A stretch of 64,000 nt of DNA from Tetracentron sinense (taxonomy: Eukaryota; Streptophyta; Magnoliopsida; Trochodendrales; Trochodendraceae). The stretch lies in the NCBI GenBank assembly GCA_015143295.1, contig JABCRI010001020.1, forward strand, positions 38,113 to 102,112, written 5' to 3'. Positions within the stretch are counted from its first letter, which is position 1; every line of letters begins with the position of its first letter. Below the pieces are notes generated by a model. It ran no database searches. It was given only the letters and a program-made list of their open reading frames with translations, and was not told the origin of the DNA. Shown piece after piece: positions 1-64,000 of this stretch. The position numbers were made by a program, and so were the translations under genes.

Positions 1-425
1 TTTAGGTTTTGAAGGTGAGATGATCATGGATCCTTTTCTGGTTGAACATCAAAGCTTGCTCAATGCCCTACTAAGAACAAAACCTAAATGGATATTTAAA
101 TAGAAGGAGTTTGCTTAACCTAAGGAGATTATTCAAGACGAGTCAAATTGTCTCTCTGAATCTAGACTGACCAAAGATTTAGAGGTAAAAAAATGGGGCA
201 GTGGCTTGTGTAGACGCCTCTAGGAGTGAAATTTTTGAAGGTCAAGGGGAGGTTGAGTTTCCTAGTGGACTTGGTAGTCAAGAGCTAGTTTGTGACGATA
301 TTCTTATTGAAAAATTCGAAGAAGAAGACGATTTTCAACTAGTGACATCAAGGAGAAATAAGAAGAAGAAGAAAGCTTCAGCAATTGATTCTTCTCAAGG
401 AAGACCAAAGAGAATTTTTTTTTAA
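1..425 (+). mobile_element. Probable LINE ORF1-like fragment
   Basis: An open frame at 201-425 encodes 74 residues, acidic in the middle and then basic (FQLVTSRRNKKKKK), ending in KRIFF. A W/FQ-V-type motif followed by a lysine-rich stretch is typical of the region between ORF1 and the endonuclease of plant L1-type LINEs. No endonuclease or reverse transcriptase follows; after 425 the sequence turns AT-rich. It may continue to the left of the window. A fragment of a host gene cannot be excluded. Confidence 0.35.
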
Positions 426-1292
426 AAAAAACTGTCTGAATTGGTGATTCCTATAAACAGTGCTTTTTATTTATTTATTAAATAGTGTAGTGAGTATGCC
501 ATTTTAATCTAATGAGCAAAACCAGGGAAGGATGCCTTTTTTTTTTCAACAACCTTAACTGCACCATCATGCACAGTAAATAAGTCAAAAAATATCTTCT
601 ATGTCAGGAACTCAAGATCACTAGGGAACCAAATTCTTATGTGGCTTGAACGCGGTAATCATGAAAACATGACGTTCCTGTTTTGTCTTATTTTTGCCAT
701 CTCCTTATAATAATTTTTTTGTGCATTGCGGAACTTCACATTGTCTCATTGACTATGCAAGAAACTCCCACAAAGTTATATTTATATCACCATATCAGCC
801 ATAAGAATTGGAAGACACACAAAGGTTGATCCGTGTCCAAATGACATAAACGTAGTATATACAATATGGATCTCTCTGATTGTTGGGAAAGGTAGTGCTT
901 GTTGTTCCGGGTAACTTATTCAACTCCATTACTTTGAGTGGTTAGCCTTTTCAGCTTGCCACCGAAAATGGGTTGCACTTACTCCAGGGACTTAGCTAGG
1001 TATTTGAAAGTGAATATTTCCACAGCATTCCCTCATCAATGAAATATGTAGTTTTTCATGGTAGCATACTTTTGGATTTATATTGAAATTGATTTCAAAT
1101 GCTTATAAAAGCATGGCTGTTTGAATTTATTAGATGAATTACAGTCCTCTTTTTTTCTTTCTAATTTTCAGAAGAAAGACACACATCTATTAACCTACAT
1201 CAGAATGTGATGTTGATAAGATATGATCAGGAATTTCTCTTGTCGCAAGCTTTGGCTGGAAAGGAACCCTGGTGAATTATAAAATATTCGAT
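426..1292 (+). promoter_or_regulatory. Upstream region and probable leader of the DUF3527 gene
   Basis: No coding potential was seen. A pyrimidine-rich tract followed by AG at 1147-1171 looks like a splice acceptor, so the leader probably contains an intron that ends near 1171. After it come a minimal start-stop uORF (ATGTGA, 1205-1210) and an overlapping 21-residue uORF (1210-1275) that ends 17 bases before the chosen main start at 1293. Confidence 0.4.
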
Positions 1293-4261
1293 ATGATGCC
1301 ATACAAGATAAGATCAAATAATGAGTATTCGGAACCTGTCGGGGATATGGGATACAATCTAGAGCTCAAAAGGAGTTCCAGGCATCATCAAAACTCGAGA
1401 ATAGTGAAGGAGAAGATCTTATCACCCCAAGCTGGCCAAAGTCTAAAGCTTCGAGACAGATTAAAATCCGAAAAATCTATTGGTCAGTCACAGGTTGATC
1501 TGCATGATGACATACTACATAATGTAGGGCTCTGTGTCCCTCCTAAATCTTCGGGTAATTCCCAAAAGCAATGGTTCGAGAGGAAGGCAACTGAAGGTGA
1601 TGAGCTTGTCAAGTACATGTCAAATTTGCCAAGCTATCTCCAGCGTGTGGAGAAAGGAGAAAACTTCCAAGAGAAGGCATTGAACTTTGGAGTCCTTGAT
1701 TGGGGGCGTCTAGAAAAATGGAAGGACAATAAAAAAGGGGTCCCAGGCAGAAGTAGCATGTGCACATGGCCCACTAATAATAATTCTTCACTGTGCTCAA
1801 TGGTTGGGTCATCATCCCTCTCTAGTAGTAGAATTCACAGTGGCTCTCATTCTCATCAGAGGAAGCAATCCACTTCATTACGTTCTCATCTGAACTCATC
1901 TCCCAAAGAAGACCATTCCAAAGGTCTCGAATCCTCTCATGGAAATGTTGTAGACCTTCAAGATTTTAAAACTGCTCCCAAGAACACCTCAAATGGACAG
2001 CAAAAGCTCCCCAGGGCAGATCAGTTTTTTGACAGTGATATTTCAGAAATCAATGTTGAGAAGGGAAAGAGGAAGGATTCAGATTCAAAGATCATTCTGG
2101 AAGTTGGAACTTCATCATCAAACTTGAAAGAACATGAGGTGTCATTCAGTTCAAAGGGAAAGATGAAGGCTCGAGATGGTGAGTCTAAAAAGAGAACAGA
2201 GCAGTTACAACAAATGGATTTTGATCTTGCTGACCAGCATTGCCCTGGCAGTCAGAAAACCATTGTTCTGCTTTTGCCCAAAGATTGCTCCCAACGCAAG
2301 TATTCAGGTTTTTCCCAGCTTTCTGAATCTGCTACAATAGATGATGGAAGATCAACGAAAGCAAATCATCTGAGCTTTTCTGATAGCTTTTATCCTGAGG
2401 AGGAGGTTCACTTTGCAGAACTCTATTCTGACATTCCGCACTCATGCCCACTTCCTTGTAAAGACACTGAGGATACAAAGTCTCCATCTGATTCAGCTCA
2501 CTCGTTACCATGCTCAAATGAAATATCGACAAATGGATCCAAAGGCAAACATACAGAAGAGAACAAATCAACCATAAATAATTCAAATTCTACTCTAAAT
2601 GAGACTTCCGATAGATTGGATCTGAAAACAGCTGAAGCAGCAGCTGGAAAAGGAAGAAATCCATCACCTAATCGTCGGTCTAGCATTGGTATGGGTAGGA
2701 GTAGGATGACCAAAAGTTTCAGTTTTAAAGAGGGTTCAGCTGTGCCACAGTATAGCTCAACATATGTTACTGCTAAGTCTGGTCCAGTGAGATCACAGGA
2801 TTCGGATTCATTGGATAATTCAAATAAACAGAAATCAGATGCTAATAGCAGAGCCAGGTCCAGCCCTTTGAGAAGGTTACTAGACCCGTTACTAAAGCCC
2901 AGGGAGGGAGACCATGCTCACTCTGCTGATTCATTACAGGAGGAATCAACATCAATATGCAGGGACTCCAAACCATCTGAAAGATGTTTAGAATCTTATA
3001 CTGTTCATCCAGTGAAAAGAAACTTGAATTTCTCAAGTTGTAGACCAACCAATGCCAATGATTCACATCAGATTGAGAAGCATGAAGTATTGACAATGCA
3101 GGCTCTTCTGCGAGTCTTAGTTAAGAATGGACTCCCTTTGTTTACATTTACAATTGAGAATAGCAGTGTCATTCTTGGAGCCACCACAAAAAATATAAGT
3201 GCATCTGAGAAGGATGATTGCAGCTCGATTTACACATTCTACTCTCTTCGCAAACTCAAGAAGAAGAGTGGAGGCTGGATAAATCAGGGAAATAAAGGTG
3301 AAAATCAAGACTATGTCTCTAACATTGTTGGTCAAATGAAGGCTTCTGATTCTCATTGCTCCAAGTTGGACAAGAACATTTCCCAAGAACAATATATGGT
3401 GAGAGAGTTTGTTTTGTTTGGTATTCAACATAGACATGCAGATCAGGAAACATCAGATTTCCAACCAAGCAGCGAGCTTGCGGCCATTTTTGTCAACTTC
3501 CCAAAAGATACCACGGCAAGTTTAAGCAAGGATGAACAACAAAGCAATAACCATATGGATTTATCAGAGATGAGGGTGCCAGAGGAGAGATGCTCTTGCA
3601 ATTCGTGGGAAAATCTACATAATGGGTGTACTGCTGGAAGTCAAAACCTTTTTCGCACGACAGTCATACTTCCAAGTGCTGATCATGGCTTGCCAAGTAC
3701 AGGAGTTCCTCCACCACTGATTGAGCGATGGAAGTCAGGTGGATCATGTGACTGTGGAGGTTGGGATGTTGGATGCAAACTAAGGATTCTTGCCAACGAA
3801 GAACCATGCAGTAAGATATCGGGATCATCCAAGGCTTGTCCCACCTCAGATTGTTTTGATCTTTATGTACAGGTACTGATTTTATGATTGGACCCAGCTG
3901 TAACATTATTTGTCCTCCTAATCTTATATATGTGCATTTTGCTAATTAGGGTTGCTTCAATCCGTCTCCACAGGGAGAAGCTCAAGAAAACAGGCCCATG
4001 TTCAGCTTTGCTCCATTCAAGAATGAAAGCTCCTCGGTCAATTTCAATGCATCAATCTCTCCGTTACAAGCTTTCTCCATTTGTATAGCAGTTTGGAACA
4101 TATCTGATCTTTCAGATGCGAGTAACTTGTTCCAAGAAAAAGCTTCACAGGAATCCATCTTAATGGAAAATGATAGAATAAGGGGTCCTAGAAGAGTCAA
4201 AGGGGAGGCTCCAGCAAGATATGTGCCAAATCCACCCCTTTCACCTGTTGGGAGGGTCTAG
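1293..4261 (+). CDS. DUF3527 domain protein (plant-specific)
   Basis: There are two coding exons, 1293-3872 and 3974-4261, joined in phase 0 by a GT..AG intron, giving 955 residues. The first in-frame ATG after the in-frame stop at 1224 is at 1293; an upstream GTG at 1272 is not a plausible plant start. The N-terminal part has the family signature PSYLQRVEKGENFQEKA followed by LDWGRLEKW. A long serine-rich, basic middle follows. The C-terminal DUF3527 core includes LFTFTIENSSVILGA, REFVLFG, a PPPLIERWKSGGSCDCGGWD segment, and exon 2 with SPLQAFSICIAVWNISD and a closing YVPNPPLSPVGRV. No biochemical function is established for the family. The CDCGGWD cysteines suggest metal binding, which is inference. 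Family assignment is firm; role is unknown. Confidence 0.9.
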
Positions 4262-5675
4262 TTTCGTGCTGTCGCCATTATAGGTCTTGAGTTGGCAAAG
4301 CCGACACCAAGTGAACCCTCCAAATGGGTATCATCTTCTGTCAATAGTTGATCTTCATCTTTTGGGATTGATATATGTGTCCAAGTTGGAGGAAGAAGAC
4401 CTTCCAAATTGAGTTAGTTGTACAAATTAGTAGCAAGATTACCCATGTATGGAGGAAATAAATCTTCATCCAGTGTAAGTTTGCATCTATCTTTAAAGAT
4501 TGTTAAGTGTCTTGCAGTCCCTATCATGCTTGAGCTTGACTTGGTTGCTAATGCAATACCCATTTTCCAAAGGAATAAGAATAGCTTCCGTGGATGAAAT
4601 TTTGCCTACCACTGCTTGTTCTTGTACACCTAAAAGACCTGTATCTGAGATGTGCTACTCACCATACAGGTCTCTGACACATTTGCATCTTTCTAAAAAA
4701 GATGAATTGAGAAGGACTGGAGGAGTCACGTTTGATCCCAATCAGCAACACGTCATTTACTCAACACTCCATGTGGTTCCACAATCCACACTGCAGCAAC
4801 CAAGATCTTTATTTTTTTGATTTGGTAATCAAGATGGCATAAATAAAGAAGAGCAAAAGTACAAGAGTGAGTTCACCATGAGTGAACCAAGAAAAAGAAA
4901 GCCGAAGGACCCTAACCACAACAAAATGCTAAGGCAGAAATGCATTCCCCTAGGGATCCCTATTTTAACCCCCTGTGCTATCACCAGCCCCCCGTGGAAG
5001 GAAAGGCCAATCAATGGCTGTAACCAAGATCTTTGTTTTTCATGCAAGTGGATTCCCGTGAAGCATCGGCATAGGGATTCCTTGCACCATCAGCGTGGGG
5101 ACCTCGAGATGGGGTGAGTATGACCCGGATCACAGTGCCTGTGCGGTTTTACAAAGGTGTCTTCTCCAGCTTCTCTACTCTCTCTAAGCCCTCCCTCTCT
5201 CTCTTTTTTTTATGCTCAATCTCTCTACTGTCTGCCTTTATATTAGCTGATTTTCTCTAGTATTTATCCATGTTTTATGAATTTTAGCCATAATATAAGT
5301 ACCTTCTGGCTCATTGCTCCAACCTCTGCCCTTGGTTGTTTGAGGCTTCTATGACTCTATCCCATTTCTCTAACTAGAAAAGGAGGGATGCCATATGTGT
5401 CTCCCCGTTGCTCTCAATTAATTGGCACAAGTTTCCCTCATGAAGTCATTGGAGAGCCCCACTCACCCACTTATACTAAAATCTATCGGAAAGTGATTAA
5501 AAACTCTCGATAGTACCTACTATTGAGAGCTGGACTGGGTGCCATGTCCGCACATGCTTTAAATGATGGGCTCAATTAATGTTTGACACCGTTAGATCCA
5601 ATGGTGCACTCTTGATAGTAGGATAATTTATTTATTTTTTCCTTTTAATTCACTGTTGTTTCTTATTACAAGACC
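4262..5675. other. 3' flank of the DUF3527 gene and intergenic DNA
   Basis: No convincing gene is seen. Short open frames at 4500-4820 and 4878-5117 lack recognisable motifs or codon character. CT-rich runs occur at 5180-5230. The stretch at 4809-5120 begins with a T-run and reads like a decayed retroelement tail on the minus strand, but I cannot classify it. The last 15 bases (5661-5675) are the left target duplication of the SINE that follows. Confidence 0.4.
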
Positions 5676-5870
5676 ATTTTTTTTTGTTGGGGGAGGGGGT
5701 TATCCGGTACTGGCCTCTTAGAGCACCCCAACTAAGTCCCACGGGCCGTACAGATCTGTTATACTACAGAACCTAGAAAGTCAGGATAAATCCCGAAAGA
5801 GTGGCAAACATGGGCCGAACTTAAGAACTCCGCTTCTTGAGGAGCGGTCTTGGCCACTAGCCCATCCCTG
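5676..5870 (-). mobile_element. tRNA-derived SINE with 15-bp target duplication
   Basis: The 195-bp element lies on the minus strand between two copies of TCTTATTACAAGACC (5661-5675 and 5871-5885). On the minus strand it starts CAGGGATGGGCTAGTGGCC, with a box-A-like TAGTGGCCAAGACC, carries a box-B-like AAGTTCGGCCC about 40 bases on, and ends in a run of A. Pol III-type boxes, an A tail and a long target duplication together define a SINE. A related, shorter copy lies at 58417-58566 on the plus strand. Confidence 0.8.
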
Positions 5871-6218
5871 TCTTATTACAAGACCTGATTCATGAAGCCA
5901 ACATGAAAAACCGTAATAGAAGCCATCGCTGCCTTCTGATTCGCTATTTTTGTAATTAAAGCTCCTATTAGATAACTACACCATATTTGGTTTACCATTG
6001 AATGCATACCCAATCTCTCATACCGTTAACTACAAGAGAAAATAAGGATTAGCCAAACTCTAAAACATTGAGTGAATTTAGTTTTTGGAAAGAAAAAAAA
6101 AACTGAAAAAAAAAAGATCCTACAAGAAAAAACAGGCCTGAACAAATTTGAAATAATTCTTATAAGAATGTTAATATATCAAATAAATCCATTTGTGTAC
6201 AAGACTACAACAGCAGGA

Positions 6219-6538
6219 TTAATGGACCACTAAGGTCTCAAAACAATGCAATCCATCAAACTCCAGTGCGACCTTCGGCATCTGGGTGTTCTTCATCCCT
6301 TCTTTTGATTTTGCCACTGCCACCAATTTCTCCATATAAGCCTGGTACCCAGCCTCTAAATGCTGGAACAAATATAGTAAAATAAGATTAAAGCGCCAGA
6401 AACTGCTGATATTGATAGAAACTAATAAGTATAAATAAAGGAATTTACCTTGGGTTTTGAATGATTACGATCGAAGTAATAAATCCCAATTGCAGCAGCA
6501 AAAGCTGGTACAGTCACATACAGAGTACCCAGGGCCAT
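6219..6538 (-). CDS. Small membrane-anchored protein, 77 residues, unrecognised
   Basis: There are two exons on the minus strand, 6538-6449 (30 codons) and 6362-6219 (47 codons plus stop), with a clean phase-0 GT..AG intron (6448-6363). The protein starts MALGTLYVTVPAFAAAIGIY, a single hydrophobic segment (about residues 3-20), then YFDRNHSKPK. Exon 2 is a short soluble tail with HLEAGYQAYMEKLVAVAKSK and a terminal VALEFDGLHCFETLVVH. A short N-terminal anchor followed by a basic tail is typical of small inner-membrane subunits of mitochondrial complexes, but I do not recognise a family and assign no function. It is too short in either exon to stand out as an ORF. The in-frame splice and the protein-like exon 2 argue that it is real. 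Confidence 0.65.
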
Positions 6539-7080
6539 TTAGAAGAGAAGAGTTTCGCAGGGTTCTCAAAAACAACTAGCCCTATAAGCTATAGAACTTT
6601 CAAGTGTTTGTGGGTTGGAAACGAAAGAGATAAAGAGATGGTGTAAAGCGAAGAAAGAATATGGGATGACTTGGTGGTGAAGAGAGGCAACGAACGTTAT
6701 AAATAGAAGAGGAAAAGGGGAAGAAAGGTCGGAGAAGAATAGAAGATTTGCGTTCAAAGAAAGGAGCGCCAGACTTGAATGTTTCCTACTGGGTTATTGA
6801 CCAAGCTTTCTTTCTTGGATAAGCTATTTTTCTTGGATAAGCTGGCTCTCTAGTATATTTGGTCTTTATGACGAGACAACCCTTTCGCTTGTAAACTGAC
6901 CACCTTATCCGTTGTTGTATGAAAATTAATGCCTACACATGCATATGGGTAGTTCAGCCCTAATCGCGTCAACACCTAGTCGCTCCATAAAGGAATGATC
7001 AAATCACTTTTTTTTTTTGGGTAAAATCCACATCATAAGTAGTTTGGCCTTTCACTTTAAATGGCGATTAAGCATTGATG
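6539..7080. promoter_or_regulatory. Upstream region of the small-protein gene, then intergenic DNA
   Basis: The first 250 bases are purine-rich on the plus strand (pyrimidine-rich on the coding strand), as expected of a plant 5' leader. No further coding sequence was seen. Confidence 0.35.
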
Positions 7081-8440
7081 CAATTTTCGATAGAGGGATT
7101 TCAAAGATAGAAGCTTGCCTTAATCACCCTTTTTATATTAATGAAGTTTGCATGGAAAATTCCTAAGTCTGCTGTCCCAGTTGACTGTGCGATCCAAGTG
7201 GTGGGAGTTCACCTCGCATCTAAATGCTTTTGCTGTAACTCTCCCGGCATTGAATCCCTGAACCACTTATTCATATCCAGTAATATTGCAAAAAACACAT
7301 GGCGGATCTTAGCTGAGATTTTTCAGGTGGAGATTAGTAATCAAATGCAATGTTATCAAAATCGGACCCATCATCGAACCGGCTGAGTGGCCGGTCCGGT
7401 TTGATTGTGTCCTTTTTTGTTAAAAAACAATTTTTTTTTTCCATTTTTACTAATTTATGGCCGGTTCTCACCCTATATTACCACCGGTTCCGGTTCAACC
7501 GATAGATTCTTCTGATTTTGACAAAAATAACTGGTTTTCAATTAGGCCCGGTTTTAGGGTGTTTGGGAACCGGTGAGGGGACCGGTTCCTGGTTTTTCCG
7601 GTTCGAATGGCCAGTCCGGTCTGACAACAGTGATCAAATGACAGTTCCAAGTATGCTTCTCACCTGGTTCAGTTCTATTTCTTCTAGGTCTCAAGTTGGG
7701 TGTCTGAAGGCCATAACCCCTTTAATTGTCCTTTGGGAAAGTTGGAGAGAAATTTCAGAAAGTTTGAAAGTAAATCTCATGATCATTTGTTTGTCATTCA
7801 TAAAGTTAAAAAATGGTTGAGAGATATTTCAACTAGGAAGCATGGATACTTTAAAAATGCAAACTTACCTGTATTGCTATATCGGATACATATCAGATAT
7901 AGCACTTTAAGGTAAAACTTAACTGTTTTTCGTAATTTCCGCCATACTGACGTACCCGTATCGTATCGCCGTATCTAAGTATTGCCGTACCCGTGCTTCC
8001 TAGTATTTCAGGTTTGCTAAATCCGAAAAAACCTGCTATTAACATTGAATGTAATATCTTGATAGCGTTGCAAATTAATAAGATCAAAGTCACTTCAAAA
8101 AGAGATTATTTTGCAATGGATTCGGCCCATCTTTAATAAGTTTAAGATCAATGTAGATGGGTCCTCTCTTGGAAATCCAGGTGTGGGTGGTGGCGGCGGT
8201 ATCATTCGTGATCATATGGGTAATTTTGTGGCTGCTTTCGCTTCTCATCTTGGAAAGTGCACAAATAACACAGCAAAGGCTCATGCACTTTTGAAGGGTT
8301 TAAAACTTTGCTTGGAGAAAGGTCGTACTCATGTTGAAGTTGAGTCCGATTCGAAGCTTGTGGTGAATTGGATGATGAGGAAGAACTCATCTCCTTGACA
8401 CCTTTATTGCTGGTGGTCAGAAATTAGTTCATTGTTAAGT
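7081..8440 (+). mobile_element. Decayed LINE 3' end (zf-RVT and RNase H)
   Basis: At 7141-7340 the plus strand encodes a reverse-transcriptase zinc-binding (zf-RVT) segment: VGVHLASKCFCCNSPGIESLNHLFI, then NTWRILAEIFQ. The reading resumes after an inserted MITE with the linker typical of plant LINEs (PFNCPLGKLERNFRKFES, VKKWLRDIS, 7690-7840). At 8111-8398 there is an RNase H domain: KINVDGSSLGNPG, GIIRDHMGNF, AKAHALLKGL, VEVESDSKLVVNW. Frames change between these blocks, so it is a dead fragment. The endonuclease and the main reverse-transcriptase domain are missing. Domain order zf-RVT then RNase H is the usual 3' end of plant L1-type LINEs. Confidence 0.75.
7348..7632. mobile_element. hAT-type MITE nested in the LINE
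   Basis: A 285-bp insertion is flanked by an exact 8-bp duplication, ATCAAATG (7340-7347 and 7633-7640). Its ends are inverted repeats: CAATGTTATCAAAATCGGAC at the left, and CACTGTTGTCAGACCGGACT when the right end is reverse-complemented. The interior is made of repeated CCGG-containing motifs and has no coding capacity. An 8-bp duplication with CA-starting inverted ends is the hAT signature. It interrupts the zf-RVT/RNase H reading of the LINE, so it arrived later. Confidence 0.8.
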
Positions 8441-9340
8441 AATTTTTTTTGTTGTTCCAAAGTTATCTGTAAACGCTAATTCCAGAAAGTGCAGACCCGG
8501 TAAATCACAAACAGTGCAGCAACCACGAACTAGAAAATTCTGCACTTGAAATTTGATTAGAAAATGTGGTAGTTCTTGTGAAGTAGGCGCGGATCACGTC
8601 GCTATCTTTAAGACAATTCGCGCCCCCACAGATGCAATGGGTTATCGGTCACGATGCCTCCAGGATACAACAGCTCCACAGAATCTATCCATGATAGTAG
8701 AAAATGCACCTTCTACTGTCGTACACCACTCTGTATTCTTAGCCCAGCAAAATAAAATTATAGAGATGAAAACCCAAAACCAAAACCAGAAAAAGAAAAA
8801 CCCAACTGTCGAAAGCCAGTAGTATTCTCTGCGTTGAAATAAGAATCCAGAAAAATTCTGTGTATGAAAATCTGTATAGAAACTCTGTTTATATAGAGTA
8901 AGGAAATAGACTATTGATTTCCAAAATTGTCAATTTAATTCTAAAATTATTCTCATTAATCACCACTAACAGGAATAAAACAGTCATAAGGTTTTAGTGT
9001 ACTAAATGGTAATAAAACAGTAACCTTGATTAATAAAAAAAATTAATAATAAGCATTTGTATAAAAAATAAATTTTTTTTTTCATAATCAAAGACCCAAC
9101 CCAACCTAACTCGGCTCAGCTTGGCGCGCGTGTGTGAGTTGTAGCATAGCATAGTTACAATGTGCAATGGGTGGGTAGACAATAAATTCTAATGCCCTTG
9201 AAGGCCCAAACCTTTCACCAACACTCCATTATATAAAGAGGTAAAACATTTCAGAGTTTTCCAATGTGAGACTAAAAGAAGTACCCAAACAAAGTAGACA
9301 AGTTTTCTCCTTTGTTTTGAATCACCAAAAAACCACAACA
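8441..9340. repeat. Interspersed-repeat-like segment, possibly LTR-derived
   Basis: The stretch at 8460-8830 has a more even base composition than its surroundings and resembles a type of plant Copia LTR that I recall only loosely. No paired copy, target duplication or internal domain is visible here. The remainder (8830-9340) is AT-rich. An open frame at 8553-8822 has no recognisable domain. Confidence 0.25.
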
Positions 9341-9369
9341 ATTTTACGTATACTATTTCTCATGTGTTT

Positions 9370-9690
9370 CATGAAATTAACTAGGTAGCTGACCAGCGTG
9401 CTAGACTTGGTGCTCAATCAGGTCAGAATGAGATTTTCAGGCATAAATATGATCTTTCACGTCAAATTTGTGCTTCATTTCGTATGGATAAGCAAGGTCT
9501 TCCCTACATAAGGCGGATTTCTTTTTTGTTCTAGGGTTTGTTAGTTTTTAATTAGCATAATCCTACTTGCATCTTATGATTTCCTTTCCGTTATGCATTT
9601 CTAGCATCTCTGAGGAGTAAGGTACATATGTCCCCCCATCTAGGTGTTCTTTTTTCCGCTTATCAATAATATTTTCCCCTCCTTCTGTGG
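9370..9690 (+). mobile_element. LINE 3'-terminal fragment
   Basis: The plus strand at 9385-9530 reads VADQRARLGAQSGQ, then RQICASFRMDKQGLPYIRRI. The LDKxGLPxIR-type ending is the usual C-terminus of plant LINE pol proteins. It is followed by a LINE-like 3' tail with CCTTCTGTGGAGGTTCTC and an A-rich end near 9710. It is probably a separate insertion from the 7.1-8.4 kb LINE. Confidence 0.5.
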
Positions 9691-9719
9691 AGGTTCTCAA
9701 AAACAAAACAAAAAAGCTT

Positions 9720-10460
9720 GAAATTATAATTTCGTACCAATTTTTTTTAAAAAAATTGTACCTGGCCTTTCTTCATACTTGTCTTTCTATTTTTTTTTTC
9801 TATATTCAATCAAGCTCTAGTCCACACTTGCAAAGGTGCACTCTTTTTAGGGTGGTCCTGAGATGAGTCTAGAAATTAAAATTCCCAATATTTTGATAGA
9901 AATTTCTTTATGCAAATGTGACATGTGGTTCACTCACTTAGCCCAATTTAGACATCCAAAGTTTATCAAAAACCAACGAACTGCTAACCAGCTATCCATG
10001 ACCTCTGCCTAAAAAAAGAAGCAAGCCTGTATCCTCTAAAATGGCTCCCATCATAAAGCAAAGTGACTTCAAGCAGCAACTACGTTTGTTTTAGTGAGAT
10101 TTATATGCTTGAACCTCCTATTTGTCAATGGCTTTTAGCCTCTCAAGGTCCAAAGGCGTCTCTAATCTAATTAGTTCTTTACCAAACAAGATTGATGAGT
10201 TGGGGCAATGGGGTTCATTGAACCTTAAACCAAATTGTTGTATGCATTAAAGTATCTGTTACAATCAAATGTAGGGGATTAGAATGTACATCCATACAAA
10301 GGTTAGGAGAAACATGGTCCTTTGAACCCCTGCCAACTTTCAACTGTCTCTGACAGAACCAAAGCAGTCCACGTCTTGTGGACAAATCCTACAGGGTGCA
10401 TAACATCCCACGTTCCCAACACATGGAAATAAGGATCAGCACCAGCACCAGCTGCTGCCT
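9720..10460. other. Intergenic DNA without visible gene
   Basis: No coding sequence, structural repeat or RNA gene was recognised. There are short T-rich runs at 9741-9800 only. Confidence 0.4.
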
Positions 10461-10469
10461 TGTTGTGCA

Positions 10470-10945
10470 GTTCCAAATAGAAAAGAGCAACATCTGGTGG
10501 CAGAAGTTCGCGCTTTCTTAGATGGTATCAAATTTTGCATTAATCTTAATTGTAGTAGTTAGGTTGATATCGAAAGTGACTCTAAGTTCCTTGTGGACAT
10601 GTATTAGAAGAAGTTAGATCCACATAGAAAACATTTGGTATTAGCACAAGACCATCTTCAAATTGTTAAATCGTATTAGGTTTTCATTGAAGCATATATA
10701 CAGAGAGAGTAATAAAGTTGCAGATTTTCTTGTTAATCACGTATGTGATCTTCCTCTTCTATTAGGTTACTATCTCACTTAGATTTTCCGGAGAAGTCTA
10801 AAGGGCTAGTTTTCTTAGATAAAGTCGGAGTTGCTAGCATAGGGATTTCTTGGTATAGTTGTAATCTAGGGCAATGTTTTATGCCCCTTTCAGGTGTTCA
10901 GTTTGTAATTAGGTTTTGTTTTATTACTATCTTAAGAAAAAAAAA
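10470..10945 (+). mobile_element. LINE RNase H fragment
   Basis: The plus strand reads AEVRAFLDGIKFCINLN, VDIESDSKFLVDMY, then KVADFLVNHVCDLPLLL with in-frame stops, which is the second half of a LINE-type RNase H domain. It is followed by the non-coding 3' tail that ends in an A-run at 10935-10945. It is the third LINE 3' end in 4 kb, and all three are on the same strand. Confidence 0.6.
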
Positions 10946-11690
10946 GAACCTGCAAAAACGGCAACCATCCAAAGAGGAAGGAGTTAGAGCTTCGTCCGGA
11001 TCCTTGTCGTCCTTTTCTAAGAGACCCATATCAGCATAATACTTCTTGAAGCAATAGTAAATGAGCAATCTCTTTGATCCTTCATTTTCAGTAATATATT
11101 TTGGAATAGAGAATTGTTCTTTGTGAGTGATGCTAAACAGACCTTTTAATATCTCTGTTTTCTTGGATTTTTCCTTCCCTTTCAGTTTTGAAGGATTTTG
11201 CTAGACCCAGTCACAGGTCTTCCAAATACACAATTAGGATGGTACAACTGTCCAACACTTTCTGATTTTTACTTTTGAAATTGTTAAATAGGCTCATCTT
11301 GCACCTATATAAAAAAAAATTGCAATAAATGCGGCTGGGGCTAGTACTCCTCATTCTGAGTTTTAGCATTTCTAGAAACTTAGGCGTAGATGAGAATTTG
11401 TGAGATTCTCCTTTCCCAACCTTAGGATTTCCATCAACTTAAAATAACATCTTGGACCGTCGAGAGGTCTTCTATCATATCTTCAAGCATAGAAGAGACG
11501 TTCTCTTTCAAAATGGATTGGAACTCTATTGTGAGGGAAAGAGAGGAGTTGCATTTTTCATTTGTTTAAAAAGAAATAGAGGGTTTTTAGTATTTTTCAT
11601 CTTTTATTTGTGTTTCACTAGAGAGTATGTGAGAATGGCTTATATCAATAATCTTTGGGGGTGCCTGTAGCACCGCCCTTTATCTAACAG
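10946..11690. other. Intergenic DNA without visible gene
   Basis: An open frame at 11452-11670 has no recognisable motifs. No structural features were recognised. Confidence 0.35.
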
Positions 11691-12413
11691 AAAGGTATTC
11701 TTAGCGGGTCGGGTTCGGACCATTTCAGGCAAGGTCATGGCTCCAAACACGAACCAACCCAGTCCATTTACACACCTAAAATCCCCCCACCCCCAAACCA
11801 AAAAAAAAAAATAGTACTTCCATAAATGATAAATAATAGACCCCGAGCTACAACCTTGAAGAACCCATCCCCACCATGGGTAAGCCTATCAAAAAAAAAA
11901 AAACTCCTTTAACAACAAAAGTACCCTACCCGACCCTACCTTTTAGGACAATGTTAAGGCCTAATCAATCCAGACCCATGAAGGACTAGAGCAGGGCAAG
12001 GTTGACCCTTACACTATCCTTTAACAACTGTATCCTAACTCCAACCTCTTAAAATCATAATACAAGTTTCTTGAAGCCCTAATTCTAAGTCATTGATTGA
12101 TTGATTTTTTAATCTTAATAGTGTGATTATTCCTAACATATTGATTACAATGTTAATTCGTTGCTAAGAAAAGTTATATTTAATCTAATTTTATTATTAT
12201 ATATACTTTATTTTAATTTTATATTTATTTTAATTTAAATAATTTCAATTGAATTATTTGTAATGATAACATTTGATGTAAAGTAAATCTTTATCTCAAA
12301 TGAAAAAAACTTTTATCACTTTTCTTTTCGGCACTGTGGTCCACTACCTTACCTGACCCTTGTGGGCAGGATCAGAATTCAGAAGGCCCGACCCTGTCCT
12401 TTGACAGCCCTGG
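11691..12413. mobile_element. Possible hAT-like non-autonomous element
   Basis: The right end, reverse-complemented, starts CAGGGCTGTCAAAGGACAGG and continues in GGGTCGGGCC motifs, as many plant hAT-type MITEs do. The left side near 11700 has matching GCGGGTCGGGTTCGGACC motifs, but its end is decayed and I find no convincing target duplication. The interior is AT-rich. Confidence 0.35.
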
Positions 12414-14167
12414 TGACGGAGATATAAACATGTGCCCACTTGTATGGGATAGGGAGCTTCCTATTAAAATAAGGCGAGGTGGTTCGCATGAGCACATGTA
12501 TTAACTGTAAGGACAATTTACAGCTACAGTGGTATGTTTGGCTTCTAAGGGATGAACAAGTCAGAGGTTCTCGTTACGCTAAGAAGTCGCCTTTGGCTGT
12601 TCCAACAGCGAGATGTCTGCATTCCAAGAACCTTCACTTCACCCACATTAACAAAGACTGGCCAGCCCGTCGCCCACTATGACCTTTGACCTTTGACTCC
12701 TGTCAAGCTCCAAATTGCATTACCCCCTACAACTACATCATATTCCCTCCTTTTATCAATCTAACTCCTTGAAATGTAAATATAAATTCCATCTAAATGA
12801 CCAAAATATCCCCAACTGCCATTAATGACTATGCCTTTTGTTTTTCCAACATGAGTATCTCTATTTGAATTCAATTTACCATATTACCGCCTGAAATTTT
12901 CAAAGCACAACTCATGAGTCCATGACCCATCCCTTTTGACACTAATTAATAATTATAGCTAAATAATATTAAAAATAAAAAAATCCCTCCCTTTTACTTT
13001 CAAAGAAGCCACTTTTTCCTTACAATTATGAGTAGCTTATGAGCAACTCTCGTTATTTAAAAAGTAAAATACGTGGCATCCACTAAAACTTGGCCCCAAC
13101 CCTTATTGGCTGACCCTAATCCTTATAGTAAAATCTCAATTTAGAAAGGGAGATGCTTAACTTATCGTGGCATTTGATTATATAATTAAATATGCAGTCC
13201 TCATTAATCTATTGCCTTCTTTTTATCAAGCATTAACTGTGTTTAGATTCACTAATTTTTAATGACAAAAATATTAACTTTATTTTTTTTTTAAAAGAGA
13301 CGCGCGGTATGACATTTGACATTGATTATATGGTCAAATGCGTGGTTCCGTTGATCTTCGATGGAGGGTGCAGTCGTGTTGGGAGGCTGCAACAAAGTGA
13401 GTGAGTCATATTAAAACCTCGATTTCCTCTCCGTTTGGTTTCACATCACAAGTCACACGTGAGAGAGTCCCGATATTGCAGGCCGAGGCCGGAGGACGCG
13501 AAAGCATTTAGAACCTCTACCTCTCCTATAAGCCAATCTCCTTCGCCGTTTAGCGTGAGTAACGAAGGAAATACAAATAACGTCATCGGAAAGAGAATAT
13601 CTGCTTTCTCCTCGTTTTCTTAATTTTTATCCCCAATTCAAATGATTTTTTTAGCTATTTAAATATTTATTTTATTTATTCATTTTCCTCTTTTCTGCCC
13701 TCTTCGTACTCTTTCCCTTTTTTTTTTTTTAAAAAAAAAATTAAAATTTTCATTTGAAACTTCAAGTGTTGATCCGTGTTCAACCCGCGTTCAAGTATAC
13801 AACGAGAGAAAGAGAGAGGAGGTTCGTAGACAAGCAACCACATTAATCTACAGCCATTGGAAGCGATATTTGGCTTCGATTTCGGATCAACGGTGGATTT
13901 CTTGTTTAGAACGGGTGTTCAAGGCGATTTCTTGATCTGTTTCGGAGAAAAATTAGTTTGGTGGATTGGATTTTAGCGGGATATTGATTTTGATATCGTT
14001 TTGTGTTTTTGATTCGTTGAGAGAAGTGTGGTTTCCGTGTTGATTCTGGTTGATTTTGAGATTAGAGACGATTTGAGGGTTTGATTGCAAAGATCCGCTC
14101 GGAGGCGATTGAGGGGATTGGATTTTGGGGAGAAATAGTTGAAAAAGCAGTCTTTGTGGAGATTCTG
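12414..14167 (+). promoter_or_regulatory. Upstream region and leader of the IPCS gene
   Basis: An AT-rich region (12760-13300) leads to a mixed, more GC-rich stretch with a TTTAAATATT box near 13658 and purine-rich sequence around 13800. From about 13790 to the start codon the sequence looks like a long transcribed leader. No other gene was seen. Confidence 0.35.
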
Positions 14168-14259
14168 ATGAGTTTCTCTTGAGATTGTAGTGAATGATGA
14201 AGACATTAGCCCTCCGATTGTGAAGTAATATGGCTACTGGTTGCCAGATACAGATATGA
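14168..14259 (+). promoter_or_regulatory. Three uORFs in the IPCS leader, the last overlapping the start codon
   Basis: Short uORFs run at 14168-14182 (4 codons), 14194-14223 (9 codons) and 14230-14259 (9 codons, MATGCQIQI). The stop of the last overlaps the main start as ATGA (14256-14259). If the leader is continuous here, ribosomes would reach the IPCS start by leaky scanning or by termination-reinitiation. Confidence 0.55.
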
Positions 14260-16431
14260 CGCTTTACATTGCTCGCGAGGTTTCAAAGGTTCATTTCTGC
14301 TCTCTTTTTCTTTTTCCTGTTTTGCTTAAGTAAAGTTTTCTGTTTTACTTTACTTCCGTTTATGTTTTATCTGCTTTTGACTGATCCGGTTTTCTTGTTC
14401 TGCTGAGAAGTTATGGAAGAGAATATGCATGGAAACGTCTATAGAAATCCTTCTCCTTGCCGAGAAGTGGAAGCTTCTTCTTGCAGGACTCATTTTTCAG
14501 GTTCTCCTTTTCCCTTTATCGAATTCTACTTTAGTATTTTGGTATATAATGTTTTACGGATGATTAAGAGATGTATGTTAAATAATGGATGGGCTTGCAT
14601 TGAGTGGTCCTTAGCATTTCCCTATATATATATTTAATTTTTTTTTTTTTTTTCTCTTTGGTGATTAATTCTAGGTACATGGGTTTTGTTGCAAATTTTG
14701 TTATCCATAAGGATGTGTTTTGATGTCAAAAAATTAGAGCTGGTAAAAGAATACAACTTTGTTTTCAATTCTTTTTTTATCCATTAAGGCGGATTGCTGT
14801 TCTTAGGACAACATCAAGTCTGCACTCTGCTGTGTTATTATTAGGTGCAGGTCACATAAATGCCCTCACTACATTAATTGTTTTTTTCCCTATGACATTC
14901 AATCTCGATTAGAAATCCTCGCTTTGTTGACCTCTCTGTATAGTATATACTTGGGAGAGACTTAAAGTTGGGACATAATACTGAGATTTCATTAGAGTCT
15001 AGAAATAATTTCTATCAATCCATGGTGTTTGCAATGCCATCTAATGAGTTTACATTTTTGGATCACCCTCAGGCCTCAACTGCAATCTGGAATTCATTGT
15101 ATCTTGAATGTTCTTTGAAACCATGCTTTGAATGGTGACATTTTATTTCCAGGTTTCCATTTAGTTTTAACTTAACTACATGAAATTCAATTTTCTAAAA
15201 ACGCAAGCGGTTATTTTCACAAACATTCACTCGTTACTGTGTCACCATTAATGACAAAATGCTCCATTTTCTGATTATTTTTGTGGTTTTGGTGGCTAAT
15301 GTACATATATGATGGTTACTTGGGACAAAAATTTTGTTATGGTTTTGTTTATTTTAGACTTCCATTTTCTTTCTTTTCTTCCTAATGTTATTTTGTTTTT
15401 ATGTATTAGATATGAAATATGTGGACATCTTTTCATGGTTCTGCTTTTTGTCGACAGTACATTCATGGATTGGCTGCTCGAGGAGTCCATTATTTACACC
15501 GGCCAGGACCAACACTTCAGGATCTTGGCTTCTTTATTCTTCCAGTATGTATGAATTCATTGTGTTTGCCTCGTTGATTTATCATTGTGATGTACAACTC
15601 ACAATAGGATTTTTTTTTGTGTGTGCTTACATTCATGCTACTTTAGGAGCTTGGAAAAGACAAAGCTTACATCAGTGAGACCCTATTCTCCTTCATCTTT
15701 TTCTCATTTGTCTTGGTAAGGTTCTTCCTGAATGTCAATTAATTGTTATCCATGATTATGCTTTCTAGGGGTGTAATAATATCTTTGATATTTTTAATTA
15801 GCAAGTGTATCTCCTTTACATTTAATATAGCTAATGCTTTTTCATTACATAGTTACTGTGAAACTATAAAAATGCTAAGGAACTGTGCCCTCCTCTTTTG
15901 TTTTCAACTGTAATGGTAATTACAGCGACCCCAAATACTGTGTACTAGTTGTTTATGTTTATCTCTCTTTACTTGTGTACGGATATATGCATATAAATGT
16001 AATATATTATGCATAATATGCTCCCTCCTCGGGAGTTGATTAAGGTCTCTTTTTCATCTCCCTCTCCCCCTCTCTTTGTCCCTCTTCCTCATTTGCTTCT
16101 TAAGAGCAACAATTACTTCTATATTGGAGACTGGTGTCTTCCTTCAAAATTTGTTATATTTGGATTATTAAGTTTCATTATAGTATTTAGTGAAGCAGAG
16201 AAGAGTTTTTGGGTACAAGTCCTGGAATTTAATGAAGACATAATCTCATTCTGAAGTCCATTTGCTTTAGAATTGTTGTGTGTGGCAACTATTTTATTGA
16301 ACCTCTGAATTGGCTTCAACCAATTAATTGTCTTATGGTGAAGAATAATCATATGCTATATTTTAGAAGAGGCTTATGCTGCCATGGCCCATGCAAGTCC
16401 AGTGACTAGCTTTTGGGTGCTAGAATGAACG

Positions 16432-16466
<35 letters not shown>

Positions 16467-18939
16467 TATACATTCTACAATAATTTTGATTAAATTATGG
16501 TATCTATCTCGTTTGAAAGTCAATCTAGTTGCTACAATAGCAATGGGCAATGTGCAGAAGCTAATCGATTCATCTATTAAAGCTGAGAACAACTGAATGA
16601 CTGATTACATTTTAAAGTTGTCCAATAGATATTACCTGTTTTCAATTTTCTTTGTACACAATTGGTAAAATTGTATCTGGGATGCTAACTCTACTTTGTA
16701 GTTTCGGGTTATTCTAATACAGTGCATGTTCTGTTGCAGTGGACTTTTCACCCTTTCATTTTCCAGAGCAAAAAAATCTACACAGTTCTACTGTGGCGTA
16801 GAGTCCTGGCATTTCTAGTTGTAAGTGCAGATTATAGTATGTTTTAAGTTTAAACACAGTCATTTGTTCTTTGGAAGTGCTTACATTAATCTAGTCTTTA
16901 AATACTTCCACTGCTCATTGTGCAAGCTCATTAGAACATGCAAGTTGCCATCTTTACTGGCAAGAAAATAGGTATATCACCTTATGTGATCTCAAGAGTA
17001 GCCTTTGGTGTAGAAATTTGGTTATGGAGACACTTGGACTTAAAATATACTGTTTTATTTGTGCCTTATCTAAAATGAAACCTATTTTGAGGATATTCAC
17101 ATTTTACGGTTACTACTCTGCATTACAACTCATGGATATGTTGCACATGCAGCAGGATGGGGCCCAAGGTTCATTGTGTCCCCAACTCCCACTTGGGAGA
17201 TTTCTTTGGCCAATTATCAACCTAATAAGATGACCTTAACTGGTGGGCTTGTCACATTCTTCTGATAGTCAAGAAACATGAATGGACTGTCCAGAATCAT
17301 GTCTAGATTGAATGGCTAGGATCCTAGGGTAGAAGTGACCAAATGGCGCCCAGAAATGGTAGATGTTTTTTCTTCAATCCTGACTTATTATTACTTCTTT
17401 CACATTTTCACCATTGTCTTAGGGCTCTGATAAAGAGCTCAATACTATTAAACTTTTACTGCTAGGGACAAAGAAAGAGCAGCGTAGTGAAGGTAGATGT
17501 TTCTTTTCACGTCTTCCGACATCCGTCTGACAGTTTGTCTATGTTTCTGCAGGCTTCTCAAACTCTCCGGATCATCACATTCTATTCTACTCAGCTTCCT
17601 GGGCCAAACTATCACTGTCGTGAGGTAGAATTTTGTATAAGTGTGAATGATTTGTTATATAGAACATGATGTTTAGGATATTATTGGCTGGCTTTTAGTG
17701 AAACTTGGTTTAGACGCTGCCATGTTTGGAGAAGTCATATATTCTTCTCTTTTGCTGAGCTTTGGTGAAAGCAAATTCTGACAATCAGTGATGACTTCAT
17801 GTCCCTTGCAGGGTTCAAAACTCGCCAGGCTGCCTCGTCCAGATAGTGTGCTTGAAGTGCTCTTAATTAATTGTAAGTGATCATTGTTTTTTATATGTTG
17901 GCTTTGGCTAATTACTCACAAAAGTACATCTTTGGTGCTCATTTATTCTGTTCTGACGTGCAGTTCCCCGTGGTGTGATATATGGTTGTGGTGATTTGAT
18001 CTTTTCGTCTCACATGATCTTTACCCTAGTCTTTGTACTCACATATCAGAAATATGGCTCACAGAGGTAAAACTAAAACATGACTTGTCATGTATTAGGT
18101 GCATTTCCGACTATTTGGAGTAATAGATCTTCTATAATAATGTGCACTTGTGTTTTGCCATTGCAAGTGGAATGTTTAGCTGGATTAGAAAGGAAATATG
18201 CATTAGGAAGATAGGATGTAAATATTTTTTTTTACCAAGTCTGGTAATATGGTTTTGACATATGTTCGCAGATTTATCAAGCAACTTGCTTGGTCCATTG
18301 CTGTGATTCAGAGCCTCCTGATAATAGCATCCCGCAAGCATTACACAGTCGATGTTGTTGTTGCATGGTAAAAAAGAATTTTTTTAATCCCCATCCAATT
18401 TAATTATTGGAAAATATTACATATTTTTTTCGGTTGACCTTGATCTATTTGATTCTTCTTGCAGGTATACTGTAAACTTGGTGGTATTCTTTGTTGATAA
18501 GAAATTGCCAGGTTAACTTTTGCAACTTGTTATTATGCTTATTTTGCATCCTTTCCTCAAATTTACTTTTATTCAACTCTCTATGACAAAACCGTAGTAT
18601 TGACTTTTGAGTTATCTCCATGCAGAACTGCCGGACCGCCCCAATGGAAATTCGTCTCCCTTGCTACCATTAAGCACTAAAGATAAGGATAGCTGGACCA
18701 AAGAAGAGCACCACCAGATCTTGAATGGGAATTCTGGGGACACTGCAGATTGGGTATAGTGAATCACCGAATTCTCTTATATCATCTTATTCAAATACTT
18801 CTGCTTTTGTTCTATGTTTTTGTTTGGGCATTTACATTGTTGAATGCTATTCCTTCAGAGACCGAGAACACAAGTCAATGGAAAAATTCTTGAAAATGGG
18901 AACACAGTCCATGACGATACAGCGATGAATGGTACATAG
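14256..18939 (+). CDS. IPCS: Inositolphosphorylceramide synthase (phosphatidylinositol:ceramide inositolphosphotransferase)
   Basis: Twelve coding exons give 315 residues: 14256-14288, 14411-14500, 15458-15544, 15647-15715, 16740-16820, 17553-17624, 17812-17872, 17964-18066, 18272-18367, 18465-18511, 18626-18753 and 18859-18939. All junctions are GT..AG and keep phase. The enzyme moves the inositol-phosphate head group from phosphatidylinositol to ceramide at the Golgi, the first step to GIPC sphingolipids. Seen in the sequence: several hydrophobic segments, [45 protein letters not shown], and the lipid-phosphatase-like active-site residues H181 ([12 protein letters not shown]), H222 and D226 ([13 protein letters not shown]). 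The tail [14 protein letters not shown] matches remembered Arabidopsis ERH1/IPCS2, which has about 305 residues. Intron 4 holds a 31-base G run. The gene looks intact. Confidence 0.96.
16433..16463. repeat. 31-base poly-G run
   Basis: A perfect G homopolymer lies in IPCS intron 4. A run this long is rare in plant nuclear DNA and hard to sequence, so its length may not be accurate. Confidence 0.9.
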
Positions 18940-19526
18940 ATGATGCTGAATTTTGAATTATTAGCTGCTGCTGCGGCGGTGGCGGCGAAGGAAGCCTAGA
19001 CTGCTCTTTAAGCTTATGTGACCTCGATTTTAAAGGCTCAGTTTGTTATATTATGGGCTGTGTCCAGGAGACTGGTAAACATGATTTGTACTTGGTGGGA
19101 ATGGAATCTGTGGGGTTTTGCATTTAGCAGTTGTGCTCCTTCCTTTAATGCTTCATGGTTAGTACCATTTGTCGTCACTCATCTTCATGTACCATATGGA
19201 GTTCCCAGTGTTTCTATTTCATTTTTCCCCCATGTGCTCTTGCTCTTCTCCGCTTCACATGTGAAGTTTCTGTAGCATGATGCGAGAGGAAAAACAAAAG
19301 AATAAAATCTATGATGGTAATTTCGAGACCAATGACGCTTGGAAGTACATATAACAGGAACCTAGGCCATTGGCGTTGTAGGCTAGGACATAGTGGTCAT
19401 GGATGATTGATGAATGACGTTATGGTCAATAAATCCGACGACTTTGGGTTCTCATCATATTATTACCATATACTCAGATGATCGATCACATGGAAAAAAT
19501 AGAGTAAAAGAGAAAGATCTGAAGTG
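18940..19526 (+). other. IPCS 3' flank
   Basis: The first few hundred bases are probably the IPCS 3' UTR. A short GCTGCTGCGGCGGTGGCGGC tract lies at 18965-18984. No other gene was seen. Confidence 0.4.
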
Positions 19527-19691
19527 GCATTATAGCGAAGTGGTAGTGTATCCCCTGCTTTGGGGGAGGTACCGGGTTCCATTACCGAGAAGGTGGGAGT
19601 TTGTATATACTCTTCACCCGCCCACCAACTGAACAGATACTAACCCATAATCGGCGTTGCGGCCTAAACGTATATCTCAAACAAAAAAAAA
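19527..19691 (+). mobile_element. tRNA-derived SINE, second family
   Basis: The tRNA-like head has a box-A-type TAGCGAAGTGGTAGTG and, about 40 bases later, a box-B-type ACCGGGTTCCATTACC. The body continues to GCGGCCTAAACG and ends in CAAACAAAAAAAAAG. Pol III-type boxes at the usual spacing plus an A-rich tail support a SINE. I could not fix the target duplication. Its sequence is unlike the 5.7 kb and 58.4 kb copies. Confidence 0.65.
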
Positions 19692-20391
19692 GTAGGGAGT
19701 TGGGCATCTATTGATAGGGATACCATTTGTATAGATAGGGTCCATAGGGATACCATTTGTTTATAATTGGATACAAATTTTGATACAACATGATAGCCTG
19801 ATAGCCTGTTCAGAGTCTTCCAGGACAGGCGGAGTCAGGAATTTTTCTTTGGGGGGTCCAAAGTACATATATAAAGAAAATTAATGGGATACCCGAATCA
19901 GTAAATATCTAATGGGGATGCTAAAATTATCCCTCAGAATAAACATTTAGAGCCATTGATTTTTTAAAACAATGGGTTAGATAAGGTGTAAAAATACGAA
20001 GGAAGAATAAGAAGGACCTCTAGACTGATTTTTACATAATTTATTACTATATATATATATGATATTATAATTTTATAAGATTAAAATATCTTTATTAATA
20101 TGTATTTTTTTATACAAAATTTAGACATTAATTATTATTTTTAATACAGATAAGGATAAAATATTAATTTATCTAATGTTAAATAAAGTTCACATTTTTG
20201 ATATTTTTCTTCCTTTTAATGTTTTTGAAGCAATTGAATAATTTGAATATTATTATAATTTGAATATTTTAATCAGAATTGAATACTTATTTCACTATTT
20301 GTCAAATATTTAATCGAATTTTGATAAAGGGATATATAATTGAATAGTCCACACTCTTGCTTGGTTTACATCTCTATTCACATTCCACACA
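19692..20391. other. AT-rich intergenic DNA
   Basis: No gene is visible. The stretch at 19830-19920 looks like the end of an old interspersed repeat. From 20040 to 20340 it is very AT-rich. Confidence 0.35.
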
Positions 20392-20399
20392 CTCCATAG

Positions 20400-21006
20400 T
20401 AGGGCTATCAATGAGTTGAGTCAACTCGCGAGCTGGTTTGATTCATCTCGAAATGAACCAACCGAACTTAAGTTGGGTATTTGAGCTCGTTGGGCCAACC
20501 GAGCTAAATGATTGAGCTCATTTGTTAATCAAGCCAAACACAAGCAACAAGTGTCTCGGTTTGGCTCAATTAATTTTATTGTACTTATAAACCCTAATAA
20601 TATTAATTTTCACATAAAAGTTAAGAAACTTGAATATGAATTTGTTGTTAAGGTAAAATTAAAAGATAAATTCAACCTTTTAGAATTAATAAATTCTCTA
20701 TATCATATTTCTCCCATTAGACTCACGAGAATAACTCTCTTTAGTTCTAAAGTGTTTGTTTTGGGGGAGGGAGAATTTGATGAGCATGTTCAGTTCTTAG
20801 GTTTTTTATTTGAATTTTTTTTTACTAAAATTGGGGATAAATGAGCCTAAATAGAACAAGCTTGCGAGCTGGCTCAAGCTCAATATTCTATAACTAAGCC
20901 GAGCTCAAGCCAGTATTTGAGAGCTTGAGACAAGCTTAAGCCAGCATACATATGTCAGTAGCCGAGGTTGAGTGCTGGGCTCAACTATGCTCGTTTACAC
21001 CCCCTA
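20400..21006. mobile_element. hAT-type non-autonomous element, 607 bp
   Basis: The ends are inverted repeats: TAGGGCTATCAATGAG at the left, and TAGGGGGTGTAAACGAG when the right end is reverse-complemented. Flanks are CTCCATAG (20392-20399) and CTCCAGAG (21007-21014), an 8-bp duplication with one mismatch. Subterminal regions are packed with GAGCTCGAGCTTGG-like motifs on both sides; the centre is AT-rich. Its open frame at 20512-20844 has no transposase motifs. The same subterminal motif type recurs in RPAC2 intron 2. Confidence 0.7.
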
Positions 21007-21014
21007 CTCCAGAG

Positions 21015-21532
21015 GTAGCTTAGGACAGCAACTTTTTATGTCTATGTTAATGTAATCGAAAAAGAGGGCACGTGATATTTCTGTATGTAATGTGGCATTG
21101 GATGAGGGACGATGATGCAACTAAAATGCTTCTTGTCTCAAGCCCCCACCACCACCACCACCACTCCCCACACCCCATATTGTCTACGGTTGTTTCTATG
21201 TAAATATTCTTATAAGATAGTGAAAGAGGTTTTTTTTTTGTTGAAATGATATCATATAACTAACACACTATTATCTGAACAAACAGCCAGACCAAAGATA
21301 ACTGCTAAGGGACTATAAGGTAAGTCCAAGCAACCACTCCAAAATATTTTGTCTTAAAGAGGGTTGATGGCCCCTTATACACCCATGTGTTAGTCTACTT
21401 CCAAACCGATGTGGAACTAAACCTGGGATACACTCTAAGGCGGGCACGCAGTAACAAAGTCAATTGATTTTTTTTTGGTTGAAATGATATCATGGAAATA
21501 ACACACGGCTAAACACACACAGCCATACTTAT

Positions 21533-21583
<51 letters not shown>

Positions 21584-22915
21584 GTTTTATGACAGCCATA
21601 CCTATAATATTCTTATAAGACAGTGAAATAGGTTTCTCACTGGTCACATCATAGCATCTCACATGCCATGCCATATGAGAGAGAGAGTTAGAGAGAGAGG
21701 TTCCTTGACATCTGTATTGCTTGATAGCAAAATAGCATAGCAACAATGAAATATTGGCTGAATACAGCTAGTAATGCTTAGGCCATGTGGGCTTTCTTCA
21801 TTTGTTTTGTGAGGTGGTGTGTTTGATGATGGCCAAGAGGCCCATCTTGATTAACTTTTGGGGGAGCTAGAGCCTAGTGTGCCACCTGAAGCTGTAGCAG
21901 AAAGTGACGCTGCCGCAAATTAAGCACGAAAAGGCCAAAAGAGAAAGCAGATTGCTTTATCTATTATCATCATTGAAGCATGTCTAGCCATCTGACCTTT
22001 TTTTTTAATTTTAATCTTTAGTACGGGGCCATCATTTTTCTATGGTTACTCCATCTGCCACCCACAGCCGTATAAACAGCCCCCCTTTTTTTTTCTTACC
22101 CTTCATCATCATGATGGGACCCACCCTTTTCAGGGCTCCAATCCAATCTCTCACCCAACCCGAACCCTGTCGATAGTCGGGTCGGTTTTTTGGACCCAAT
22201 TATTGGACCACATCCACAAAGATATCTCTTAAGTGGAACCATTTGATTTTCCTCCAACTCTACTTAAACTCAATATATGAGAAATGTTAGCTTAGAGTTC
22301 CAGACTTCCAACTCTCAATGGGGTTAGGACATGTGTTACTTTTTTCTAAGAAAAAAATAATTTCTTTAACCTATTGAAGGGATAATAGTGACATGTGTTG
22401 CTCTTATAGTGAGAATTTGAAAATATTTTAAAAACTGCTTTTGAACTAGCACTAAGAGTTGTCGATGGATTATATCAAGCATGGAATAAAGACATTCATC
22501 ACTCCTGTCACTGGTAACTAATATCTCTGAAAAGGGAATTTAATCTCTTGTACGTGGTAGATTTAGAACAGCAAAGAATTCCTCCTATCTTCAATAGATT
22601 TGGATATCATGTTCCTATTATAGATCCATTGAATCGGATACAAATATGAGATCTTGAATCCAATTTTGATCAGATCAAATCAAATTTGAATCTCTAACCA
22701 TATGACTCAATAAATAAATAATAATAATAATAATATAACTCTATTTATATAGTACAATACTAATCATAAACCTATTAAAGTTTTAAATTAAAATATCATT
22801 TTTTGAATAATATAACATTAATCAAACATACTAAAGGGTGTTAAAAGGGACACATGTTGGTCTGTGGGGGTAAAGCCCAAAAGATTTAGTTTGGCTCACC
22901 AGACAGCCCAGACCT
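21015..22915. other. Intergenic DNA with simple repeats
   Basis: No gene was seen. It contains a CCACCA run (21147-21163), an (AT)n microsatellite at about 21535-21567 followed by a T run, and related segments near 21203-21263, 21465-21504 and 21606-21640 that share GAAATGATATCAT or TATTCTTATAAGA-AGTGAAA. These look like local duplications. An AAT run lies near 22715-22735. Confidence 0.4.
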
Positions 22916-23371
22916 AGAGATGGAAACGAGTGATGTTTGGGTCAAGGCGCATCCAACCCTACCCCGCTCATAATGGCAAGAATCCTACCCATTCCCTTCC
23001 CAAACCTGGGGCGGGGTGGGGTGATGCGAGGCGGGCCGTTCCGATTTATTAAAACCCTTCTTAAACCCATCCCGTTTCAGCCCCGTCCCATTAAACTATT
23101 GTCAGGCAGAGCGATTCGATATTTCATATGATAAGTAATATATTAAAATAATTTTAAATTTATTTAAGGATAAAAATAATAATTTTACATTATAAACGGG
23201 ACGACTTAAATCCATCCTCAGCCCGGACCCGACTCGGGTTTAACCCTTCATTCCCAAACCCGTCCTTACCCGTTTAAAAACTCCCAAAACCCATCCTAAT
23301 AGAGGTGGGATGGGGTGTACTACCCGATTAACCCAACATGACCCAGACCAAATCCCTTTCCATCTAAATTA
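22916..23371. mobile_element. Possible hAT-like MITE
   Basis: GC-motif-rich flanks (GGGGCGGGGTGGGG, CCCGTCCCATTAAAC, CCCGGACCCGACTCGGG) surround an AT-rich core. The two ends share AGATGGAAA as inverted repeats (22917 and, reverse-complemented, about 23360-23368). No clear target duplication was found, so boundaries are approximate. Confidence 0.4.
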
Positions 23372-23419
23372 CCTCACCATTCTATCCTCGTCCTTAAAAA
23401 GTTTAGTACCTTTTCCCAC

Positions 23420-24150
23420 ATTTGTCAAACTAATTTGCTTGTTGGCCTTGCGTGTGTGAGTTGTTTACCTCTACACCAATAAAACAAAAAAAACAAACAA
23501 ACAAAAACAAAGTAGCTTATACGCCCTTCGGACCTTGGATAGTTAGAGTTACCCAATTTAGTCCTACATGGGCTAGTTATGTCTAGCCCTTCCACTGTTT
23601 AAGACTCCTTTTTCATCTTAAGTCAGATCATTTTGGTGAGATATGTTAGGTCAAGTTTTTTGTAGGTGGGTTGTGTGAGTTGTTTACCTCCATAAAAATA
23701 ATAATAATAATAATAAAGTAAGTTATACTTACCTTTGGCTAGCCCTTCTATACTAATGCTCATCTCTCCCACCATAAGTCAGAACATTTTTTGTGAGATG
23801 TGTTGTTTACAGCTTCGGATTGTCTCTAGCGAAGCCAGAATATTGTCTCAGGTGTCCATATACTGGGTGATAGTTGACATAAAAAAAGGAGAAGTCCCTT
23901 CATTTTCTTCCGATGATTTTAATGTCATTTTAACTTCTTAACTTCTTTCCACTTGATATTTCTTTCTTTTTCTCACATATTTTATCCCCACATGTCTCAT
24001 TTTTTGTGGAAAAGTCAAAATCATGTTCCATGATTTGACTTCATCACCACATGTCCCTATTTCTATGGACACCTCTGGCTTCGCCAGAGACAATCCGAGG
24101 CCGTTGTTTACGTAGTTGGGTATGGTGGACATGGTGTGTGTCTGTCTTGT
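23420..24150 (+). repeat. Degenerate tandem repeat, about three units
   Basis: Three units, of about 220 bp where not interrupted, share TTGTTTACCTCTA/CCA-A-rich ends (about 23460, 23680, 24145) and an internal AAGTCAGATCATTTTGGTGAGATATGT segment (about 23620 and 23775). The third unit is split by a MITE at 23811-24102. Confidence 0.55.
23811..24102. mobile_element. MULE-type MITE with perfect 9-bp target duplication
   Basis: The 292-bp element is flanked by exact GTTGTTTAC copies at 23802-23810 and 24103-24111. Its terminal inverted repeats are about 29 bp: the left begins AGCTTCGGATTGTCTCTAGC, the right reverse-complemented begins GGCCTCGGATTGTCTCTGGC, and both go on into GAAGCCAGA. A 9-bp duplication is the mark of Mutator-like elements. 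It has no coding capacity. Confidence 0.8.
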
Positions 24151-24774
24151 TTATCTCTATCCAAAAAAAGAAAAAACCCTTAATTGTTTGTACCAAAAAA
24201 GATTAAAATCTAAATTGCTAATGGGATGAACTGATAAGGACTAGACTTGCATTAATTTAGTCTAAATGGACCTTCACCTAACTAAACTAGAATGTTTCCT
24301 ACGCCATTGATTTCTTTGACTTTGACCCTACGAAAAACGACCGATCGTTTGACGATTAATGATAATGCCTCCCCTGCCGCCGATTAATTTAAAAACGTCC
24401 ACCCTATAGAAAATCGTTCGGCGAGATGAAGCGAAAAAAAAAAAACGTAAAACAGAAAAGAAAACCAGAAACAGAAAAGCAAGAACGAGGGAGTGATGCA
24501 GGAAAAGCAGAAAGCTGTAACCGGAAAGGCAATTTGCAGCACATACGTAGTAGAGATAGATAATTAATAAATAATATTTTAGAGAGAGAAAATCTTGGAT
24601 CCACAAATTCTCTCTCTATAGCCTATACATTCCCTCTTTTGCTGTCATTCTCTTTTTCGCCCCATTTTCCATTTCTTCTCAAATGAAAACCTTCCTGCTC
24701 TGTTGTTTCAGAGAAACACACGCCGTTTGATTCTCAATCTCTCTCTCTCTCTCTCCACCGTTAGATCTCCGGCA
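24151..24774 (+). promoter_or_regulatory. Upstream region and leader of the BSK gene
   Basis: The region holds an AT-rich stretch (24555-24585), pyrimidine-rich TCTCTCTCTATAGCC near 24610, and a CT microsatellite at 24739-24757 (Y-patch-like) 18 bases before the start codon. No other gene was seen. Confidence 0.4.
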
Positions 24775-32999
<8,225 letters not shown>

Positions 33000-33454
33000 A
33001 ATTGTATATGCTTAACTTTTATTCTATTTTGGTTCTTTGGTTTTCTATCTTGTATCTAGCGTTTTCTATTTCTAATCTTTTGCTATATGAGTTTTTGCCA
33101 CACCTAAGGATTTCTTTGTTTTTTTGTTTCAGTTGATGTTTATGTTTTATGCTTCTGTTGTCTCTTGATCTGGTAGAGGTTCTCTAATTGCACTTTTGCC
33201 AGACCGCAAGAAGGATCACACTTCTTACTCGTCGGATAATCTTATAAAGCAGGACAAAAGATTTGAGTTCCGGGAGCATATCCTTAGAACCAATCCGCAA
33301 TTCTCAGATTCCTATGACTACGTTGATGCTATATAATCAATGGAGAATCATTTTCATGGGCCACACCTTGTAAAACAGATTTAACCAGTTGCATCTACAT
33401 GGCCGATGTATGGACGTTTCCGACCATTAATTTCTTTTCGAGTAGTGATAGGCA
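33000..33454 (+). other. BSK 3' flank
   Basis: Probably contains the BSK 3' UTR. No other gene was recognised. A short coding-like stretch at 33170-33340 lacks a usable frame. Confidence 0.35.
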
Positions 33455-33562
33455 TACCCATGAAATCCATTTCATGGCCTAAGGCATCACCTCATTGGTA
33501 GGGGGCGATGCCCCCCCTCTTAAATACTCACCGGTTAGGCCATGAAATGGATTTCATGGGTA
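33455..33562. mobile_element. Short palindromic MITE, 108 bp
   Basis: Perfect 28-bp terminal inverted repeats begin TACCCATGAAATCCATTTCA. Each arm is itself nearly self-complementary (CCATGAAAT..ATTTCATGG), so each can form its own hairpin as well as pair with the other arm. The ends begin and finish in TA, which may be a 2-bp target duplication. The interior has no coding capacity. Confidence 0.65.
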
Positions 33563-34641
33563 CTTTAACTATTTCCCTTTTCTTTATTAGCTTTATTAGC
33601 TGATGAAATTTTAAATCTAGAAGGCCTTCCCATTAACATGCTGGTTTTGGTTGCAAGAATTCAGACCTAAGCCTATGTTGTTTTCCACCATGGGCACCCA
33701 ATGACTGGCCACCTTTTCCTTTTCGTCCCCGGAAACAAGGTGGATAACAGATTTTAAATGTGTGCAGTGATACAAGGCTCAAATGTCCGAAGGTGGAGAT
33801 ACCATTAACCAAGCAATGTCATTTAATAACCAGCGCTATATCTCTCTACTTGAGCCAAAAACTGACCAGTTTGGATAGTTGTAACCGTTTTGCATTCCGA
33901 AGACTGAAGCATTCACCATATCCTTTGAGTTCAAACAAAGAATTAGTTTATCGGGTACTCCCAAATTGCACTCCAAAATCGTAACAGTTTACTGTTAGGA
34001 TTAGAGCTGATGTGGCATTAGGAAAAAAAATAAAAATAAGCCAAGCTAAATATTGGCCCTTAATGGTTAGTTATAGACGGTTAGGATTAGGGAGTACATT
34101 TGGGAGTACCCATTGACCGACCCTTAAACAACAACAACAGCAAAATTCCGCTGGCCACCTAAGTTTCGTCGGCAGACACCTCTAAAGGACCTTTGTCAAT
34201 ATATGGCTCAAATGAAATACTCTAAACCCCTGTTAAGAGAAACCAGGGAAAAAGTTAAGCCTGGAGTTGGATTGCAACTGGAAGCATTGTCTTGTGGTGA
34301 ACCTTACCAACTTATAGGATACACTATACAGTGATTGACCGGTTCATCACCATGCTGCTTCAAATCCAGCTGCATGAGTCTTACAGACTTGGCTGATCAA
34401 GTGCATCATGTCTTTCATCATCATTAATGCTTCAATCCCAAAATGTTTTTCGAGCTTATAAGCAAAGATTTACTAAGAACTTGGATGGACAGTAGCTGTG
34501 TATGTGTATAACATTATGCTTTCTCACCAAACAAAAATTTGATTTTTTATATTTAGAAAAATAATCTTCCCTCGCCCTCTTAAAACTTGCCACCTGGACA
34601 CCATTTTAACTTCCTTTAACTGTGGTTACGATTCATTAACT
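33563..34641. other. Intergenic DNA without visible gene
   Basis: An open frame at 33760-33984 lacks known motifs. No repeats were clearly recognised. Confidence 0.35.
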
Positions 34642-35848
34642 TAGGGTGCGTTTGGATTTATAGAATTGGGGGATGGAATTGTTAATTCCATCCCATAAAT
34701 CCAATTCCATCGTTTGGGGCACATAATAAAAAGGGTGGAATTAGAATCTCTAATTCCATAGGGAATTAAAACAGTGATTTCAGGGGCAATATCTATGGAA
34801 TTCAAATCCTTACTGGGTAGGTCTTATTTGACAAATCCTTAGTGTTGTGGAATTGAATAAAAGAGAGAAGCCCGAGGGTTTCCATCTCTCCACTCTAGCG
34901 TTCTCTCCATTCTCTCTCTTTGTTCTCCTTCAACCGTGCCAAAGAGTCGCCTTCATTCTTCTTCAACCCTCACCATAGAAATGCCACCGCTGATGGATGT
35001 CAATGACAGACGACATGCTATTTTTTCTTCTCCTTCTTCCTCTCTCCTCCAATGGTTTCCATCTCTCCACTCATGCAAAACATGATTCCCATCTTTCCTA
35101 ATCAAAATCTATAATGATTATGGAGTGGAAATCTAAGCTATGGATCTGTAGAAGAGAGGTGGGGTGGGGTATGAGGCAACAAATTAGTCTCTGATGCACT
35201 TTCTTTAATGGCGTTTTCAGCGCTTTAAGTTACCAATATCAAAATCTGGTGGATATTCTAGCATTTGTCCACATTTATTTTCCGTGGCTCATGCATTCAT
35301 ATGTATAGGGCCTTCTGTTGAAAAAAGGAAAAAGGACTAGGATGCTATTTATCGTGTTCTCTTGGTGAACCAAGTTTTAATGAGACTGTGGAGGTCCAAG
35401 ATTTACTGTCGTGGGTCTTAATTCCATGGACGGTGGGGACATTATGGTTTTAATGTTGTGGATTGTGGTGAAACTATCAGTGTGAAAGTAAGGTTTGATT
35501 TGCCGGGTTTTGGAGGAGGTAAAAAGGCAACACATGTATCTTATAAATCTTGATTAGGGCACTAATCTCTTGCTGGATTGCCAGAGTATGTAGTCATTTT
35601 TTGGGTGAACTATGATGTTCCCCATGTTGTTGTGATATTCGTCTTTGTATACTTCTTAAAAGTATTTTCATATAATTTTGTATTCATCCAAATAGTGGAA
35701 ATTGAATTTTGCAATTTAATTCTATAAATTTCATAGTGCATCCAAATGATAGAATTCTAAATTCTATGGAATTTAATTCAGTGGTTTTAATTATATGGAA
35801 TTCAATTCTTTGGGCCAATTCCATTTCCATAAATCCAAATGCACCCTA
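34642..35848. mobile_element. Inverted-repeat DNA element, about 1.2 kb
   Basis: The ends are inverted repeats: TAGGGTGCGTTTGGATTTAT at the left, and TAGGGTGCATTTGGATTTAT when the right end is reverse-complemented. The similarity continues through repeated GGAATT/AATTCC motifs for over 100 bp on each side. The central 700 bp has a different texture: a CT-rich stretch with TTCTCTCCATTCTCTCTCTT, then non-repetitive sequence that may be captured host DNA. No transposase was seen. No unambiguous target duplication was found, so the superfamily is open. Confidence 0.6.
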
Positions 35849-36310
35849 GGGTTAAAAAATCTAACCTCGGTTTTTCAAAAGAAAAAAATTTAACCACAAG
35901 GGTTAAAACTTATTAACCAGAGTTTAAGGACAGTTAAAAGGGCTTTGTGAGGTGCAAAATGCATCCCTTCCATCTAATTTTTTCCTTACAATAATGAAAA
36001 TAAATTATAAAAGAACCCGCACCATCCAGAGATGTGCATGAATCTTCCACGAATTTCACCAATAGACTAACAATGAAAAATAACAAATGCTTCGAAATCC
36101 TTATGAAGACCAATTATTTTTTGATGTTTTACTGCAACATTATTGAAAAGCCTCTTTAATAATTCTTTTTAAGCAACAAACTGATTAGAACTTGCAAAGT
36201 AAAGGATAAAATAAAGAACCGGAAACCTCCTGGAAGTCAACCGAGTATGTACTAACTAGAAACATGAGTATTCCTACCAAATTCAAAATGGGAACAAGCC
36301 AAAACTTCCT
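35849..36310. other. TIM10 3' flank
   Basis: Contains the probable TIM10 3' UTR on the minus strand near 36311. No other gene was seen. Confidence 0.35.
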
Positions 36311-38907
36311 TCACATTGGAGGTCGATTTGAACCAAGCAGTTGCCCAATTAGATTAGTCACCTGCAAAATATATAAACAACCTTGATTAAGTACACATAA
36401 AATGGTGTCATTTTGTTGATCCATTTATACTTGTGCACTATCACAATCATGCTGTAAAACCACCAGGCCGAAAGAACAAACCAACAAGTGAACAAACAAT
36501 TCTGAAAAGGATCACAATCACATGGGCCCCTGTGCATCTACATGTTTCAAAAGCAACCACAGACATCATGCAGAAGCAAGCAAACCAAGCAGTTTTAGGA
36601 CAAGAATGGGAACACCTTTAACAATTCTAAGCATGTGCTAGAATTATTCAGTTTAGGATATTTTTCATTTCACTGGAAATAAAGAAACTAATGCAGAGTA
36701 AGGGAAAAATACAGAAAAAATGCAAATGATAAAATATTCTGCCACTAAACATCATTTTTTTTACTCAGAAGGGAATAATTACTTTGGCAACAATAGAATT
36801 AGATCAGCTATGCTTCCGAGTAAAAAATGAATGATGTACATTGGGAATATACTCGATTCATATTTCATGATTATTGGTTTTCATTATTGAAGTTTCATTC
36901 ACACAGGGATTAACATAATCTTAAAAAGATTTGCATAAAATGCTCGAAAACATCAAATAGTTCATTATGCATCCCACTTTGACAATAATGTCAAAAGAAA
37001 CAAGTCTCGCCAACTGACTTGAACAACATCTCACTCTTAGAAAACAGAGTTACTTCAAGTGGCATTCAGTCATAAGATACATGTGTTATCAAAATATTAT
37101 AGTGATAGCTTTGAATGGCATGCAGGCTGGTGAAGTGGACTTGCAGCTCGAAGCATTAAATGTATACTAATTATCCAAACATTTACCTGCCAATATTTTG
37201 AAACACAGCGATCGATGCAACTGTTTTCACCCATATTTAGCTCAGATTCCTTGTACCTGAAAAATGAAAGGAGGTTTAAATAATCACCCCTCTTAAACCA
37301 TTTCCTATGCATGGGATAGAAAATGGACCGTCTAGAGTTCATTTAGTTTATAAGATTGAACAGTGCTCTGAAAATATATCACAAGATTCTATGCTTCTAC
37401 ATACTAAAGGAAATCAGAGAATAGAACTCTCATACCTTTTCTCGATACATTTATTGAAACACGTATGGGTTAGCCTGAATCAAAAAGGAAAAAAAAAAAA
37501 TCAAACTTGCTAAATTTTGTATGACCACAGGTCCTAGCATGAGATATAAGAACTCCGTTTGGATCATTGATTACTACGAAGAATACACGGCACAACTCTA
37601 TGAATTTTGGTTCCATATTTTAAGCTCAGAAGTTTGCAGGTTGAGAAACATGAGATCAACAAAAAAACATGAGAAAAGGTATGAGAGGATATTTAGTGTC
37701 ATACTAATAAACATGAGATCAACAAAAAAACCATGTCTGCACCATGCATAAGAACCATACAAGAAATCATTAAGTGATGGAGGATATTTAGTGTCATAAG
37801 CAAGCCTACTTGAAGATACTTACTCGACAATGTCTGAAACAACGGAAATTCAAATGGGTCCTATATGCACTAATATTAGCAACTTAGCCAAGTAAGGAAG
37901 TCCTATATGCACTACTTGTCAAACCCTTATGGATTTAAAAAAATAAGTACACAGTCAAACCCTTTATCTATTAATTTGGAAAAACATGGTACACAAGTCC
38001 AATAGCGAATACCTATATCTTTTGCAAGAAAGATTGAAAATTCAGTAGCTAAAAGTGAGTTCATAGGCCAATAGTTTCAGATAATGAGGGCACTTAGCTA
38101 AACACCATCCTCCTCTTCTTAATCCTTAGATTTATACCAGATTTAATTGAGTTTCAGATAATGAGGGCACTTAGCTAAACACCATCCTCCTCTTCTTAGT
38201 CCTTAGATTTATACCAGATTTAATTGACTAGAGAACAAGACCAGGGAAGAAAATAAGTACAATTCCTAGTGGACAAGCAAGTCCTATTCCATCTTTAGCA
38301 GAGGATTAAAACAAGCTTGCTATGAAGAGGTGTTTTGTATTATTGTTTTTTTTCCTGAATCCATAACTTTGTATAGAAACCTTCAAGAATTTACTAGAAT
38401 TCAAAAAATAACTTCTCAATAGCATGTTGCGGGATCACATTGCAGATCACCTACTTGTTAAATAATTCCACTCTATACTCCATCTCTTTTTCTGCCATCC
38501 CAAAGATCTGCACAATTATGAAACATAAATTAATAACTACAATCGGATGATAAGAATACAGAGATGTTCAGCATTCATTAAACAAAATTTTAGCATCATA
38601 ATAGAAGGCATTGAACCATTACCAATAACCATGTGTTATCATTATAAATCAACTATTAACACTTACCCAATCGCGAAAGAAACCAAATACACCACTGAAA
38701 TGCAAGATCTCGGTGTTCTTGTTACCCATAAATTCGCGGCAAACCAGCTCAATAACTCATAATATGAGATGGGAAGACACAATGGTTATTGAATTCGAAT
38801 TCAGTTTACTATTTTTCTTCTTTTGAAATTTCATTATATTGAATATTAAGCCAAAAAAAAAGCACCTGTTCTTTGTCAAAAGCGGTTGGCGTGTTGTTGG
38901 CCGCCAT
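36311..38907 (-). CDS. TIM10: Mitochondrial import chaperone TIM10
   Basis: Five coding exons on the minus strand give 84 residues: 38907-38866, 38507-38455, 37474-37436, 37256-37187 and 36361-36311, all GT..AG and in phase. A 5'UTR intron (39140-38913) is also likely. With TIM9, TIM10 forms the soluble hexamer of the intermembrane space that carries hydrophobic precursors from TOM to TIM22 or SAM. Seen: twin CX3C motifs, C37-FNK-C41 and C58-IDR-C62, separated by 16 residues, which form the two disulphides of the hairpin; YRVELFNKLTHTCFNKC; and YKESELNMGENSCIDRCVSK, matching plant Tim10 closely. Length fits the family (about 83). Every exon is short; the gene would be missed by ORF length alone. 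Confidence 0.95.
38074..38227. repeat. 77-bp tandem duplication in TIM10 intron 2
   Basis: Two head-to-tail copies (38074-38150 and 38151-38227), each starting GTTTCAGATAATGAGGGCAC, differ at only one or two positions by eye, so the duplication is recent. A smaller duplication with ACATGAGATCAACAAAAAAA lies nearby (about 37649-37668 and 37712-37731). Confidence 0.85.
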
Positions 38908-39996
38908 TAGACCTGGAAGGGCGGACAAAATCATAAGAACTCGAAAAGAAAAATACCCAGAAAATAAGTACAGATAATCTGAATCTACTTCACAATCAAA
39001 ACACTTCAAAAAATATATTAGGGTTTAAAGCCTACAGCTTTAGTACACCTCGCCATTAAATCCCCGATTCTTCGCAGATAATCTATTTGAGAATCAGAAA
39101 TACAAAATGGAAGACGCAAAGATAGTTCAGATAAGCTTACTCTGATTGGACGTTCTTTTTCTGGGCTTCGAGATCCGATAGCGAGCGAAGCATAAAAGAA
39201 CCCTAGAATGAGAAACAAAACAGCAAGAAAAAGCAGAAAGGGCTTTAGGGTAAATCTACTGTAGGAGTAATATAGACCGGAAGTCAGTGCAGCAGATTTC
39301 AGGGTACTGGATATGTCACTCGGTCGGGTCCCACATAAAGATATCTCTCTTATGACGTCTGATTTAATCCTGATTGTACATTTTACTATTTTAGGTTGTT
39401 AGGTGTATTATATTAATTTAGTTCCTGGTGTATAATAACAGAGGGTAAACCTGTAACTAAGCTTTTATTAGCATTTTAGGGTTTTAGCTTTTTAGAGCGG
39501 AAGAACAGCACTGTTATTTCTCGCTTCGAGAGGGAATCAAAACTGAAGCCGAAGGTTTTCTGATTTTCCTTCTCAGGTATGTTGAAAAGAACTCTTTGAT
39601 CTCTAATTTTGATATCTGATCTTTTTAATCTGTATGTAGACTGGAAAATCCCATTAGGTTAGAAACGGAAATCGAACTGTTTGCTGAATTTAGGGTTTTA
39701 ATTCACTTCTGAAAACTAGAGACAGAAAAGATTTGAAATTGAAAATTTTAATGTATTTTAGGGTTCTTATGTTGAAAGTATGGCTTCCAGTGGTAGACTA
39801 GATTTGTATATTTTTCTTAGCTGTTGAAATAATTCACGAAAGGAACGAGTTTTATGGTAATAGAACGGTTTGTAGATTCCAGGAATGTTGCTTCTTTTGT
39901 TCTTATAGTTTGTATATGTTCTACAGACAATTCATCATCTATCTACTTGAGAATAATAATTCTTCTTTTTTTTTTTGTAGAGAAATATCGTTTGAG
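38908..39996. promoter_or_regulatory. Shared divergent promoter of TIM10 and RPAC2
   Basis: About 1.1 kb separates the two start codons, and each side carries a probable 5'UTR intron: TIM10 39140-38913 (minus), RPAC2 39577-39980 (CAG|GTATGT donor, TTTTTGTAG acceptor). The core intergenic part is therefore about 250 bases. Telo-box-like motifs occur on both sides: TTTTAGGGTTTTAG near 39474-39487, and ACCCTAG at 39203-39209 with TTAGGGTTTA near 39018. Telo boxes are known from promoters of plant ribosome-biogenesis and translation genes, which suits a Pol I/III subunit. Confidence 0.6.
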
Positions 39997-42725
39997 ATGG
40001 AACACGGTTCCCTCAAGGATCAAAGAGCATCGACATTCTCTTTGACTGATGAGGATCATACTCTCGCAAATTCAGTTAGATTCACCTTGAATCAAGAGTC
40101 AGTACTTGTTAATTCCGTTTAAACTGTTTCCAATAATTTTTTTAAATAGCAACTTTTTTTTACTTTGTATCCCATATGAGAACAGATTTCATGTCCATGT
40201 ATTTGAATTTAGCTGAAATGTGAATGTTTGATCTCAAGTGCCCTGCTGTCAAATTTATCAATGCCATGGTGTCAAATTTGTGGTTCTGTGTTTACTTTCT
40301 CTACTTTATGATCCATCTTTCCCTTTTTTTTCGTGAAATAGTTTCTTGATTTTGCTTGGTTTCTTTTTGAGTTGCATTCCTTACTGCAATGTTTGGTTGC
40401 TGAGAAAATAGGTGAAAACATGGAAAATAAAAGAAAATTTTGGATTTCTAATACAATTTTTAGTTGTGTTTTGTCCAATTTTCTTTTCTTTTCCATATTT
40501 TTACTTATTTTCTCGGCAACCAAACATAGGGTAAAGGATTACACCATGTCCTGCCTATGACTTTTATTTAGTTTTCTTATGAATGGCACTGGGTTCTACC
40601 TTCGGCCATGAATCCAAGAATTCATTGTCTCAGCATTTTAAATGTAATGCTCAGATGAGGTACAACTTGATGGGATTGGTCACATAGCTTAATTCTTGTT
40701 AGTTGTTTTTGAAATTATATACTTGTGAGTCCGAGCAAATCTACCGGAAGAAAACTCAAAGACTGGTGTCCCTGTATTATATATTCCATAGATATATAAA
40801 GATTACCAATTGTGTTGTGTAGTGTTTTTTCCATTTTTTAGATACTGTTATCTAGTGTTTCCCTCCTTTTCTTGTCTTTTTTTTTTTGAACTATTTCTCT
40901 ATTTTGAGTGATAACTTGTCATTTTGCAGTCCAAGGGTAACATTCTGCGGGTACAGCATTCCTCATCCTTCAGATGCTCGGGTTAACATAAGAGTTCAAA
41001 CAACTGGTACTGCACAAACCCTCTGTTGCTAGCGACATATACAAATTACTGTAATGGTTGTTTTAGAATCCATCCATGGAGGAATCAACTCTTGTTAAAT
41101 CTCAGATATAGGTGCTGGTAATGCGGCATTATCAGCTAAAAGAAGGATATATGAAGCTTTTACCTAAAAAAGCATACAAGGCCGTCTATCTCTAGATTGA
41201 GCTAATTAATAAGTTTATGGTGAATAATACATTAGACCCTTTTTGTCTTCCAATACAATCTGTATCAATCATATCACATTTTGTGTTTCTGCAAAATGAG
41301 GTGTTACATAAACTGGTGTGAATCTAATATTGTCAAGATGCTGCAATAATAATTCCAGTCACCTGCTTTTTATGACATGCACCCGGGACATCCCTCTGAA
41401 CAGATATGAAGAACCTGGCATTAACCTTATTGTTATATCCTATTGGCATGTCAAACTAGGCCTTCTTTGATTCTGCAGAAGAAAATCTAGGGCTGTATTT
41501 GAGTCGAGTTGAGCCGAGCTTGGCTAAGCTTGAGCTTGGTTTGATTATGCTTGAGTTCAGCTTGAGCTTGAGTCGAGCTCGAATGTTTAGGCTTGAGCTT
41601 GGCTTGAACAAGCTTGAACGAGCTCATGCTCAGGTTGGCTCAAGCTTAATTTGAATTTCAGGGTTATTTTGATCAAATTTATATAATTTTAGTAAAGTTA
41701 TTTATTATTAAACTAGTGGATGGCACGTGCGATGCACGTGAGAGCGAGAGGAAGGAGTTAATGACACCCGATTGAACTCGCTAGTGGCACATGCAATGCA
41801 CGTGAGAGCGAGGTGAAGGAGTTAACCACAATTAATAGGAATTAAAAGGGGCACGAGTTAACCCACGGGGGTGATTGAATTCTCTCCAAGGTCAATCGCG
41901 ATTGGCTGTGATTCTAAATAGATAGATGGCAAGGGGTAGTTTAGGAATTAAAGTGAAACATTAAATCAAAGGCAAGGGTAATTTAGGAATTAAAGTAAAA
42001 CATTAAATCAATGTTTTGTTTTTATATAAAGATAATTTGGGAATTTCGGAAAATTCAAATCTACGCATGCCTCTCGCATTATAATAGTAAAGATTAGAAG
42101 AAACTACGTAAAATTAATCTAATCTTACGCAAATATCAGTTTTGAGGATACTCCTCTTCAGAAGTAGAGAGTTAGGGAGGTTTTGTTTCTAACTTCTCAA
42201 TTTTTTGTTGTTATTATTACCTTCTACTTACAAGTTAAAAAGTATAATTATATATTAATATAAACAATATTACTAAAATATAATATTAATATATATATAT
42301 AATACTTTTAGACGAGCTGAGCTCAAGCTGAGCCAAGCCGAATCAAACAGGTTCTGGCTCAAGCTTGGCTTGTTTGAACATTCGAGCTCAAATAAAAAGC
42401 TTGGCTTGATCGCTTGTGCCTAAATATGACAAAAATCTGTACCTCTGCCATGTCAACCCATCTTTGGGTTGCATTTGTAGTTTCCTATTATTATTGGTTC
42501 CATTGAGACTTAGTCACTGTCTCACTGATGTAGCAATACCCATTAATTTATATTGCTTGTCTATTTGTTGCTTTGAATCTTGCAGGTGATCCTGCAAGTG
42601 AGGTATTGAAAGATTCACTCCAGGATCTGATGGGGATGTGCCAGCATGTGAGGAGCATCTTTGACAAGGCTGTCATTGAATTTAGAATGAGTGAGCCTGT
42701 TAAAGCCATGAACATTAAACAATAG
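39997..42725 (+). CDS. RPAC2: RNA polymerase I and III subunit RPAC2 (AC19)
   Basis: Three coding exons give 105 residues: 39997-40097, 40930-41006 and 42586-42725, all GT..AG and in phase, preceded by a 5'UTR intron. AC19 pairs with AC40 in the assembly platform of Pol I and Pol III, the counterpart of bacterial alpha and of Pol II RPB3/RPB11. Seen: STFSLTDEDHTLANSVRFTL, the family's DEDHTLxN motif; NQDPRVTFCGYSIPHPSDAR; NIRVQTTGDPASEVLKDSL; and a helical C-terminus, LMGMCQHVRSIFDKAVIEF. The start ATGGAACACGG matches remembered plant relatives (MEHGS). It is a little shorter than the Arabidopsis protein I recall because the acidic, lysine-rich tail is absent. Intron 2 is 1.58 kb and is swollen by a nested transposon insertion. 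Confidence 0.94.
41488..42425. mobile_element. hAT-like repeat in RPAC2 intron 2, split by a Helitron
   Basis: The left part starts TAGGGCTGTATTTGAGTCGA and continues in GAGCTTGAGCTTGG motifs. The right part (about 42310-42425) has the mirrored GAGCTCAAGCTGAGCCAAGC motifs. The start and motif style match the hAT element at 20400-21006, so it is probably the same broad family. The right terminus is decayed and no target duplication was found. About 380 bp of its length is the Helitron at 41713-42093. Confidence 0.5.
41713..42093 (-). mobile_element. Non-autonomous Helitron, 381 bp
   Basis: On the minus strand it begins TCTTTACTATTATAATGCGA and ends in CTAG, with the hairpin CACGTGCATCGCACGTG just before the end. 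It is inserted between host A and T with no target duplication. These are the standard Helitron ends (5' TC, 3' hairpin then CTRR, A^T target). A second hairpin plus CTAG, GTGCATTGCATGTGCCACTAG-like on the minus strand, lies about 75 bases inside, with the same neighbouring sequence. The element thus carries two 3' ends in tandem. No Rep/helicase coding sequence is present. Confidence 0.8.
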
Positions 42726-42825
42726 AAGGAATATTTCTTGTCTCTGTTCCACCTTTATATGTCAGATGATACTAAAAACAGCGGGATGTATAGTAATCTC
42801 ATCTTTGATACGTGAGTTATATATA

Positions 42826-43445
42826 TCATTCTACTAATAAAAGTACAAGGAGTATGCAAAACTTTACTTGGACGTAAATACCTTTTAACTTAATTCATTT
42901 AATACATAACTTATAATATAATTAACCAAACTTTAATTAAGTCACTATTTAATATATGTGGGATTCATTATAAAAAGACAGTTGTTTTAGGACTCTACCA
43001 TATTAGGGAAGAATCCTAAAGGAGAATTGGTTTAGGACTCTTTGAAGAATTCTATTTATGAGAATCTCTCAGAAAAGGAAAGTTGGTTTAGGACTTTACC
43101 ATATTTTAGGGAAGACAATCATGAATAGTATCTTCATATAATCTCTACACACCTATTGATCGACCCTTATGAGAAGAACCGTACAAATTCCGGATTGGCA
43201 CCCAGGGAGCTGCCAAGAAAAGAAATATATTTTTCTAATATTATATTTAAATTAATATAAGAAATATTAAATTTAATTACTTAATTATATTTATATAAAA
43301 TATAATATTGTAATAAAAAAATTTATTTAATATCAAGAGAGTAACGTGACGTCTAATAAAAATATTTTAAAAATTATATATTTTTTCTAAACTATATTTT
43401 AATAATGAAAAAATTATACGTGCCTTGCTCATGCACTTTTACTAG
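42826..43445 (+). mobile_element. Non-autonomous Helitron A, 620 bp
   Basis: It starts TCATTCTACTAATAAAAGTA after a host A and ends ACTTTTACTAG before a host T, with a weak GTGC..GCAC stem just inside the 3' end. It lies about 100 bases after the RPAC2 stop, so it may overlap the RPAC2 3' UTR. There is no coding capacity and the interior is AT-rich. The same 5' end recurs six bases after its 3' end. Confidence 0.65.
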
Positions 43446-44120
43446 TGTATATCATTCTACTAATAAAAGTACAAGGTGTAACCTAAATTTTACATTGACA
43501 AAAATACCCTTTAATTTAATTAAATTATTCTACTAACTTAGGTTAAAGAAGTTTAAAGAGTTTTAAATTAAAACATTCATATCATGAAAAAAAAACAAAC
43601 AAAGAGGTATAGTAAGAAAAGAGGTATAGTTGGTTTATAACAGAATAGCACTCCTTCTCCTTCCTAATCACGTATCAATTCTCCTCCTTTGTATTGATTA
43701 GCATTCATTGATACATATTGGGGGTGGGATGTCTAATTAGAATTCTACTGAATACAACTTACTATTACCAGCCTTCTAATACTATTAAAAAGTATTAGAA
43801 TAGATAAAGTGTATTGTTTTACCAAATGGAAGGACAACTGAAAGTTTCCCCTTGATAGAAGTTAAGAGGCAATAGAGGAGATGTTAATTGCCAGCCTCGG
43901 ATTTCATAGGTGAGAAAGAGTACTGTACTTGATCTCAATACGACCCCTTGGGCTACTCTAAGGACCTGTCAAGTTCAAGGAATACAAAATCAAATAGATA
44001 AAAAATGGTTCATGGTTCATACTCTCACACTCTTGCCTGTATCAATTCAATATTGAATACTCATTCGATCTCCTACTTATGCTTTCTTATTTCATGTTCC
44101 GTCTTTTTTACTTTCTTCAG

Positions 44121-44274
44121 GTCGTCTAGCCTTGTTGGCCGTTGTGGGTTCCTATGTCCAACAGTCGGTTTACCCTGAAACAGGACCATTGGAGAATTGA
44201 CGACCCACTTGGCTGACCCGGGGCACAACAACATTGTGGACATTCTGATCCCCAGATCGGTTTTGTTGTTGTGA
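44121..44274 (+). pseudogene. LHCA1: Broken fragment of LHCA1 (photosystem I antenna), last exon
   Basis: After an intron-like TTTACTTTCTTCAG acceptor, the plus strand reads GRLALLAVVGSYVQQSVYP-TGPLEN, then, one frame over, THLADPGHNNIVDILIPRS and a short tail to a stop at 44272-44274. This is the C-terminal end of an Lhca1-type chlorophyll a/b-binding protein (third membrane helix and lumenal/stromal tail). A small deletion after GPLEN shifts the frame, and no other exons are present within several kb. The kept intron end shows that it came from genomic DNA, not a processed mRNA, as expected of Helitron capture. Downstream sequence to about 44400 may be the parent gene's 3' UTR. Confidence 0.8.
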
Positions 44275-46470
44275 TGGAAGTTTAATCCAAACTCACTATA
44301 AAACTCCATGTAATCATCTATATCTTGATCTATGTAAGTTTAGTAGTAGTTACTACTTGTTATCTTCATCCTGATACTGAAATTAATCTTGTAACTTTTT
44401 ATTTATATTTATGTTAAACAATTTTTAAAAAAATTATCAGATCCTTTTTCCTACTGCAGATAGAACCGATGGATCTTGATTCTTGAACAACACGTGACAA
44501 TGAAGAAGAAAACAAATTTAACGTGGAGTTCTATCTAAAACTAACATTTAGATTACATCAGATATTAATATATTCTCTTCCTTTGTAATTATATCAAAAT
44601 CCAAGAATATGAGAGGCGTGCCATTTGTTTTAAAGATGAACACTGACAGAGCAATTGGAAATTGCATAGATCAATTGGAAACTGCATAACAGAGAAGCAG
44701 CATGCCATCTTATGTTAAGACCAAGTTTGTTTGTTTGGTTTTTTTTTTTTTGGTAAACTCAGTAACACCACAAGGTGAGTACTGAAGGCAAAGAAGGGAA
44801 ACACACACCACACCCCACATGCAAACACACACACACGACAAACATGCAGATAGACCACACACGCAGCCTTGTTCAGACATAATTACTACAAGAAAGAGAA
44901 TGACATGGAAAAAATCCCTGAACATACATCAGTCAAAATCTTCAATATTGCACTACGGATATAAATTTTTTTTGGGAAGCTTCCTTCAGGTTGGGGTTCA
45001 AGCCAATTATGTAGAAGAATTAGCACTCCATGATTTAAGAACTCTATATCATCCTAATTTTGGGAGTCACTTTTATTAACGGTGTTAGGCACAACCCAGT
45101 ATGAAGTTTATGTAGATGTAATTACCCCTAAACCTTTCATGTATTTTTTACCAAGCAAGAATTTCAAACATTTTAAAACTCTTTAAGGTTATCTCGTTAT
45201 TTTGTTATCACTATCAATAAGGACTCTCTATTAGTAGAGATTTGGAAGGACTCTATTATTAATATAAAAAAATCATTTCTTATCTTAAGTTATTAGGTTA
45301 AAACAATTATGTTATTCAAGCAGCATTGAATCGCATTGAATCATTCTTAGGTATGACTACCCCGAAACTCATACTTTTCTGTTAATGGGTTCTCCTGTTG
45401 AACAGGGGGCTTATTATTAATGCTGCGTTGGTGGAGGCTGTAAGACCCGACCAGCCCATAAGCCTGACTTTAAAAGTGAATTTGCGTGATGTTGAACACC
45501 CATGTTGGTAGAGTGGAGAAAATCAAAGTAAATGTATGGTCCTTACAATCTTATGGGAGTGTTTTAATGAGAGCTCTTGGCTTTGAAGATTATTGCATAA
45601 ATTATTTGGCTCTCATGCCAAATATCCATTGATGTACTGCACTTTATACGCTCCTTGTAATGCTGATTCGATGTTCATGCTTGCCATGATCCTGTGATGT
45701 TTATATTATGTATGGCTCTCTTTTATTTAAGCTTGCAATAAAAGATTTTATGTAAATCGCATTGTTTTTTTATTCATTCATCAATAGTGTTTTATATCAA
45801 TGAGGCTAGAGGGTTGTTACGTTGATGAGGTTAAAATTCAATATGAGTTTATGTCTGCAGATACCAAGCCTCTTGAGTTCCTAATGCTATGGCTATCATG
45901 CTTATATACACCTAGCACAGGCAATAGGTTACTTCCACACCATTTTCTTTTATTTAGGCATGATATATACATGTTATGCTTAGTTGTGAACATAATTATT
46001 TAGGCAAGATACAGGTTGTGAGACCAGTGAAGGAGAGAACACAAAAAAATATGAGGGTACAAGGTTTCAACTCATTGTATTATCCACTGTTTAAATCACT
46101 TTCCAGTTGAAGTTGACTCACGTTTATTTTACTTTTTACTTATTTGTTGAACTACATGCAGTCCTTGAAACAAACTTCTAAATATTTCCTCCAAATAACA
46201 GAAGAGATAGAGGATGCGGATATCAACCTCTAGGATGTCCGAGTGATAGGCTATTTATACAATGTTAATTTACTGAGTGTTTAGAAATTTAATGCAAAAA
46301 ATTCATGATTACATGCAAAATCATGCTCTTCTACCCAGTTTTTGAGTTATCTTATCTTGATCCATTTAATATGTGGCTTTTTCCCAACTGTGACGTTTTT
46401 TAAATAACCTATCCTAAATGCCAATTTTAACAGAGTAATATTTTGTTGGGGTTCGGGTTTGAATGGGTAG
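44275..46470. other. Interior of the putative Helitron B
   Basis: No intact gene is visible. An AC-rich run lies at 44802-44835 after a T run. The stretch at 45400-45740 has the texture of transcribed UTR sequence and may be another captured fragment, but I cannot name a source. Open frames at 44819-45079 and 45800-46003 have no known motifs. The last five bases (46466-46470, GGTAG) are the left target duplication of the LTR element. Confidence 0.35.
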
Positions 46471-47328
46471 TGTGAGGGGAAATTACCGAAAGGACACGCG
46501 TCAGCAGCAGCTCCTCCCAAGTTCTGATTAGCTGGTAGAAGACTGGAGTGGAGGGTGTGATACCCTGACCTGCACTCCGATGATTAAGTCAGTAGGTGTA
46601 GGAGATGATGAACAGCAAGAACATAATAGAGAGTTCGAAGGTCTTAGCTCTCCCAATTTTTTCGTCCTCCCTTACACTGTTTTTCACAGGGTTATATAGA
46701 CCACCCTTGCCATGGCCATAGGCACCCATTGATGTCCATGCATACCTCGAATCCCTGATGTGTACTTCAGTAATCATTTTAGATAGATCTTCTGGTCATT
46801 CGTACTGCACGCGCATCTGCACACAAAAAGAGCAGGCAAAGAGTAGGAACTCGTCCGAGGTGACTGGCATTAAATGCAGCATTAAATGCCATTTAATGCC
46901 AAGACAATGTTACCCACCTACCATCGTAGAGGTAGGATCAGTCCCAGGCGACTAGGCAGCAACGCCAGATCTCATTACGTGTTTAGGATACGCGATCGTG
47001 GACAATAAGACGACGGGTATGTCGTCAGAATGAAGACGTGATCGTCGTTCACGAGACCACGGGTCCGTCGTCAGAGTGAAGACGTGATCGTCGTTCACAA
47101 GACCACGGGTCCGTCGTCAGAGTGAAGACGTGATCGTCGTTCACAAGACCACGGGTCCGTCGTCAGAGTGAAGACGTGATCGTCGTTCACGAGACCACGC
47201 TCTCGTCGTTCATACGTCCACGAGCCCGTTGCTGAGGAGACGACGGAAATGAGCTCAAACGATAACACCACACTGAGGACGAGCTCGTTGTTACCACACT
47301 TAGGTTTTTACGAAATTTACCCATTACA
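46471..47328 (-). repeat. 3' LTR of the Tat element
   Basis: 858 bp, with four 46-bp tandem units inside (47009-47192) built on GACCACGGGTCCGTCGTCAG. It matches the 5' LTR over its full length by eye. Confidence 0.95.
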
Positions 47329-47660
47329 AATTGCCCCTTTATGATACTTTGAACGTGGTTCAGAGTGTCATAAATATAGCGAAACGTTGGAGGAGAAGAT
47401 ACAGCTCACCTCAGAATGATGATAGGTCACATACTCTGTACGCGAAGGCGTAGCGTCGTGCCAGCTGTATTGCGCGTGCCGAAACGTCATACCTCATAAA
47501 TGCCTGGCAGGCTGTCATCATTATCTTCCGGACGCTTCGTGTTTCCCGACGGTTACTTGATTTGGTCAAAAGACCATCCTGACCTTCGGACTGTCTGTAT
47601 GCGTGGACACGCGTACGATACAGATTGAGGTCATTATCGTCCTCAGAATCATGGTCTGGC

Positions 47661-47669
47661 CTATAAGTA
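47661..47669 (+). promoter_or_regulatory. Possible TATA box for the plus-strand unit of the Tat element
   Basis: CTATAAGTA lies about 220 bases before the first ATG of the plus-strand unit (47881), followed by pyrimidine-rich leader-like sequence. It is a candidate internal promoter opposing gag-pol. Confidence 0.4.
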
Positions 47670-47880
47670 CCGAAGACCTGGTACTTCTTCTTCACTTGAA
47701 TCTTTGCATCCCGTTACTCTGCCGGAATTTCTCCTTACCGACGATTTGCTGTTCTGGTTTTCCTCCTTCTCCGGTCGTGCCTCCCCTTGCTTCCTAAATC
47801 CAGTTTCGGTAAGAACTTCTTCTTTCTTTTTTATTCTGTAGTTGTCTTCCCTAAATTTCTTTTTCTCTTTGCTTGTAATC

Positions 47881-50244
47881 ATGTCTACCGAAATAGTTAG
47901 GATAGACAGTGCCGATGAGGCTAGTTGCTCAGGCAGTGCCCCTCACGGTGTTATCACCGGCGCTTCCACATCCAAAACCAGACCAGTGGTTAAGTACGCA
48001 CTTGACCACTACAGAACTCTTTTCCAAATACCTTCTCACGTCCACCTCCATTTCGGAGAAGAAGACGTTCTTCCCGACCATCGTTCTTCTTGCACAATCG
48101 TCTACCTCGCTCAGTTCGAGGCTGGACTTCGATTTCCCCTCTCTCCCGTCACGGATTCCGTCCTGTCCGCCCTTCAAATTGCCCCGGGGCAGATGCACCC
48201 GAAGTTCTACAAGTACATGTCTCTGATGGACAAGTTCAACAGAGACGGGTATAACGTGGAAGCCAGGCACGTTTTCCACTTCCGCTTCGCCGTGAAGTGT
48301 CCCGGGGTTGTGAAGGAGGGAGAGAAGACGTTCTTCACTTGGAGACAAAAACTCAAAGTTCCCGACATCGTCGCACACCTCCCCGACGTGGAACGGGGTT
48401 GGAAGGAGATGCCCTTCGTGGTCTCCGGTGCTTGGAGGGCAGAGACTGCCCGTCCTGTTCCCCACGAATTTACCTCAGGTCTGCTATTATTTATTCTTTT
48501 TCCGTCGCCGGTTTTTTTTTGATAACATGTTCTTGCCACATGGCTAATGATATTTTCCTTTTCCTGCAGAGGCTTCAAAGGTACATTTCCCTGATTTGTC
48601 CGCGGAAGAAGAGTACGAGCTCCGGAGAGTTCGCGACGATAAAGGGGACGCCTACGTTACCTGGAGACCGTCCTCGACTCGAGAGAAAGAGCCCGCTGCA
48701 ACAGTAGGGACTAAATCCAAAAAGTCTCGTCGGCAAGCTCGTCCGTCGGCAAAGAGACCGCTCGAACAGGCAGCTGCTCTTGGAGAAGAAGAAGAAATGG
48801 CAGACCAACCTTCTCCGCGATCCTCACAGGCTCCGGCCTTGACTCGTCCTCCTCGCCCTTCCCGTTTATCTTCGGCGGAGAAGAGGGCGGAGAAAAGGGA
48901 GAGAGCTGAAGCTCTCAAGGCTATATCGGCGAAGAAGGCTCGGCGAGAAGCTGAGCATGATCGGCGGGTCCGAGAGCGCGCATCTGCCGAGGCGCCACCT
49001 ACTCAAGTAGCAACGGTTGGCGAGGGGAGTGGTGCCCCCGTGGAGGAGTCTCCGATCATCAGTAGCGGCTCTCCCACGGAGGTTGTGCTCGCTCCGTCTT
49101 CCGTGGCAGAGACTGTTGCCCCGGAGATCGTCCCGGCCTCTGCTCCTTCCCCAGCCGCAAATGTGGCTTCGTCTTCTGCCCCTCCTCGAGAGAGGATTGC
49201 CAGGGGGGGCCCGCCGAATTCTGGAATCCCGTCTTCCCTAGAGGGTACACCCGTCCTACCGTTGCCCATTCTGCGATGGAGCACGACTCTATCGCCACAT
49301 CCATGATGTTGGCGATGAGACTCCCGGCGGATATGGCCGCAACAAGGGACCTGCACTGGATGGGGATGTTCAGTGCTGCGAGCCGAGCTGTTGCCACGGT
49401 ATGTTCTCTTCTCTGCGCGTTTTTTTTTTTTTTTTTTTTTTTTTTTACCATTTTTCTTTCTCTTCTTTTGTAGCTGGGCAACATGCTTGCCGGGATGTAC
49501 GAGGTTACCGCCGAGAACAGGCGTACCTCCAACGGACTGAGGGACAAGGTCCTTGACCTGGAGAAGAGGGGAGCCGAGGACATGAAACGGCTGAATCACG
49601 AGCTGATGTCTGTCAAAGCGGATCTTCGGACCGCCAAAGGCACAATTGCCTCGGCTGTGAAACAGCGGGACAAAGCTCGGGACGAGGCCCGTAAGGCGAT
49701 GGAAGGAGAGAAGGCGGCCGTGGAACAGGCCGAGAGATCCGTCCTCAGGATTAGTGAGATGGACGAGGTCGTGAATTCTCTTCGTCAGCAGCTGGAGAAG
49801 TTAGAAGCTGAAAAAGCAGCATTGGCCGAACAACTCGAGGCCGTCATGGCTGCGAGGGACAAGGAGGTTGAAGCCGCCAAGGAGGCTTTAACGGAGTCTC
49901 TCCGAGCTCACTTCCAGACGGAGATGGAGCGACTGATAACTGAAGACCGGGTCGAGACGGAGAGAGAGCTTATGAATGAACTCCGAGAGTCCGGACGACT
50001 GGTAGAGTCTCCCCAACAGTCGAAGGACGAGGCCACTCGTTCCGAGGCTGTGGGCATGGAGATCTCACCTGGCGAAGAACCCGAAGTACAAGGAGGGGGG
50101 CAACTCTCGTCTTCTCTTGGACCATCTCCCGTCCTGCTCGAGGCTCCTGCGGAAATCGCCTCTGCCAACCCTGCTGCTGCTGCTGACGACGTCTTGACCG
50201 TTCCCGATGACGCTGTCGTGATCGTCGACGTTGCCGAAGACTGA
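47881..50244 (+). CDS. Opposite-strand coding unit of the Tat element (coiled-coil protein)
   Basis: Three open blocks lie on the strand opposite to gag-pol: about 47.88-48.52, 48.60-49.31 and 49.48-50.24 kb. GT and AG signals between them suggest splicing, which is known for such extra units in Tat elements. The first block resembles the domain Pfam calls 'putative gypsy type transposon' (PF04195), with RTLFQIPSHVHLHFG, FEAGLRFPLSPVTDSVLSAL and HPKFYKYMSLM. The second is basic and Ser/Pro/Ala-rich with a possible nuclear signal (KRAEKRERAEALKAISAKKA). The third is a long coiled coil rich in E, K, R, A and L. The function is unknown. The fossil rule limits detail here. Confidence 0.75.
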
Positions 50245-50396
50245 TCCTTCCTCCTTTCCATCTCTTACTTCTCAATTTTGTATCGGCTGTACTCCCGTTC
50301 ATCTTATGTTAATAGAAAATTTCTTTTGTGATCACCGTGTTGCAATCGATTGGTCTAGAATAATTGCCTCGTTCAAATAAGATATGGCACAAAATT

Positions 50397-50850
50397 AACT
50401 CGTGATTGAGTATAAATCTCACAATAAAAATAAAGATAAATCACTAACTCGTGATTGAGTATAAATCTCACAATAAAAATAAATCACATCACTTTTAACA
50501 ACGGGTCGTTAAAGAAGCGGTTTGACACTACGGACGTAATTTGGCAACAAGTCCATTTCGTAAAGACGAACTTATGGTGACTCGTGGTGGGACACCATGC
50601 TCAGAGGACATTCCATTAGTATAAGCCACCGGTATGCTCAGATGGCAATTCCTTTTATGAGCCACCTGTGTCCCGTGGTGAGTACCCTGTTCGTACGAAA
50701 TGTGCTCGCCGTGATAACTCGTGGTGGGACACCATGTTCAGAGGACATTCCATTAGTATAAGCCGCCGTGATGCTCAGATGGCAATTCCTTTGTGTGAGC
50801 CGCCCGTGTCCCGTGGTGAGTGAAATGTACCCGTCGTGGTAATTTGTCCA
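50397..50850. repeat. Tandem repeats between the opposite-strand unit and pol
   Basis: Two arrays are present: a 48-bp period, two copies from 50397, with AACTCGTGATTGAGTATAAA; and a 137-bp period, two copies at 50581-50717 and 50718-50850, with CTCGTGGTGGGACACCATG. Variable tandem repeats in this region are a known feature of Tat elements. Confidence 0.85.
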
Positions 50851-50910
50851 GAATGTTTTACAACGTATTGTTATTTGAAAAATTAACTCGTGGTAATTCA
50901 TAACATAACT

Positions 50911-53900
50911 TTACTGGAAAAATTGTTTTAAATTCATAATGTTCCACGATTTTTGAATTACATTACCTTGTAAGTCTTTAAGGTAGTACACCCCGGGACT
51001 CCCGACACGGTCCACGATATATGGCCCTTCCCAATTGGGACCCAGCTTTCCGCTGTTGATTTCTCGTGTATTTTGGAAGACTTTTCGGAGAACGAGGTCT
51101 CCGACCTGAAGCGTCCTTTCCCGTACTTTCTTGTTATATGCCTTTCGTAATTGTTGTTGATAGCGTTTCATCTGAATGCTGGCGTCTTCCCGTTTTTCTT
51201 CCAGTAAATCTAAGTGAATAGCCATTAACTCGACATTTTTATTTTCCTCTCCGTGTTTCTTCCGTGAACGTGTTGTTGGCAGAAAGACTTCAGTGGGAAT
51301 AACAGCTTCCACCCCGTATGCTAAAGAGAACGGGGTCTCGTTCGTAGGGCTCCGTGGTGTTGTTCGGTATCCCCATAACGCATTGTGCAACTCGCTGGTC
51401 CACTTTCCCTTGGAATCTTCCAATCTTCTCTTGAGGGCATTCAAAATATTCTTGTTGGCTGCTTCGGCAAGGCCATTCCCTTGAGGATAATAAGGAGAAG
51501 AGAAGATGTGCCTGATTTTCAACTCCTGGCAAAAGTCGGCGATAAGCTTTCCTGTGAATTGCTTCCCGTTGTCAGAAATGATGGATTGCGGGATGCCGAA
51601 TCTACAGATAATGTGCTCCCACAAGAATTTCTTCACTTCTTGTTCTCTAATACGCGCCAGGGGAACAGCTTCGATCCACCGGGAGAAGTAATCCGTGGCC
51701 ACGAGCAGAAAAATTAAATTACCGGGAGCTTTGGGGAAAGGTCCCACGATGTCAAGTCCCCAACGAGCGAAAGGCCAAGGTTGAGATACGATGTTGAGTT
51801 CTTGAGCGGGAGCATGAATCAACCTCGCATGCCGCTGACACTGGCTGCATTTTTGTACGTATTTCTGTGCGTCAGCTTGCATGTAAGGCCAAAAATATCC
51901 TTGCCCCAGAGCACGATGAGCGATAGTCCGTCCTCCTGAATGGATGCCGCAAATCCCCTCGTGGAGCTCGGCCAAAATTCTCTCTACATCTTCCGGATGC
52001 ACGCATCTCAAAAGAGGTCCTCCAAAGGATTTGCGATACAGTTCTCCGTCCACAAGGGTGTAACGGGGAGCTTTATATTGTATTCGTCTTGCTTCCTTTG
52101 CATCAGAAGGGAGAATTCCATTCTTCAAATAGGTAAATATGCCCGTCATCCAGCTCGGCACTTGACTTACAGACAACACCGTGCGTTGCGTTTGCAATTC
52201 AATGGAGGGGTATTCTTGATATTCTATGAGGATCGTTTTGGGCTCATCGGTTTGCATCATCGAGGCGAGGTAGGCCAATGCATCGGCATGCCTGTTATCG
52301 TCCCTTCTGACATGTTTGATCTCGAGAACATCAAAGGCCCTCCGTTGCTCTTGTAAAAATGCAGCGTAGCGCTTCATCCGTTCATCCCGACATTCATAGA
52401 TACCGTTGACTTGGTTCACCACGAGCTGTGAATCACAGAACACCCGGAGTTTAGAAACTCCCAATTCTCGGGCACTCTGCAACCCAAGGATTAACGCCTC
52501 ATATTCAGCTTCATTATTGGAGGCAGCATAACCAAGGCGCGTCAACTTCTGCACTTTAACATGATCAGGGCTGACAAGAACAGCACCTAGTCCCGAACCA
52601 CTGATATTAGACGACCCGTCAACATACAAGAGCCAATCGCACCACGCCGTCAGTTTCGTTTCGTTCCCAGTCCCTGTTCCTACAATGGAATCCGCCTCCG
52701 CGTCGTCTGGGAGTTCGTGACGGTCGGGCTCCGCTGAAGTTTCGGCCTCCTCCACGGGGAAATCGGCTAAGAAGCTTGCAACGGCTTGCCCCTTCTCTGC
52801 GGTTCGGGCCTGATATTGGATATCGAACTCGCTCAGCGCCACGGCCCATTTTGACATGCGTCCCGCGGTTTCAGGTCGTCCCAACACAATTTTCAAAGGG
52901 TACGTGGTGAAGACGACGATGGTGTGTGCCTGAAAATAAGGACGTAACTTCTCAGCGGAAAAGACAAGAGCCAGGCATACCTTTTCCACTCTGCTGTAGT
53001 TGGATTCTGCCTTGTGGAATGTTTTGCTGACGAAATAAACAGGCTTCTCTACGCCGTCGTGATTTCTGAGCAACACGGAACCAATGGCTCGTTCCGAGAC
53101 GGAGAGATAGAGGTACAGTACTTCACCAGATTCAGGTACAGAGAGGATCGGTGCGGAGCCTAAATACGTCTTCAAGGCGGCGAAAGATTGGGAACACTCC
53201 TCGGTCCATCTGAAGACGGAATCCTTTCTCAGCAATTCGAACAAAGGTCTGCATCGATCAGAGGACTTTGATATGAACCGGTTGAGAGCTGCGATACGTC
53301 CCGTCAGTTTTTGAACTTCTTTCCTTGTTTTCGGTTCCGGCATATCTATCAGAGCACGGATCTGCGCGGGATTTGCTTCAATGCCCCGTTGGCTGACGAG
53401 ATAGCCGAGGAATTTGCCCGAGGCGACGCCGAATGTACATTTCTCAGGATTTAACTTCAGATTGAAAGTACGTAAAATAGAGAACGGCTCCGCTAGGTCA
53501 GTCACAAGAGAGACCCGAGTTCGGCTTTTCACAACGATATCGTCAATGTACACCTCCACCGATTTGCCGAGCAAGGGTCCAAACATCAGATTCATCAATC
53601 GTTGGTAAGTGGCTCCGGCATTCTTCAGGCCAAAGGGCATGACCCGGTAACAAAACAGGCCACGCTCCGTTATGAAGGCCGTTTTCTCTTGATCGTCCCC
53701 CGCTAAGAGGATTTGATTATAACCTGAATACCCGTCCATGAAACTCAACATCTCGTGACCCGCGGTCGCTGTGATTAGTCTGTCGATTCTGGGAACCGGG
53801 AAGAAGTCTTTCGGGCAAGCTCTATTAACATTGGTGAAATCGATGCAGACCCTGACTTTTCCGTTCTTCTTAGGAACAGCTACCACATTGGCTATCCACT

Positions 53901-54258
53901 CCGGATATTGGACTTCACGAATGAACCCGTGCCGAATTAACTTGTCGATTTCTTCATTGACGGCCTCATGGTACGCCGGAGCGAGTCTACGAGGTTTCTG
54001 TTTAACTGGATTGACCACGGGATCCACGTTGAGATGGTGACAGATGATCTCAGGACGGATACCCGTCATGTCTTCATGTGACCAAGCGAAAACGTCGAGA
54101 TTCTTCCTCAGAAAATTTACCAGTTCCCGCTCTTCATCTGCAGTCAGACAAGTCCCGATCTGTAGCATTCTCGGCTCGTTCTCCGTCCCGAGGTTGACAA
54201 GCTTCGTGGGTTCAACAGAATGGTTTACCAGCGATTCACCCGCGCTCTCCTCTTCCAC
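50911..54258 (-). CDS. Tat element pol: reverse transcriptase, two RNase H domains, integrase
   Basis: A 1,115-residue open frame. Reverse transcriptase includes VPKKNGKVRVCIDFTNVN, SFMDGYSGYNQI, MPFGLKNAGATYQRLMN and the active-site YIDDIVVKS. The usual gypsy RNase H follows (KPVYFVSKTFHKAESNYS, FTTYPLKIVL). Then comes a second, archaeal-type RNase H (LYVDGSSNISGSGLGAVL, NNEAEYEALILGL, VFCDSQLVVNQV, DNRHADALAYLA). Integrase has the HHCC zinc motif (H..H..CSQCQRH) and the DDE core (GLDIVGPFPKAPGN, SDNGKQFTGKLI). There is no chromodomain. The second RNase H is diagnostic for the Tat lineage. How pol is expressed relative to gag cannot be told from sequence. Confidence 0.95.
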   Translation of the reverse strand: MEEESAGESLVNHSVEPTKLVNLGTENEPRMLQIGTCLTADEERELVNFLRKNLDVFAWSHEDMTGIRPEIICHHLNVDPVVNPVKQKPRRLAPAYHEAVNEEIDKLIRHGFIREVQYPEWIANVVAVPKKNGKVRVCIDFTNVNRACPKDFFPVPRIDRLITATAGHEMLSFMDGYSGYNQILLAGDDQEKTAFITERGLFCYRVMPFGLKNAGATYQRLMNLMFGPLLGKSVEVYIDDIVVKSRTRVSLVTDLAEPFSILRTFNLKLNPEKCTFGVASGKFLGYLVSQRGIEANPAQIRALIDMPEPKTRKEVQKLTGRIAALNRFISKSSDRCRPLFELLRKDSVFRWTEECSQSFAALKTYLGSAPILSVPESGEVLYLYLSVSERAIGSVLLRNHDGVEKPVYFVSKTFHKAESNYSRVEKVCLALVFSAEKLRPYFQAHTIVVFTTYPLKIVLGRPETAGRMSKWAVALSEFDIQYQARTAEKGQAVASFLADFPVEEAETSAEPDRHELPDDAEADSIVGTGTGNETKLTAWCDWLLYVDGSSNISGSGLGAVLVSPDHVKVQKLTRLGYAASNNEAEYEALILGLQSARELGVSKLRVFCDSQLVVNQVNGIYECRDERMKRYAAFLQEQRRAFDVLEIKHVRRDDNRHADALAYLASMMQTDEPKTILIEYQEYPSIELQTQRTVLSVSQVPSWMTGIFTYLKNGILPSDAKEARRIQYKAPRYTLVDGELYRKSFGGPLLRCVHPEDVERILAELHEGICGIHSGGRTIAHRALGQGYFWPYMQADAQKYVQKCSQCQRHARLIHAPAQELNIVSQPWPFARWGLDIVGPFPKAPGNLIFLLVATDYFSRWIEAVPLARIREQEVKKFLWEHIICRFGIPQSIISDNGKQFTGKLIADFCQELKIRHIFSSPYYPQGNGLAEAANKNILNALKRRLEDSKGKWTSELHNALWGYRTTPRSPTNETPFSLAYGVEAVIPTEVFLPTTRSRKKHGEENKNVELMAIHLDLLEEKREDASIQMKRYQQQLRKAYNKKVRERTLQVGDLVLRKVFQNTREINSGKLGPNWEGPYIVDRVGSPGVYYLKDLQGNVIQKSWNIMNLKQFFQ

Positions 54259-54276
54259 GGATCCGACCTGTAATTG

Positions 54277-56664
54277 CTATTTGAGCGGGTTGGGAGAGGT
54301 ATAATCACACTTCTGCGATGCCAGTTGGTCTCCTCTTATTTCACGCGGTCCATCCGGTGTGGGGAATTTCAATACCTGGTAATAAGAAGACGGAACAGCT
54401 CTCATTTCGTGAGTCCACCATCGCCCCAGGATAGCATTGTATGGGGACGGCGCATCGATAATGGAGAATCGGGTGGACAAGGTGATAGGTCCAGCTCTGA
54501 CCGGTAAGACGACTTCGCCCAGGGGTTGCATCGAACTTCCTTCGAATCCTACCAAGGGGGTCTGTGCGGGTACAAGAACCGCTGGATCCAACTCCATCTT
54601 CGTGAAAGCATGGAGGTACAGGATATCTGCTCCACTCCCAGGGTCTATGAGCACTCGTCTGATGTCGAAATCGCCAATTCTCATGGACAGGACAAGAGCA
54701 TCGTAGTGAGGTCTGACTACAGTTGCCATGTCTTGGTCAGTGAACATTAGGGCCTGCTCGACTTCCTTCGTCGTCGACCGCACTTGGTAAACTTCTGCCA
54801 CGTGCGATAACTTCCTTGCTTTCGCTCGATACTGCTGCTCAACGTCGACTTCCGGTGCTCGAGCGCGATGGATGACGTTTATGACTCCTTTCGGAGCTTC
54901 TCCACCTCGGTTCATTTGACCAGATGGCTCTCCCTCGTGAGGCCGAGTGGATGGCTCCGTTATATGCCCCTCTTTTCTTCCAGAATCCACGTATTCTCCC
55001 AGATAGCCCTCACGGACTAATCTTTCCAAGTATTCTCTCAGGATGCGACAACGATTCGTGAGATGCCCATGGCACTTGTGGTATTGACAATATTCGTGTG
55101 CCCTGGGTCCCGTAGTGACATCACGAACGGTCCGTGCTGGCCATTCGAAATATGGTTCGTCTTCCATCGTCTTCATGATCGTCGCTGGGCTTGCTGTGAA
55201 GTTAACTTGACCACCACGAGACGCAAAAGGACGTCTTTCTGTTGCTCGATTTTCCCTCTCCTTGTAATGCCCGGATTCCTCCCGTCCTCGATAGGCACGG
55301 TCGTCCCTCCGCCGGAGATTGGACCGTAGATCCGTTCTCCTTGACGAGTCTGCATCTTGGCGGATTCCCAGCGAGAGTCGATTCGATCCTCCTTGTCGTT
55401 CAACGTACACAACTTTTTCTTGTCGTATGCGTCTGCGTGGTTCCTCGTCACTGGATGATGATTCATACTTCGATCTCTTCCCTCTCTTTGAGGAGGGTCT
55501 GCTTCCCCATTCCACAGCGTCTACTCCTCGTGCTCTAGGCCTCGTTGTTGCCGCAATATCTTCCTCCATCCTTCCGTACTTAGAGGCACGGACTATCAGC
55601 TCGTCCATCTTGATCGGACAGTCAAGGGCAAGAGACTCGTAGAGTTTGGAACTCTTGGGTATGGCGTTCTTGAAGGCCGCTATGCAAGTGCAGTCCTCAA
55701 TCTTGTCGATATTAGAGACTTCATCGGTAAACCGTTGAATAAAATCTCTAAGAGACTCCGCCGACTTCATTCTCATGGCGAAGAGGGAATCTGCACCAGC
55801 TTTCTTTTTCTTGTTGATGATGTACTGGTCAATAAAAACTGACCGGAGATCAGCCATGCACCTAATCGACCCCGCGGGGAGATTACGGAACCATCTTGCA
55901 GCCGCTCCAGTCAGGCTGCTAGGGAAGGCTTTGCAGAGGAGATTGTCATCCGGGTTACGGACAGCCATGGCATTTTTGAAGTCGGTCAGGTGGTCAATAG
56001 GATCCCTCCTCCCATCGAACTTAACAAAATTAGGCACCGTGAACTTTGACGGGGTATAAGATTCAACGATTTCCTTGGAGAAAGGGGACGTCTCCTCCTC
56101 GTCCTTGTACTTCTGAGCATACTGATCGAGAGAGGCTCCACCTGTCGTTCCTCTGACTCGAGCGTTAATCAAGGCTTCCACGTCTTTGAGAGTCAAACCC
56201 GTCTTCAACCCGCTGTCGCTGACGTGGAGATCTCGACGTTCAGCATGAGCATCAAGAGAACGGGGGCGGGTAGCTTCGTCAGCAGAAGGAGTGAGAGTGA
56301 ATCTCCTCTCCAGATTCTCTGGTGCAGATGGCGAGATCGGGGCCGTTCCTCTGGGGGGAGGAGAAGAAGGGAAATTGAGTTTACGAGCTGCAGAGCCCCC
56401 TCTAGGAGATTCGTCATCGATCTCCAAGTTTCCGTGCTCCAAAGCATCTAGCCGCTCCTGCAGTGACTGTTGCTGGCTGACTACTTGGGCCAGAGTGGCC
56501 TGTTGTTGTTGTAATAGTAGCAGGATGGGATCAGATGTGGTCATGGGCCTTTCTGGTTGTCCAGAAGGTGGGCCTGACGCGAATGTTTGCATGGTGGAAG
56601 GGGTGCATGAAAAGGCTTGAGGGGGCTGGTGCTCGATGAAAGACTGGGGAGTTTGGTTTGCCAT
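54277..56664 (-). CDS. Tat element gag-protease
   Basis: A 795-residue open frame. The N-terminal region is Q/P-rich. The retrotransposon gag domain is at about residues 200-330 (KFDGRRDPIDHLTDFKNAM, AARWFRNLPAGSI, ESLRDFIQRF). An arginine/serine-rich linker follows, then a zinc-knuckle-like CQYHKCHGHLTNRC, and an aspartic protease domain with VLIDPGSGADILY near residues 680-690 and YNAILGRWW. It lies directly upstream of pol on the element strand. Confidence 0.93.
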   Translation of the reverse strand: MANQTPQSFIEHQPPQAFSCTPSTMQTFASGPPSGQPERPMTTSDPILLLLQQQQATLAQVVSQQQSLQERLDALEHGNLEIDDESPRGGSAARKLNFPSSPPPRGTAPISPSAPENLERRFTLTPSADEATRPRSLDAHAERRDLHVSDSGLKTGLTLKDVEALINARVRGTTGGASLDQYAQKYKDEEETSPFSKEIVESYTPSKFTVPNFVKFDGRRDPIDHLTDFKNAMAVRNPDDNLLCKAFPSSLTGAAARWFRNLPAGSIRCMADLRSVFIDQYIINKKKKAGADSLFAMRMKSAESLRDFIQRFTDEVSNIDKIEDCTCIAAFKNAIPKSSKLYESLALDCPIKMDELIVRASKYGRMEEDIAATTRPRARGVDAVEWGSRPSSKRGKRSKYESSSSDEEPRRRIRQEKVVYVERQGGSNRLSLGIRQDADSSRRTDLRSNLRRRDDRAYRGREESGHYKERENRATERRPFASRGGQVNFTASPATIMKTMEDEPYFEWPARTVRDVTTGPRAHEYCQYHKCHGHLTNRCRILREYLERLVREGYLGEYVDSGRKEGHITEPSTRPHEGEPSGQMNRGGEAPKGVINVIHRARAPEVDVEQQYRAKARKLSHVAEVYQVRSTTKEVEQALMFTDQDMATVVRPHYDALVLSMRIGDFDIRRVLIDPGSGADILYLHAFTKMELDPAVLVPAQTPLVGFEGSSMQPLGEVVLPVRAGPITLSTRFSIIDAPSPYNAILGRWWTHEMRAVPSSYYQVLKFPTPDGPREIRGDQLASQKCDYTSPNPLK

Positions 56665-56719
56665 GCTGACCGAGAGGTGGTGTGAGCGAAGGGTGGTTTC
56701 GGCTTAAGAAAAAAAATTT

Positions 56720-56735
56720 CCCACAGACGGCGCCA
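56720..56735 (-). other. Primer-binding site of the Tat element
   Basis: Four bases inside the 5' LTR, the element strand reads TGGCGCCGTCTGTGGG, a primer-binding sequence common in plant Ty3/gypsy elements. I do not assign the tRNA. Confidence 0.75.
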
Positions 56736-56739
56736 ATTT

Positions 56740-57597
56740 TGTGAGGGGAAATTACCGAAAGGACACGCGTCAGCAGCAGCTCCTCCCAAGTTCTGATTAG
56801 CTGGTAGAAGACTGGAGTGGAGGGTGTGATACCCTGACCTGCACTCCGATGATTAAGTCAGTAGGTGTAGGAGATGATGAACAGCAAGAACATAATAGAG
56901 AGTTCGAAGGTCTTAGCTCTCCCAATTTTTTCGTCCTCCCTTACACTGTTTTTCACAGGGTTATATAGACCACCCTTGCCATGGCCATAGGCACCCATTG
57001 ATGTCCATGCATACCTCGAATCCCTGATGTGTACTTCAGTAATCATTTTAGATAGATCTTCTGGTCATTCGTACTGCACGCGCATCTGCACACAAAAAGA
57101 GCAGGCAAAGAGTAGGAACTCGTCCGAGGTGACTGGCATTAAATGCAGCATTAAATGCCATTTAATGCCAAGACAATGTTACCCACCTACCATCGTAGAG
57201 GTAGGATCAGTCCCAGGCGACTAGGCAGCAACGCCAGATCTCATTACGTGTTTAGGATACGCGATCGTGGACAATAAGACGACGGGTATGTCGTCAGAAT
57301 GAAGACGTGATCGTCGTTCACGAGACCACGGGTCCGTCGTCAGAGTGAAGACGTGATCGTCGTTCACAAGACCACGGGTCCGTCGTCAGAGTGAAGACGT
57401 GATCGTCGTTCACAAGACCACGGGTCCGTCGTCAGAGTGAAGACGTGATCGTCGTTCACGAGACCACGCTCTCGTCGTTCATACGTCCACGAGCCCGTTG
57501 CTGAGGAGACGACGGAAATGAGCTCAAACGATAACACCACACTGAGGACGAGCTCGTTGTTACCACACTTAGGTTTTTACGAAATTTACCCATTACA
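56740..57597 (-). repeat. 5' LTR of the Tat element
   Basis: 858 bp, matching the 3' LTR by eye. It includes a TATA-like box (element strand CTATATAA, near 56961-56968) and four 46-bp tandem units at about 57278-57461. It is followed by the right GGTAG duplication at 57598-57602. Confidence 0.95.
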
Positions 57598-57885
57598 GGT
57601 AGTATAAGCTTACAACTCAATTTATATAGTAAAACAAAAGAAGAATCTCTTTGCCCCCACCCACAAGGATGACTTATAGTCATTGTTCTAATATATGTTA
57701 ATTTACTTATTATTTTATATTACTTAGTGATCATTAATAATTTAAAAAAATTCTAGATTTAAAAAAAATCATCCTTTTTTTTAAAAACAAATCTCATCTT
57801 TTGGAGTGATTGCTTCGGGTTTACTCACTTAAAAAAACATTTCTTAAATTTTATTAATAAAAATTAATACGTGCACCCTTACTAG

Positions 57886-58416
57886 TATATATATATATAT
57901 ATATATATAAATGAGATTCAATCACATTTGCAGTGTTTCTTTATCTCGTGTATGATGATTGGAAGAAGTCTTCGTGGCCTGAGTAGATTAGTTGAAATTT
58001 ATATGAGAATTCATTGTGTTCTATATGCCCTTCGAAAAAGAATATGATGGATGAAGTGTGATTATCTGATCTCTAAAACTAGGTTGAACTAAAATGCCGA
58101 CATGATCATCCCAGTTGTACAGATTGGATAGTTGCTAACTATGTTGAGATATGAGATGGAATTCCCAGGCCAGCCATGATAAGTGATGTATCTGTTTTGA
58201 AAAAACACTCAGTTAAATTTGGCCCCATGGTCGTGGAATTTATAATCCAACCACCATCTGATTGGATGATGAAGGCTCTTAACTAGAAGGAAAACGAGAA
58301 GAAGAAACTTCAGAATGCTGGGTATTCTGCCCTCTTAGGAGAACAGTCTTTGAAATTCCTCTCATTGTTGTTTCTGCAATTAGCTGCTCTCTCATTTCTA
58401 CCGTGGCAAAAAAGCA
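57886..58416. other. AT microsatellite and intergenic DNA
   Basis: A TA microsatellite runs at 57886-57909, directly after the putative Helitron B 3' end. The rest has no recognisable gene. Confidence 0.4.
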
Positions 58417-58566
58417 ATGGGGGTTGGGGTGGTGGCCAAGACCACGCCTCAAGAAGCGGGGTGAAGCGGGGTCTTGAGTTTGATTCCCTCCCCCATGTTG
58501 GCCACCCTCAGGATTTATCCCTACTTGCTCTAAGAGGCCGGGACACTCTTGTCACCAAAAAAACTG
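58417..58566 (+). mobile_element. SINE, second copy of the 5.7 kb family
   Basis: It shares with the 5676-5870 copy, read on its own strand, the blocks GTGGCCAAGACC, CCTCAAGAAGCGG, CCATGTTNGCCAC, GGATTTATCC and CTCTAAGAGGCC in the same order. It keeps a better box B (GAGTTTGATTCCC) and ends in an A-run. It lacks about 45 bases of the first copy's 3' half. Flanking duplications were not identified. Confidence 0.7.
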
Positions 58567-58859
58567 TCCGGACTACGCCCACAGCTGCTATTTTGTGCAC
58601 CACCCTGTGATTGTGAATGCTCCACCTGACATTTCTTTACTGTACACTGTCATGGGTTGCATTTTACTTTTGAGTAAAGCTATACGCCAAGCGTGGACTG
58701 CAGTGTTTGGCATGTGGTCCTAAGTCCTAACAGGCAAGTTGCCATTTTGATCCTTGAACACCAGGGCTTGTCGAGCACCCCCACTTTGTGTAACCCAGCT
58801 ACCCACTAGCTCTGTCGCTGCGTATTTGTCGCCTAGAACATAGCAGCGAAGCATTCGTT
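58567..58859. other. Intergenic DNA without visible gene
   Basis: Nothing recognisable was seen. Confidence 0.3.
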
Positions 58860-60590
58860 GCTTGTTATCTTACCAGGGGACAAAAGGGTAAAAAGAGTGG
58901 AAAATTCAAATTCAAATTTTTTTTTCCTATGTATCACATAATGCAATTGAATGAATTCAATTACAATTGGCTGTGATCCTATCTCTCTTTCCTGATTCCT
59001 CTACTCTGTGGTCTGTGCGAGATCAGATCGGATCGAATTTGGTCTGGCCCACTCACAGTTCTCCTTTAACTCCCCTTTTAACCTGAGTTATATTTTTTAA
59101 ACTCCTATGGTTAATTTTAAAAATATATTTTTTTGATAAAAACAAGGTTACATGGGTAAACCCTATGGGTTAATGAATCTTAACAAAAGTTAAGAAGCAT
59201 TAAAAAAAGACACATGTGCGCCTATGGGATGAGGACAAGATGGTTTTGGTCCGGGGGCAGATGGTTTCCATTTCCGATCAGATGATAGCCTCTTGCATAT
59301 GTGTCATGTATGGTTTAGAGGAGGAAAACAAAGGCGGAAAATCAAATTTAATTTTTTTTCTTCCAATCAATATTTGACACATATACAATTGAATTCAATT
59401 GTAATTGGCTATGATCGGGATGGGATTTGGTCTTGTTCTAGCATGACCAAAACCGTCTTGCTCTTGGTAGGGCGATAAAAAGGGGAGAAGATATCAAAGG
59501 GAGAGAAGTAAAAAAAACGAGAAAATGAATGATTTCTCCCCCTTTATCGCCACATGTCGGACGTTGTACATAGGCAAGATGGTTTTGGTCTTGCTAAAGC
59601 ATGACCAAACCCGATCCCGCTATGATCTGATCTCGTCTGTACTTGTATAGGTTGCGGGTGGCCCTGGTTGGATCGAGACCGGATTTAGTCCGGCCCTCCC
59701 GCGACCAAAACCGTCCAGCTTACAGAATTCATTAACTACCCTTTTAACCCAGCTCAGGATTGTCGTGGGCGATGCCAAATTTTTTTGCCTGGCATTCCAC
59801 AATCAGTTGAAATATGGCCTGAAAAAGGGAAGTCATTTCATTTTCTCATGTGGTTTTGACTCCCTTTTTAGGGCCACATGTCCGGTGATTTGTGGAGCCA
59901 GAAAACTTCCTAAGCCTTTTAACTCTGGTTTAAATTTTTTTAATCCTGTAATTAATTTTTAAAAAATATTTTTTCTAAAATCCAAGTTACAATGTTGAAC
60001 CCTATAGGTTAGTTAGTGAATTTTAACAATAGTTAAGAGGGGTTAAAAGAGACACATGGTGAGAGCCAGACAAATTCTATAATAGTTGGATCTGGTTGAC
60101 TGGTCATGTCATGTCAGAACTTGACACGGGGACTATGGGGGGGAGAATTCAGAGATAAGATCATAGCCAATTGCAATTGAATTCAATGAATTCAATTGCA
60201 CATGTGTCAAGTATGGATTGGAAGAGAGAAGATTTTGAATTTCATTTTGGCAACAGATAACCTCGGGTGCATGCCCGGGCTCAGTCTCAGGCATCCATTC
60301 ATCGGCTGCCACATAGGGATAAGAAGGGGGAGAGATATCAACTAGGGAGAAGTCAAAAAACAAGGGGAAAAATGAATGACTACTCCCCTTTTTAGTGCCA
60401 AATGCGGCACGATGAATAGACACCTGAGGCTGGGCCTCGGGCGTCCAATAGAGGTAATCCGATGCCTTTCTTTTTCCGCCTTTTTTTTCCTCCTCCAATC
60501 CATACATATACATGTGCAATTGAATTCAAGTGTAATTGAATTCAGTTGCAATTGGTTGTCATCCTATCTCGAGAATTCATAGGTGTGTCC
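58860..60590. repeat. Cluster of related AT-rich repeats with EcoRI-site palindromes
   Basis: Segments near 58930-58980, 59370-59410, 60160-60205 and 60510-60555 share combinations of CAATTGAATTCAATTG and CAATTGGCTATGAT, some in inverted order. A second shared module, CCTTTTAACC..TTAATTTTAAAAATAT..AACCCTATGGGTTA..TTAAAAGAGACACATG, occurs near 59070-59215 and 59900-60060. Together they look like several copies, or rearranged parts, of one non-coding element inserted close together. Open frames here show no domain. Confidence 0.5.
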
Positions 60591-61507
60591 ATTACAAAAA
60601 AATTTGGGTAGCCCCACAGGGGCGCTTTACAAGGCGGTTAGGATTTAGGGCGATTACCACTCAAGGTAAGTATCATGTCATCTTGGAATCAAATTGCCCA
60701 TGGATCTTAAACAGGGAACAGTGATGGGTTGCTCAATTCTCATCAACTAAGAATCAAGAAAGGAGATTCACGACAGCCGGACATGACAAGTATGGATGAT
60801 TCCACACTCCTTATCAGCTACCTCTACCATCCATCCTTTGATCCTTGCGGAGGATTACTTCTCCATTCCCATGATTCATGGTTAGGTGGATATTTAAAGG
60901 TGTTTTGGTTGTAATAGTCTTTCTGAAAGTTCCTCGAGTATAGTTTCCCTTTAAAACAAGGACACGCGACTCTAAATGATAAACAGAGGAAACCCCATTA
61001 CTAACCACTAACAAATGATAAAAAGAGAAGCCAGCAATTCTCGTCTTGTTCTTGGTACAATAAAAGACTTAACGACAAACAAAAGATCCAACAAAGTGTC
61101 TTGTCATTCGACTGATTCAGAGAAAAAGTGAAAGTGCCTCAACAGGCCTGAGGAAGAGACACCATTAACAGGATTCCTATAATCAGGACTATGAGGACTA
61201 GTGAGGGGCTTCATGCTGTATTATAAAGCTGCACCGGCCATATGCCGGGTATATTCTGAATACATTCTAAAACCCAGAATGAAAAATCGAATATTAATTT
61301 TGTTTTTAATTTAAAAAGGCACACCACCAAGAAAATAGAGTGGAACAATCATATTAATAATCATTATACATAATAATGATTTAGATACTGCTACAGAAAA
61401 CCAACACCAGTATTACATGGAATGTAACTGCCTACCAAGCTCTGATAATTATGAGGGCAACGTACACATATAAATATGACTTACTCCAGGTAAGAATGGA
61501 GGGGAAA
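60591..61507. other. Intergenic DNA, 3' side of the RINGv gene
   Basis: No gene or repeat was recognised. Confidence 0.35.
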
Positions 61508-61679
61508 GGGTGTGGGTGATTTACCCATCTAAACACGGAGAGGCTTGAGACTAACCTTCTACTCGTCCATCATATCACGCCATCATATCACGCGGGTGTG
61601 GGTGAGTTACCCATCTAAACACCAAGAGGCTTGAAACTTGCCTTTTACTCCTGTCTATCACGCGAAATGCCCGCAACCT
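61508..61679. repeat. 86-bp tandem duplication
   Basis: Two copies start GGGTGTGGGTGA-TTACCCAT at 61508 and 61594 and are diverged at several positions. They lie just downstream of the RINGv gene's stop codon, so they probably fall in its 3' UTR. Confidence 0.7.
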
Positions 61680-61693
61680 CTATTTGCAGGATT

Positions 61694-61928
61694 CTACGAT
61701 GGTACATTGAAGTGAAAGAGCCAAGATATGACAAAGGCAAAGACCATGCACGCAAGCAGGAAATTCAGGAATCTGTGGCCATGCCAAAAGTTTCGGGGCT
61801 CTGCAGGGAGCACAACCGCTTCTGCTGCTGTCGCATTAGAATTGCTCGCCCCGTTCCACTGCTCCATGAACTCAGTCTCATTTGCACCAACAATATTGCG
61901 TGCAGTCGCACCACATATCTCACAGGTC
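61694..61928 (-). CDS. RINGv/MARCH-like membrane protein, last exon (partial gene)
   Basis: The exon runs 61928-61694 on the minus strand, opened by a TTTGTTTACAG acceptor and ending in TAG. It encodes the 77 C-terminal residues. TCEICGATARN gives the last zinc-ligand cysteines of a RING-variant finger. A variable linker follows, then FWHGHRFLNFLLACMVFAFV and ISWLFHFNVPS, a membrane segment with the conserved ending of a plant RINGv family. These proteins are presumed membrane-bound E3 ubiquitin ligases. The first part of the finger is not found between 61929 and 64000, so the preceding intron exceeds 2 kb or the gene continues past the right edge. Confidence 0.8.
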
Positions 61929-62291
61929 CTGTAAACAAAAATAAGTAAAAGGAAATAAAGAAATAGAGAAGTAAATACAACAATATAATTGACTAGCTCC
62001 AACAACTTACTGTTCAGAAATCAATTTAGTAGGATTTTAAGGACAAACGATACAATCTCCAGATCATAATGAATATATGCAATAATCTGGGATTTAACTT
62101 CGGTTGGCGTTTAATTTTTATATATTACAAGGAAGAGTGTATCTAATATTTGAGGCAGCTCTTCGCGCACTTTGCACTAGTTGTGAAATTGCAACAAGAT
62201 CCCCTATCGCCTAATCATGATTTAGGCGGGCACTCGCTAAATTTCTAGACATTTTATGCTGAAGTACAATGAAAGTTTTCCAGTAACATAT

Positions 62292-62337
<46 letters not shown>

Positions 62338-64000
62338 GTTTCTGGCGGCGATGCCTGTACATGTACCCCAAGTATCATAGACTGCATTTGACCTTACATC
62401 CTTGGCTTACTCACCCAACTACAACACATTCATTTGTGTATGATCACAAAGATATGTTATTGGTGGCATAGAACACTCTTGAGAATAAAAAATTGAGAAC
62501 AATTCAAAATAAAGCAAAGAAGAATCAAGCAAAAGATGACTACTTTTCGGCTATTTAAAAATTTACATCCCATTTGGCCAATCCAGCCTTGCAAGAGACT
62601 TTCCTGATACATACATCAAAATATCTCGATATGAAAGGCCAGGATCTGGAAAAAACAAAGAGGTCGGAACAGCTTAGAGAGTGTCAAAGAATATGTAGAC
62701 AAAGACAGGCTTATGGGTAACGAGGTTGCACAAAGTCGTACCTAAAAAAAAAGGAGTTTGTAATGCTCCTTACTTTAAAAAAACCTGTGCCATAAAACTA
62801 GAGGCTATTGTGCCAATACAAATAGATCAATCAATGGGACATTTCTTAAAACGGCCACATCCCCAGACTGCACCAGTCAGTTGATCCAAAATATTAAAAA
62901 GATCAATCTTTTGTCTGGTCAAAAGGTAAACTTCCCATATGGTTAATGCCATCCAAAAGAGAGATGTTTAGATGGTTAAGATCATGCTATTGGGGTGAGT
63001 TCTGGGCTACGGTCAATGCAAGAGGTGGCCCATTGACTGGACAGTCTAGATCAATGAGACAGCCAACTGACTGTGTAGCATCGAAGAAATCTAGAGGCAT
63101 AAATACTTCCTACATCCAACAATGAACAATTGAACACCAAACTTTTAGAGCACAATAAACAATGCCACCAAGAAAATATATAGGCAGTATTTGAAAGCTC
63201 GTATTAGCAATTCACAAACCACAGTCCCTCAGCAATACTCCCCTCATTTTCCATGCTTTATTCGTTCCTTTTAGGAGGAAAAAAGGACACACAGGACAAG
63301 CACAAACATTTCATGAAAGGCCAAGACCTATGCAACTTGAACTCAAAAATGTCTGAGTCGGGCACCAACAGGATGTGCTGGGACATTTGATCTTGGAAAA
63401 ACAGGATATATCGATGTTCTTATACGATAATATATCTAATATACATATTACTTCAGATAGTTATACAATATTAGAAGTGCATTATACATATAGATCTACA
63501 CCAATTTATCCAAAAAAAAAATTACAATCATATATGAGTAATAGCCTTTAAAAAGGAAGAGAAAAATATAAATAATAGCTAGAATTTTAGGAGTGTCCAA
63601 CAATTCCATTTTATAGGATGCCCTTATTCTACAAGAGCAGATGATTCCATGAAAAGAGACTAAAGAAAACTGAAGTACTAAATCTGCCTGAAAAATAATA
63701 AACAAAGTGCCATAATTATGTGTAATCTATGTGCTTGCACTCTGGCTGTAAAAAGCATCAAAGAGACCTTCAAGCATCCAAAATTATAGATTAAAAGAGA
63801 AAGGCATCTGTGAGCTGGCGAGAAAGAGAATTTTAATGACCATATTATAGAAGCGACTGTAAAGCACATGAAAACATGTGTCTATGTGCTTCAACTCCAC
63901 TATTAAAGCACATTAAAATTATGTGAATTACATGAATTGGATGTTTGCCAAATAATTGTACAATCAAAGCAGCTGCCACCAAGAAAAAAAAATCAACGAA
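61929..64000 (-). other. Probable long intron of the RINGv gene
   Basis: I see no RINGv coding exon and no other gene on either strand. A TA microsatellite lies at about 62297-62334. The rest is AT-rich without recognisable element ends. Confidence 0.45.

Follow-up and report, generated by a model that had tools for sequence, protein, structure and literature searches.

In maize, Helitrons that carry gene fragments have been reported to acquire them by stepwise capture (Dong et al. 2011, PMC3288121). The element described here resembles these maize elements, as reported there, in being non-autonomous, in combining several gene fragments, in having Rep/helicase relatives and in ending with CTAG. 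It differs in the plant, in its contents (LHCA1, Pumilio and a piece of unnamed parent) and in the lack of a 3′ hairpin in the copy studied. With Helraiser/Helibat (PMC4778049) it shares the TC and CTAG ends, the A|T target and a hairpin before the 3′ end of the family, although Helraiser is a bat element, reconstructed and active. Helitrons are rolling-circle DNA transposons, and one that carries pieces of at least two host genes and was later hit by a retrotransposon represents a familiar type of event, seen here in clear form. Our locus preserves its layers in readable form, with relatives free of LHCA1, six sites occupied by the chimera, a pair of adjacent Helitrons and the locus with and without the retrotransposon, and it provides a case of multi-gene-fragment capture together with a natural loss of the hairpin. 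Our literature search found no paper treating Helitron, capture and LHCA1 together.

A Helitron split by an LTR retrotransposon

The window, i.e. the whole stretch of 64,000 nucleotides analysed, contains a host gene followed by two Helitrons of the same family:

39997..41008, + strand, RPAC2 (Pol I/III subunit AC19), host gene, two conserved exons, exon pieces found by motif scan
42826..43445, + strand, first Helitron, short (620 bp), TC...CTAG, 6 bp ahead of the second
43452..57885, + strand, second Helitron, own sequence 3,302 bp (43452-46470 and 57603-57885) with an LTR element between, ends and contents as in 6 other copies
43452..43476, + strand, 5′ end of the second Helitron, TC after host A
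57864..57885, + strand, 3′ end of the second Helitron, CTAG followed by host T; in comparison with five other non-allelic full-length copies, 11 nt including one hairpin arm are absent

For each RPAC2 exon piece, the best PDB match came from an RPAC2 chain, with E=0.0083 and 1.9e-08. The first Helitron follows the conserved exons at a distance of about 1.8 kb, and the second at about 2.4 kb.

The first-pass annotation had recognised a common 5′ end of 20 bases at 42826 and 43452, which proved to be identical over 25 bases, and had paired the 5′ end at 43452 with the 3′ end AATTAATACGTGC...CTAG|T that terminates at 57885. The same two ends are paired in 6/6 other full-length copies, none of which joins this 5′ end to a different 3′ end. 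Moreover, the 29-base family 5′ end has 675 exact matches genome-wide, or 1,431 allowing up to one mismatch, and its reversed control has none; the lack of control matches in 1.16 Gb and the six paired copies rule out chance matching of the ends. The CTRR 3′ end typical of Helitrons is CTAG in 7/7 full-length copies, and the 5′ TC is present in 6/7, the copy on C15 having TA. The interval 43452-57885 is a non-autonomous Helitron split by a Tat-type LTR element.

A genome search for copies free of the LTR element, proposed in the same annotation, recovered six. Besides the C11 copy, which belongs to a second version of our locus, the 1.16-Gb genome contains five more full-length copies, each at an unrelated site; all five have the same two ends and the LHCA1 piece and lack the LTR element of the window. 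The copies on C11, C5, C17 and at C2:51.75M are uninterrupted, and those at C2:15.70M and on C15 carry other inserts at other points. Pairwise identity among the seven copies, computed after cutting out two unrelated inserts, is 96.1-97.7%, and reaches 99.7% between the window and C11. The short end motifs and the distance of 14.4 kb between the window ends might suggest that ordinary rearrangement brought the pieces together, with unrelated Helitron ends lying on either side; however, the complete chimera occurs as a single unit with the same ends at five unrelated sites, which makes such an origin scarcely credible.

Captured pieces

Three pieces with matches elsewhere in the genome are located within the second Helitron:

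43941..44553, + strand, LHCA1 fragment: end of the penultimate exon, last intron, last exon and 3′ flank (right edge approximate)
45304..45740, + strand, Pumilio (PUF) gene fragment in sense orientation, two stretches with 69.5% and 79.9% identity to C7:46.69M
45822..46311, no strand assigned, third piece, perhaps genic, 73% match to C13:8.37M

The presence of an LHCA1 intron acceptor and last exon, in the orientation of the Helitron, had been correctly noted, but the fragment is larger than described and covers about 43941-44553. Its part from 43941 to 44322 shows 78.5% and 78.2% identity with the two LHCA1 genes, and an additional collinear 29-bp match is found only in the gene on C12. Since the last intron is present, a retrocopy origin of this piece is ruled out. 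A search with the LHCA1 piece, which had been suggested as a way to find further copies sharing the Helitron ends, returned 10 places, of which eight correspond to the seven Helitron copies, the one on C15 being split in two, and the other two are the LHCA1 genes. The search gave no LHCA1 fragment outside these seven copies and two genes. Beyond the earlier account, sequence matches indicate that the Helitron carries the Pumilio piece and the third piece besides LHCA1. The gene at C7:46.69M encodes PUF repeats according to Pfam, and a Pfam search for the parent of the third piece, using one nearby frame at C13:8.37M, gave no match.

Partial relatives shed light on the order in which the pieces may have been acquired. 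Both Helitron ends are present in the relative on C13; within the stretches retrieved, those on C95, C468 and at C2:21.05M show the 3′ end only, and at C4:38.49M no 5′ end was seen and CTAAG replaces CTAG. The C13 and C95 relatives contain the Pumilio and third pieces without LHCA1: C13 matches the element at 1-60 and then only from 1151, and C95 has no match before 1151. We infer that the Helitron ancestor acquired all three pieces at the DNA level, the LHCA1 piece possibly last. It is also conceivable, if somewhat less probable, that LHCA1 was present early and was later lost from the C13 and C95 relatives, so that the pieces were not acquired stepwise. A single deletion could explain the gap in the C13 match, but LHCA1 occupies a separate block, the closest of the three to the 5′ end, and in the genome search was confined to the seven-copy subfamily and the LHCA1 genes. 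Capture was followed by spread of the chimeric Helitron to six sites or more, including the one next to the 620-bp family member near RPAC2.

The retrotransposon and the two versions of the locus

The sequence that separates the two parts of the second Helitron comprises the following features:

46471..57597, − strand, LTR retrotransposon, Ty3/gypsy, putative Tat type, 11,127 bp
46471..47328, − strand, LTR, 858 bp, the 3′ LTR in the element's sense
56740..57597, − strand, LTR, the 5′ LTR in the element's sense, same sequence as the 3′ LTR
46466..46470, unstranded, target duplication GGTAG, left copy (single copy in C11)
57598..57602, unstranded, target duplication GGTAG, right copy
54277..56664, − strand, gag frame (Retrotrans_gag, E=7e-10)
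50911..54258, − strand, pol frame with RT, RNase H, second RNase H (RVT_3) and integrase
47842..50244, + strand, three frames in the opposite sense to gag-pol, in the space between pol and the 3′ LTR (47842-48522, 48596-49306 and 49483-50244)

An 11.1-kb LTR element with perfect target duplications had been described from the sequence, in agreement with the 11,127 bp and the GGTAG on both sides. The two 858-bp LTRs are 100% identical (0/858 differences) and have the TG...CA form of a Ty3/gypsy element, whose domain order (gag, RT-RNase H-integrase) and 5-bp target duplication are likewise found. The pol frame contains a second RNase H domain (RVT_3, E=5.1e-20), and the antisense frames 47842-48522 and 48596-49306 have no Pfam match. 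A second RNase H and extra antisense frames are what we take to be the marks of the Tat type, to which the element is assigned, the clade being named by domain layout only. Grande, RIRE2 and Retand are names of the Tat lineage. In these plant LTR elements, antisense frames are described from the region that separates pol from the 3′ LTR (PMC7264820), where the window element likewise has them in addition to gag-pol.

A second version of the locus, on C11, is about 99% identical over 3 kb on each side and contains both Helitrons and a single GGTAG without the retrotransposon, which is present in one of the two versions, C247 (filled), and absent from C11 (unfilled). No other copies of the window flanks were found among the best 40 of 8,796 and 11,505 candidates. 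C247 and C11 appear to be two haplotypes or duplicates of one locus. Both are part of one assembly, which could reflect a recent segmental duplication with entry of the retrotransposon into one duplicate, but we consider this rather unlikely, C247 being a scaffold of 102 kb of the kind that an unplaced haplotype would give. Among the relatives, too, a scaffold and a chromosome may score alike (C95 with C13, C468 with C2:21.05M), a similarity of scores that is not decisive.

Whether as haplotypes or duplicates, the C247 and C11 versions would have split before the Tat-type element inserted into the former. The overall history, which we hold with high confidence, is that of a non-autonomous Helitron with an ancestral DNA-level capture of the Pumilio, third and LHCA1 pieces, followed by spread, insertion near RPAC2 and later Tat entry into the C247 version. 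The order originally proposed, capture, insertion next to RPAC2 and then the retrotransposon, is retained in this scheme and is amended by spread after capture and by a split of the locus before the retrotransposon arrived.

Rep/helicase relatives, 3′ hairpin and target site

The chimera was presumably mobilised in trans, by a Rep/helicase that related elements encode. Such elements with the family 3′ end are present at different sites, C2:1.84M and C8:0.69M, and the one on C2, whose 3′ end is at C2:1848947, contains an open frame of 1,114 codons with the domains Helitron_like_N and PIF1. Between the 5′ end at 1836793 and this frame there is a scar consisting of a degraded-looking family 3′ end followed by 5′-like sequence. 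Because of this scar the 5′ boundary of the C2 element is uncertain, and the 5′ end at 1836793 may be that of a shorter adjacent element.

The family 3′ hairpin, ACGTGC-AAA-GCACGT, folded in its commonest form (3/5 copies), has -5.8 kcal/mol, which was reached by 3/200 shuffles, and the sequence of both arms is kept in 5/5 other non-allelic full-length copies. The window copy has lost 11 nt between two GTGCA repeats and does not fold, a loss common, among the seven copies, to the window and C11 only. We read this absence as a derived loss in one member and not as evidence against the Helitron family. Deletion of the Helraiser hairpin is reported to lower transposition and to increase 3′ read-through (PMC4778049), whereas the loss in the window is known as a sequence observation only. 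The 3′ fold of the first Helitron is weak (-2.1 kcal/mol, reached by 43/200 shuffles).

An A precedes the 5′ end in 19/19 flank strings, two of which are versions of one site, and a T follows CTAG in all 18 family-type 3′ ends (16 from copies and relatives and two from the Rep/helicase search, with other loose-pattern rows left out). The Helitrons are inserted between A and T, and no target duplication was seen. Neither a joined-flank search at one site (C17) nor a comparison of the flanks of 8 copies with retrieved loci revealed an empty Helitron site. Furthermore, TATA directly precedes 464/675 exact 5′ ends (69%). As a tentative suggestion, the family might favour (TA)n tracts, or leave them, beyond the usual A|T dinucleotide, and hairpin-less members such as the window copy might read on into adjacent DNA; if so, further captures could originate from the element near RPAC2. 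The bias towards TA tracts is relevant to the question of whether TA repeats are selected by plant Helitrons or produced by them, and excision of maize HelA2 has been reported to leave variable TA repeats (PMC10095026).

Make-up of the interrupted Helitron

The window covers C247:38113-102112 in a genome of 1.16 Gb. The first-pass annotation had placed Helitron 5′ ends at 42826 and 43452, a 3′ end at 57885 and an LTR element with perfect target duplications in between; all were borne out at these positions, with the LTR element spanning 46471-57597 and GGTAG on either flank. Without the LTR element and one GGTAG, the Helitron itself measures 3,302 bp and runs from TC to CTAG, with an A ahead and a T behind. 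No target duplication was seen at its ends, and a joined-flank search (C17 site) found no empty Helitron site. Two Helitrons of the family (42826-43445 and 43452-57885) lie 6 bp apart within a TA tract, both here and in C11.

The 858-bp LTRs show zero differences. Minus-strand gag and pol frames were identified, the latter in the order RT, RNase H, second RNase H and integrase; a second RNase H marks the Tat clade. Three antisense frames occupy the interval between pol and the 3′ LTR, a feature shared with Grande, RIRE2 and Retand as described in PMC7264820. Relatives of the LTR that are full-length or nearly so have 89-99% identity (best 40 of 1,943 candidates).

Judged from its sequence, the C11 stretch is a second version of the window locus, since it matches the window past both Helitron ends (99% over 3 kb each side) and contains both Helitrons and a single GGTAG without the LTR element. 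The two versions may be alleles or, less probably, recent duplicates.

Full-length copies and their captured pieces

When three parts of the Helitron (5′ kilobase, interior and 3′ 283 bp) served as genome queries, six full-length copies without the window's LTR element came up (C11:5.53M, C2:15.70M, C5:32.95M, C17:36.85M, C2:51.75M and C15:19.77M); for large repeat families only the best candidates were scored, and numbers of relatives are to be read as "at least". Cut out with their flanks, all six show both termini, the 3′ one reading CTAG; the 5′ terminus of C15 has TA in place of TC. Copy lengths are 3,285-3,338 bp, except for C2:15.70M (7,089 bp) and C15 (5,760 bp), whose excess consists of other inserts at points other than the window's. 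These inserts measure 3.8 kb in C2:15.70M and 2.4 kb in C15. Pairwise identity among the seven copies is 96.1-97.7%, and 99.7% between window and C11. The flanks of the other five copies did not match the window flanks; in this comparison the 5′ end that they have in common was the one part that hit the adjacent short Helitron too.

Captured pieces in the window Helitron:
43941 (element position 490) to ~44553: LHCA1 piece, matching host LHCA1 genes
45304-45740, sense: second piece, matching the C7:46.69M gene, which has Pumilio repeats
45822-46311: third piece, perhaps genic, matching C13:8.37M

The intron acceptor and last exon of LHCA1 noted earlier are present, but the piece is longer and reaches from the penultimate-exon end through the last intron and last exon into sequence downstream. 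Searched against PDB, its host-gene counterpart on C12 matched 629 sequences; among the 60 listed, ranks 1 to 5 go to LHCI chains from a single entry, and chains named Lhca1 begin at rank 8. A genome search with the piece hit 10 places: two genes, and eight rows belonging to the seven copies of the Helitron. Its identity to the two host LHCA1 genes is 78.2% and 78.5%, against 79.5% between the genes themselves, which puts its capture at roughly the time of the gene duplication. One base of the penultimate-exon part is missing from 7/7 copies. A last-exon frameshift occurs in window and C11 only, C15 has a different one, and the C17 copy has an altered splice acceptor.

Partial relatives and the order of events

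Five partial relatives were fetched as well (C13, C95, C468, C2:21.05M and C4:38.49M). The C13 relative has both ends, its 3′ end lying ~1 kb farther along; C95, C468 and C2:21.05M showed the 3′ end alone in the fetched stretches, and neither a 5′ end nor CTAG was seen in that of C4:38.49M. The relatives at C13:17.16M and C95 hold the second and third pieces (77-78% identity over element positions 1853-3284) and have no match at positions 61-1150 (C13) or 1-1150 (C95), within which the LHCA1 piece falls. The pattern agrees with stepwise capture, which PMC3288121 describes in maize Helitrons. Loss of the LHCA1 piece from the two relatives would also produce this pattern and is a possible, less likely course. 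In C468, C2:21.05M and C4:38.49M, 5.5-8 kb of other sequence interrupts each element near the third-piece start, and 5 bases of the element are repeated at the C468 and C2:21.05M breaks.

Capture preceded the spread of the copies, since all seven share the captured cargo. Insertion near RPAC2 predates the C247/C11 split, and retrotransposon entry followed it. Divergence is 2-4% among non-allelic Helitron copies, 9/3,301 positions between window and C11 inside the Helitron, and 0/858 between the LTRs. The previously proposed succession of capture, insertion and retrotransposon entry held, with spread and split now added.

Termini, TA tracts and a related Rep/helicase element

A 6-bp hairpin 13 nt ahead of the 3′ end keeps both arms in 5/5 other non-allelic copies; its commonest form has -5.8 kcal/mol, with 3/200 shuffles as good. 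In the window and C11 copies 11 nt are missing, one arm among them, and folding of the window 3′ end gave no hairpin. The 3′ end of the 620-bp neighbour folds weakly (43/200 shuffles reach it). Two GTGCA repeats bound the deletion in the window (57864-57885) and C11. A C4 relative at ~38.5M (L041 near 689) has a similar arm loss, with CTAAG there.

Genome-wide, TATA directly precedes 464/675 exact family 5′ ends. It also precedes 18/19 flank strings, a non-random set in which two strings are versions of one site and loci were mostly selected by similarity; the lone exception, L052, keeps A|T. The family may choose TA tracts as targets, or its insertion may make them. The smaller relatives L050-L052 have the element's first 220 bp (95%) and the family 3′ end, without its interior.

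At C2:1.84M, an open frame of 1,114 codons, counted from stop to stop, matches Helitron_like_N (E=5.4e-61) and PIF1 helicase (E=1.4e-73), with a family 5′ end upstream (C2:1836793) and a family 3′ end downstream (C2:1848947). Its C8 relative, at a different site, shares this 3′ end, with 98% identity in the final 592 bases. The 5′ boundary is uncertain because of a scar ~1.1 kb inside the 5′ end (L064:1438-1527, in the stretch cut out here), where a degraded family 3′-end hairpin is followed by 5′-like family sequence; it looks like the joint left by a deletion that fused two Helitrons. Another family 5′ end, at C4:7283969, lies 3.8 kb ahead of a same-strand Helitron_like_N match (C4:7287822) with 3 stop codons.
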